Shown here piece after piece: positions 1 through 44,742 of a stretch of DNA of 44,742 nt. Source of the DNA: a cyanobiont of Ornithocercus magnificus (GTDB taxonomy: Bacteria > Cyanobacteriota > Cyanobacteriia > PCC-6307 > Cyanobiaceae). A program made the position numbers and the translations under genes. The notes beneath the pieces were generated by a model. The model did no database searches. It saw nothing but the letters and a program-made list of their open reading frames with translations, and was not told the DNA's origin. The stretch spans positions 1 through 44,742 of the forward strand of contig BIMP01000002.1 in NCBI GenBank assembly GCA_007996965.1, in the 5' to 3' direction. The number at the start of each line of letters is the position of its first letter. The first letter of the stretch is position 1.

Positions 1-509
1 AGATATGTCATCAACAGATGCATAGTTGCCCCATAACCTAACTCTGTCTTTAGAATGGAAACAACCTGACTAAGTCGTCTAAGATTAATTGATTGAGGTT
101 GTTGCCCCTGCCCTTGTATTCTAAGTTTCTCAACCGGAATAATCATATTTCTCTGCAGAATATCAGCCCCTGCCTCTGATATCTTAGAATCTCTGGACAT
201 CGAAACCGGTTTAGGGGGCAGTGACGAATTCATTGTCCTAATCAAAAGGTCTGCAGCGCGAGCTTTAACAACGGCAGAGCGATTTCTGGCTTTCAAGATC
301 AGCCACCGCACCACTACGGCACAGGGAATTAGAAAGGCTTCTGTTGACGACCCGTCTGGGCGAGGTATCAATACCGGAATCTGAGGACTCCCCAAATCTC
401 GCTCAAGGGCGTCAGATCCCTTGCCCTGCAAGGGCTTAGCACCGCTACGCAACCAGCGTTTGAGGGTCAGAGTGTTGCTGTTCCCACAGGTGGCATAGAC
501 GATATTGTC
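1..509 (-). pseudogene. Unknown phage-like protein, partial at the window edge
   Basis: On the minus strand a frame stays open from a TGA at 510-512 down to base 1, so its 3' end lies outside the window. There is no ATG near the upstream end, so the 5' part is probably lost. Readable segments include KRWLRSGAKPLQGKGSDALE, then PVLIPRPDGSSTEAF and VVVRWLILKARNRSAVVKAR, a pattern of mixed short strands and Arg/Lys/Ala-rich helices. It faintly resembles proteins near phage integrases in cyanobacteria, but I cannot name a family. A second, more broken copy lies at 10271-10543, which shows the frame was once under selection: differences between the copies mostly keep the protein. Confidence 0.4.
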
Positions 510-950
510 TCATGCTCAAGTAGCTGGTATAGCCGAGCTTGTAAGCGCAGAGTTCTGGCAGCGAAGGTATGGTATATTTGTCAGCAATGGGCAAGGAGTT
601 GGTAGACTCTGGTCCATACAGTGAGTGTGAAGGGATAAAGCGGATAGCAAAGAGTAGGACTCGCAGAGAGCGAACTCCTCTCCTCCATAGTGGGCCCCTT
701 GAGGGGACTTGATCAAGCTGTGAGGTTATAACAAGGATTAGCAGAAAAATACTCGCTCTCTAGTGTAAGACAACAGCAGGGCCAAGCTCATTTAGCTGTG
801 GTCGCCTGCCCTGAGTACTAATCTGCTCTGCGAACCGGGCCAGAGGGTCACTGTCGGCAGCTAGCTCCAAGTGGATGCGCTTGGCTGCCGGATCTAGACC
901 GCGAATTGCTGGGTCACAAGGTTGCTGCTGCCGATGCACTACTAGACACC
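153..950. repeat. 0.8 kb dispersed repeat, copy 1
   Basis: This stretch matches 10185-10995 in the same orientation over its whole length, with scattered substitutions and a few indels. It contains the end of one minus-strand frame (760-945) and most of another (1-509). The shared part ends around the sequence GCTGCTGCCGATGCACT in both copies. A third, short match covers only the distal 100 bases (25716-25815). I see no terminal inverted repeats or target duplications, so it is not a simple insertion sequence. Confidence 0.75.
760..945 (-). pseudogene. C-terminal fragment of an unknown conserved protein
   Basis: A minus-strand frame ends at TAG 760-762 and reads through DPAIRGLDPAAKRIHLELAA, then DSDPLARFAEQ and LNELGPAVVL. 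The same protein segment is recognisable at 10797-10990 (AKRVHLELAANSDPLAQFAEQ, with an almost identical ending) and, more weakly, at 25716-25815. Differences between copies are largely conservative, so this was a real protein end. No start codon is visible, because the match breaks off upstream. It lies just upstream of the second minus-strand frame of the repeat, so the two may have formed an operon. Family not recognised. Confidence 0.35.
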
Positions 951-1022
951 AAAACCAAGTAGACGAAACCGAGAACCCTTGCTATCATTAGGTTCTCAAG
1001 CAAAGACCCTCCCCAGAAACCC

Positions 1023-1092
1023 AGTTCAAAGTCAGTTCAAGACCCTCCAACGACGGAGCAAGTCCCGAGCACTGGGTTCAAGGGGAGTTCAA
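1023..1092 (+). promoter_or_regulatory. Two pairs of GTTCAA repeats before the integrase
   Basis: GTTCAA occurs at 1024, 1035, 1076 and 1087. Each pair has an 11-base period, about one helical turn, and the pairs start 52 bases apart. The last copy overlaps the Shine-Dalgarno region of the integrase. Such paired short direct repeats beside an integrase gene fit arm-type binding sites or an autoregulatory operator. That role is inferred, not shown. Confidence 0.4.
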
Positions 1093-1095
1093 AAG

Positions 1096-2564
1096 ATGCC
1101 ACCCTCCACTGAGCAGCAGAAACACCTAGAAGCACTCAGCACCCTGCTAGAAGCACAGGGTCTGGGTGCTGCCGATTTACTACAGGCAATAAGTGCTCTT
1201 GCTGCCATTAAGCAACAAGAACAAGTCCACAAGGATAAAGAACCAGAAAACAAGACATTTCAAGACAAGATACTCATATATCCTGGCAGTGAAGATGCTT
1301 TTATCTTTAGGTATGGAACAACCCAGAGCAAGAACTACTACCTTAGAATTTACTGTAAGGAAACAAAACAGATTTACAAGAAGAGTTTAAGAACGGCAAA
1401 TAAAGAAGAGGCAGTAGTCAAAGCAAGAAGTATCTATGCCGAAACCTATGGCAAACTATCCAGAGGAGAAAAGACCAAATCACTCACAACCAGAACACTC
1501 ATAGAGAACTTGAGCAAGAGTTCAAGAGAATATCTCCCCTGCCAAAAGCAGGCATTACAAAAGAAACATACGAAACGAAAAAGCAGTATCTAAGTGTATG
1601 GGAGAGGTTTATACGTGAAGAACTAAAGATGGCAGACAGCAAACTTGAAAACATCCCTCCCGAAAGAACAAGAGATTTTCAGTATTGGTTAAATAGGCAA
1701 GACAAGTTATTCTATACGAGCAAGAAGGGTTTCAGTGCTGAGTATATAAATTCTATCATCAGTGAAGTAAACAGGATGTATAGGCAAGTTGCCATACGTG
1801 ACAAATACCTTTCACTTGCCTTGATTCCTCAAATTGACAAGGCAAAAGCACAACCCAATACAGACCCTAAACGACATATTCTAGAAGTTCCCGAGTGGGA
1901 GACACTAGCAACCTACCTCAGAACGAACAGATACCTGAAACCAGAAGGTTCATCCAAGTTAGAGCAAGCAAAAAGAGCAATTTTTAGAGAATATATGGGC
2001 ATTGCCTATTCAACAGGAATGAGACCGAAGGAATTACTTGGACTTACCTGGAATGATGTAAGAGTAAACATATCAGACAGTAAGGAAAATCAGAAGATTT
2101 TCAGATTACTTGAGGTCAGAGCAAGCAACTCAAAAACTGGAAAGAAGAGAGTTGTTAATGCTCCAGTTGCCCGAAGACTTCAAAGACTTAGCAAAGTATA
2201 CAAAGATATTGGAATGACAACAGACCCAAGAGATTATATTTTTAGAAATCCAACCTGGGAGAGGCAGGAGAAGGATATTCCCTATGGACAACCAGCATTT
2301 TCCAAAAGACTTGAAAAAGCATTGGTGGAAGCAGGAATACAGGAAGAACTTGACAAGACAGGCAGGAAAATCACCCTTTACTCAAGCAGGCATTTCTACA
2401 CGACCTTAAGACTTCAGAATGGACTGAATATCTACCTGCTTGCCAGACAACTTGGGACCAGCACTACCTACATAGACCAAACATACTCCCACATCCAAAT
2501 AGAACAGAATACCGACAAGATTTCACAAGGAATGTTTCTAATAAAGAAATTAGAGCAAATTTGA
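1096..2564 (+). pseudogene. Tyrosine recombinase (phage-type integrase), one frameshift
   Basis: This is a tyrosine site-specific recombinase. The likely start is ATG 1096 (MPPSTEQQ), 8 bases after AGGGGAG; the frame can also be read from TTG 979. The N-terminal SAM-like part runs to about 1500. The reading then continues in a different frame (RELEQEFKRISPLPKAGITK, then the core-binding domain from about 1560 to 1900), so a single frameshift near 1490-1505 splits the gene. The catalytic domain is complete: Arg in STGMRPKELLGLTW, Lys in SKTGKK, the YSSRH box (Tyr where His is commonest) and the nucleophile in DQTYSH. Codon use is A-rich and unlike the flanks but like the next gene, which suggests they arrived together. 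A sequencing error could also explain the frameshift. Confidence 0.85.
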
Positions 2565-2630
2565 CCGTGAAGAGGGGCAACCCTTTACCCTGGGACTGAT
2601 TTGAGCAATGCTATTAAGGGTTGACGGGCA

Positions 2631-4253
2631 TTGACTAACAAACTCTTCTTTGGGGATTGCCTAGATGTGATGAGGACACTCCCCGAGGAGTGCTGTGACC
2701 TCATCTACCTAGACCCCCCCTTCAACTCCAATGCTACCTACAACCTTCTGTTTGCCTCCCCGACTGGGGAGCAGGCAAGGGCACAGATAGAGGCATTTGA
2801 CGACACCTGGCACTGGGGTGAGCAGTCAGCAAGGGAGTTTCACGAAATTCAAAAGACTGCTCCAACAGACGTTTCCGATATGTTGGTGGCATTGATTGAC
2901 TTTCTTGGGAAGAGTGATGTAACAGCATATCTCACAATGATGACCAGCAGACTGCTGGAAATCAAAAGACTAATGAAAGAAACTGCCAGCATTTATCTTC
3001 ATTGTGACTCGTCAGCATCACATTACCTGAAGGTCATTCTTGATGGCATATTTAGGGCAGACAACTTCAGGAATGAGATTATCTGGAAAAGAACAACGGC
3101 AAAGTCTTTAATGACCAAGAGAATGCCGAGCAATCACGACATCATCTTTTATTATACAAAAGGACCAGATTACACATTCAATCAAGATGCCCTATATCTT
3201 CCATACGACGAAGAGAACTTACCAGAAAAGACAAAGGCAAAATACAAATACAAAGACAACAACGGCAGGAGATACCGTTTAGACAATCTTATCAACCCTA
3301 ATAGCAACCGACCAAACCTCACATACGAGTTTATGGGCATTACCAGAGTATGGAGATGGACACGGGAACGAATGGAAGAAGGTTATAAGCAGGGGATTGT
3401 TATTCAGACGAAAGCAGGAACCGTCCCCCAAATGAAGAGATATCTTGACGGACAAAAAGGCATTCCCATTGATGACGTATGGACAGATATTAATCCACTA
3501 AACTCTCAGGCACAAGAGAGACTTGGTTATCCAACTCAAAAACCATTGGCATTATTAGATAGAATTATACTAACTTCTACCAATGAGGGAGATGTTGTAT
3601 TAGACCCATTCTGTGGTTGTGGGACTGCTGTTCACTCAGCACAGAAAAATAAAAGAGACTGGATGGGAATAGATATCACTCATCTTGCCATCTCCGTTAT
3701 TGAACGAAGATTGAGGGATGCTTTTCCTGAGTGTAAGTTTGATACCTTAGGAACACCAAGAGATTTTGAGAGTGCTACTAATCTTGCTGAGAGGGACAAA
3801 TACCAGTTCCAGTGGTGGGCACTTTCATTGATTGGTGCTCAACCATACAAAGATAAGAAAAAGGGTGCTGACGGTGGGATTGACGGACAAATATATTTTG
3901 ATGATGGAAGTCCGAGAAAGATACTTGTTTCCGTGAAAGGGGGAATGAATGTATCTGTATCAATGATTAGGGATTTGATTGGAACAGTTAAGAACAACAA
4001 GGCAGAAATTGGCATCTTTCTAACTCTTGCCAAACCGACCAAACCAATGGTCAACGAAGCAATCAATGCTGGTTTTTACGATAGTGAGCACTTTCCGAAT
4101 AAAGAGTTTCGCCGTATTCAGATACTTACCATAGAAGGTCTAATGAATGGAACTGAACGAGCAGTATACCCAGACCTAGCTCAGGGGGCATATAATTTCA
4201 AGAAAGCACAGAAAGAAACTGATGCTCCAATTCAGCAGTCATTGGGCATCTAG
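2631..4253 (+). CDS. Beta-class DNA methyltransferase fused to an Mrr-like nuclease domain
   Basis: The protein has 540 residues and starts at TTG 2631, directly after an in-frame TGA. Residues 1-390 are a DNA amino-methyltransferase: the catalytic motif DPPF is at 28-31, and the SAM-binding motif DPFCGCGT follows at about 324-331, the order that defines the beta class. Residues about 395-520 match the restriction-endonuclease-like tail seen on some of these enzymes, with GADGGIDG (acidic residues) and LVSVKGG (lysine), consistent with a PD-(D/E)XK fold. It may therefore methylate and cleave, or the tail may only bind DNA. No separate specificity or nuclease gene is adjacent. It lies 66 bases after the integrase and shares its A-rich codon use, so it is probably cargo of that element. 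The gene appears intact. Confidence 0.85.
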   Translation: MTNKLFFGDCLDVMRTLPEECCDLIYLDPPFNSNATYNLLFASPTGEQARAQIEAFDDTWHWGEQSAREFHEIQKTAPTDVSDMLVALIDFLGKSDVTAYLTMMTSRLLEIKRLMKETASIYLHCDSSASHYLKVILDGIFRADNFRNEIIWKRTTAKSLMTKRMPSNHDIIFYYTKGPDYTFNQDALYLPYDEENLPEKTKAKYKYKDNNGRRYRLDNLINPNSNRPNLTYEFMGITRVWRWTRERMEEGYKQGIVIQTKAGTVPQMKRYLDGQKGIPIDDVWTDINPLNSQAQERLGYPTQKPLALLDRIILTSTNEGDVVLDPFCGCGTAVHSAQKNKRDWMGIDITHLAISVIERRLRDAFPECKFDTLGTPRDFESATNLAERDKYQFQWWALSLIGAQPYKDKKKGADGGIDGQIYFDDGSPRKILVSVKGGMNVSVSMIRDLIGTVKNNKAEIGIFLTLAKPTKPMVNEAINAGFYDSEHFPNKEFRRIQILTIEGLMNGTERAVYPDLAQGAYNFKKAQKETDAPIQQSLGI

Positions 4254-4359
4254 GGAAGATAGGGGTTGATATTTACCAGAGACTGTGACAGAGTGTATAT
4301 AACTTTTAGGGCGTTTAGGGAACTCCTAAATGGCAATAAAAGGTAGTTTGGTTTGCTAT

Positions 4360-4626
4360 CTAAGACTGCTCTCTTAGAGGAAAGCAATATTCAAGCAAAA
4401 GTCCTATAAATAAATATAGGTTGTATATACAAACCACATTCAAAAATCTTGGGAAGCGGTCGCGCTCGATCGGTAGCGTCGGATCGGGGCGGTCGTAGGG
4501 GTAATTACCAGCCGACCAGCGAGCGCAGATTTCGCGATTGTCGGGTCGGGTTACGAAATAGAGAGTTGATGCAAGGGCAACAAAGACTGTAACAGCAACG
4601 CTGGATCGCCAGGATAGCGCCTTCAT
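4360..4626 (-). CDS. Small membrane or secreted protein, divergent to the winged-helix gene
   Basis: From ATG at 4626 the protein begins MKALSWRSS, then has a hydrophobic stretch (VAVTVFVALASTLYFV), then RPDNREICARWSAGN. That layout of an N-terminal membrane anchor or signal followed by a short Cys/Trp motif resembles small conserved proteins of marine cyanobacteria. A decayed relative at 44283-44420 keeps PDNREICARWAAG, which argues that the first 45 codons are real. The remaining 40 or so codons have no support and may be read-through. It is transcribed away from the winged-helix gene and shares the structured leader region. Confidence 0.4.
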   Translation of the reverse strand: MKALSWRSSVAVTVFVALASTLYFVTRPDNREICARWSAGNYPYDRPDPTLPIERDRFPRFLNVVCIYNLYLFIGLLLEYCFPLREQS

Positions 4627-4923
4627 AGAAGTCGGTATGTCTGGATATGGACACATTTTGACCGATGCTAGGGTCGATGTGCTAATTGTGTTAGTCTAAA
4701 AACCGCTTGTGATCTGTATACCCTGACGGCAAGGCGATGTGAACTCTAATCGGTCGCATTTCTTGTTTAAATCTCTGGATAGACGGACATCTACCCAGAG
4801 ATCAGAAAGGGTTCTTCACAGGTCCCTAGTCTAGGGACAAGCTTACACCCCCTCTCAGCTTCTATCAGCCTTGTAAGCTTAACACATTTCAAGCGGACCG
4901 TCAACCCATCGGTCAATCGGTCC
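4627..4923 (+). promoter_or_regulatory. Structured leader of the winged-helix module, copy 1
   Basis: This region is shared with 16873-17162 and 44405-44708. It contains an 11 bp hairpin, CTCTGGATAGA / TCTACCCAGAG, at 4773-4800 with one A-C mismatch; the stem is identical in all three copies. Further down is GTCCCTA-GTC-TAGGGAC (around 4822-4838). Finally GGACCG (4895-4900) can pair with CGGTCC (4918-4923), which abuts the ATG of the next gene. No clear Shine-Dalgarno is seen, so the last stem could control translation. Roles as operator or RNA switch are inferred. Copy 1 has an extra tandem ATCGGTC before the start. Confidence 0.5.
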
Positions 4924-5823
4924 ATGATCCGCATCCAAAAACCCCTCGCTGGCATCTGCTTCAATCTCATCAAGAGCTGGGTAGAGGTCGCCCGCCGCGG
5001 CAAAGGCGGCGATATTGACGCCGACGGCACACCTTGGACCAGGCTGACAGCCCGCGAGCTGCGCGATCAAGTCCTGAGCGGCTTCTCCACCGAAGTCAGT
5101 ACAAGGACGGTCTACAGAGCTCTGGACTACCTGGTGGAATTAAAGTTGGTCCGACGCGAGAAGCGGAAGCAGCGCCGTCGCTGGAGCAATCAAGACTACT
5201 GGTACACCATTCCTACAGAGGAACAGACAGCCGCGGTCTCTAGTGGTTCAGAGACCAGCAAAACCCAGTCTGGGAGCCAATTGACACATGTGGCGAATAC
5301 AAGTGCACAAGTTGGACACATACAAGCGCCACTGATGGCGAATACTCTAAATACTCTTTCTAAAGAGTCAGATCTAATAAAACCGCCGCCAGAAGGTATG
5401 CCGCCACCGGCGACGGATCTGGGGGAAAAGGAGTTGGCTTTAGAACCAGCTGATCTGCAGACGGTGCTTAGCTCCATTCCGGCTCCCAAGACCGCTGCTC
5501 AGCTAGTGGAAGAGCGAGAAAAAGAAGAGAGACAAAGGAAATTAGAAAAGCAAAGGACAAAGCAGCAGGCACAGGCCAACGACGCCAGAAAGGCTGCTGC
5601 AGCTGCGCGAAATATCAATAACCAAAACTGGATTGCCGCTGAACTGGGCAAGATTCGGCAGAAGATGACCCAGAACCAGGCCAAAGGGTTTAAACCAACA
5701 GCCCCGATCACCTCGCGAAAGCGGGTCTTAGAGCTACCTGAGAGGCCTGTAGGCAGGGATAAGCAGGGTCGAACCGTGAAGGAGGTCTGGGTCTCAGGCT
5801 TTAAGCATCTAGTGGTGGATTAA
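4924..5823 (+). CDS. Winged-helix DNA-binding protein of the repeated module, copy 1
   Basis: The protein has 299 residues. Residues 1-100 look like a winged helix: the segments LTARELRDQVLSGFSTEVS and RTVYRALDYLVELKLVRREK fit the recognition helix and wing, and KRKQRRRWSNQDYW is strongly basic. Residues 100-185 are a Ser/Thr/Pro-rich linker. Residues 195-240 are a charged coiled coil (EEREKEERQRKLEKQR), followed by a conserved basic C-terminus with VGRDKQGRTVKEVWV. It could be a phage-type regulator or replication protein; I do not recognise a named family. A near-identical gene lies at 17163-18062 and the start of a third at 44709. In copies 1 and 2 it is followed by a terL remnant. The gene is intact, unlike its downstream neighbour. 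Confidence 0.7.
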   Translation: MIRIQKPLAGICFNLIKSWVEVARRGKGGDIDADGTPWTRLTARELRDQVLSGFSTEVSTRTVYRALDYLVELKLVRREKRKQRRRWSNQDYWYTIPTEEQTAAVSSGSETSKTQSGSQLTHVANTSAQVGHIQAPLMANTLNTLSKESDLIKPPPEGMPPPATDLGEKELALEPADLQTVLSSIPAPKTAAQLVEEREKEERQRKLEKQRTKQQAQANDARKAAAAARNINNQNWIAAELGKIRQKMTQNQAKGFKPTAPITSRKRVLELPERPVGRDKQGRTVKEVWVSGFKHLVVD

Positions 5824-5904
5824 CGGCCAAGCCTCCTCAGAGGCTTCTAAGAGGACCTGGAAGGGGTCTGCAAACACATAAGCGTAGAACCTAAACGAGC
5901 TAAC

Positions 5905-7043
5905 ATGACTAACGATGTAGAAGCCATAGAAGGGGCTTTACAGGGAGATTTTTAGATTCTTTCTCAGCGCCCTCTGGCAACAGCTTGGCCTGCCCCCACC
6001 GACACCGGCTCAGCTGGCCATCGCCGAGATGCTGCAACACGGTCCCGACCGCCTCATAATCATGACGTTTCGCGGAGTCGGTAAAACTTACATCTCTGCT
6101 GCTTTTGCGCTTTGGAATTACTTTAGAATAGCTAGATACAAGCCAGTCGGACAGCGAAAAATTCCCCTTACGACTGAGTGATTTGATTATCACTGCGGTA
6201 AATTCCACCTCAGCTCCAGAAAACATTATTTGGCTAGCAGATAAGACCAACTTGATCAAAGATCTGCCCCACGCAGGCCTGCCTGGTGACTATTTCTATG
6301 GCCCAGCCCAGATTCAAGGTGAGTGGGGTCCGTATACAGACTCCATCTGCTATGTCGATCCGAGCGGTAGAGGAAGTGATGAGTCGGTAGCTGCCTATGC
6401 TTCACAGCGAAACGGAATTATCTATCTACATGAAGTTCGCGCCCACCTAGATGGCTACTCAGATGCGACGTTGAGATCTTTTCTAAGCGGCTGTGTGAAG
6501 TATAATATCAAGAGGATGCTAGTTGAGACTAACTTTGGCGATGGAACGGTATGTGAACTGATTCGCAAGATTGCCGCTGAAATGTCGATTCGAATAGCAA
6601 TCGATGAAGAGTCTGTTTCCGGGCAAAAGGAGGCACGTATCATAGATACTATCGAGCCGGTGATGAACCAGCACTGATTGGTTGTTAACCGCTCTGTGAT
6701 CGAGTCGGACTACAACTCCAACGAGGAATTGTCCATAGAGAAGCGCATGGCTTACCGGCTCGTACACCAGCTGAGCTATATGAACCGTACACGCAACTGC
6801 CTGCGCCACGATGACCGCTTGGAAGCTGTAGCTGGAGCAGTGCGGTATTTCCAGAACTCGTTCAACCTCTCAGCTGCCCTGGAGATCGAGAAAAGGAAGC
6901 AAGAGGACTGGCAGGATTTCTTGCAATGGGAGCTTGAAGATCCGCAAGCCTCTATCGAAGCGCTGGCACGAGGATTAAATCTGGAGCAACGCAGAGCTGC
7001 TAGGGCACTAAGGGAAAGCTACGACTGGATTCATAGACGGTGA
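5905..7043 (+). pseudogene. T7-type large terminase (DNA maturase B), internally deleted
   Basis: The start is ATG 5905 (MTNDVEAIE), broken by TAG after 16 codons. The frame FLSALWQQLGLPPPTPAQLA leads to the Walker A region FRGVGKTYISAAFALW. After about 100 codons the sequence jumps (near 6170-6185, with a frameshift) to the C-terminal nuclease part: DPSGRGSDESVAAY, VETNFGDGTVCELI, IIDTIEPVMNQH. Then comes TGA (6675-6677) and LVVNRSVIESDYNS up to the end at 7043. These blocks line up in order with phage T7 gp19, but the Walker B half of the ATPase, roughly 270 residues in T7, is missing. It cannot be a working packaging motor. It directly follows the intact winged-helix gene. Confidence 0.8.
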
Positions 7044-7059
7044 CGCGGCTAGAGATCCA

Positions 7060-7116
7060 ATTCTCTCTCTCTAGGGACACACTATTAGGAGAAAGGAGCT
7101 GGTACTCCTTCGGTCT
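7060..7116 (+). promoter_or_regulatory. Hairpin and T7-promoter-like core after terL, copy 1
   Basis: CACTATTAGGAGA is followed by GGAGAAAGGAG-CTGGTA-CTCCTTC, a short stem-loop just downstream of the terL stop. It is repeated at 7565-7598, where the core reads CACTATAGGAGA, close to the T7 RNA polymerase core CACTATAGGGAGA. In this copy one extra T breaks the match. The site could be a phage promoter or a transcript end; a chance likeness is also possible. Confidence 0.3.
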
Positions 7117-7172
7117 CGACGTCAGAGCCAGAGGCATGAGCAACCGGGTCTGCAGCAGAAGACGGATTATTC

Positions 7173-7343
7173 ATGCTGCTACTGGTCAGCACATCCCAAG
7201 AGGTGCGTGAGCTAGTCGGTGAGGTGGTGAAACCTATGGGGTATCTCCCCACCTGGCTCACCCTCTGCGCTGCAATGGGTCCTTACTACCTCACGCTTGA
7301 GCAGACCTACAGATGCACCTGCCGTGCCCATTACGCAAGTTAA
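7173..7343 (+). CDS. Possible small ORF between two terL tails
   Basis: ATG 7173 opens a 56-residue frame beginning MLLLVSTSQEVRELVGEVV and continuing with LPTWLTLCAAMGPYYLTLEQ. It sits between the end of the terL pseudogene and a second, partial terL tail. The composition looks protein-like and could include one membrane helix, but there is no recognisable domain and no strong ribosome binding site. It may be a phage gene from the region after the terminase, or chance. Confidence 0.25.
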   Translation: MLLLVSTSQEVRELVGEVVKPMGYLPTWLTLCAAMGPYYLTLEQTYRCTCRAHYAS

Positions 7344-7537
7344 GCAGGCATTCACTGAATATCTCAGCAGCACTGGAGATCGAGAGAAGGAAGCAAGAAG
7401 ACTGGGAGGATCTTTTACGGGAGTAGATCGATGACCCGCAAGCATCTGTGGAAGCGCTGGCACGAGGATTCAACCTGGAGCAGCGTCGTGCTGCTAGGGC
7501 ACTAAGGGAAGGCTAAGACTGGATTCATAGGCGGTAA
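7344..7537 (+). pseudogene. Second, partial copy of the terL 3' end
   Basis: This stretch repeats 6860-7043: the segments for LEIER-KQEDW, QASVEALARGFNLEQRRAA and DWIHRR are readable, but stops occur inside. With the downstream hairpin (7565-7598) it forms a tandem duplication of about 230 bases relative to 6880-7116. It marks unequal recombination or the fusion of two related element ends. Confidence 0.65.
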
Positions 7538-7564
7538 AGCTCGCATCCCATTTCGAGCGCTTCA

Positions 7565-7598
7565 CTATAGGAGAAAGGAGCTTGTACTCCTTCTCTGA
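7565..7598 (+). promoter_or_regulatory. T7-promoter-like core with hairpin, copy 2
   Basis: The sequence CACTATAGGAGA runs straight into the stem GAGAAAGGAG-CTTGTA-CTCCTTCTC. The eight bases CACTATAG equal the T7 promoter from -6 to +1 or so, but the upstream recognition half (TAATACGACT) is matched at only a few positions. The hairpin has a 9-10 bp stem with one bulge and no T-tract. Confidence 0.3.
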
Positions 7599-8219
7599 GA
7601 CAAGGTACCGTAAACCCTATCTTGGCGCGAGAAGACCGTCTGATCCCTCAACGGCTACTGCCTGAGGAGTAGAGAGAGTTTCCACACAGCCACCGACGAT
7701 CGGTTCGGTAGATGACTCCGAGTACTAAGTGCAGGGGTCTAGCACGGCTTGTGTGGATGGCTGCCCTGTCTCAAGAGCCTCTCAGACAGTTAGAGGCTCT
7801 GTCTCCCACTCCAGTGGAAAGATGCTAGGCATCGACACTGATGGGGGTAAGGGGGCCAGGCCGGTCAAACCTCTATCTCCTAGAGATAAAAGAAGATTAA
7901 AAAGTAGAAAGATATATCTAAATACCTAGAACGAAAGTCCTCAAAAGAAAAGAATAATAATTATATCAGATGACGGATCTGCTGACTGTGAATTACTTTT
8001 AATCTAATCAAGCAACTTCCATGTCTATGCATTTAGACATGCCCCCAGTTCTCCCCTTTGCTTCTGTCGACAAAAGTCACTACCGCAAAACAGAGGCTAG
8101 AAGACGACCCATGCAGAGTCTGTTGAGAGCAAATGGTGTGAGAGCAAAGATGTATCCCCACAAATGGGATGGATCTGCAGGGAATTAAGCCAAAATTAAG
8201 TTCCTAGTCTCTAGATGCA
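7599..8219. other. No clear gene
   Basis: A GTG-started frame of 66 codons at 7729-7929 ends in a basic segment (PRDKRRLKSRKIYLNT), but there is no second copy or motif to support it. The region 7950-8210 is AT-richer and has no frame worth noting. It is probably decayed element DNA. Confidence 0.4.
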
Positions 8220-8480
8220 GTGCCATACTTTCAAGAAAAACCTGAGCTCATAGGAGCCTTGCGGCTGAATAAAGAAAACGTCCAGATGTCAGTTAAGTGG
8301 ACGCGCGATTACGGCTGTCTTGCAGAGTACTTTCAATCTTTCTCGCAGTCGGGTTCAGTAATTCCGGACTTTAGGAAGGACCGTGTTATTCATACTGACT
8401 CTTAACCCCAAAGCTTGATCAAGAAGAGGGAGAGTCATTGTTTAATAACTTAGAATGGCTTGTACCTTATGGTCACTAGA
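8220..8480 (+). pseudogene. Remnant of an unknown protein, inverted copy at 20.1 kb
   Basis: The frame from 8220 reads SVKWTRDYGCLAEYFQSF, then SGSVIPDFRKDRVIHTDS before TAA at 8403. The minus strand at 20053-20260 reads HDYGCLAYPSQ, LVIPEFRRDCVIHTDSYDTT, KLDQEEQEE and RLVRYDAGD. The two clearly descend from one gene; here the downstream part (SLIKKRES..., NGLYL) is frameshifted. The family is unknown to me. Confidence 0.4.
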
Positions 8481-8570
8481 TCATTATAAATGGGCGAGTT
8501 AGGCTGAGGCACTGTGGACTCAAAAAGCTTGATTGGTTGTAGTCAGAAAAATTTGCCGGAAAAATTTGTC

Positions 8571-8928
8571 TCAACCCTCTGCGCAGTGAGCAAGCGCTCC
8601 GACCCCCCTAGGGGTTACCTCCGTGCCCAAAAGCATTAGGGGGGTAGGTCCGGTTTTGTGCGCCCCTCTGCGAGCTGTCAACGTGGGGGATGGGGTTGAT
8701 AGGTTAGGCGGTGGTTCAGGCCAGCCCTCTATCAGGGCCAGCACGCCCTCCTCGCTCAGCCATCCAAGCCGGGTGCAGCCATTCAGTAGGAGAGCCCGGG
8801 CAGACCCTTGGCTATCTGAAATGTCCTGAGCCACGCCGATGTAGAGCCATTCGCGGCCTCGCCTAACGGCATAAACCCCAGAAGCTTGAGGAAGTTTGGA
8901 GGGGTAGAACCCTGCGCCAGCTAGCCAT
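8571..8928 (-). pseudogene. GIY-YIG-like ORF coupled to the resolvase
   Basis: Directly behind the resolvase stop an ATG overlaps the TGA (8926-8930), opening MASWRRVLPLQ, which runs out after 22 codons. In another frame, the same as the resolvase's, the DNA is open through the resolvase stop and reads ASGVYAVRRGREWLYIGVAQ, then LGWLSEEGVLALIEGWPEPP, to about 8571. GVY followed by WLYIG matches the opening motifs of GIY-YIG nucleases, but the catalytic Arg expected in the following helix is not obvious. The simplest reading is a small GIY-YIG-like gene with one frameshift, translationally coupled to the resolvase. An alternative is a C-terminal domain of the resolvase cut off by the TGA. Confidence 0.4.
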
Positions 8929-9620
8929 CAGACCAGCTCTAGGCGCTTCAGGACGCGGCTCACTTGGCTCGGAGCCCAATCGCTCTTCCCTGTTGAAGTC
9001 TTCACTCCTGCAGCCATCAGCGCAGCAGCCATCTCTCTCAGCATCTTTCCGTTCTCGGCCATCGGCTCTAGAATTCCTCGCAACCGCTCTGCTGCTGCCA
9101 CTGCCTGATTTCTCCGGGCCTGGTTGGCTGCCTCATTGCCGTCACGCTTGCCTCCTAGCTTCACCCCACGCTCCCTTGCACGGGCCAGACCTGCCTTGGT
9201 GCGCTGACTGATGAACCAGCGCTCTTGCTCTGCTAGAGCGGCGTAAATGTGGAGTTGAAAATTTGTGGCGTTCGGCATAGAGGCGATCTTGAACTCCAGG
9301 CCCTTGCGCTCCAGCAGGCCAGCGATGAAGCTCACACGGCGGCTCAGGCGGTCCAGCTTGGCCACCAGCAGCGTCGCTCCGGTCTTCCTGCAGTGCTCGA
9401 TGGCTTTCTCCAGCTCCGGCCTATTGTTGTCGGCACCCGACTGCACCTCCTCGTAGGAAGCGATCTCCGCGCAGCCGTTCTCGGGGTCAGGGCAGAGCTG
9501 AGTCAGAAAGATGTCCAGATCTCTTCGCTGGGCTTCTAAGCCGTAGTTGCGGCCATTCTGGCTGTCGCGGCTGAGCCGCAAGTAGGTGACGAACTGGGCC
9601 AAGATGATTAACAGGCTCAA
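8928..9620 (-). CDS. Serine site-specific recombinase (resolvase/invertase type)
   Basis: The protein has 230 residues as read from TTG 9620; AQFVTYLRLS is the usual N-terminus of this family, so the true start may be the TTG seven codons later. The catalytic serine lies in YLRLSRDSQ, followed by GLEAQRRDL, the conserved LVAKLDRLSR, and AALAEQERWFISQRTKAGL at the start of the long E helix. Residues 180-230 form a small helix-turn-helix (LREMAAALMAAGVKTSTG). It catalyses cut-and-rejoin recombination between two sites through a 5'-phosphoserine link. All key positions are present and no interruptions are seen. It is a candidate for resolving or inverting the surrounding repeats. Confidence 0.85.
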   Translation of the reverse strand: MSLLIILAQFVTYLRLSRDSQNGRNYGLEAQRRDLDIFLTQLCPDPENGCAEIASYEEVQSGADNNRPELEKAIEHCRKTGATLLVAKLDRLSRRVSFIAGLLERKGLEFKIASMPNATNFQLHIYAALAEQERWFISQRTKAGLARARERGVKLGGKRDGNEAANQARRNQAVAAAERLRGILEPMAENGKMLREMAAALMAAGVKTSTGKSDWAPSQVSRVLKRLELV

Positions 9621-9640
9621 CAGTGAAACAGCAATAACAC

Positions 9641-9680
9641 GCTGTTACCACTTGTCAAGGCGCGGTGGGCCTGTAACAGC
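9641..9680. promoter_or_regulatory. Inverted repeat upstream of the resolvase
   Basis: GCTGTTAC at 9641-9648 pairs with GTAACAGC at 9673-9680 across a 24-base spacer. Related AACAG units occur nearer the gene (9610-9632). The position just upstream of a serine recombinase suits a res or crossover site, or an operator for the recombinase. Confidence 0.4.
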
Positions 9681-10184
9681 AGATCGGCTCTCCCTATGAA
9701 GAGCAGCAAAAAGCTAGTGATACCAATAGATCTGCCATGCTAGCAGCGAAGTCGTTAGCGGGAAGGCCGGTTTCTATCACTGAATCAGATTAAGATCAGC
9801 CTCCATCAGCATCACCAACTCCACAGAACCAGTTCGCATCACCAGGCCAGCAGAATCTGAAGCAAGATCACATCGCCAACTCCGCGAAACAGTGCGCAGT
9901 TAGGCGCAGCGCGCCGCTACATCTGGTTCAGAAGTTTACGGGACATAAGAGAGTCTCGGCAGCCTCAAGGAGAATCTCGAGGCCTCAGATGCCGAGCTGC
10001 TAGCTGTTATTGGCGGCTGAGACCTGCGGCATCTGTTGCGTCGATCTCTAGTGAGTATCGATACCCCGCCTCTTCATCGCTCGCTCTCGCTCTATACACC
10101 GTTCTGCTACTGCCGCCTGAAGGGTGCAGCAGCATAAACCTGGATGTTACAGCGAAGAGTATATCTTTTGCTATGTCTTCTTTC
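9681..10184. other. No clear gene; short imperfect direct repeat
   Basis: No frame here is convincing. A 28-base unit beginning CATCACCAACTCC at about 9809 recurs, diverged, at about 9870 (CATCGCCAACTCC), 61 bases on. The rest looks like decayed coding DNA. Confidence 0.4.
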
Positions 10185-10995
10185 TCTGTGGAATATCAGC
10201 CTCTGCCTCTGATATTTTAGAATTTTTGGACATCGAAGCCAGTTTAGGGGGCAGTGACGAATTCATTGTCTTAAATCAAAGGGTCTGTAGCGCGAGCTTT
10301 AACAGCAGCAGAGCGATTTCTGCCCTTCAAGATCAGCCACCGCACCGCTACGGCACAGGGAATTAGGAAGGCTTCGGTCGTCGACCCGTCCGGGCGAGGT
10401 ATCAATACCGGAATCTGAGGCCTCCTCAAATCTTTCTCAAGGGCGTCAGATCCCTTGCCCTGCAAAGGCTTTGAACCGCTACGCAACCAGCGTTGAGGGA
10501 CAGAGTACTGCTGTTGTGAGGTACAGAGTGCTGCTGTTTGCACGGACGGCGGAAACTACGTGGCGCATGCTCAAGTAGCCGGTGTCGCCGAGCTTGTAAG
10601 CGCAGAGCTTTGGCAGTAAAGGTATGGTACATTTGTCAGCGATAGGCAAAGAGTTGGCAGGCTCTGTGTTCATGCAGTGAGTGTGAAGGGATAAAGCGGA
10701 TAGCAAAGAGTAGGACTTGCAAAAAGCGAACTCCTCTCCCCCATAGCGGGTCCCTTGAGAGGACCTGGTCAAGCTGTGCGGCTATGGCAAGGATTAGCAG
10801 AAAAATACTCGCTCTCTAGCGTAAGACAACAGCAGGGCCAATCTCATTTAGCTGTCGTGTCCTGCTCTGATCACTAACCTGCTCTGCGAACTGAGCCAGA
10901 GGGTCGCTGTTGGCAGCTAGCTCCAAGTGGACGCGCTTAGCTGCCGGACCTGGTCTGCGAGCTGCTGGGTCATAAGGTTGCTGCTGCCGATGCAC
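10185..10995. repeat. 0.8 kb dispersed repeat, copy 2
   Basis: This is the second copy of 153-950. On the minus strand the frame at 10271-10500 still reads RWLRSGSKPLQGKGSDALE, PVLIPRPDGSTTEAF and AVRWLILKGRNRSAAVKAR, but it is closed by a stop after DPLI, so this copy is more decayed. The fragment with HLELAANSDPLAQFAEQ and LNEIGPAVVL ends at about 10797. The copies flank the integrase, methyltransferase, winged-helix/terL and resolvase block. Confidence 0.75.
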
Positions 10996-11309
10996 TCGGT
11001 CTACCTAGCTGGTTGAACCGCCAAGAGCGGTTTGCCGCCAACGATCCGAATCTACTGAAGCTGCAGGTCGTGGCGGCGGCGCACCGACCGTTGCTCTGAC
11101 GTTGCCTGTAACGCCGCTGATCAGCTGTCGGTCGAAGGCCAGTCAGTTGGATTGGCTTGTTCGGCAGCATTTGCTTGCCGCCAACCGTCGAAATTCTTCC
11201 GCTGTAAGTTAAACAACAACGAGGAATACGCTAATGTATCATGAAGGTATAGCGTGTGGCGAATTGTAGTGTAGAAATTTAGTCGGTTAGAGTAGTGCTC
11301 CTCTTGGTA
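10996..11309. other. No gene; small hairpin
   Basis: AACCGC-CAAGA-GCGGTT at about 11025 forms a 6 bp stem. Otherwise this is a spacer between the repeat and the end of the RelA/SpoT fragment. No supported frame. Confidence 0.4.
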
Positions 11310-11745
11310 CTACTTATATCTTTTCAAAGACTCGGCTGAATTGGAAAGAGCCTCTTCGATTTCGACTGGGGTGACCTTCGGGGCAATCTCAAGTAGCTCA
11401 TCCACAAAATCATTAACCTTGTTTCCTTGAAAGGAATAATTCGGAAACTTCCTTTGGGCTAAGCTAAGAAATGAGAATGCGTCGAGTGGAGCCCGTTGTT
11501 GTTGCGCAGCCGTTGTCTGGTCTTGAAAATCAGAGGACTTGGCTTTCGCTGTGTATTCTTGATCTTTAGTCTCATCTCGGATATTCAGGAATTCTTGATC
11601 AGCCAGCTCGAATAATGCTGCTAGGCAATTAATTCGGCGCTTGAGCTTGTGGGGAATTTTCTTTTTGTATTTTATCTTGTGATCGAGCACGCTCCACGTA
11701 TCTTGGATAATCGTCCGAAGCTGAACTTCAAATGCAAAGTGATGA
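11310..11745 (-). pseudogene. C-terminal part of a RelA/SpoT-type (p)ppGpp synthetase
   Basis: The frame ending at TAG 11310 reads, from about 11745 downward, FAFEVQLRTIIQDTWSVLDH, KIKYKKKIPHKLKRR and INCLAALFELADQEFLNIRD, followed by a helical tail (FSFLSLAQRKFPNYSFQGNK). FEVQLRTIIQDTW-LDHKIKYK is the last conserved block of the synthetase domain, including the Glu-x-Gln motif that binds the acceptor nucleotide. The ATP-binding part and the central catalytic motifs are absent, so it cannot make (p)ppGpp. Upstream it runs without a gap into the SIR2 gene, one frame off. It is best read as the remains of a second gene joined to SIR2 by deletion. Confidence 0.75.
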
Positions 11746-14080
11746 TATCGCTGGTTCCGCTCGTCCTGGAGACTCTGCGCGGGTAGATGCTGGACAGCTC
11801 TGCCAAGCGCGCTTTGGCGGTGGCGCCCAGGGCGAGGCCGGATTTGTTCAGTTTGGCCAGATGCATCCAGACCGAATAATCTACGTCCGGTTTCTTTCTA
11901 TACATTTCGTACATCTCGCGCAGCGGGCCGTTCAGGATGGCAGCTTCCAGACGCTCCTGGGTGGGTTCTGCCAATTGCTGCCCTTGCAGTTCTAGTAGAC
12001 TGAATACCTCCTGTTCCGTACTGGGAGACCACAGCCACCAGGCTCCATCGACCAACAGCCACTCCACCCACTGATCGGATGCGATAAATGCGCCTTTGCT
12101 AGCAGCAAACAGAGCCAGTCTTTTAAAGGTTGGATACGGTTGCCTGAACCACTCCTGGGCAATTCGTGTAGCGCGCTCACCGTCTTGTCTGCAAACCGCC
12201 AGCCAGGCATCGCGCAGCATCTCGATCAAGATCACCCAGTTGTAGAACCGGTTCTGCGGGTGTGAGATTATCGATGGCAGATACCATCGCGAAGGGTCTT
12301 CGTGTTCGTCTGCCTTACCCAACTCGCGCAGCAAGTCCAATGCATCGCACAGCAGGTGCTGGATGTCTTCCAAAAGCAGAGGCAAAGCATCGACCCAGTG
12401 CTGGTCACATAAGACTTCACATAAGGCTTCTTGATTGGCGGCCAGCATGAGTTGCCAGTGCACCAATTGCCACAAGCTCGGCTCATCGGTGTTCTCAATC
12501 TCATCGCCCCAGTAAAGCGGTTCCTCCAAGGTCACCTGGGGGGCGAGCAACTCGCGCAACTCCAGGCGCAGCGTAGCAGTCAGGCCATCCTGTTCCAGAC
12601 GTTCTTTCCAGCAATCTTTCCAGCAATAGAAATTGGTGTTGCTCCAATAGGTGTTGCGCTGAGATTTCACTCGCCCGCTGAGCAGCAGGCGCCAGAGCGT
12701 TCGCATCAAGGGGCCGGGGATAGCCCTCGGCGCTTGTGAGCGGATCTGCTCCAGCTCGGCGGTCTTGCCTTCACGCTCCAGCCGTGCAAAATCATCTAGT
12801 TTGCGTCTGATCAGCTGCTGGAAGTTGCTGTGCAACTGGCCACCAAGTTGCGTGAGCCAGATGACCAGCCTCGAGTCATCAAGGTGGCGCACCAACCAGT
12901 CGGCTAGATGGCGCATCACTTCGTCCCACGGTTCTTCACGAGGGGAGATGCAGGAGCGCAAGGAGCGGGCCAGATAAGTGTCTTGACGCTCCTTGTTCAA
13001 GAAGACATCCAGCCAGTCCAGCGACGGGCAGGGGTTGAAGTTGGCAAAGCTTTTTGCCGGCAAGCCCGATTTGTCCGACAAGGCCCAAAACACCCCGCCG
13101 ATGAAGTCGTCTTGCTGTTGCTGAGCACTGGCCGATGGCCGTGCCAGGGCATGCCTAACGACTATGCTCTCCTTGCCCGTTACCCTATCGCGGTAGCTGT
13201 CTGCCCAGGCGTGCAATGTATTGTGCAGCGCGGAATGATCATGACTGTCGGTGGGCTTTTGATAGAGGATGGGTTTAACGCCTTTGACTTGCCACTCGAG
13301 AGTCTTGCGCTTGTGGTCCTCCTGCCCCGGCTCGCAGGCGCCCAGTGCCCAGGCCTGTTGCGTGATCTCGCCAAGCATACGGTCAGTGGCGAGCGCATCC
13401 ATTATGTAGCGCATCACCGGGTCGCTAATGCTGTAACCCACGAAGCAGACAACATAGTTGCGGAACAACGCGCTCACAAACCGGGCAGCCCAGCCTTCGG
13501 TGAGGTAGGCCAGCCCGAAATCGCCGCTGGTTACCACCAGGTTATTCAGGATCGTCTCGTCTTGTTTAGCCGGTAACAAGCCGTGCAAGTGGACTAGCCC
13601 GTTCCAGCGGCTATTTTTCGGAATCGGCAACATCGGCGCGTCATAAGACCTGAATGGTTGCTTGATGCGCTCGGCTGCCGAGTGAAAAATGCGGTCGAAG
13701 TTTGTAGTGACGAGTCGCAGCGAGCCCTCACGGCTGCGCGCCAATCGCAGCAGGGCAGCCTGCGTGTCGGTGGCGCCTTTGCGGTCCAACTTTGGTTCTA
13801 ACGCCTTCGCCAGTGCACTGCGGAAGAATATACGCTGCTCCGGCAGGCGCTGCTCCAGCAGATTGAGCGTGACGTCGAACTGCTCACGTTCGAAGGCCTG
13901 TTTCTCTTTTTCTGAGAGCTTCGTGTGAGTCAACTTATATATCTTCTCAACCAGACCTTTGAAGCTAGGAAGACCGGCAGGGTAGGAAATGCCGGCTCCG
14001 CAGAAAAACACCACTCGGCCCTCTTCATGCGCCTGCAAGAGCTCATCGGGAATATCCGGGGTATCTGGGGCGAATTGCAT
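11672..14080 (-). CDS. SIR2-domain NADase-type anti-phage defence protein, altered C-terminus
   Basis: The protein has 802 residues and starts at ATG 14080, preceded by GGAAG at a good distance. Residues 20-290 are a SIR2 domain: FFCGAGIS at about 25-32, the TTNFD loop with its catalytic Asn at 125-129, and HLHG with the catalytic His at 164-167. The remaining 500 residues are helical and Trp/Leu-rich, as in defence sirtuins that sense phage and deplete NAD+. Inside that group the closest type is uncertain (DSR- or Sir2-like). The last 25 residues (SRTSGTSDIITLHLK onward) are a frameshifted reading of RelA/SpoT DNA, so the native end after LAELSSIYP is lost. It stands alone on the minus strand, with no partner gene upstream. 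Activity depends on whether the altered end is tolerated. Confidence 0.75.
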   Translation of the reverse strand: MQFAPDTPDIPDELLQAHEEGRVVFFCGAGISYPAGLPSFKGLVEKIYKLTHTKLSEKEKQAFEREQFDVTLNLLEQRLPEQRIFFRSALAKALEPKLDRKGATDTQAALLRLARSREGSLRLVTTNFDRIFHSAAERIKQPFRSYDAPMLPIPKNSRWNGLVHLHGLLPAKQDETILNNLVVTSGDFGLAYLTEGWAARFVSALFRNYVVCFVGYSISDPVMRYIMDALATDRMLGEITQQAWALGACEPGQEDHKRKTLEWQVKGVKPILYQKPTDSHDHSALHNTLHAWADSYRDRVTGKESIVVRHALARPSASAQQQQDDFIGGVFWALSDKSGLPAKSFANFNPCPSLDWLDVFLNKERQDTYLARSLRSCISPREEPWDEVMRHLADWLVRHLDDSRLVIWLTQLGGQLHSNFQQLIRRKLDDFARLEREGKTAELEQIRSQAPRAIPGPLMRTLWRLLLSGRVKSQRNTYWSNTNFYCWKDCWKERLEQDGLTATLRLELRELLAPQVTLEEPLYWGDEIENTDEPSLWQLVHWQLMLAANQEALCEVLCDQHWVDALPLLLEDIQHLLCDALDLLRELGKADEHEDPSRWYLPSIISHPQNRFYNWVILIEMLRDAWLAVCRQDGERATRIAQEWFRQPYPTFKRLALFAASKGAFIASDQWVEWLLVDGAWWLWSPSTEQEVFSLLELQGQQLAEPTQERLEAAILNGPLREMYEMYRKKPDVDYSVWMHLAKLNKSGLALGATAKARLAELSSIYPRRVSRTSGTSDIITLHLKFSFGRLSKIRGACSITR

Positions 14081-15516
14081 TTCTTTGCTTCCTATCCAAC
14101 AGGTACATGTATGCGAGCAACTGAGATCTCAGTGGATCTAATGACAAGCATCAGCAGCGCGCACCACTGGCTAGGCATGTTAGGCAGATCTATACGAAAA
14201 TACTCACTAATCACAATTGGCTCTATTATTCAATTTTTCTTTTAGGTCAAACCCATACCTATTTGCCCAACTAAGCAAGGGGCCCCACAAATGTGAGGCG
14301 TTGCTCTGCTTCTCAGCGATCAGCCAGCCACAGCAGAAATGCTGTAAGGAGCCTCTGGGTAGCTGGTGGGCATTGGATCGAGCTTTCCTTCTGCCAACGC
14401 CTTGGCTCGGACATACATCTGGCTGGAGGTAGAACCAGCGGCCTCCAACGCCTTGGCGACGACGCCCCAGTTGCGGATCTCGGTAGACATTTCAGGTCGA
14501 ATTGAAGATGTCGAAATGATCGCTAGTCAGCTGACTCAGTTGTGACGGTGAAACCCGCCAAGGAACCGAACACGCGAAAGGAGGCAGTTATCGATATGGA
14601 TTACCCGGATTAGTCCCACGAGACAGCGTTCTGCTCACCTACAGCCAGGTTTTGCTCAGGGGTTGCAGGCATGAATGCAGATGTACCCTTACACACCAAG
14701 TCCTTCCACCCGAAACCATTGCTCATAGTTACTGCGGAGGCCGCTCTGCGGCAGAGCATGGCTTGAGCAGCTGACCCAAATATTCCCTTTTAGGAAGGTG
14801 ATTAAGGACGGGTCCTTCTAAACAAAAGGCCTAGTGAGGATCACCAGCAGCTTGCAGAATTTCTAGCCAACGAGTTCAAAACAGGCTTTACACCTTAACA
14901 TGCGGCTTTAGTCATTTAAGTATCTGCAGTTGTCTATAAAGCAGTTGAGTAGCGACCTTAGAGGCAAATCACTTGTTATGAGAACTGCGACAGTGAATAC
15001 TACTCTATAGTGTACTTCTTACCCAGATTATTAACTAGCGATGTGCAGCCACCACTGTTGTGGTTCTCCAGAAATTGAGCTTACGCAGCACCTCAACTCC
15101 GCTTGACATCTGTCTTAATGCCTTGCAGCATGCCACTTAGTCCGCCTCGGCAACTAGTGGCCTAGATACTTGTCTCCATAGCTTTCCAGGCAGATCCCAA
15201 GAGCCTCTGGTGAGAGCTTGTTTTAATGGAGAGTTCACTAGCATGGGACTGCCTTATCTCGCTTCTTAGGCCTGGACTTCAGGCTGTATTCTCTCTTCCA
15301 CTTCCTGGATCTGTTGTCTCCATGTTCATATGTTAGAGAGCTGCAACAGTAAGTACTATTTTATCAGACTTTTTGCAAAAAACATCGATGAGAAAAGGAT
15401 GTCTAGCTGCTCGGTAGCTACTGACTCACGCGTGGAGACCCTGCTACAAATTCTATATAAAAACTCATAGCCAGTAACCCTTACCCAAAGGCTATCATTT
15501 TGGAAATCAGCGGTCA
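14081..15516. other. Long stretch without a recognised gene
   Basis: Several short frames occur but none carries a motif, a good start or a second copy. A 65-base segment at 14617-14682 recurs at 26421-26486. GCTCTG-CGG-CAGAGC near 14750 is a perfect 6 bp hairpin. This is probably decayed DNA between the SIR2 gene and the KAP gene, whose 5' regions face each other here. Confidence 0.45.
14617..14682 (+). repeat. 65-base repeat, copy 1
   Basis: GAGACAGCGTTCTGCTCA and the following 45 bases, including CTCAGGGGTTGCAGGCATG, match 26421-26486 with a handful of changes. It may be a fragment of an old element; no function is visible. Confidence 0.6.
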
Positions 15517-16878
15517 GTGAAAATGAAGGAAATCTGCAAATTTGCTGATGATTTGCTTGATCTACGTGCATTCTCAGAGCGGCTCGAGAAGTTTATAAAA
15601 GTTGATCATCGCTTTGTTCAAGGTAGTCTTGTTATTGCACTGAGCTCAAAGTTTGGTTTTGGGAAAACCACGTTTCTCAAGATGTGGAAATCTAAGCTTG
15701 AATGTAGTGAAGAGAAATGGGTGATAGTAGAGTTGAATGCATGGGAGAGTGATTACTATGGAGATCCACTATTTGCCATTGTTTCAAGTTTAGTAGCTTC
15801 TTTAAAGAACAGTAAACTATCCAAAGAGAAAAATAAACTCATTAATAAACTTACTAATGCTGTCCAGGATGCTGCATGGCTCTCGGTAGAGCTCACTATG
15901 CAATTGATAAGAAAGCAGTCTGGCATCGATCTTAATAAAGCAAAAGATTTTGTTAGCGAAAAGAGGAATGCTCGGGAGGCATTAAACCGCGTGCCAATGG
16001 ATGCGTTCTCGGTTTACCAAAGTCGGAAAGACAGCATGACTAAGCTGCAAGGCGGAATCAATGAATTCGTTACAGATAACGAACAGATAATTTTGTTCCT
16101 TGTCGATGAACTCGACAGGTGTCGGCCTGATTATGCCATTTCCTATCTTGAGACAATTAAGCACATCTTTAATGTACAGGGTACGGTCTTCATACTTGCT
16201 GCGGATCGGCGGCAACTCGAGAACTCTGCGAAAAAAGCGTTTGGCCAAAATCTAGATTTCGATGAGTATTATCGTAAGTTTATCCACAGGGAAGTTACGC
16301 TTCCACCAATTACAGAACCTAGCTACAAAAAGCTAGCTGAGTCGTATGTTAACTATTACTTAGAGCAAGAAGGCTTACGAAGCTGCTGTGTAAATATCCG
16401 CCAGGTTCAGACCGAAAAAATTATTGAGTTAGTTGGAGCGTTGAAACTGACACCCCGACAAATACAAGAAGTATTTCGAATAGCTGGCCATATCCTTGGA
16501 TTCTCAGAAGAAGAGAGAGGCGGAGTGTTCCCGCAGGGTGTGCTGGCGGTATTTGCTATGGCAGTGTTTAAAGTTGGCAATCCTGGAATGTTTCACCTCT
16601 TAGGATCTGGAGAATATGATCCCGAAAAAATTGGTGAATTTTGCACAAATCTAAATCGACCGGGAGACAACGAAAAAACAAAAAGAAAGAAACAGGACAT
16701 CTGGCTTAAATTTTTTCAAAACTGCAGTGGGCTGCCGCCAGGCAGGGAAGCTATTCTATGGGGATCAATGACAATGGAAGGGTTTTTCCATCGAGTCCAC
16801 CGACAGATTGAGCAACTTTCCGAATGGGACTATTTCGCTAAGGTACCGCCGCGATATCGGCAAAACCTGGGTCTATAG
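15517..16878 (+). CDS. KAP-family P-loop NTPase
   Basis: The protein has 453 residues from GTG 15517; ATG 15523 is an equally good start. Walker A is SSKFGFGKTTFL (about 43-54), Walker B IILFLVDELDRCRP (191-204) and the sensor-like strand VFILAADRRQL (224-234); this set and its spacing define KAP NTPases. Many KAP proteins have membrane helices inserted in the P-loop domain, but none is seen here, so this one is probably soluble. Residues 320-453 are a charged helical tail. KAP proteins are common in phage-defence islands, which fits the SIR2 neighbour, but a defence role is inference. Its stop codon TAG lies within TATAGAGCCGG, where the repeated leader of module copy 2 begins. Confidence 0.8.
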   Translation: MKMKEICKFADDLLDLRAFSERLEKFIKVDHRFVQGSLVIALSSKFGFGKTTFLKMWKSKLECSEEKWVIVELNAWESDYYGDPLFAIVSSLVASLKNSKLSKEKNKLINKLTNAVQDAAWLSVELTMQLIRKQSGIDLNKAKDFVSEKRNAREALNRVPMDAFSVYQSRKDSMTKLQGGINEFVTDNEQIILFLVDELDRCRPDYAISYLETIKHIFNVQGTVFILAADRRQLENSAKKAFGQNLDFDEYYRKFIHREVTLPPITEPSYKKLAESYVNYYLEQEGLRSCCVNIRQVQTEKIIELVGALKLTPRQIQEVFRIAGHILGFSEEERGGVFPQGVLAVFAMAVFKVGNPGMFHLLGSGEYDPEKIGEFCTNLNRPGDNEKTKRKKQDIWLKFFQNCSGLPPGREAILWGSMTMEGFFHRVHRQIEQLSEWDYFAKVPPRYRQNLGL

Positions 16879-17162
16879 AGCCGGTTATGTCTGGATCTGA
16901 AGACAGTTTGGTCACCGGGGGTATTGGCATGCTAATTATTCTAGCCTGAAACCGCTTGTAATCTGTATACCCTGACAGCAAGATGATGCGCTGCCTAATC
17001 GGTCGCGTTGTTTGTTTAGATCTCTGGATAGAGCCTAATCTACCCAGAGATCAGAGAGGGTTTTCACAAGTCCCCAGTCAGGGACAGGCTATACTCCCTA
17101 CTCAGCTTTCACGAGCTTTGTAAGCCTGACACATTTCAAGCGGACCGTCAACTCATCGGTCC
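16873..17162 (+). promoter_or_regulatory. Structured leader of the winged-helix module, copy 2
   Basis: This is homologous to 4627-4923 and 44405-44708. The hairpin CTCTGGATAGA / TCTACCCAGAG lies at 17022-17049; its loop is GCCTAA instead of CGGACA, so the stem is kept while the loop varies. GTCCC-CAGTCA-GGGAC follows at about 17078. GGACCG (17142-17147) and CGGTCC (17157-17162) frame the start codon. Homology begins at the KAP stop codon, whereas copies 1 and 3 share more sequence upstream. Confidence 0.5.
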
Positions 17163-18062
17163 ATGATCCGCATTCAAAAACCCCTCGCTGGCATCTGCTT
17201 CAACCTCATCAAGAGCTGGGTAGAGGTCGCCCGCCGCGGCAAAGGCGGCGATATTGACGCCAACGGCACACCGTGGACCAGGCTGCCAGCCCGCGAGCTG
17301 CGCGACCAAGTCCTGAGCGGCTTCTCCACCGAAGTCAGCACGAGGACGGTCTACAGAGCTCTGGACTACCTGGTGGAATTAAAGTTGGTCCGACGCGAGA
17401 AGCGGAAGCAGCGCCGTCGCTGGAGCAATCAAGACTACTGGTACACCATTCCTACAGAGGAACAGACAGCCGCGGTCTCTAGTGGTTCAGAGACCAGCAA
17501 AACCCAGTCTGGGAGCCAATTGACACATGTGGCGAATACAAGTGCACAAGTTGGACACATACAAGCGCCACTGATGGCGAATACTCTAAATACTCTTTCT
17601 AAAGAGTCAGATCTAATAAAACCGCCGCCAGAAGGTATGCCGCCACCGGCGACGGACGTGGAAGAAGAGGGATTGGCTCTAGAACCAGCTGATCTGCAGG
17701 CGGTGCTTAGCTCCATTCCGGCTCCCAAAACTGCTGATCAGCTGCAAGAAGAGCGGAAGAAGAAGGAGAGACAAAGGGAATCAGAGCAACAGCGAATAAA
17801 ACAGCAGGCACAGGCCAACGAGGCCAGAAAGGCTGCTGCAGCTGCGCGAAATATCAATAACCAGAACTGGATTGCCGCTGAACTGGGCAAGATTCGTCAG
17901 AAGATGGCCCAGAACCAGGCCAAAGGGTTTAAACCAACAGCCCCGATCACCTCTCGAAAACGGGTTTTGGAGCTACCTGAGAGGCCTGTAGGCAGAGATA
18001 GACAGGGTCGAACCGTGAAGGAGGTCTGGGTAGCAGGCTTCAAGTACTTGGTGGTGGACTAG
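17163..18062 (+). CDS. Winged-helix DNA-binding protein of the repeated module, copy 2
   Basis: The 299-residue product is almost the same as that of 4924-5823. The winged-helix N-terminus differs at only a few residues (D to N in the GDIDANGTPW segment, T to P in LPARELRDQ). Most changes are in the linker and coiled coil (EERKKKERQRESEQQRIK). Across 17440-17650 the DNA is identical or nearly so, more conserved than the flanks, which fits gene conversion or recent duplication. It sits after the KAP gene and before a short terL remnant. Family not recognised. Confidence 0.7.
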   Translation: MIRIQKPLAGICFNLIKSWVEVARRGKGGDIDANGTPWTRLPARELRDQVLSGFSTEVSTRTVYRALDYLVELKLVRREKRKQRRRWSNQDYWYTIPTEEQTAAVSSGSETSKTQSGSQLTHVANTSAQVGHIQAPLMANTLNTLSKESDLIKPPPEGMPPPATDVEEEGLALEPADLQAVLSSIPAPKTADQLQEERKKKERQRESEQQRIKQQAQANEARKAAAAARNINNQNWIAAELGKIRQKMAQNQAKGFKPTAPITSRKRVLELPERPVGRDRQGRTVKEVWVAGFKYLVVD

Positions 18063-18151
18063 TGGACCAATCTCGCTCAGAGGCTTCTAGGAAGTCCTGG
18101 AAGAGGCCTGCAAACACGTAGTCCTCACACACAGTCGGGGAATAATCGTGC

Positions 18152-18297
18152 GTGAGCAACAATGCAGAGGCCATAGAGGAGGTCTTATGGAGGATTTCCA
18201 CTTTTTTCAGCGCGCTCTGGCAGCAACTTGGCCTGCCCCACTGACACCGACTCAGTTGGCCATCGCTGAGATCCTGCAATATGGCCCCGATCGGCTT
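18152..18297 (+). pseudogene. N-terminal terL remnant of module copy 2
   Basis: From GTG 18152 the frame reads AEAIEEVLWRISTFFSALWQ and QLGLPH, then a stop; one base off it continues PTQLAIAEILQYGPDR. This matches 5915-6050 of copy 1. The match breaks at 18298, before the Walker A motif, so only about 40 codons of the terminase survive. Confidence 0.65.
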
Positions 18298-18526
18298 GAT
18301 GGACGGCTACGACCGTCGCGGAAACAACCAAATTACAGTGCAAGAGGTTTACAACCATTGGGTGAGACTAGGAGCAATTGACTTAAACGAGCTTCAAGAT
18401 AAGATGTATCGCTACGGGCCCAGGTTGACGACTGCAGTATTGCTGCACACGCTTCCCGTTATCGATCCTTGTAGAAGAGCAGCCTTTGCCCGCAAACAAG
18501 TGATGAATCGCATTGGCATAAATTGA
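18298..18526 (+). pseudogene. Unknown helical protein fragment fused to the terL remnant
   Basis: The frame reads GNNQITVQEVYNHWVRLGAI, NELQDKMYRYGPRLTTAV and a basic ending, CRRAAFARKQVMNRIGIN. Its composition is that of a real protein, but no ATG of its own exists; the apparent start lies in terL DNA. It ends in TGA overlapping the TTG/ATG region of the next gene, so the two may once have been an operon. No family is recognised. Confidence 0.35.
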
Positions 18527-18531
18527 TTGCC

Positions 18532-18918
18532 ATGGCACTCATATCTTCGGTTCAGTTTCCATACAGTGAATGCACATCAATTGTTGATGAAATCATTGAA
18601 GTTCCTTACCCAGACTTCGGCAATCTCAAAGACAGCATGTCATCTCTTGATTACATAGCTTGCACAGAATGCAGTCATATCTACAAGCTTGCTGTTTATA
18701 ATAATTATTATAATTGTTTTATGCAAGTTGATGGACAAGAGAGTGATGGTGAAGAGATTTATATCGGTGAGCCCTACGACAACGATGACGATATTGAATG
18801 GCTTAGAAACCATTCAAACCAGTTCGACATCCTGGATAAGCAACTCGAAGGAATCAAAGCTCTTATGAATGAAGCAGATATGACACCAGGCATTATGGGA
18901 GTTAGCGAAAAGGCATAG
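18532..18918 (+). CDS. Hypothetical acidic protein
   Basis: From ATG 18532 (TTG 18523 is possible) the protein has 128 residues. It is strongly acidic, with ESDGEEIYIGEPYDNDDDIE in the middle, and has a C-T-E-C motif (YIACTECSHIY). No family is recognised. It overlaps or abuts the preceding fragment and is followed by two tiny frames, so 18.3-19.4 kb may be a small-gene cluster replacing the lost part of terL. Confidence 0.5.
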   Translation: MALISSVQFPYSECTSIVDEIIEVPYPDFGNLKDSMSSLDYIACTECSHIYKLAVYNNYYNCFMQVDGQESDGEEIYIGEPYDNDDDIEWLRNHSNQFDILDKQLEGIKALMNEADMTPGIMGVSEKA

Positions 18919-19054
18919 TTCGCATTTTATGTAATAGTTCATGGTTATTTAGTCGCCGCCCTAGAAGGTTATCTAGAAGCTAGATTTAAAAACCTCGTAC
19001 TTAATAACTTCGAAGCAAAGGGGAGGTTTTGCAAGTTGAAGAAGGTTTTCAAGA

Positions 19055-19186
19055 ATGAACCAATCAACACTATTATTAAATATTGATTTTCCTGGATATC
19101 ATAAGTGGCCTGAAAAAGCCGTTAAAATTTGCCACGACTGCGCTCGTCGAGCAGGCTTCAACCAGAAGGGTGAAAAGACAAAATAA
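19055..19186 (+). CDS. Small CxxC protein
   Basis: This is a 43-residue frame from ATG 19055, with AGAAGG nine bases upstream. The middle reads WPEKAVKICHDCARRAGF, a C-x-x-C knuckle with flanking basic residues, and the end is Lys-rich. It could bind zinc or nucleic acid. It ends two bases before the next ATG, which suggests co-translation. Confidence 0.4.
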   Translation: MNQSTLLLNIDFPGYHKWPEKAVKICHDCARRAGFNQKGEKTK

Positions 19187-19188
19187 CC

Positions 19189-19362
19189 ATGGAAAAACTT
19201 CTAACACTCCATGAGCAAGTCTCAGATTTTGCCAAGAAAATTGAAGATCTTACTCCTCATAATGATGATTTTTCTGGTCCGCTTTCAGAGGACAATATCT
19301 TTCAGCCAGCTCTGAAAAGACTACCCTCTGAAAGCTGTCGACAATTTCAGCGTGACCCATAA
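19189..19362 (+). CDS. Small hypothetical protein
   Basis: This is a 57-residue frame, beginning MEKLLTLHEQVSDFAKKIED, two bases after the previous stop. The first half predicts as an amphipathic helix. The 3' half overlaps a nested inverted repeat (19281-19335), so that part is probably shaped by DNA structure. Unknown function. Confidence 0.35.
   Translation: MEKLLTLHEQVSDFAKKIEDLTPHNDDFSGPLSEDNIFQPALKRLPSESCRQFQRDP
19281..19335. repeat. Nested inverted repeat built from CTTTCAG
   Basis: GCTTTCAGAGG (19281-19291) and CCTCTGAAAGC (19325-19335) are a perfect 11 bp inverted repeat. Inside lies a second pair, CTTTCAG (19299-19305) and CTGAAA (19312-19317). It can form a two-level hairpin. No T-tract follows, so it is not a standard terminator. 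Confidence 0.6.
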
Positions 19363-20052
19363 ACGGGCCGTAGATAGCGCCGCGCTCCTGTAAAGTATTG
19401 TCGATATCATCAGTTATGGGTTAGAGATATTTGAAACTTCGAGGTCTATGTCAAAAGCTTGATAGTCCTGGCTATAGTCCTCTGACAAACGGAGAACATC
19501 GTTAATGGCAAAATAAACCTACTGGTTATACCTACAGGCACACCCAGTCCATCACCTTGCAGGACACCTTATGTACCTTGTCGCGCTGCTTACTCAAGCC
19601 AGCGATGACATCGGCACCAGGGGGCGAGCGCCACCTGCGCTGTTCACTGTTCCCTTGTTCAGCTTGGGCAAATCATCTCAAGGTCCCTGTGAACGCGGGT
19701 TGGTGCTCCAAACGGCTTTTTTAGCCGCCGCCTCATATTTTTTATGCACAAACCAGCATAGCATTTCAGGCTCGCGCCGCCATATGTATCCGCTCATGGC
19801 TCCGATATTGGGTGAGCTATACCGCCCACAACCAGGGTTACTACTGAAAGCTTTTTTAAAGAATCAGAGTAACTTTTCTCTCATCGGATTTAGATAACGA
19901 CAGTGTTTTTCATTTGATCTTGGTTCATCATTAGATTTAGATGATTGCAGAAGCTCTGTGTGTAAAATTGTAGTCTTCTACCAACCCATACTCTTTTTTA
20001 AAAACTGGTGTTTCTTTCTATAGAAAGAGTTCTTATAGCCTATATCTCTAAT
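19363..20052. other. No clear gene
   Basis: A 39-codon minus-strand frame at about 19690-19810 begins MSGYIWRREPEMLCWF and looks protein-like but has no relatives here. The plus-strand frame 19571-19897 has no supporting motif. The region 19900-20050 is AT-rich. Confidence 0.35.
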
Positions 20053-20260
20053 AATTCAGTCACCAGCATCATACCGTACAAGTCTTCCTAATTCAGTCTC
20101 CTCTTGCTCTTCTTGATCAAGCTTTGGGGCGAAGGTTGTATCATAAGAGTCAGTATGGATAACACAGTCCCTCCTAAACTCCGGGATTACCAAACTGCTC
20201 CAAGCTTGCGAGGGATATGCAAGACAGCCGTAATCGTGCATTCAACTGACAGAGGGTCTT
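20053..20260 (-). pseudogene. Remnant of an unknown protein, inverted copy of 8.3 kb
   Basis: The minus strand reads HDYGCLAYPSQ, LVIPEFRRDCVIHTDSYDTT, PKLDQEEQEETELGRLVRYD and ends in a stop after AGD. It is homologous to 8290-8480 on the plus strand, and this copy preserves the better C-terminus. The start is missing. Confidence 0.4.
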
Positions 20261-20365
20261 ACACAAGCATTAAGTTGACCCGGCAGTTACAAGGACGCTA
20301 GGTACAAATGAGCAGATAACATAATCTCTTCCAAGATAGGATCAAGCGAGTATCTTTGAGGTCTT

Positions 20366-21577
20366 GTGCTAACTCTTCAAGAAATTTTTTATCTCTCAAT
20401 GCTAGCGACTTCAATTCTAGCAGACCTCGGTCTAAGTATACTGTCAGTGAGACTCCGAGGAGTTTTTCCTAACTCTCTAGACTCTCTAGCCTTGCAGCCA
20501 TATGGAGAGGTAGCTGATACAAGTCTCACGATAATTATACCTACTTATAATGAAGCTGCTAATATAGAACGTTGTCTAAGCAGCATACTAGCATCATCTT
20601 CACCATCTAGGTTTTGGGAGATTTTAGTCAGCGATGATTCTTCTACTGATAGTACAGAATTAATTGCTCACCGTACTGCAGAGAAGCTCAAGCTGGTTTC
20701 GACTAACTTCTCCTTAATACAGGCTGGAGCTAGACCAAGAGAAGAACTTTGGGTAGGAAAGAACTGGGCATGCAGTCAGGCAATGAAGAATGTAGAAAGT
20801 GAGTGGGTGTTAGATGTCTGTCTTGCTCCCAATGCCATTAAGAGATCTCTCTATAGAGCTATTAAGGAACAAGCTGACTTGTTTAGTCTAGCACCAAGAC
20901 TTGTTTGTAACTGCCTTGCCGAATGGATGGTTCAACCGATAATGGCAACTTTAATAGGCCTTGGATTCCCAATTGGCGAAGCTAATGATCCTGACTCTAG
21001 CGTAGCCTTCGCAGCAGGACCGTTTATGCTTTTTCGTCGCTCAGCATATACTGCTATTGGTGGTCACCAAGCAGTAGCTGGAGAGGTAGTTGAAGATCTG
21101 GCCTTAGCTCGTAGGATAAAGAGAGATGGTTTCCACCTTACTTATTTGCTTGGCCTTGATGCAGTAGAGCTTTAGATGTATACAGATCTGAGCTCAGTTT
21201 GGGAGGGATGGAGCAAAAACTGGTTCCTTGCGCTTGATCGTAACATTGCTAAGGCTCTTGGAGCAGGGGTAGTTGTCGTAATCATGTTCAGTTCACCTTG
21301 GCTACTTTTGTTTGTATCGCTGGCATTGCTACCTATCCATTTGCCTCAAGACCAGTTTCTTTTATTAACTATAGTGGCTTGCCTAGTTGGCCTCGGGCTT
21401 CAGCTTAGTCTTCGTGTTTGGGTCAGGCGCCAGTTCTTGCTGCCTCTAAAATACTACTGGCTAGCAGGGATAGGAGGGCTGTTGGTCGGTGCCATAGCAG
21501 CCAATTCAGTTTGGTGCAGCTTGACTGGCATCGGTTGGACTTGGAAAGGTCGCCCGTTAAAAGTAAATGTTCACTGA
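20366..21577 (+). pseudogene. Family 2 glycosyltransferase with one in-frame TAG
   Basis: Residues 50-230 form a GT-A domain: LTIIIPTYNEAANIERCLSS, then EILVSDDSSTDST, and the late conserved acidic stretch VVEDLALARRIKRDG. A small deletion seems to have removed residues at EWVLDVCLAP, where these enzymes have an LDAD-type metal-binding motif. After LLGLDAVEL comes TAG (21173-21175), then MYTDLSSVWEGWSKNW and two to three membrane helices. Enzymes of this layout transfer sugars to lipids, including hopanoid- or carotenoid-linked types. The TAG sits where an Arg (one base change) is expected. With the damaged metal motif it is probably inactive. Confidence 0.75.
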
Positions 21578-21924
21578 TATCTACAAGTTGAGAATAGTAG
21601 GTAGTCTCGCTAGGGACTCCCTAGTAACATATAAGGGTCCTAATTTCAGCGGGATGCCTCAGTCATTTATCGACGACCCGAGGCAGCGAAGCGTCAACCC
21701 ACCTGAAATAGGAGTCGCAAAGCTAGCTGTGCCTTCCTAGGAGAAGGAATCTCTGACGTTCACGGCAGGGAGAAAGTCAAATTGAAGCAGATGCCTGCTA
21801 GTGGGCTGCGAATAGGAATCATGAGCGTGGGGATCCTTGACAGATTCGCTTGCAGTGACCTGAACTTACTTGGTCGGTTACGACTTTCTGCTTAGGCGTT
21901 CCTTTGGAACAATTCAGTAGTTTT

Positions 21925-21994
21925 TTGCAAGCGGGAGTCCTGCTTCTTGCTTGCAAGCTTGGTTCTCCTGAGTAGTTGAAGCTACCAGGAGAAC
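21925..21994. repeat. Two adjacent strong hairpins
   Basis: TTGCAAGC (21925-21932) pairs with GCTTGCAA (21949-21956). Next to it GTTCTCCTG (21962-21970) pairs with CAGGAGAAC (21986-21994), extended inward by GTAG/CTAC. Six Ts precede the first stem on the plus strand. Two close hairpins in a gene-free region could be an RNA element or an old att or terminal repeat. Confidence 0.5.
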
Positions 21995-22237
21995 TCAAAT
22001 ATCCGCTCATGAAGGCTCTCCAGCAATTACGAGCGAAATTAATTGACAAACGGCCTTGAGATAACTGACTCAGGACTATAGCACCAAGACCATTCAGCTA
22101 GCCCCACGTACTGTCTTTTATCTTTACTCGCTCTGCTGCTGTATCTCTTTATCAAGGCGCACAGAAAAGGGGAAGGGCCTCACCAGTCCGAACAACTGAT
22201 ATAGAGAAGCAACAGGGACGTCATTTCTAAGCGACCT

Positions 22238-22280
22238 GGCTAGTCGCTTGACTGCGGCCTCTGTGTCGCTAGCCTTTTTT
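22238..22280 (+). terminator. Possible Rho-independent terminator
   Basis: GGCTAG-T-CG pairs with CG-CTAGCC and is followed directly by TTTTTT (22275-22280). The loop is long (about 20 bases), which weakens the call. An overlapping alternative stem, AAGCGAC/GTCGCTT, lies at 22229-22249. No gene is recognised just upstream. Confidence 0.4.
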
Positions 22281-23332
22281 GTCTTTACCTTACTTCTGAA
22301 TAAATAACTCGATCTCTCAGCAGATAACCACCTATATTTGATTGCCGTTCTAGCTTAGGGCACCAAGCGTAAGAGGAAAGCCACGGCCAACTGCTGAATC
22401 TTGTGATGCCTACTCATTCAGAGGCTACCAAGTCTGTGGATGCCGCATTGCTAGGTTCCTGCATCCATCTAGTGTAGCTTAATGAGGGAGGGTAAGTCTA
22501 CTGTGCTTGGCGGATATCTAGGTAGTCGGTTCTGCCTACTATTCAGTAGCTGAGATCTTCCCTCAGCTTCGCTAGCACTAAGCTGGCAGTGGCCTAGCTG
22601 CTCAGCCCTGGGGCCCTGCTGACCCAACGACGTGTGAACGCCAAAGGCTTAGGACTCTGCTTTTGACTTGGCTAAACTGCTCTCTGGGCAGGACACTCCA
22701 GCTAGACGTGAGCAAGACCGAACAGACCAATGACTGGGTCAATGAAAGCCTCACCGAGTTAGCTCTAATACGCCGCCTTGGATCTCTGAACTGATGCTGA
22801 AGCTATGGGAAATGCAGTGGGCTAACCTCCAAGAAACCAAAATGTTGAAGACACCCCAGGTAACATCTACGATGTTACCTAGTATAAATGTATTTACTAG
22901 GAAGGATCTTGCGACGCCTGATAATAATCTCTTAATCATCAATCAAACCCTGCATCACAACTTTCATTAGTGGGTGTGCAATCGTCCCTATGAGCCTCAA
23001 GACTTTGCAGACTACTTGCTGCGCAATGAGCTCCCATTCGAAGGAAGTCCAAGTATCTGTACCCACCACGAGAAGCACTGTCAAAAGCTGATCCACCGAT
23101 TGGAGTTGTCGTAAACCTGGTAGGGGTAGAGTCAACTACTCTATTGACTTGAGTAAGACTACCTGCCAATGCTGAATTGTACCCACTTTTTGCTCGGAAA
23201 CATAGTCATTCCTTTTACTAAGAAGGCAAGTAGTAAGAAGTCGAACCGGATAATTAAAAGTATAATGTCGAAGAGATGTAGAGAGTTACTCTGTAAACCT
23301 CTAGCTTATGAGTAGAAATACTAGCCAGGTAC

Positions 23333-23770
23333 TCAGTCATCAAAAGAGTGTCTAGATCGTCTGCCCTTTTTAACTTTACTACGTCTCTTTTTTGCGTCAA
23401 TCCTCCTACATCTAGATGAACATGTAGGATATGTCTTTTTCCGTCTGGGTGTCGGTAGCTTGATACCTTCTCTGATTAAATTTCCAAGCCTCTTAAGAGC
23501 TATCTGACGGTTCTGAAACTGGGAACGTTCTTCAGATACAGATACACATAAGTATCCATCAGCAATTCTTGAGCGATACAACTCTAGAAGTCTCTGCTTA
23601 CGAAATGGCTCAACAGAATCTGAATCTTTGAGGTTCCAAGACAAATCAACTGCAGTCTCGACTTTATTGACTTTTTGTCCACCAGCACCAGATGAGCGGG
23701 AAAATCTCCATGACAGCTCAGCTTGTCGTATGGTGAGATGAGAGCTGATTACTAAGCCTGAATCAAACAT
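23333..23770 (-). CDS. arfB: ArfB-like peptidyl-tRNA hydrolase (class I release factor-type GGQ protein)
   Basis: The protein has 145 residues. The catalytic GGQ lies at 30-32 in SRSSGAGGQKVNKVETAV, the signature of release factor domain 3. There is no stop-codon recognition domain, and the C-terminus is a basic, flexible tail (AKKRRSKVKKGRRSRH). In ArfB/YaeJ that tail enters the empty mRNA channel of stalled ribosomes, and the GGQ domain hydrolyses the peptidyl-tRNA. Length and order of parts are normal for the family and the gene is intact. It is monocistronic on the minus strand, with a strongly structured region upstream. Confidence 0.85.
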   Translation of the reverse strand: MFDSGLVISSHLTIRQAELSWRFSRSSGAGGQKVNKVETAVDLSWNLKDSDSVEPFRKQRLLELYRSRIADGYLCVSVSEERSQFQNRQIALKRLGNLIREGIKLPTPRRKKTYPTCSSRCRRIDAKKRRSKVKKGRRSRHSFDD

Positions 23771-23835
23771 CTAGCTTTCTTTACTTCCCTAAGTTCTACC
23801 TGATACTTCGGAATTAGAGAAGTGATCGGCACTGT

Positions 23836-23895
23836 TGTTTTTTTGGCTGTGACCCAGCCAGGATCTTTAGGTCTGTAGCCAAGATCATGGCTGGG
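23836..23895 (-). promoter_or_regulatory. Strong hairpin with a competing arm upstream of arfB
   Basis: CCCAGCCA-G-GATCTT (23853-23867) pairs with AAGATC-A-TGGCTGGG (23881-23895), a 14 bp stem with one mismatch. A third segment, TGGCTG (23844-23849), can instead pair with CAGCCA (23855-23860). In an arfB transcript these would be mutually exclusive hairpins followed by an A-rich run, about 65 bases before the start. It may be an attenuator-like leader or simply a strong stem between genes. Confidence 0.35.
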
Positions 23896-24632
23896 TGAAT
23901 CTACTTACTTCGCTACAAACTTACCGTAGATCATGACATTAAGTAAATATCTTCAATAATTTGTGGGCGTATTATGGGGGAAGTAGGCCAACTGAGGTCC
24001 CGCGTCCTCACAACAATCTGATATGTTACGAATACTCCTCTATAACCTGCCTGCTAGAAGTTCACGGACTACCTTGGACACTATCATTACTACGCTAAGT
24101 AGCTGTGATTCTACCCTTATGCTGAGAAACAACAAGATGCATATCTGCAAGGCCGCTGATCTGGCCTCCAAAAAGGCACTTAGACTAAGTGGCTATGGCC
24201 AAGCAGCCAAGACCAAAGGGGTGCAATTACTGTGCTGCTCACTGGATAATAACAAAGACAATAGGTCTGGTACCCAGGAACCTAGAGAAGGTAATGTAGA
24301 AGGTCCTCGGTTAGCTTGCAGTTTTGATCTATAAACTGCAGGAATATTGATAAGAGACTAGAGACTAACCAACAAGACTGTCTTTAACCCTTTTGCTACA
24401 TCTAGGAGGGTGAAGGCAACAAAAACATCTACTAAGGCTATAGCATAGTCAAGCAAACGGCTTCCATAGAGGTCTGTTTCTGAGAGATTGTCAGTCGGTA
24501 ATGCTAAGTGCACCATCAAACCTCTCTACCTCTGACATCACTATGCCTAGATAGGGGCAAGCCTTCTAGCAAGTTATTACATTACTATAAAGACCAGAAT
24601 AGATCCTGTCGTTTCTATGGCTCTTAAGTAAA
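23896..24632. other. No clear gene
   Basis: A 103-codon frame at 24023-24334 has Lys/Asn-rich stretches but no domain, relative or clear ribosome binding site. I would not annotate it as a gene. Confidence 0.4.
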
Positions 24633-25481
24633 GTGGATCTCTTGTCAAGACTTGAGTCAATACGCTCTGAGTATGGTCCTTGGTCTGCTCATAATATTGA
24701 GTTGGCTAAAGGTATCTTTACCATTTCATCGGGGTCTTCAGATCGTGTTCAGCGTAGAGCTTCTCTCTATGCAGGAATAGTGAGAGTTCTCATGCGCCGA
24801 AAACTAAATGGGATGCGCGTATTGGATCTTGGCTGTCTCGAGGGAGGTATTAGTCTCACGCTTGCCCAGCAAGGTGCATACTGCTTGGGTATCGATGTGC
24901 GGGGACGCCATCTCGCTAAAGCAAGATTCGCCGCAAGAGAGCTTGGATTGCAGCGTCAATGCTGCTGGCTTGAGGGCGATGTCACTGAGAATTTGATATG
25001 GTCAGATCTTGGTAAATTTGATCTTGTCATTTGTTCCGGTTTATTGTATCATTTGGATGTCCGAAGTATTGTTCCTCTACTCCAGAGGCTACATGCTGCG
25101 TGTTTTAAGCAAGGCATTACTTTGATCGATACTAATATAGCTCATGAGCCCCGTGACCGTGCTGATCTTCCGGGGGCTCCCACACTATGGGGTTGTTATT
25201 ATAAGGAGCATGAATCTAGTGCTAGTCATACCCAGAGATTGGCAGCTAGCTGGAGTAGTTACCGAAATAATAGATCTTTTTGGTTGACTGAGAGAAGTTT
25301 AATCAATGCCATGGTCTATGCTGGCTTTGGCCATGTTTTTAAGCCTTTGTATCCTTATCATGAATGGAGGCATCAAACACGAGATATCTGGATCGGACTG
25401 CCAGTACTTTCAGATCCTCCTGGGATTCCTTTCCGCAATGAACCAGACACTCGCCCAGCAGCTCATCCAGGGCTAATGTGA
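24633..25481 (+). CDS. Class I SAM-dependent methyltransferase
   Basis: The protein has 282 residues from GTG 24633. Motif I is MRVLDLGCLEGGISLTLA (about 61-78), the acidic ribose-binding residue lies in YCLGIDVRGRHLAKA, and motif IV is FDLVICSGLLYHLD. These place it in the Rossmann-fold methyltransferases. The substrate is not evident; the C-terminal half (LWGCYYKEHESS, SFWLTERSLINAMVYAGF) resembles enzymes that act on sugars or small molecules. It is intact and stands alone. Base composition is like the chromosomal genes here. Confidence 0.75.
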   Translation: MDLLSRLESIRSEYGPWSAHNIELAKGIFTISSGSSDRVQRRASLYAGIVRVLMRRKLNGMRVLDLGCLEGGISLTLAQQGAYCLGIDVRGRHLAKARFAARELGLQRQCCWLEGDVTENLIWSDLGKFDLVICSGLLYHLDVRSIVPLLQRLHAACFKQGITLIDTNIAHEPRDRADLPGAPTLWGCYYKEHESSASHTQRLAASWSSYRNNRSFWLTERSLINAMVYAGFGHVFKPLYPYHEWRHQTRDIWIGLPVLSDPPGIPFRNEPDTRPAAHPGLM

Positions 25482-25715
25482 AGGTAGAATTTGGTACACT
25501 AATCTTTTCTATAATTTGTGGCGTGATACTTCCCTCCATGCCAGCCGGCAGTAACTATTGTAATGCAATGTTAAATTCCTGTCTCGTGAGCTGCAGTGGT
25601 ATGACAGCTACTCTTTTGTGTTATTGCTAGCTTAGCGATCTTAAATTGCTCTGCTGGGGTGAGGGATTCTCAGAATGGTTGTTTCTATCTTCTATAGCTG
25701 CTCACGACGCCTGTC

Positions 25716-25815
25716 GTCGCGTGCAGCTAACTCTAAATAGGCACAGTTAGCTGCTGGATCTAGCCCGCGAGGGTTATAAGGCTGCTGCTAATCTGGGTTG
25801 CTGAAGCTGTAGGCC
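25716..25815 (-). pseudogene. Third, short copy of the repeat-borne protein tail
   Basis: The minus strand reads NPRGLDPAANCAYLELAA, aligning with RGLDPAAKRIHLELAA at 760-945. Only about 100 bases remain. It shows that the repeat family was once more widespread in this region. Confidence 0.4.
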
Positions 25816-26420
25816 ATGACTGAGATCGATCGCAAGGCAGGAAAAGAAAGCGAAGTATTTAATAGCCACATGGCTGGCCATTCTCACGATATTTTCTCTC
25901 CCTCCTCATCTATATATCTCTCTTTCTATCTCTTCTTCTCCAGGAGTCTTTCTTAAACTCTTGGTGCAGTGCTGACTACTATTGTGTACACTTATGATAC
26001 AGTAGCATTCTGCTATCCTTGCCTGAATCGATGTCATACGCTGCTGTAAAGATAGTCTAATCAATGAGCAGGATTATAGCTATCAGTAAGCGCACAATTT
26101 TGCTAGTCTGTGAGCTCCATTGCTGGTAAATGGTCTAAGAAAAATCTATCGAGGCCTAAGGCAAGTCTGATACGCCTTCAAGCGGTAGTTATTCGGCGCG
26201 ATCGCCAACACACATCTCTCCCCTCCCTGTATTGTAGGTCTTCTGCAGACTACTCATTACCCCATCTCTAATAGCTCTATCTGCTCAGTGTTGGGCCTGA
26301 TAGATGTCCAGTGGCCAGGGTAATACTCTTTAGGCTTTTGCCTTTGAGGTATTTGCCTAGACACTGCTGGTCTGACTCAGTGATCTTACTCATAAGAGCA
26401 GCTGTTTCAAGCAGCTAGCA

Positions 26421-26486
26421 ATCGAGACAGCGTTCTGCTCATCTATAAGCCAGGTTTCGCTCAGGGGTTGTAGACATGTTCGCAGA
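26421..26486 (+). repeat. 65-base repeat, copy 2
   Basis: This is the second copy of 14617-14682, sharing GAGACAGCGTTCTGCTCA and GCTCAGGGGTTG. It is isolated in gene-free DNA. Confidence 0.6.
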
Positions 26487-28097
26487 CGAACCGTTCTGGA
26501 CCGCCCAGTGAGCGACCGTAGTTCACGGAGTCCCTAGAGTCAAGTAGCGCAAGCCAGGTGATTTCCTGGATGGTCAGGACAGCAACTTTTAACAACTCTG
26601 CTGGTGTAACACCATCAATAGTAATGCTGCGCCACATCCATCAGATTTTGCTGAACACTGGTAAGGCAATAAGCCATCAGGAAGCCTGGGGCAGAACTAC
26701 CGATGCTAAGTTATGGGGACAGATCATTGTTGCTGGTTTCGAGGCGTGAGTGAGAAGTTAGCAGAGATAGACTAGGTTGCGATCGCAACAGGACAACACA
26801 ATTTGGTCAGATACCAGACTAATAAGCCGTTGAGTATCTGACAGAAGCAGTTAAGCAAGGAACTGTCTGCTCATAAACACTGCACTGCAATTGATGATAT
26901 CTGCTAGACAAACATACGGCAATTTAGTAACCCTGGGCTTTATATCTCTAACCGCTGTTTACCCTAAGAGTCTGTCTAACCATCCACTAGTCAGAATGGC
27001 TGCACTGCAACTATCCATACCCAACAAAGCTTTTTTCTCTTTAAATCTAACAGACTCTTTTGGTCTTCGAGGGATTCCATTACATGATCTATGAAGCTTA
27101 TTTCTTTGCGAATCCTGTAAAGTAGAAGATTATATGTTAGCAGTTTTGTCTAAATCTACTTGAATATCAACCTGTGTTTAACCCGCACAGTAATCATTCG
27201 TATATGCCCTTGGGATGGATGGGTGACCCTTAGTAACAAGATTGAAGATGCTGCAAATGGAGTCAACGAGAGAAGAGCATATCGGGATATTTTCAGCCAT
27301 ACTTTAGAACCTTATGAAGCCTGAAGAAGGTAATCTTCCATGGGCTGAGTAAAATCCAGTATGCTAAAAAGATCTAGGTTGTTGAAATAGTTTCACTCAA
27401 GTCTTAGCGTCCTCTGGTTGTCTTCACCGTTGTTAGCTCTTTAAGAGAGATTTATTAGAAAGACTGAGTTGCTTTTGTACTAGAGCCAATTTAGTAAACT
27501 TACTGTTGCTAAATTGGTGCTTTATGACTCATTGCAGATCAGTAGAAAGAAATTTTTAGCTTGCTATTAGGTTAGAGTTAGCCCCCTTCGTTACTACAGT
27601 TTCAGGCACTAGATAAAGGATCAGCTTGTATAGTTAATGATCTTTTACATGTTGCAGATCCCTGCCCAGGGGAGACCTAGGCTTTGCTAGTAACCATCAG
27701 TCCTAAAGACTAGCTGTGCTCCTCTGATGCTGGCACTGGTACTAATCCCACTTTTACTGAGGTTGACGTAGATATCTAGTGCAACTTTGATGTATCTGCA
27801 AAATGTTCATGCTATTGGTGGATATCTCTAGTAAGCGGTGAAAGTGAATGATCTTACAAAAAGAAGTTTCTAATAAACTGACATAAGTCCTTCGCTGACG
27901 CAGTGTTCTCTTAAACTCAATTATTCTGGAACCAATTTCAATATAGGAAGCACTTAATTGTCCAGCCTGCTCTCTTCAGATTATTTACATGCTCAGGGTA
28001 ATCATCTGTACAGAGCGAACCATTAGCAAGTTATGATACTTATCATCGACTTCTATACCTAAGTGATCAATCCTTTTAGTACAATCTTTATTCACTT

Positions 28098-28904
28098 GTG
28101 AAAGTTATGCTAGACCAATGGACTCTGAATCGACTCAACTTCGAAGGGCGATGGCAGGGCCAAGGCGCTTGGTTCGAGCGTGACTCGACAAACTGTCTTA
28201 ATCTTAAGTCACCCACCAAGCTTATAGACCCCACGACTTACGACATTTCTTTTAGTGATCTCGACACTGGTATCTGGGATGGATCCGGCCTGTATTTTGC
28301 TCCCAGTGGTCGGGTATCTTATCCCATCAGCCGAGGCACTTACAACAAAGGAGGGGGATGTTGGCAGTTCGATGGAGCAGGTGGTCAATCCAGCCTGATG
28401 CCGGATCATGATCGCCATCGCTTTGCTCACGAAGTCAATCTATTCCACGAACGATCCCGTTCGATGCTGATATTGATCTGGGAACCAGTGGCGACATGCT
28501 GGTATCTGCAGGTGGTTGGAGCTGTTGGGTTTCGTTGCCGCAAAGCTGCTAAAGCTGAACCAGAACGTACTACCTGCGGGACACCCGAGGTGATGCTGGA
28601 ACCGCTACGAGGCTGGTCCGGTACAGTTGAGACTTTCCGACCACAGCCGGGTTTCATTGGTCAGGTGAGCGCACCGCGGCCGGTAGTTTTTGCTCCTGAT
28701 CAGTTTCTGCGCAATGAGTTGACTGCCGTGATGCCTGACGGTCTAGTGTTTTCAGCTCCGGAACAGTTACCTAATGATACCTTTCGGCTCGAGATCGGCG
28801 GCCTGCTCGATGCTAAGACATTTCAGCAGATAAGTATTCTGTTTGATGAAAGTTGTAGACTCACTGCCTGGGAGCGGAGGCGTTTTCGGACAGTTCCGTC
28901 ATAA
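28098..28904 (+). CDS. Lipocalin-like protein, possibly DUF3598
   Basis: The protein has 268 residues from GTG 28098; ATG 28107 is an alternative. It opens with LNFEGRWQGQGAWFER, a Gly/Trp-rich motif like the first strand of lipocalin-type barrels. Strand-rich segments follow (YLQVVGAVGFRCR, LFDESCRLTAWERRRFRTV). There is no signal peptide or membrane segment. Such proteins are widespread in cyanobacteria and some bind tetrapyrroles, but I cannot show a ligand site. It is intact and single, upstream of gene-free DNA. Confidence 0.5.
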   Translation: MKVMLDQWTLNRLNFEGRWQGQGAWFERDSTNCLNLKSPTKLIDPTTYDISFSDLDTGIWDGSGLYFAPSGRVSYPISRGTYNKGGGCWQFDGAGGQSSLMPDHDRHRFAHEVNLFHERSRSMLILIWEPVATCWYLQVVGAVGFRCRKAAKAEPERTTCGTPEVMLEPLRGWSGTVETFRPQPGFIGQVSAPRPVVFAPDQFLRNELTAVMPDGLVFSAPEQLPNDTFRLEIGGLLDAKTFQQISILFDESCRLTAWERRRFRTVPS

Positions 28905-29266
28905 ATGTTTTGTTTAGAATTAGCTGTACCTAAAATCTAAAGGTCTCGTCTCCTTTTTATAGAGCAAGGTCTTGAGTTTTGCAGATTGCTGAGATCACAA
29001 AATCGATGTTAGACTATAAATCTTCACAAGTTGATAAAAATTTGATTAAAACTACCAGGACCCACATCGACTTCGATGAAGTTGGCCAGAGGTCATAGCA
29101 ACAATCCACCTTGTCAGATCTGCATCCCGCTTCTTTACCTTGGTCTTGGTGCGTGGTGGATACCTTGGTTAAGGCTTCTTCCATCGCTAAGCAGATACCA
29201 CTGCTGTAGGAAGTGAATATGCAACATGGTGGTGAGCAGATAGGGAGATCTGCCCATGGTCTACCT
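28905..29266. other. No gene seen
   Basis: This is the intergenic region between two convergent genes. It has no supported frame and no clear terminator hairpin. Confidence 0.4.
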
Positions 29267-30088
29267 TTATGCGATCTGCAATCTGCGATGAGACGGCTGA
29301 CCAGGTAAGGGTAAAAGCATGCCTGATGTGTGTCCAGCTGCCAGAAGCTTTTGGATCTCGTCCTTTAGAGCTCTAGTCACACGGGGATAATTATGCCCGC
29401 CGCTGTGCATGAACTCGGCGTAGTAGCCATTAAAGTTATTTTTGTACCTCTTGAAAGCTTCCTGGAAGTCTCTTAAGTCGTTTCGGCCGCCGATGGCAAG
29501 GGTTGGGAGACTAAGCATCCGCGGCCGACTCAGGCCTGATGTCCAGGCAGCCAAGTGAATGTGGAACTTGATTTCGCCGAGAGCATTCGTGCGGCCAGCT
29601 GCCTGTTCGAACATAACTGCTTGGAGGGTCGTGCCGCCCTCACACATACCCATGATGCCATCAAATGGGCCGTACTGCTCTACAAGGTTTTTGACGTAGC
29701 GAATGTTGTCGTGCAGGTATCGGGCACTAATTTCGGTAGAAATGTCGCAAGGCCTGGTGCTCGTGAGATCCCAACGGGCTCCCCAACTGAAGAAGGTGTC
29801 GTTAAAATCGTAAACTCCTTTCCTAATGAGCGGAGCCAGGCCGACAGAGTCCCTTAAATTGTTCGGGCATGCAATGTCATCGTATATTGCTCTCGGGATG
29901 ACGAAATCAAAGACCTTGGTGAAGCCGGTGACGTGGAGAAGGTAAAAAGCAATCTTAGGGTTTGTGTACTGACCATGAAAGAACAGGACGCGAGGCTTCT
30001 TTGGCACAGACCCGGTTGTGGCTGAGGGTAAAATGACGCTCCTTGTATCTGACGCAAGCGCTTCGATATCAGTGACCTGAGTACTCAT
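29267..30088 (-). CDS. FSH1-type alpha/beta hydrolase with Cys nucleophile
   Basis: I chose ATG 30088 (MSTQVTDIEAL); a GTG lies 17 codons upstream. The strand-oxyanion segment is PRVLFFHGQYTNPKIAFYLL. The nucleophile elbow, normally G-x-S-x-G, reads FDGIMGMCEGGTTLQ, with TGT (Cys) where TCT or AGT (Ser) is expected. The acid is in LAIGGRNDLRDF and the catalytic His in FMHSGGHNYPR. Domain order and length (about 270 residues) fit the FSH1/serine-hydrolase family. Cys nucleophiles are known in the wider fold (dienelactone hydrolases), so the protein may still be active with altered chemistry. It is intact. Confidence 0.7.
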   Translation of the reverse strand: MSTQVTDIEALASDTRSVILPSATTGSVPKKPRVLFFHGQYTNPKIAFYLLHVTGFTKVFDFVIPRAIYDDIACPNNLRDSVGLAPLIRKGVYDFNDTFFSWGARWDLTSTRPCDISTEISARYLHDNIRYVKNLVEQYGPFDGIMGMCEGGTTLQAVMFEQAAGRTNALGEIKFHIHLAAWTSGLSRPRMLSLPTLAIGGRNDLRDFQEAFKRYKNNFNGYYAEFMHSGGHNYPRVTRALKDEIQKLLAAGHTSGMLLPLPGQPSHRRLQIA

Positions 30089-30243
30089 AGGATGCGTAGA
30101 TAACTTAGTAAGACCACATAAAACTGTATAAGCCCACACGGCGACTCGTGTCTGTGAAATAGAGACTTATTGATAATAATATATTATGCCGATTACTGAC
30201 AACATAAAGAATCCTATTGCACCGGGTGCAGTCCGACGCAGGA

Positions 30244-30522
30244 TTACATAGGCACGGCCTGATCTACTGGGATCCAGGCGTCTACGTCTGCACACTCGAC
30301 AACCGAGTGGACACCCAGGCCCTCGGCAAAATAGCAAAACTGGTAATCAGGATCCTCACCGCAGGCACCAAGAAAGACCTCCAGAGTTAGCCCCTTCTTT
30401 TTGATCTGCCTGTATTGCTCTTCTGATACCTCTTCTCCTATTGCCTTACTCAGCGCTTGCCGTGCTAGCACGGTTGCCAAGACAGAAATTCTACCAGCTC
30501 GTTGATGTCCATCAGGCGGCAT
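30244..30522 (-). CDS. Small hypothetical protein, perhaps frameshifted
   Basis: The frame has 92 residues, with the helical segment SKAIGEEVSEEQYRQIKKKG, then LTLEVFLGACGEDPDYQ and CADVDAWIPVDQA. An ATG in another frame a few bases later gives MDINELVEFLSWQPC and a stop, which looks like a better N-terminus, so a frameshift near 30475 is possible. No family is recognised. It lies between the hydrolase and the first PLD/integrase element. Confidence 0.4.
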   Translation of the reverse strand: MPPDGHQRAGRISVLATVLARQALSKAIGEEVSEEQYRQIKKKGLTLEVFLGACGEDPDYQFCYFAEGLGVHSVVECADVDAWIPVDQAVPM

Positions 30523-30590
30523 TGATCCTTCAGCTCTGTTCCTAGTGAGATTTCACCATAATTCACTGGGAGTTATCCTCCGCTAAATGC

Positions 30591-30599
30591 GGGGGGGGG
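30591..30599. repeat. G9 homopolymer
   Basis: Nine consecutive G residues in gene-free DNA, just outside element A. Runs this long are rare in bacterial genomes of this base composition and are prone to slippage. Confidence 0.6.
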
Positions 30600-30679
30600 T
30601 GCAGCAGAGGGAATCTAATGGGAATGGGTGCAGGCCACTTCTAAAACCACTCTCACGATTTCTCAGCTCTCTCCACCCC

Positions 30680-30870
30680 ATCCCCAACACTTAGAGGTGA
30701 AGTGAGCGCTGCTAGCTCTGGTGAGTGGATTACCAGGAGGATTTTGTTGCTGGTGTGAGCAGCTGACGGCGACCAGTTAAAGCTGGCCTTGATCAGCACT
30801 TGTTGTCGATCATGGCGAACTTGTGGTGCACATCCTTGAGATTTGCCTCTCAGCTTTGTTTCTCAGGGAT
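30680..30870 (-). pseudogene. Phospholipase-D-type nuclease tail, copy 1 (badly decayed)
   Basis: The minus strand reads NLKDVHHKFAMIDNK, the HxK(x)4D core of the second PLD half, then a frameshift, then ASFNWSPSAAHT. It matches copy 2 (34531-34833) and copy 3 (39157-39450). The N-terminal half of the nuclease is absent in all three. It is divergent to integrase 1. Confidence 0.6.
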
Positions 30871-31010
30871 GCTCATGCCTCTCAAGCCACTAGTTAAGCC
30901 AGAAGGACTTGGAGGCGATGAAAGAGCTACAGCGGGCTACGAGCTACAGGAATGTCTTGGCTTTTTTCTAGGGGCGGCTTTAAGCCAGATCCCAGATGAG
31001 GAGCTGGATC

Positions 31011-32081
31011 TTGAGAAAAGCACCTGCGCTGCGGAATAACAACGGTGCTCTTCAAATACGGGTGAGGCTTGAGGGCAAAGACCATTTCATCAACCGCTTG
31101 GGGAGTGTCGATGACCCCGTGGCACAAGCCAAAGCCCAGTCGATTTCAGCAGAGATTTGGAGCGATTTTCAGCAGGGTCAATTGGACTGGAGCTTGTCGA
31201 GGTATCAACCACTGGTGGAGGGCAAGAACCCAGAGCTGCTTGATGCTCTTGAGAGGTTGATGAAGGAGAAACGGCAGGCCAGAACCACCCATGCCTACAG
31301 GCTTGTTCGTCGGTATGGGGAACCCATCCGCACTCAGGCGGAGGTGTAGGCATTTGTGGAGTGGATGGATAGTGAGGGATTAGCGGCTTCTACCCAAGCC
31401 ACGATCTTGAGCACGATCCGATCGGTTCAACCCAAAAACAAGGCGTTGGGATCTGTGGTGATCAAGGTGCCAACGAGAAGTGTTCAAGAGGAGGTGCTGA
31501 CCAAGGACGAGATCAAACAGGTGTTGGCTGACCTGAAGCAGAACGAAGCTTGGTATTACCCGTGCTTTGCCTCGTGGCTTGGGACTGGCTTACGCAATGC
31601 GGAACTAATTGGACTGACTTGGGACTGTGTTCGTTTGGACGAGGGGGAACTGCTGATCAGCAAGAGCCTTAAGCGTGATGGCGTGGCAACACACCAGAGA
31701 CGCTGGGGCAGCACCAAGACAGGCAAAAGCAGGGTGGTGCCAATCAATCAGGAGCTGGTGTTGCTGCTGAGAGCACATCAGGAGCGGATGAGGAAGTTGG
31801 GGCTGGATATCAGGACAGGCTTGGTGTTCCTGACGCCTCGAACCCATCAGCACCTGTATGACAGTGGTCTGGAGAGGGTCTGGAAGAGAAGTCAGAAACG
31901 AGTTGGATTAGTCCCGAAGCGGTTGTATGCCCAACGACACTCGTTTTTGAGCCATGCCTTGGCGTTGGGGAATAGTCCTGCTGATCTCGCTGCTGTGGCA
32001 GGGCATCGAACCGAGGAACTACTGAAGACCTATGCCAAGCCAACGGGTCGGATCAAGCTTCCTTGTTGGCAGGTGGCGTAA
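31011..32081 (+). pseudogene. Tyrosine integrase of element A, one in-frame TAG
   Basis: The likely start is TTG 31011, eight bases after GAGGAG; this ribosome binding site and start are conserved in integrase 2. Residues 1-110 are the arm and core-binding parts, ending at QAEV-TAG (31347-31349). The frame then continues AFVEWMDSEGLAASTQATIL into the catalytic domain. Key positions are present: Arg in GTGLRNAELIGLTWD, Lys in STKTGKSRVV, YAQRHSF, GHRTEELLKTYAK with the nucleophile Tyr. Apart from the TAG the gene is whole. A single base change, a sequencing error or suppression could all account for it. A similar integrase follows at 34944. Confidence 0.85.
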
Positions 32082-32385
32082 TCCAAAAAGTAGGTAAGGC
32101 GAGAGGCTACAAAAGTGGGTGCGTCCGTGAGAAATGTTGTTTTAAAACTAGTTATGAGAATGAACGAGGTCGTGGGGCTAAGGCTTTTAGCGATCAGGTT
32201 GATTGTGAATTCATCACTAAAAGCCCTGTTTAAAGGGTGATCCTTATAAATAGTGCTGGTGCTTGTCTTGATCACTTGGTGGATCGAGGATCATTTGGAT
32301 GAGTGCTGAACAGAAGAGAGTATTGACGCCTTGCTGATTGGCAGGGTGTTAGTGGATCAGGTGTATCAATAAGGAGAAGCTAAAA
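32082..32385 (+). promoter_or_regulatory. Upstream region of the Rep gene, possible origin
   Basis: There is no gene. CCCT-GTTTA-AGGG (around 32224-32236) can form a small hairpin. GATCACTTGG (32270) and GATCATTTGG (32289) are direct repeats 19 bases apart, with further GATCA units at 32206 and 32356. Short repeats and a hairpin just before a Rep-like gene fit a replication origin or nick site, but none is proven. GGAGAAG precedes the ATG at 32386. Confidence 0.3.
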
Positions 32386-32937
32386 ATGCCCTATGGACTA
32401 GCAAGTATTGCTCAAAGACAACAAGCCAGAGCTTTAAAGAGAGGGATCAAGCAATTGATCCAACAGGAGCTTGAGGATGAGATGGACCCATGGTGGTTCA
32501 TCAGCTTCCACTATAACGACGGGAAAACAAATGAAGACCAAGCGATTAAGGATATGGGTGCTCTCAAGAACAAGCTTAAACGAGAGATTTATAGGAGAAG
32601 AGATCGAAGGATTAAAGGGGCAGGCTCATTTCTTTATCCCAAGATCCTTGTCACGAATGAGGTATCTCATCTAGGAACAGGTCAGTTCCATTCACATCTA
32701 ATTACAGAGGCTTTGCCAGAGAAGCTAAATAGTCAAAGGATGATGGAGCTGCTGTTCAAACGAATTTTGCCCAGCAAGGTCAAGGCACTATCGAGATGGA
32801 AAAGCGTTGATGTCCAGTGGATCCATCAAGACCCAGAGGATCTCAAGCGATTGGCGAGTTATTTGGGAAAGCAGGTGAATTTGGATTATATGGCACTTGA
32901 CGGGTTTAATAGCGATTTTTCAAAGGAGAAGCAATGA
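32386..32937 (+). CDS. Candidate HUH-type Rep (rolling-circle initiator or relaxase-like)
   Basis: The protein has 183 residues from ATG 32386 with a GGAGAAG ribosome binding site. Three motifs appear in the order of HUH endonucleases: a hydrophobic strand, DPWWFISFHYND (about 43-54); FHSHLI (106-111), giving His-x-His flanked by hydrophobics; and ASYLGKQ (about 164-170), giving Tyr-x-x-Lys. The single Tyr and YxxK spacing resemble rolling-circle Rep proteins. HUH enzymes nick one strand, stay bound through the Tyr and start rolling-circle synthesis. No helicase domain is attached. Its stop overlaps the start of the next gene (ATGA), which makes a coupled operon with two small DNA-binding-type proteins. 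The family assignment is by motif only. Confidence 0.6.
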   Translation: MPYGLASIAQRQQARALKRGIKQLIQQELEDEMDPWWFISFHYNDGKTNEDQAIKDMGALKNKLKREIYRRRDRRIKGAGSFLYPKILVTNEVSHLGTGQFHSHLITEALPEKLNSQRMMELLFKRILPSKVKALSRWKSVDVQWIHQDPEDLKRLASYLGKQVNLDYMALDGFNSDFSKEKQ

Positions 32938-33092
32938 AGCGTAAACAGTTGACGATTACATGCCCGCAAGATCAAGGTGAAGAACTCTTTGACCTTTTGG
33001 TGGAGTTAAGGGATAACCGCTATTGGAATATCTCTAAGTTCTGCCGTGAGGCGATCACAGAAAAGCTTGAGCGTATGGAGTTATTGAAATGA
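32934..33092 (+). CDS. Small ribbon-helix-helix protein, coupled to Rep
   Basis: The protein has 52 residues. ATG 32934 overlaps the Rep stop. It begins MKRKQLTITCPQDQ (strand), then GEELFDLLVELRDN (helix) and YWNISKFCREAITEKLERM (helix), the classic RHH layout of Arc/CopG-type repressors. A likely role is repression of the Rep operon or help at the origin; CopG-like copy-control proteins sit beside rep genes in plasmids. The stop overlaps the next ATG. Confidence 0.55.
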   Translation: MKRKQLTITCPQDQGEELFDLLVELRDNRYWNISKFCREAITEKLERMELLK

Positions 33093-33226
33093 AGGCGATC
33101 CAGATCAGGCTGAATGCTGTAGAAGAACAGATGCTGAAGGAAGTTCGGAAGCGCAACAAGGTGTATAAAGGCCTAGAAGCGCTTCTAAAGCAGCAAATCA
33201 AGGCTGAGTATCAGAAACTTGTTTAG
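33089..33226 (+). CDS. Second small RHH-like protein of the Rep operon
   Basis: The protein has 45 residues, and its ATG overlaps the previous stop (ATGA). It reads MKAIQIRLNAVEEQMLKEV, then KRNKVYKGLEALLKQQIKAE: strand, helix, helix. It resembles a minimal RHH fold, but at this size the call is weaker. Three genes in a row with 4-base overlaps indicate tight co-translation. Confidence 0.45.
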   Translation: MKAIQIRLNAVEEQMLKEVRKRNKVYKGLEALLKQQIKAEYQKLV

Positions 33227-33252
33227 AGGCGTTTTAGGCGCTTCTAGATGTC

Positions 33253-33492
33253 TTAGACGAACTCCAAATTGCCTGAAGTCAGTTCAGGAGCGCCTTTGAG
33301 GATGGCAATGATGCCGCCATCGCCAAAGCCTTTGTCTGAGCCATTTTCGTTCAAGTAGAGCCCACCTTTCTTTTGGTCATAGAGAAGGTCGAAGTCTTGC
33401 TTGGCGAGTTTCTTTTTTACCTCTTTCTTGTAGGCTCCAGTAGTAAATGTGGGATTCTTGCTGAAGTATAATATATCACTATATTGATTCAT
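33253..33492 (-). CDS. C-terminal module of an RTX/Ca-binding-type secreted protein
   Basis: The frame has 79 residues. The C-terminal part, FDLLYDQKKGGLYLNENGSD then GFGDGGIIAILKGAPELT, is the ending found on many large hemolysin-like or cadherin-like secreted proteins in marine cyanobacteria, where it follows Ca-binding repeats and the secretion signal is near. Here only the end is present, with a short leader from MNQYSDILYF. It may be a remnant of a large gene or a small protein using the same tail. Confidence 0.5.
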   Translation of the reverse strand: MNQYSDILYFSKNPTFTTGAYKKEVKKKLAKQDFDLLYDQKKGGLYLNENGSDKGFGDGGIIAILKGAPELTSGNLEFV

Positions 33493-33768
33493 TGTTTGCT
33501 TGCGAAGAGATTTAAGTTACTGATTTTCGCTAATTTGTTGATGATTGCTCTAGTGAATCAAGGTCTATATAAATTTCGTGCGGGGATAGTATTGAGGCAT
33601 CTTATAGGCTATCAGCCGAAAATTAATTTTTTACAGACTGAGTTTAGTTGGCTATCGGAAGAACCTTTCAGTATGTGAAATGGTCTTGACTATCTTCTGC
33701 TTTGGAGTTAAAAAATTCGGTTTTGTTATTTTCTGGAAGCTTGAACTTTTCTCGAATAAATAAATTGT

Positions 33769-34455
33769 TTAGATGTCGTTAATCTTCCAAAGCGCAAGGG
33801 TTTTATCGGCGTAAGAACCGTTGCCTTCGCTACAGTTTTCATGAATAATTTCGATTGGTTCGCCAAAGTTGAAAGGCTTTAAGGTTAGATTCAATGTCCG
33901 CCAGTCGCCAGTGGTGATGTTGTGATTCTTTCTTCTGTCGAAAAAATGGGTTGTGAGGATAAATTTCGAGCTGCTTCTCTTGATATTATTGATTGCGTCT
34001 TTAATGTCGCTGAAGGATAAATGTACTAGACAGTCTCTGCAGATTATTAAGTCTGCGAAGGGGAGCTTGTCCCGAGTGATGTCTTTTTTGACAAATTCTA
34101 AATTGTTGCTTGCATAGAGAATCTTATTTTTGTCAATTAATTTGCTTACGATATCAGCGCCTGTGTAGTTAATTTTTTCGTCGAGCTCAACATTTTTAAA
34201 CCAGAAAAAATCGCCGCATGGAATGTCTAATATGCTCTTTATGTGATATTTGTTAAATAGTTTTGGGAGCTCCAATATAAGAGTCGAAGTCTGTTCGAGG
34301 TTTGACCCAGATCCAGACTTAGAGCTTGGATCTCCCCATCTATTGTTTGTGTAATAGTCTGTGAATATTTTCTCGCTGGTTTTAAATCTTAATGGAAAGC
34401 TCTTGATAAATTTTTTAAAGCTAAGGGGTAAAAGCTTTTTGATTAATTCCTTCAT
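33769..34455 (-). CDS. AT-rich class I SAM methyltransferase
   Basis: The protein has 228 residues. The N-terminus is Lys/Phe-rich (LIKKLLPLSFKKFIKSFPLR). Motif I is IKSILDIPCGDFFWFKNV, followed by YTGADIVSKLIDKN and FADLIICRDCLVHLSFSDI. It belongs to methyltransferases often found in surface-polysaccharide or phage gene sets; the substrate is unknown. AT content and Lys/Asn/Ile use are much higher than in neighbours, so it was probably acquired from a low-GC source, for example an HL Prochlorococcus or phage. It is intact and lies at the right end of element A next to PLD copy 2. Confidence 0.7.
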   Translation of the reverse strand: MKELIKKLLPLSFKKFIKSFPLRFKTSEKIFTDYYTNNRWGDPSSKSGSGSNLEQTSTLILELPKLFNKYHIKSILDIPCGDFFWFKNVELDEKINYTGADIVSKLIDKNKILYASNNLEFVKKDITRDKLPFADLIICRDCLVHLSFSDIKDAINNIKRSSSKFILTTHFFDRRKNHNITTGDWRTLNLTLKPFNFGEPIEIIHENCSEGNGSYADKTLALWKINDI

Positions 34456-34530
34456 TTGGGTGAATTTTTGCCTTTATGTATCTTACCTTAAGTTTGAATC
34501 TCAAGCCACTCTCCCTTTCTCTCAGCTTTC

Positions 34531-34833
34531 TCAGTCCCTCTTCACCCCATCCCCGCAGCGGATCCGCTGACGGTCGAGTTTGCGTTGGAGGCGTGGTGTG
34601 ATCCCCAGTTCGGCGCCTTGCCAGAGGCGATTCATTTCACGGGTGAAATGGGCTGCCATCTGAGGTGAATCGATCACCAGCAGGGTCTCGTCGTTGGTGT
34701 GAGCGGCTGAGGGCGACCAATTAAAGCTCCCAGTGATCACCGTTTTGTTGTCGATTACGGCGAACTTGTGGTGGACATCCTTGAGATGTGCCTCTCAGCT
34801 TGGTTTCTCAGGGATTTGAGCCAGTAGTTGAGC
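34531..34833 (-). pseudogene. Phospholipase-D-type nuclease tail, copy 2
   Basis: The best preserved C-terminal half reads HLKDVHHKFAVIDNKTVITG, SFNWSPSAAHTNDETLLVID and then REMNRLWQGAELGI. HHKFAVID is the catalytic HxK(x)4D and the following GSFNWS motif is typical. A frameshift near 34800 separates it from LLAQIPEKPS, and no N-terminal HKD half exists. It is divergent to integrase 2 with a conserved spacer. After its stop CTCAAGCCACTCTCC (near 34500) is shared with copy 3. Confidence 0.75.
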
Positions 34834-34943
34834 CACTTCTATCGTTTGCTGCCTTGAGAACGGATACGGCTACGAATGGCTAAGTGAAATTGGCTTCAGG
34901 TTAGGAGCGGCTTTAAGCCAGATCCAAGATGAGGAGCTGGATC

Positions 34944-35853
34944 TTGAGGAAAGCACCAACCCTGAGGAGTAACAAAGGTGCGTTGCAGGTTCGGGTCTGT
35001 CTGGATGGGAAGGATTACTTCATCAACCGCTTGGGAAGGTTGATGACCCTGTTGCCAGAGCACTAGCCCAGGCGATCTCTGCCGAGATCTGGAGTGATTT
35101 CCAGCAGGGTGTCCTGGACCTGAGTTTGAACCGCTATCGCCCGCTGGTGGACGGGAGGGGCCTGGATTTGCTGGATGGTCTTAAGGAGTTGATGGAGCAG
35201 AGCAAGCAAGGACGTGTCATCCATACCTATCGGACTGTCTTACGGTTTGGGCCTCCCCTCAAGACCAATCAAGAGGTTCGGAGCTTTGTGGAGTGGATGA
35301 AGAAGGAAGGACTGATAGCGTCCACGCAGTCCACGATCCTCAGCACCATTCGCAGCGTTCAACCGAAGAACAAAGTGTTGGCATCAGTGGTGATCAAGGT
35401 GCCAACCAGAAGTGTCTAGCAAGAGGTCCTCAGCAAGGAAGAGATCCAACAGGTACTGGCAGACCTCAAGATCAATGAGAACTGGTTCTAACCCTACTTC
35501 TTGCTGTGGATGAGTACAGGACTGAGGAATTCAGAACTGATTGGTTTGACGTGGGATGCCGTTCGGTTGGAGGACGGTGAACTCTTGATCAGTAAGACCC
35601 TCAAGCGAGATGGGACTGCTACCCACAAGAGGTTTTGGGGTCCGACCAAGACAGGGAAGAGCAGAGTGGTTCCGACCAATCCCCAGGTGTTGGAGATGTT
35701 GAAGAAGCATCACGCCACGATGAAGGCACTGGGTCTCTATACCAAGAGTAGACTGGTGTTGCGACTCCCAGGTTCTATGGGCATCTATAATGACAGTGGT
35801 CTAGAGCTGGTCTGGAAGCGGAGCCAGAGGCGGGTTGGATTGGAGCCAAGACA
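34944..35853 (+). pseudogene. Tyrosine integrase of element B, broken and truncated
   Basis: This is homologous to integrase 1, with the same GAGGAG then TTG start. A frameshift near 35035, TAG at 35417-35419 and TAA at 35489-35491 interrupt it. Catalytic Arg (STGLRNSELIGLTWD) and Lys (TKTGKSRVV) are readable, but homology stops at RVGLEP (35853), before the RH box and the Tyr nucleophile. It is inactive. It may be an older insertion than element A. Confidence 0.85.
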
Positions 35854-36150
35854 CTGGAATATTCTTCATATTATCAATTTAATTATTATTACTTTAGGCT
35901 AATTATCCTTTTTTGTCAAGTATACTGACCTGCTGACTTAAGTAAGAAACTTAATCCTTCATGTATAAATAACAAAGCCAGGATGAATTCCGCTTAAAGG
36001 CCCTATTGTACTCTTGGGGCAGAATGTCGCTACAGCGGGGATCAAGAGAAAATTATAATTAAAAAATAGAGAGTTAAATCTCTCTCAGTATGCCATCTAA
36101 GTCCTTGCCCTGTAAGCATAAATATTTACAAGAATCGTCGGTACACAAAA

Positions 36151-36345
36151 ATGAACACAGTAATTCAGCAAAGAGAAGTCCCGCTTCGATACCAGATTTC
36201 CTACAAGGAAAGCGAGAAGGGTTTGCTGCTAATGGAAAGTGAATTGATGAAGCACTTTAGGATGGGTAGCTCTAATCTCCACAAGTATTTCGTGAGAGTT
36301 AATTACAACTTGCTTAAGAAGCCAAATCCATTCATGTCGTTGTAG
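36151..36345 (+). CDS. Small protein, RHH-like
   Basis: The protein has 64 residues: RYQISYKESEK, then GLLLMESELMKHF and SSNLHKYFVRVNYNLL, a strand-helix-helix order that could be an RHH fold. It is first in a run of five small frames (36151-37313) with gaps of 2 bases or overlaps. No strong ribosome binding site is seen. Confidence 0.45.
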   Translation: MNTVIQQREVPLRYQISYKESEKGLLLMESELMKHFRMGSSNLHKYFVRVNYNLLKKPNPFMSL

Positions 36346-36347
36346 GA

Positions 36348-36566
36348 ATGAAAGACACTCGCTTGGTTCCAAAGCTTCTGGAGCATCTATACAAAGAAAG
36401 GGAAAGAATTGGATCTACTGGTCACCGTGTTGATCCTGACCTGAGAAAAGCGTATGAGTTTGTTAACCAGGAGATCCAAAATCTGCAGATGATCATCTTT
36501 GAAAGTCAGTATAAAGAATTCAGTAATAAGCTATCCGATCTATTGAAGGCATCTAATGCTGTTTAG
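36348..36566 (+). CDS. Small helical hypothetical protein
   Basis: The protein has 72 residues and starts 2 bases after the previous stop. It is largely helical and charged (LVPKLLEHLYKERERIGS, AYEFVNQEIQNLQMIIFE). Its stop overlaps the next start by 11 bases. Function unknown. Confidence 0.5.
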   Translation: MKDTRLVPKLLEHLYKERERIGSTGHRVDPDLRKAYEFVNQEIQNLQMIIFESQYKEFSNKLSDLLKASNAV

Positions 36567-36900
36567 AGACTATGTAGAACTACTTTATCAAGCCTATTTA
36601 CAAGACAAAGGATATCTACAAACCTTAAGAGACATGATCCGATCTCAAGAGTTCAGCAAAGACCAGATTTATAACCCAGCATTTGAGAACTGGGAAGACA
36701 TCAGACATGAAGACCCATCAACTCACCATCAGGGAAGGTGGAAATATCACCCGAACCCGATCAATCCAGAAGCTGGAGTATTTGTGTTTGAAGAGGTTCA
36801 GAAGTCTAAAAAGCAATGGGGAATTATCAAAGACTGTGTGAGGAGGAAGCAAAAGGGTGATCAATATAAAAGACAACAAGCTAGAGAAGATGATCGATGA
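36556..36900 (+). CDS. Hypothetical protein of the small-gene cluster
   Basis: The protein has 114 residues: a helical N-terminus (YVELLYQAYLQDKGYLQT), a central segment rich in Asn/His/Pro (HHQGRWKYHPNPINPEAG) and a basic tail (RRKQKGDQYKRQQARE). It overlaps both neighbours, so it is co-translated. Nothing identifies a family. It lies in element B at the place where element A has its Rep gene. Confidence 0.5.
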   Translation: MLFRDYVELLYQAYLQDKGYLQTLRDMIRSQEFSKDQIYNPAFENWEDIRHEDPSTHHQGRWKYHPNPINPEAGVFVFEEVQKSKKQWGIIKDCVRRKQKGDQYKRQQAREDDR

Positions 36901-37000
36901 GTTCCTGAAAAGAACTCACTACTCAAGTCCCATCGAATATCTAGAGAGCAAGATTAAGAGAGATCATGCCATGGTGATGAAAAACAAAAAAGTTGGATAG
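36857..37000 (+). CDS. Small RHH/CopG-like protein
   Basis: The protein has 47 residues from GTG 36857, with AGGAGG 11 bases upstream, inside the end of the previous gene. It reads VINIKDNKLEKMIDEFLKRT then SSPIEYLESKIKRDHAM, a strand followed by two helices as in CopG-type proteins. It is parallel to the RHH genes of element A. Confidence 0.4.
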   Translation: MINIKDNKLEKMIDEFLKRTHYSSPIEYLESKIKRDHAMVMKNKKVG

Positions 37001-37006
37001 TGATCA

Positions 37007-37313
37007 ATGGTCACTTTTAAGGACTTCAGGCATAAAACGAATGAGATCCTACTTTTAAACTACGAAGAGAGCGCTTTCTACATTTACCGAACAGACACCA
37101 AACTGTGCTTGCCCGTGGTTTACAAGGTTCTGGAAGCGGTTCCTCACGATCTTTTGGTACTAGGTCCCTGTTTGGCGTCAGGGGCAGCAGTAAGACCTTC
37201 ACGAACGCCTACAGCAAGCGTTTACACGTGGATTATTCGAGGAAAACCCAAGCAAAAGAATCCGTTTCAAGGGCATCTGGGATGCTCAGGGGAACTTCCA
37301 CGACTTCGATTAA
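37007..37313 (+). pseudogene. Unknown small protein with a probable frameshift
   Basis: From ATG 37007 the frame reads VTFKDFRHKTNEILLLNYEE and SAFYIYRTDTKLCLPVVYKV. From about 37194 a different frame is more protein-like: DLHERLQQAFTRGLFEENPS and KRIRFKGIWDAQGNFHDFD to TAA 37311. One frameshift around 37150-37190 would join them into a protein of about 100 residues. Family unknown. It is last in the small-gene cluster. Confidence 0.35.
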
Positions 37314-37660
37314 GGGCTTCATGAACTTCTGGACTGATCCGAATAGCTTTGTGCAGATTAAAATTGGTATTTGAATCGACCTTTATTCGAAACCTGATTA
37401 CAGTCTCCGTGTACTCCTCTTCAATGACTGACAAGTGGCATAGCCCAGCACGTAAATATTGACATCACTAAATGCTTAGATATTGCTCTACTTGAAAGCT
37501 AGCTTATACTAGATTTCTTGCTTGTACATCCTCTTTGCTCCAATCCTTATAAGAACAATTTCCCGATCCTTCCTTAAGAACGTGAATATCGGTAGACCAC
37601 ATCCCGGCGCATCTATTGCCAGAGATGTTATAATGAAACCTATTAAAGACATGCAAGTCA
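37314..37660. other. Spacer before the methyltransferase
   Basis: No supported frame. An AT-rich patch just before 37661 may contain the promoter of the methyltransferase gene, but no clear boxes can be assigned. Confidence 0.35.
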
Positions 37661-38342
37661 GTGTATACCTGTATTGATTTGTTTGCTGGTTGCGGGGGGC
37701 TTAGTACAGGCTTGGAACTTGCCGGATTTCAAGTTCTTTTTGCAAATGAAATACATCAGTCTTATTCAACATCCCTTAAGGCGAATCATCCTGGGACTTT
37801 GGTAGATGTAGACGACATTCGTCTAACCTCACCCTGCTTAATCTACAATTCTCTTGGTATAAAGAGAGGCGAGCTGGACCTAGTAGCAGGGGGGACCGCC
37901 TTGTCAGGGATTTAGTGTAAACGTTCCAGTTCGTAAGGATTCTGATGAAAGAAATCATCTTTTCCACGACTTCATTCTTTATGTAAAAGAGTTCGAGCCT
38001 AAGCTAGTCCTCATCGAAAATGTGCCCGGTATGGTTTCATACGAGAAGAGCGAAACGGTTAGATCAATCAAAAGTGCTCTGAAAGAATTAGGATACCTTG
38101 TTGAAGCCCGTATTCTTTTTACTCCGCACTATGGTGTTCCTCAAATAAGATGGCGCTCTATCTTTTTGGCGTCAAGGCTTGGGCATGACCCTCTAAGTCT
38201 TTTCCCTTTGCCCAGTTACAAAGCAAAGGGGATCTCTAACTTTACGACTCGTCTCGATTATGCCTATAAATTCTTTGGGTACTTCATCGCAATATGTCTG
38301 GACTACCCAGTCCATGCTCATTTGGGCTCCTGTGCTAATTGA
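37661..38342 (+). pseudogene. C5-cytosine DNA methyltransferase, frameshifted and 3'-truncated
   Basis: Motif I is TCIDLFAGCGGLSTGLELAG. The catalytic motif IV should read GGPPCQGFSV, but a run of six G (37889-37894) shifts the frame to GGTALSGI and a stop at 37915; with five G the motif is perfect. In the next frame come LVLIENVPGMVS (motif VI, ENV) and HYGVPQIRWRSIF (motif VIII). Homology ends about 38280, so the target-recognition domain and motifs IX-X are missing. It faces the NotI-type endonuclease gene. The G-run could be a slippage hotspot, but the missing 3' end makes this copy dead. Confidence 0.8.
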
Positions 38343-38730
38343 TATCTCTTTGCCTGAGTTTTGTCCAAAAGCTATATACTGTCAATCTGTTATTGGTAGC
38401 TTCTATCCTTTTCTTCAGATTTTGGAGGTTCCCGCCGGCTATAAATTCATAATCAGCTCCCCATGTCTGAATTGCTATGTTGCGAATGATCTGGAAATTG
38501 TTGCCATATAGTCTCTTGGGGCAGATGACTACGTCTCGACTTGGGTTTGGTTTTGAACCTTTGGTGACTGAGCAGACGCTATAAATTATTGATCTATCGT
38601 GATTTGTCTTTGTGCACTGGCTTCCAGTAAATATGCAAAGCTTTTCCCTCCTTGCAGTCTGAGCCTCAATTGAGCCATCATCAGGACTATACCTAAATAG
38701 CTCTGCTGGGTCCTTTCCGCTTGCCCGCAT
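38335..38730 (-). pseudogene. NotI-family restriction endonuclease, N-terminal part
   Basis: The frame has 131 residues from ATG 38730: GKDPAELFRYSPDD, then EKLCIFTGSQCTKTNHDRS, IIYSVCSVTKGSKPNPSRDV and VICPKRLYGNNFQ. The order of Cys residues and the V-CP-R-Y segment match the zinc-binding N-terminus of NotI-like enzymes, which are about 300-380 residues long. The nuclease core is missing. Its 3' end meets the 3' end of the methyltransferase at 38335-38342, so one deletion removed both tails. As an enzyme it is inactive. Confidence 0.75.
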
Positions 38731-38794
38731 ATCTTTTCTCTAATACCCGTATCTAGTCATTTGCGCTCGTGGGTGATGATATTTCTTGAATTCT

Positions 38795-39091
38795 TTAAAT
38801 TGTGTTTTTGATGGGCTGTCTTCCTCCCTGATCGATTGGTTCGACCAGCTTAATGGTCTCTTGGTGTTGCTGCTTTAAGTAGTGTTTTTGTCCACTATCC
38901 GGCTTGTCTTTCTTCTTTTCAGTGCCCTTTTTCTGCGTAGATAATGCTTCTCTATCTCTATCTTGAGTATTTCGAGTCGTTTTGTCTGGTGCTTTTGTGT
39001 ATTTTGGTCTCGCTGAGGGCTTCTTGTTTTCTGGAGCAGTGTCTGAAAGTACTTGTGTCCCTACATAATTATTTAGCCGAATGCTGATCAA
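38795..39091 (-). CDS. Low-complexity hydrophilic ORF
   Basis: The frame has 98 residues from TTG 39091 and is rich in Lys, Thr, Gln and Asp (KKGTEKKKDKPDSGQKHYLK). There is no domain, membrane segment or relative here. It might be a disordered protein or a decayed tail. It lies between the NotI-type gene and PLD copy 3. Confidence 0.25.
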   Translation of the reverse strand: MISIRLNNYVGTQVLSDTAPENKKPSARPKYTKAPDKTTRNTQDRDREALSTQKKGTEKKKDKPDSGQKHYLKQQHQETIKLVEPIDQGGRQPIKNTI

Positions 39092-39156
39092 TGGATTCCC
39101 GATCTTGCATTCGATTTAGCTATCTCTCAAGCCACTCTCCTCTTTTCTCTGCCTGC

Positions 39157-39450
39157 TCAACCTCTTTCCAATCCACTCTTACACTTTGCACGTTGCCAAT
39201 CAAGCTTGCGTTTGATTCGTGGTTTGATTCCCAATTCAGCTCCTTGCCACATTCTGTTCATTTCATGGGTAAAATGTGCAGCAATCTTGGCTGAATGAAT
39301 CACCAGGAGAGTTCCGTTGTTGGTATGAGCGGCAGCGGGTGACCAGTTGAAGGATCCAGTGATCACTTTGCGCTTGTCGATCACAGCGAACTTATAGTAT
39401 GACCTGTTAGAATATTTATCAAGGCTTTCTGCAATAAAAGTGTGGAACAA
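39157..39450 (-). pseudogene. Phospholipase-D-type nuclease tail, copy 3
   Basis: It reads RSYYKFAVIDKRKVITGSFN, WSPAAAHTNNGTLLVIHSAK and then HEMNRMWQGAELGIKPR. The catalytic His of HxK is Tyr here (YYKFAVID), so this copy is inactive. It lacks the upstream half and has no integrase beside it. It lies at the right end of element B. Downstream of its stop CTCAAGCCACTCTCC (near 39127) is shared with copy 2. Confidence 0.7.
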
Positions 39451-40147
39451 GCTTCATGATGCTATTAAACTAACCTGCCTTTCTCTACGAGCAAGAGTAT
39501 CAAGTGCTTTTTCTTCCTTCGCCGCAAAAGCTACAGCCTGCGTTATGGATCCCTACCTTATGACGATGAATACTGATTAAAGACAACCATTTACTCCTTA
39601 GGAAGGCCGGAGCTAGTAGTAGGGAGGAAGATTACCCAGATCTTTATTATCCTAGCTAACTTAATTCTTCTCTTAGTCTTATTCTAATTAAGGGAAAGCT
39701 AGTAGAAAATCCATTACAGGAGAAACAGAGTCAAGAACAGCATGCTGCAGAAGTTTGTGGTCTCATAGCTGGGGGCGAAAGTGCTATGGGGATTTCCTAC
39801 CCAGGTATATAGAGCAGTCGAGCAAGCAGCACTTTTATAGTACTCTGTCTCTAGAGAATTATTAGCTGGTAATACTGTGTCTGCTGGCAAACCTCTTCGC
39901 TCCTAACGTTGGTGCATCTGGGTAGGTTTAGCCCTGCTATTTACAGCTTTAGCAAGTGTGTTGATACTTGAGCAAAGCATGTAAAGTACATCCTTTGCTT
40001 CAATAACTCCGTCTCAGAGTAGACCGCTTGGAGCACATCCATTATGGGCCTGTACCGTCGCCTGCTCGAAGCTCATAGGTCACCAAAGCCATCCATTCTT
40101 GCCGAGTTATTTGCCAGGCTGGTTAAGCTGCCGATTAAGAGTTTGGA
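39451..40147. other. No clear gene
   Basis: No supported frame; AT-rich around 39640-39690. It probably contains the promoter of the carboxypeptidase gene, but no boxes are clear. Confidence 0.4.
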
Positions 40148-41677
40148 GTGAGCAGATCAACAGCCTGGGATTGCCTTGGCCATCATCTATATGACACCTG
40201 TCTTCTGGAGAGTATTCGGAGCACACTCTACTGGGATCAGAACACCCACATGCCTGTGAGCGGAGCCACCTGGCGAGGGGAACAACTTACCCTTTTAGCT
40301 CGTCAGCTACATCAGCGCCAAAGTTCACCTGATTATGCTGCCCTGGTAGCAGATGCCCGTTCTGAATGGGAGCAGGATACCCGCAGCGGACGGTTGACAG
40401 ATACAGAGAGCCAAAAGCGGGAACGCAATCTTGACCTTCTTATTCTGGATCTGCAGCGTCAGCAACGCCAGGACCCTAATCTTGTCTCAGAGCTCGCGAT
40501 GGCTAAAGCCAAGGGCTATAGCCTCTGGCAGAACGCCCGCGCTGCCAGCGATTTCTCTCTATTTGCTCCTGCCCTACGCCAGTTGGTTAGCCTGCGGCAA
40601 GAGCAGGCTAACCAACTGGCTGAGCCTAGGAGCTGTTGGGAGACTCTCGCTCAGCCTTTTGAACCTGATCTGCAACTGGATCGGTTGCTAGAGCTGTTCG
40701 CGCCTTTGAAGCAGCATCTCCCAGAATTACTAGATCAGGTAAACGCCGCTTCTAGGCCCAAGCATCCGAGCTGGGACCTCAGTGCTTCCCAGCAGCAGCG
40801 GCTCTGTAATCAGCTGTTCCAGGAGTGGGGACGCGACCTGTCTATTACCTCTGTAGCAAAATCAGCTCATCCCTTTTCGATCACCCTGGGTCCTCGTGAT
40901 TTCCGGCTGACCAGCCGGGTCGTTTCAGGTAGACCCCTGTCCTGCTTCCTGGCGACTGCTCATGAATGGGGGCACTCACTTTACGAACAAGGACTGCCAA
41001 CAGCTAGTCACCAATGGTCCCCCTGGCCCCTTGGTCAGGCCACCTCGATGGCGGTCCATGAAAGCCAATCGCTGTTCTGGGAGAACCGGGTAGCCCGGAG
41101 TGAACCATTTGCGCAGCGCTGGTGGCAACGCTTTCGCTCTGAAGGGGCTCCGCTGGAATCTGCCTCCATGTTCTGGCGGGCAATGAATCCGATTGCACCA
41201 GGCACTAGTCGTGTGGAGTCAGATGAGCTCAGCTACGGGCTTCACATCATAATCCGGACTGATCTGGAACTCGCCCTGCTGGAACAAGGCTTGCCTGTGG
41301 AAGACTTGCCATCTGAGTGGAATCGCCGTTACCAGGAACTGCTTGGGGTCACTCCTTCGCATGACGCCGAAGGCTGTCTTCAAGATGTTCACTGGTCTGA
41401 AGGAGCGTTCGGCTACTTCCCCTCCTATCTGTTGGGCCATCTGCTGAGTGCCCAGCTCAGCGAGGCGATGGAAGCTGCGATTGGTGCCCCTGAAGAGCAT
41501 ATTGCTTGTGGCGATATGACACGTCTCCTCACCTGGCTACGAGAGCACGTTCATTCTGTTGGTCGAGCTCTGAATACCGAAGGTCTGGTGCAGAAGGTGA
41601 GTGGGCATTCATTGACCAGTGAGGCCTTTCTCACATATCTCAAGGCCAAACTCGCCCGTCTGAAAAGCACCGACTGA
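40148..41677 (+). CDS. M32 family metallocarboxypeptidase (Taq-type)
   Basis: The protein has 509 residues from GTG 40148, the full family length. The zinc site HEWGH lies at 272-276 in LATAHEWGHSLYEQG; the third ligand Glu follows in MAVHESQSLFWENRVA, the normal M32 spacing. Other family blocks are present near the ends (YWDQNTHMP, HWSEGAFGYFPSYLLG). The enzyme removes C-terminal residues from peptides with broad specificity in the cytosol; there is no signal peptide. It is intact, with chromosomal codon use, and marks the return to core genome. Marine picocyanobacteria usually carry one such gene. Confidence 0.9.
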   Translation: MSRSTAWDCLGHHLYDTCLLESIRSTLYWDQNTHMPVSGATWRGEQLTLLARQLHQRQSSPDYAALVADARSEWEQDTRSGRLTDTESQKRERNLDLLILDLQRQQRQDPNLVSELAMAKAKGYSLWQNARAASDFSLFAPALRQLVSLRQEQANQLAEPRSCWETLAQPFEPDLQLDRLLELFAPLKQHLPELLDQVNAASRPKHPSWDLSASQQQRLCNQLFQEWGRDLSITSVAKSAHPFSITLGPRDFRLTSRVVSGRPLSCFLATAHEWGHSLYEQGLPTASHQWSPWPLGQATSMAVHESQSLFWENRVARSEPFAQRWWQRFRSEGAPLESASMFWRAMNPIAPGTSRVESDELSYGLHIIIRTDLELALLEQGLPVEDLPSEWNRRYQELLGVTPSHDAEGCLQDVHWSEGAFGYFPSYLLGHLLSAQLSEAMEAAIGAPEEHIACGDMTRLLTWLREHVHSVGRALNTEGLVQKVSGHSLTSEAFLTYLKAKLARLKSTD

Positions 41678-43682
41678 TCAAACATGCGAAGTTCCGACTA
41701 CTTCTTGTTGCTCTATCCCAAGGAAGTTGTAATTCCAATCTGAGTGGAATCCACCTAAAAGCATCTGGAGCAGTTCTTTAAGAGTGGATGATTAACGTGA
41801 TGAGTTTGGGAATATCAGGACAAAAAGCAAGGCAGGAAGGCTCTGCTGCCTCGGTACTATTATAGATAGCGAATACTGATAGAGATGCCTACCTACGCCT
41901 TAAATTAAGGTGAGGTACCATTTGTGGGAAATGATGTAAGCAAAGTATGAAGCTTGAAAAAGTACTTCAAGGCCTACGTTTCCCGGGATGGCTTCAGCAT
42001 TCACTGAATCGCTATGGTTCGTGCTGCCGATCTCCATGCTTCTAAGCTGGTCTGCCACAGCTCTGAGGTTAACTAGCACAGCCACCACACTCAACCGTCA
42101 AGAAGATGTTCTAGTGCCTTTGAACAACACTCGACTGAGTTTTGCAAGCTTGTAAGCTAGATGCATAGCATGGCTCCTGCTACAAACTGTGAGAATACAT
42201 AAGAGTATCCTGGTAGAGTACCTATTTTGGGAATAGCTTTTCCAACAAGCTAGAGGATTTATTGCAACAAGGACCTCGACAGTCTCAGATCATTGTCTTA
42301 GCAACAAAGCGGCAACATAACTATGCCGGATTTGCTAAAGCAGTTCTCCTGAGTGTGTTAGTTTGGCCCGGCCCTTTCTCCATTACTTTGCTTCTGCAGG
42401 CAGAATCACACGTAAGTCAAAATCAATTGCTTATGCAGAGCATTTTCTAAAGTAGGCGTGTCAGAAGATCAGATCATCGCATGCACATCAAAAGGGAATG
42501 GGACCAATGCATTAACTAGCTTTTTGACTCGATCCATCAGTTCAAGTCTTCGCATAATGCCGATCTTAAAGATGTTCTTTCCAAAGCTACCAACATTAAA
42601 ACGATATATACATGCTCTAGTTTTTAGTAAGCATCGCTTGGCTGGCTTGGCAGTTCTTTTCCCCTATCTTCGCCATTTGCCGCTCGAGTTCGCCAATTTG
42701 TGATGGTAGCTTGTCTTTTTCCTGTTTGTTAGCGCCATCTATCTCCGTACTTATTTTCTCAAGCACGTTGATATAATTTCTTGCTTCTCCTCAAAGCCAA
42801 GCTGAGTTTTTCTACCCTTTATTCCTTTCTAACTTATTCACATATACGAGCCTATTTCTCTCTCTTTGCTTGCTTTGCTCATATTTATAGACAAGGAGGA
42901 GTCTATCGAAACGAGTATTTCTATACTTTGTGCTTATTCTAGGCATAAATCGATTATATTATAATCTTGTTGATTGATTCATGAGTATTGATCATACTAT
43001 TTCTCATTAGCTTTACATTTTTTGTAGTTAACGCAAGTAGTGAGATTATTGCATTGGTTGCTGGAAACTCTGGAAGCTAATCATGAGGCTTGAAAAGATA
43101 TTTTGCCCGATTTTTAAGAGTTTTACCCTACTTATCAAGTAATTCTCTTTTTCCCTATCATTTAGTTTATGTTTTAGCTCTTGCCCTGCTCTCTCTGACT
43201 CGACTCCGAACCGGCCTTTCTTCTCAATAAGGTAGGCCTTAAAATCTTTACCCAGCCTTACTTTCTATAAAAAGTTAGGTGTCTTCGCTAGTTAACTATT
43301 TACCATCTAAGTGTTATGAAAGCTATAATTCCCACTAGTAAAATGAGGCCTTCCATTGTTTGGGTGCAACCACCAAAAAGCTTCCGTTGTCGTTGTAATG
43401 TAGTTCAAGCTCTGACTAAACATAGGTAATACAGCAATATCAGCAGTGATTAGCCTGGTTAGCACTAACCAAAGTTCACCTGCACCAGTTAGCATAAGGG
43501 GCCTGCTCCACGCTAGTAGAAACTACAAGGCGGGCACGCATCCACAGGATTAGTTTTCGGCAGTGCTGCTGCAACTCCAGAAACTTCTTAAGCGGCAACC
43601 GGCTGTTGGTGATTTCGAGATTGCTCGTGAAACCACGAGAACTCCTAGCAGCAAGCTTAGGAGAAGCGAGTTTTATTAAGAA
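41678..43682. other. 2 kb without a recognised gene
   Basis: Frames such as 42458-42703 have no domain or relative. The stretch 42700-43320 is distinctly AT-rich and pyrimidine-rich on the plus strand. It may be decayed element DNA or a spacer; nothing specific is seen. Confidence 0.45.
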
Positions 43683-44246
43683 GCCACAACCATGATAAAA
43701 GTCACGAGAGCTAACACACTACCTGGAGGTTGTACATCGTCTTGTTTTTTAAACATACTTAGCCGTACCTTTAGGAAAAGTTTCGATCCTTTCTTGAATC
43801 TAGGGAAACCTAGCCCTCTCTCCCACGCCACCACAGAGGGAGCCTCCAAGGATCAGAGAACTTGCTGCAGGACGTGTGAGGTGTGGTTTCTTTGGCCAGG
43901 GCCACGATGGCTTCGCTGCTGCTAAGGCAGCGCATTGCCTGGCAAAAGTAGGCTTCGGTACATCCGGCAAAATGGTGTATTCATGCAGCATTGAGCAGGC
44001 ATTGACGGGAGACTTCTTCGCTCACGCGAAGTCCCGCTGCTCAGCCAGTGCGTAATTCCAAACGCTTTTGCAGATGTCCAGCCAGCAGCCGAAGCTTTCG
44101 ACCTGGGTCGCAGTCGGCAGCGGCTTGAACTCGTAGGTCTGGTTGAGAATGACTAAGATACTAGCGCCTTTATTCGTGCTGTGTCTACAAAAAATCTGGA
44201 GGAACAGCTGCCTTAAAGAGCGGGGTTTAAAACCCATCAACAGCAA
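43683..44246 (-). pseudogene. IS605-type TnpB remnant
   Basis: The N-terminal part reads LNQTYEFKPLPTATQVESFG and WLDICKSVWNYALAEQRDF, the start of OrfB/TnpB proteins. After a frameshift come VNACSMLHEYTILPDVPKP and TFARQCAALAAAKPSW. A further frame gives GLGFPRFKKGSKLF. The RuvC catalytic residues and the zinc ribbon are missing, so neither nuclease function nor the usual omega-RNA end is preserved. No tnpA is seen. Confidence 0.65.
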
Positions 44247-44282
44247 ATCGTGCTCAGTTTTTTAGAGTCCCTTCATCCTTAG

Positions 44283-44420
44283 AAAACCTGCTTTTACCAG
44301 CCGCCCAGCGGGCGCAGATTTCGCGGTTGTCGGGTCAGGTTGTGAAATAGAAAATCGACGCCCGCCGTGGCAACTCAGAGCGGTGGCTGTTAAACTCGAT
44401 TTCCACGGTATCGCCACCAT
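44283..44420 (-). pseudogene. Decayed copy of the small membrane protein
   Basis: An ATG at 44420 starts MVAIPWKSSLTATALS, aligned with MKALSWRSSVAVTVF of 4360-4626. After a frameshift PDNREICARWAAGKSRF is readable. It shows that copies 1 and 3 of the module share this divergent gene, while copy 2 has the KAP gene there. Confidence 0.5.
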
Positions 44421-44708
44421 ATAGAGCCGGTTATGTCTGGATTTGAAGACAGTTGGGTCACCGGGGGTATCGGCATGCTAATTGTTTTGGTCTAAAAAAC
44501 CGCTTGTGATCTTGATGCCTTGACGGCAGGTGATGTGGAACTTGATCTGTCTCATTGCTTGTTTAGATCTCTGGATAGACGGACATCTACCCAGAGACTC
44601 AAAAGGGGTTTTTGCAGAACCTTAGTCAGGGACGGGCTCCTTACCCTTTGCTTCACAAGAGCTTCGTAAGACTAGCCCAATCCAAGCGGACCGTCAACCC
44701 ATCGGTCC
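44405..44708 (+). promoter_or_regulatory. Structured leader of the winged-helix module, copy 3
   Basis: This contains ATAGAGCCGGTTATGTCTGG as in copy 2, the hairpin CTCTGGATAGA / TCTACCCAGAG at 44569-44596 with loop CGGACA, and GGACCG (44688-44693) / CGGTCC (44703-44708) directly before the ATG. The middle hairpin is weaker here. Confidence 0.5.
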
Positions 44709-44742
44709 ATGATCCGCATCCAAAAACCCCTCGCTGGCATCT
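44709..44742 (+). CDS. Winged-helix protein of the repeated module, copy 3 (cut by window end)
   Basis: Only MIRIQKPLAGI is visible before the window stops. All of these residues are the same as in the other two copies. The rest of the module should lie to the right. Confidence 0.6.
   Translation, partial: MIRIQKPLAGI

Follow-up and report, generated by a model that had tools for sequence, protein, structure and literature searches.

The window analysed here, a stretch of 44,742 nucleotides, is one whole contig of the 1.88-Mb, 16-contig genome of a cyanobiont of Ornithocercus magnificus. On its minus strand, the ORF list holds an 802-residue open reading frame (11672-14080), most of which encodes a Dsr1-type protein with a SIR2 NADase domain, and whose last codons run into DNA derived from a RelA/SpoT-family gene, read there in the wrong frame. 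On both sides, the pair is bordered by parts of a repeated element, referred to below as the backbone. The features of the locus are the following:

10176-11084, no strand assigned: backbone, one flank of the cargo (10181-10996 repeated at 143-940, and 10721-11084 at positions 1-352 of contig C5)
11163-11756, minus: remnant of a RelA/SpoT-family gene, matching the profile at positions 154-360 of 365 (E=5.6e-63)
11310-11312, minus: premature TAG within the RelA remnant, with homology on both sides
11672-11773, minus: readthrough of the junction and of RelA-derived DNA in the Dsr1 frame, 33 codons and a stop, without Dsr1 homology
11757-11773, minus: junction with neither Dsr1 nor RelA-family homology, the frame differing on its two sides (profile limits)
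11774-14080, minus: Dsr1 remnant, the N-terminal 769 residues with the SIR2 NADase domain and part of the C-terminal region (profile and motifs)
14767-14897, no strand assigned: backbone, the opposite flank of the cargo (recurs on contig C5)
16874-18296, plus: backbone with the gene of a 299-residue protein (copies at about 4505-6054, about 44294-44742 and on other contigs)

Two truncated genes and their join

The 802-residue frame is a Dsr1 by its best model matches (PADLOC PDLC02183, E=0; NCBIfam NF041818), and its N-terminal SIR2 domain is intact (Pfam SIR2_2, E=3.1e-22). The motifs GAGIS, TTNFD and VHLHG, at residues 28, 125 and 163, would hold the catalytic Asn and His, by analogy with N133 and H171 of DSR2 as given in excerpts of the work on that protein. 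We built a Dsr1 profile of 1272 positions from four full-length relatives (on plasmids of Nitrosococcus, Shewanella and Pantoea, and in an E. coli record), which have 1269-1307 codons from stop to stop and are 58-62% identical to residues 1-768 or 1-778 of the window protein. The profile covers the window at positions 1-370 and 408-795, and the similarity stops at residue 769 (window position 11774), with positions 796-1272, the C-terminal third, absent. The unmatched positions 371-407 need not be a sign of damage, since the match is also split (1-359 and 417-1271) in the intact 1224-codon Dsr1 frame of another genome of the class (G049), 57% identical to the Dsr1 of the window. The 769 codons of the remnant contain neither stop nor frameshift and keep the SIR2 motifs, which counts against gene decay and suggests that the damage is recent or that the fragment is still made. 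The missing part, searched for with 473 residues of the Nitrosococcus protein, had no match anywhere in the genome at E<=10, in a search run without a positive control. A scan of genome contigs with the window's own Dsr1 returned no match, the peptide patterns used being probably too specific, and the remnant found no match among phage records.

The RelA-family profile, built from six sequences, has 365 positions, and the remnant is without the first 153 of them (42% of the protein). Relatives of this family are single genes with stop-to-stop frames of about 350-420 codons, found on IMG/VR contigs, on plasmids and in many genomes, among them Paracoccus, Agrobacterium, many proteobacteria and some cyanobacteria, and across the aligned part they are 37-47% identical to the remnant. 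The nearest PHROG of the family is phrog_9640 (E=1.9e-16) and its only PADLOC match is a weak one (PDC-S33, best E=3.7e-11); searching the genome with the RelA profile gave no second match. The frame of the remnant is broken by one TAG inside the match, and this stop is premature, since the residues past it align to the C-terminus of the relatives. A RelA-family gene of another genome of the class (G232, L125 9083-10207) has one TGA reported within its profile match, yet its 375-codon frame is open, and the TGA is probably the gene's own end.

Pfam RelA_SpoT matches the window piece only at positions 80-111 of 113, under the gathering score, which is the end of the domain, and the EVQLRT end is the only part of the synthetase domain retained. 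By comparison with YwaC and YjbM, the missing part contains the DxxGxR region and the G-loop region GYxxLH (GYKGLH/GYRSLH); the remnant thus lacks a synthetase domain with nucleotide-binding residues and G-loop tyrosine.

Seventeen base pairs and a change of frame separate the end of the Dsr1 homology (11774) from the start of the RelA homology (11756), and the two parts do not share one frame. The E-values of both matches exclude a chance similarity of either part. Base composition also shifts at the join, the G+C content falling from 0.569 in the Dsr1 part to 0.436 in the RelA part, and from 0.694 to 0.475 at third codon positions. An earlier, sequence-only reading of this DNA had described a SIR2 protein whose end is replaced, one frame off, by a RelA/SpoT tail, and this description holds: the RelA piece runs from 11756 to 11163 in the next frame. 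It needs correction on two points, because the RelA piece continues about 150 bp past 11310, on the far side of an in-frame TAG, and because the switch falls within 11757-11773.

In a genome of 16 contigs, where some small contigs end in repeated backbone, the junction might be taken for an assembly error. However, the 601 bp that span it (11500-12100) are single-copy in the genome, which makes a repeat-driven misassembly unlikely, and neither the missing part of Dsr1 nor any other RelA-family piece was found on a contig; we regard such an error as very improbable. Within 8000-16000 there are only short, weak repeats, and hence we claim no repeat-mediated deletion. No tRNA or Rfam family marking an insertion site was found.

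Dsr1 and RelA/SpoT-type genes in other genomes

A shared strand and order, with merely 17 bp between the two homologies, would suit a real fusion, in which the SIR2 NADase of Dsr1 was joined to the C-terminal portion of a RelA-family protein before a later frameshift. If true, NAD+ depletion and alarmone signalling would be linked in a single defence protein. We searched the ORFs of the collected loci with Dsr1, SIR2, RelA and RelA-synthetase profiles, with the window's own five loci excluded from both counts. In these relatives, the two genes recur neither as a fusion nor as an adjacent pair: none of the 96 RelA-family loci outside the window has a match to Dsr1 or a Dsr1-type SIR2, and none of the 22 Dsr1 loci has a RelA-family match, although a remote SIR2 type could escape these counts, since the profiles come from four Dsr1 and six RelA sequences. 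The RelA relatives taken were the best 80 of 271. As to the 22 Dsr1 loci, many of the 16 on viral contigs look near-identical, two come from one genome, and flank lengths vary (about 1.5 kb for the latter two).

A RelA/SpoT gene is likewise absent from all eight annotated Dsr1 neighbourhoods, and the 19 kb with the intact Dsr1 of G049 give no RelA-family match; each of three longer stretches, taken from genomes of this class, carries one of the two genes and never both. Of 388 genomes sampled from the class, two matched the Dsr1 profile (the window's own genome and G049) and two the RelA profile (its own and G232); of 386 sampled from the phylum, one (its own) and three (its own, G601 and G450) did so, respectively. 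The sample of RelA-family neighbours comprised 150 of 152 ORFs (76 upstream and 76 downstream, each trimmed to at most 400 residues) from 80 loci, and no SIR2 family is among the 25 most frequent of their 82 Pfam families. Single PADLOC matches among the neighbours include SoFic, GajA and AbiTii types; the RelA family is sometimes found near defence genes, with no fixed defence partner among the matches listed. Among the papers listed on pairing of SIR2 with RelA or alarmone synthetases, none describes such a fusion in its listing or in the opening of its abstract.

These counts, together with the structure of the locus, speak against the fusion. Its product would miss RelA positions 1-153 of 365, including most of the synthetase active-site region, as well as the C-terminal third of Dsr1, and the present sequence would require both a shift of frame and an independent premature stop, at a join where base composition also shifts. 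The former NADase-alarmone fusion that the sequence-only reading had offered as a new architecture is therefore not borne out, and the search it had proposed for pairs of SIR2 and RelA/SpoT, empty in 96 and 22 loci and in eight Dsr1 neighbourhoods, came close to the outcome it had named as contrary, homologues that are always separate and non-adjacent. We consider the fusion to be highly unlikely. Since the synthetase core is absent, a past fusion with the present borders would not even have been a NADase-alarmone synthetase. One might picture a single, once working protein in which the RelA-family C-terminal domain, without the synthetase core, took the place of the C-terminal sensor of the Dsr1 NADase, and which acquired the frame change and the TAG later; to this we give the least credence of all.

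The repeated element and its cargo

Pieces of the backbone occur not only in the window, but also on contigs C3, C5, C7, C9 and C12, and the cargo differs between copies. On contig C5, the pieces corresponding to 10721-11084 and 14767-14897 are 185 bp apart, compared with 3.68 kb in the window. As the Dsr1/RelA remnant is flanked by pieces of repeated backbone, it is cargo, or the remains of cargo, of about 3.7 kb. The 299-residue backbone protein is weakly similar to O-like replication initiators; it is matched 25 times in its own genome and not at all in 59 relatives, and a plasmid of Synechococcus sp. M16CYN gives a partial match to the element. The literature on tycheposons yielded no name for the element.

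Other copies and neighbouring segments carry genes that may be interchangeable defence cargo. One backbone copy holds a DNA methylase with an Mrr-like domain (2631-4253), and a KAP-family NTPase (15517-16878; PADLOC PDC-S20, E=1.6e-68), possibly also defence cargo, lies beside the Dsr1 remnant. The copy on contig C5 carries a further candidate (L155 2337-2822), which presumably resembles an antitoxin of the SocA/DUF4065 type. Elsewhere in the window, a 164-residue ORF (6183-6677) matches the nuclease domain of the large subunit of phage terminase (PF22530, E=2.6e-29; phrog_15524) and is too short for a complete terminase. There is also an imperfect 1.2-kb duplication of 70% identity (30696-31909 and 34642-35841), the first copy of which spans a tyrosine recombinase ORF (31356-32081), the second copy having no ORF of 150 residues or more. 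Stop-to-stop ORFs of at least 150 residues cover 0.42 of the window, whereas two 20-kb stretches of contig C1 reach 0.77-0.80, and this low cover fits a decay of the region.

A position as cargo between backbone pieces that are 185 bp apart on contig C5 could favour an origin from fragments of genes that were never adjacent, united by illegitimate recombination as the element gained cargo, and so could the fact that Dsr1 and the RelA family are neighbours in none of the other loci (0/96 and 0/22). The single orientation and order and the one clean join also suit one simple deletion, and nothing separates the two possibilities, as fragments joined from farther apart would look identical to a deletion between neighbours. 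We regard never-adjacent fragments as an unlikely origin, if a less improbable one than a fusion.

Probable gene decay and the comparison with known systems

Both genes break off at a single point and differ in frame there, an extra stop follows, the missing parts were not found in the genome, and the relatives examined offer no precedent for the pairing; such a pattern points to a deletion or an illegitimate join. We are thus quite confident that the locus is a scar left by lost DNA, where the 5′ part of dsr1 now meets, in a different frame, the 3′ part of a RelA/SpoT-type gene. The apparent fused defence protein is most likely ordinary gene decay, and the join most likely a pseudogene junction left by deletion or illegitimate recombination instead of a NADase-alarmone fusion. 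We propose that dsr1 and the RelA gene were once adjacent on one strand, and that one deletion may have made the join. The loss has cost dsr1 at least 477 codons and the RelA gene at least 153. The idea of two neighbouring defence genes collapsed by deletion, also raised by the first reading, thus fits in its deletion, both genes being truncated at one point; the two are adjacent in none of the relatives examined, and their former adjacency is a suggestion without direct support.

What remains would encode at most an 802-residue Dsr1 fragment, which comprises the SIR2 domain and some of the C-terminal region, followed by 33 residues without meaning. In the excerpted report on DSR2 (PMC10973363), the SIR2 domain on its own showed no NAD+ cleavage upon addition of the tail-tube trigger, and sensing belongs to the C-terminal domain. 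By this analogy, the fragment of Dsr1 probably does not work as a defence. Read as a scar, the locus disposes of a misleading hint at a new defence architecture of NADase and alarmone synthetase, and it indicates that a repeated element carried Dsr1 into a cyanobacterium, where the gene was later broken.

Among known systems, the first part of the pair resembles Dsr1 (defence-associated sirtuin 1), with 57-62% identity to full-length members and the SIR2 motifs in place; unlike these, it is without model positions 796-1272, and it scores 1087 bits with NF041818, below the curated cut-off of 1400. The second part resembles a stand-alone RelA/SpoT-type family (37-47% identity, profile E=5.6e-63), from which it differs by the loss of the first 153 of 365 positions and by its premature TAG. 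Profiles of the intact RelA family match YjbM and YwaC, small alarmone synthetases of known structure (best E=1.1e-15), whereas the window piece retains only the end of the synthetase domain. The fused toxin-antitoxin CapRel offers a parallel in architecture, since it joins a RelA/SpoT-type synthetase domain to another domain and acts against phages, according to the excerpts of its report (PMC9712102). There, CapRel needs its own G-loop tyrosine for activity, and changing this residue abolishes phage protection (PMC9712102), whereas the window piece begins downstream of the G-loop, and the other part of the pair is a Dsr1 fragment in a different frame.

Follow-up and report, generated by a model that had tools for sequence, protein, structure and literature searches.

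The window analysed here is a stretch of 44,742 nucleotides from a cyanobiont of Ornithocercus magnificus (Cyanobiaceae; contig BIMP01000002.1 of assembly GCA_007996965.1), and it carries on its forward strand three short genes that appear to form a unit: rep for a putative replication initiator, followed by two genes for very small proteins, rhh1 and rhh2 (Table 1). All three reading frames and the ATGA overlaps at both junctions of the trio are present where the first-pass annotation had placed them, and they are conserved in other Cyanobiaceae. AAGGAG-type ribosome-binding sequences lie 5' of rep and of rhh1, the second gene of the trio, and rep starts 304 nt 3' of a tyrosine integrase frame.

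Table 1. Features of the rep locus and of the tandem array around it (positions in the window)
Feature	Positions	Strand	Remarks
Left attachment repeat, PLD-family gene 3' fragment	30640..30830	-	Left end of element A, start near 30800
Tyrosine integrase of element A	30996..32081	+	PF00589; in-frame TAG at 31347-31349
Intergenic region int/rep, candidate replication origin / rep promoter	32082..32385	+	Conserved blocks, 10 elements
Conserved motif CTACAAAAGTGGGTGCGT, candidate nick or protein-binding site (hypothesis)	32107..32124	+	
Two conserved blocks TATAAATA and ACTTGGTGGATCGAG, consensus ACTCGGTGGATTGAG	32244..32288	+	Alignment of elements
rep, predicted HUH-type replication initiator (183 aa)	32386..32937	+	E92, H102-x-H104, Y159-L-G-K162
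Small gene 1 (rhh1), 52-aa ribbon-helix-helix-like protein, probable repressor	32934..33092	+	
Small gene 2 (rhh2), 45-aa protein, RHH-like by pattern only	33089..33226	+	
79-aa cargo ORF	33253..33492	-	No family match
SAM-dependent methyltransferase, cargo of element A	33769..34455	-	PF13649 3e-6
Second PLD 3' fragment	34499..34815	-	Right end of A, left end of B
Decayed integrase of element B	34929..35902	+	72% DNA identity to A integrase over 1.2 kb
Third PLD 3' fragment	39125..39450	-	Right end of tandem array

A PLD-family gene is represented by three 3' fragments, which are spaced 3,944-3,945 and 4,626 nt apart and mark a tandem array in which element A (the trio plus a methyltransferase, ~3.9 kb) is followed by a decayed element B. 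The PLD copy at 39157-39450 matches PF13091 (PLDc_2) at 6.7e-11, and a search of this genome for an intact PLD gene found only C-terminal fragments; relatives carry intact PLD genes of ~460-550 codons. The integrase of element A is 52-75% identical to the integrases of other elements, and the part of it that follows the stop codon still matches PF00589 at 8.6e-19, as does one fragment of the element B integrase at 7e-9. The trio had originally been described as part of an integrase element, and an element with flanking repeats is indeed there, but its integrase is interrupted by the in-frame TAG, so the window copy is probably stranded and immobile. No rep was seen in element B (34929-38342), which holds, besides its broken integrase, a fragmentary frame (37661-38342) that resembles C5 cytosine methyltransferases.

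Several other genes of the window were noted in passing. A protein encoded at 11672-14080 (minus strand) matches the first ~750 of the ~1,250-1,275 positions of the defence protein Dsr1 (SIR2 domain; PADLOC E 0 and 1.2e-125), and is apparently truncated at its C-terminus. The frame at 15517-16878 (plus strand) encodes a KAP-like P-loop protein that matches PDC-S20, a family of candidate defence proteins in PADLOC (E 1.6e-68). Two nearly identical 299-residue proteins encoded 12 kb apart (4924-5823 and 17163-18062, plus strand) suggest a duplicated or repeated element. By reading alone, two adjacent frames at 6183-7043 (plus strand) look like a putative phage terminase large subunit broken by a stop. 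A second, different tyrosine recombinase-like gene lies in two frames at 979-2564 (plus strand) and is followed by a DNA methyltransferase at 2631-4253 (PADLOC MTase_II/III).

Homologues of the window Rep with 49-58% identity occur in about 10 other genomes among the 400 Cyanobiaceae genomes that we searched. Weaker homologues were found there as well (23 genomes at E <= 0.01), and a profile search detected the family in 35 of the 400 at E <= 1e-4, while every Rep match among 386 genomes sampled across the phylum came from the Cyanobiaceae. A single-sequence search with the window Rep gave no match in IMG/VR, GTDB contigs, phages, plasmids or the PDB, and the family came to light only by whole-genome search within the Cyanobiaceae and by profile searches. 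Close homologues keep the order of integrase, a gap of ~300 nt, rep, rhh1 and rhh2, mostly with the same -4 overlaps. The three-gene block, which the first-pass annotation had proposed to look for elsewhere, thus recurs in other genomes, and this includes distant Rep clades, in which two small genes lie 3' of rep in many loci and the place of the integrase is taken by a serine resolvase or another tyrosine recombinase. Pairwise dN/dS values of rep, rhh1 and rhh2 are well below 1 and mostly 0.05-0.25 in pairs drawn from relatives only, the window copy being too diverged for inclusion, so the three reading frames are genuine genes that selection maintains in these relatives.

The FHSHL and YLGK motifs that had first suggested an HUH-type Rep correspond to residues 101-105 and 159-162 of the protein. 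Across 17 homologues with identities down to ~22%, the proposed conservation of His-x-His and tyrosine is borne out: His102 and Tyr159 never vary, and His104 and Glu92 hardly do. The order of motifs is an acidic residue, HxH and YxxK (E..HxH..YxxK), with YLGK, YLSK, YLNK or YIVK in most homologues; one clade shows YYSYR at this position of the alignment instead, and HIN replaces HxH in one distant homologue. The geometry of the predicted fold had been named beforehand as a point on which the assignment depends, and the HUH layout is present in an AlphaFold model built from 6 sequences (pLDDT 75, pTM 0.72). In this model, a strand (35-43) and a helix (50-70) precede two strands (87-91 and 102-108, the latter with HxH), and the C-terminal half comprises a helix (117-130), a strand (138-145) and a helix (150-163) that bears Tyr159. 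The HUH domain fills the whole ordered part of the modelled 183 residues, and an SF3 helicase would not fit in beside it.

The best matches of this model in the VIA comparison are HUH initiators, with SIRV1 ORF119 on top (2x3g; Z 9.0 over 110 residues, rmsd 2.9, 10% sequence identity) and the origin-binding (OBD)/nuclease domains of AAV2 Rep next (Z 7.7-7.5). Chains of the unrelated ribosomal protein S6 score up to Z 7.4 against the same model, and we therefore place the weight on the SIRV1 ORF119 match together with the motifs. A Foldseek search of the model against the PDB returned nothing at E < 0.001, and the viral structure library BFVD gave 44 matches at E <= 1e-3, of which the named ones are mostly replication proteins of microviruses and ORF2/G2P-type proteins. 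Of the 17 family members, 6 have a match to PHROG 3584 ("replication initiation protein"; best 6e-6), and individual runs also gave a match to it for the Rep of locus L030 and that of a circular relative described below. AAV Rep68 ranks first in a PDB profile search at a non-significant E of 0.64, and Pfam DUF6762 reaches E 0.015 with the window protein and at best 4e-4 with its homologues. At their curated cut-offs, neither Pfam nor NCBIfam identifies any family member as a replication protein, so that these genes probably carry the annotation hypothetical. Taken together, the conserved residues and the modelled fold support the idea that the 183-residue protein is an HUH-type Rep, which would then nick DNA site-specifically in the manner of rolling-circle initiators.

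HUH relaxases and Reps have a common fold, and some integrative mobilizable elements use Rep-like relaxases (PMC7563843). The protein could thus be a relaxase of such an element, which would be nicked at an oriT and moved by the conjugation machinery of another element, with replication as a secondary activity. We consider this unlikely, since no relaxase family of Pfam or the PHROGs matches, the best fold matches are replication initiators and the gene is coupled to probable repressors.

Both small proteins had been taken for RHH-like, and the two differ in how well this holds. The profile of the 52-residue protein matches ORF56 of pRN1 in the PDB (2k9i) at E 6.8e-4 and CopG weakly (E 0.37); a C-type lectin that outscored ORF56 was judged spurious because the match contains no significant stretch. 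In its model, two helices follow an extended N-terminus, as expected of an RHH monomer, with the strand unassigned in the monomer, and Foldseek with so tiny a model was uninformative. From its sequence profile and model, this protein is probably a ribbon-helix-helix repressor of the CopG/ORF56 type. The 45-residue protein encoded by rhh2 is kept in position and sequence in other elements and resembles RHH proteins in pattern only: its profile gave no RHH match in the PDB, and RHH_4 was reached at 0.075 by one member only. The two proteins may act as repressors that control copy number. Elements of the uvrA type (see below) seem to be without rhh1, and its apparent absence from two of them, the circular relative and locus L033, suggests that one small protein may suffice.

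Because RHH proteins also serve as antitoxins, and weak CcdA matches were seen, we also considered a leftover or domesticated cassette of nuclease and repressor, derived from an IS200/IS605-type transposase or resembling a toxin-antitoxin pair, without any role in replication. The decay of the window locus would fit such a cassette, as would a Y1_Tnp gene (1.8e-10), separate from rep, that lies downstream of it in some elements. However, none of the 17 Rep homologues matches Y1_Tnp (PF01797) at E <= 0.05, rep is followed by a pair of small genes at many loci, the HUH gene is under purifying selection in relatives, and the locus is linked to recombinases and attachment repeats. This makes the cassette a most improbable explanation.

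The trio lies ~300 bp 3' of a tyrosine integrase in elements of 3.2-5.0 kb that are flanked by duplicated ends of a host gene, namely uvrA, the methylpurine-DNA glycosylase gene mpg or the PLD-family gene. At uvrA, locus L033 holds a 3.36-kb unit between repeats that are 93% identical. Units at mpg measure ~3.2-5.0 kb and are flanked by 5' fragments of this gene, such as the 284-nt repeats of 98.6% identity around the element of locus L029, and more than 20 relatives with an uninterrupted mpg across the junction represent empty sites. In two genomes (G192 and G252), several mpg 5' fragments lie at distant chromosomal sites, as if secondary sites had been used by mpg-type elements. Another genome (G114) holds a different Rep trio, PLD-type integrases and the remnant of an mpg-type element within 10 kb (locus L040, 9737-19901).

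The circular relative is the IMG/VR contig IMGVR_UViG_3300023179_008711, which has 3,506 nt and a 127-nt terminal repeat and hence corresponds to a circle of 3,379 bp. Along with a uvrA attachment fragment, it carries the genes int, rep and rhh2 and one for an FkbM methyltransferase, with rhh1 apparently missing. An alignment that spans almost all of it gives ~84% identity with a uvrA-integrated element. The contig should represent the form expected of an excised element, although near-identical copies in tandem would give the same assembly. As a separate observation on cargo, the FkbM methyltransferase at 2503-3267 of locus L053 and the class I enzyme at 33769-34455 of the window are unrelated methyltransferases carried by two elements of the family.

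Neither capsid nor conjugation genes were seen in the 3,379-bp circle, so any transfer must borrow machinery from elsewhere. Borrowed conjugation would suit the relaxase explanation discussed above. Alternatively, the elements could be minimal phage satellites whose Rep amplifies the excised circle for packaging by a cyanophage, given their small size, a content of integrase and replication gene only, and the origin of one relative from a collection of viral contigs. Yet IMG/VR includes non-viral circles, the Reps that we tried gave no match in phage records, and genes for packaging or capsid remodelling or of phage derivation were not seen. We regard a satellite as very unlikely.

The gap between int and rep is a candidate origin region, and blocks common to ten elements (CTATAAAAGTGGGTGCGT, CATAAATA and a AGTGCTCACTCGGTGGAT-like block) were found in it. 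The 13-mer AAAAGTGGGTGCG occurs exactly once and at the same position of the gap in 7 of the 10 aligned elements, with near-matches in 2 more, and has one other exact match in the genome, within a purM-like gene. Other IMG/VR contigs with the 17-mer motif showed no match to int or rep (the circle aside), and we attribute these occurrences to chance. A hairpin origin was rejected: the 13-nt inverted repeat of the window (32182-32194 / 32213-32225) is absent from the other elements tested, no conserved stem-loop is common to the gaps of these elements, and folding of the window gap is not unusual (z -1.2). We propose that the nick site lies within this gap.

We therefore favour, with a probability of roughly 0.78, that the trio serves to replicate a small integrative plasmid that excises, replicates by the rolling-circle mechanism and is controlled by small repressors. 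In such a life cycle, the tyrosine integrase would insert the circle at a fixed place within a host protein-coding gene, which would be rebuilt on insertion because the element carries a copy of the gene end, and excision by the same integrase would yield the circle again. Rep would nick the origin, which probably lies in the 300 nt that separate int from rep, so that Tyr159 becomes joined to the 5' end and rolling-circle replication can proceed with host helicase and polymerase. The two small proteins would be translated from the rep transcript and keep copy number down by binding to the origin or to the promoter of rep, and reintegration would restore the end of the target gene. The anatomy of the elements is observed; excision, nicking, autonomous replication, the position of the origin and the role of the repressors are the predicted parts of this scheme. 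A more specific version would see a distinct picocyanobacterial family of helicase-less minimal integrative rolling-circle plasmids (down to ~3.2 kb), with two co-translated repressors, that use genes of DNA repair or nucleic-acid metabolism as switchable attachment sites. Inserting and excising the circle would then alter the end of such a gene (uvrA, mpg or PLD), and the life cycle of the element may in this way be linked to DNA damage; we find this version as a whole doubtful.

Integrative plasmids with an HUH Rep are a known kind of element, and the picocyanobacterial family is an unnamed one of this kind. The first-pass annotation knew of no named system with this trio, and our literature search, whose coverage did not extend to many subscription journals, found no published description of a Rep followed by two such small genes either. 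In plasmid pMV158, the gene for the CopG repressor precedes rep. The repressor gene comes before rep in pRN1 as well, whereas the picocyanobacterial trio has two small genes after rep. ORF56 is a transcriptional repressor encoded in the replication operon of pRN1, and the replication protein of this plasmid does not resemble rolling-circle initiators (PMC4234260). SIRV1 ORF119, the best fold match to our Rep, is a rudivirus Rep and HUH nickase with proven nicking and joining activity (PMC6668415), but it is an archaeal virus protein without any integrase context.

Site-specific integration together with an element-encoded rolling-circle initiator is shared with the AICEs of actinomycetes, where replication of pSAM2 depends on RepSA (PMC3218068), and with pCRESS plasmids, most of whose Reps belong to elements that are integrated site-specifically and lack virion genes (PMC6668415); a thaumarchaeal cryptic element is another integrated element with its own rolling-circle Rep (PMC6563490). 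AICEs encode a conjugative DNA translocase, whereas the picocyanobacterial elements are without conjugation genes, and no translocase gene was found among the ORFs of the 3.9-kb element A or the 3.38-kb circle. In pCRESS Reps the HUH domain is fused to an SF3 helicase, unlike in the helicase-less picocyanobacterial Rep of 183 residues. Compared to both groups, the present elements stand out by their size of 3.2-5 kb, their integration in protein-coding genes and the two probable repressor genes after rep. The tycheposons of Prochlorococcus and relatives are likewise tyrosine-recombinase elements of the same cyanobacterial family, described as 4-200 kb long with tRNA borders (PMC10872708), in contrast to the 3.2-5 kb elements in protein genes seen here; an already described tycheposon with this Rep is possible.

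If our interpretation is true, a self-replicating integrative element of 3-5 kb would be among the smallest complete integrative plasmids. To our knowledge, reports of plasmids in marine and lake picocyanobacteria are few. The family would be a plausible vehicle for single cargo genes, here methyltransferases, and may offer a starting point for a native picocyanobacterial vector.
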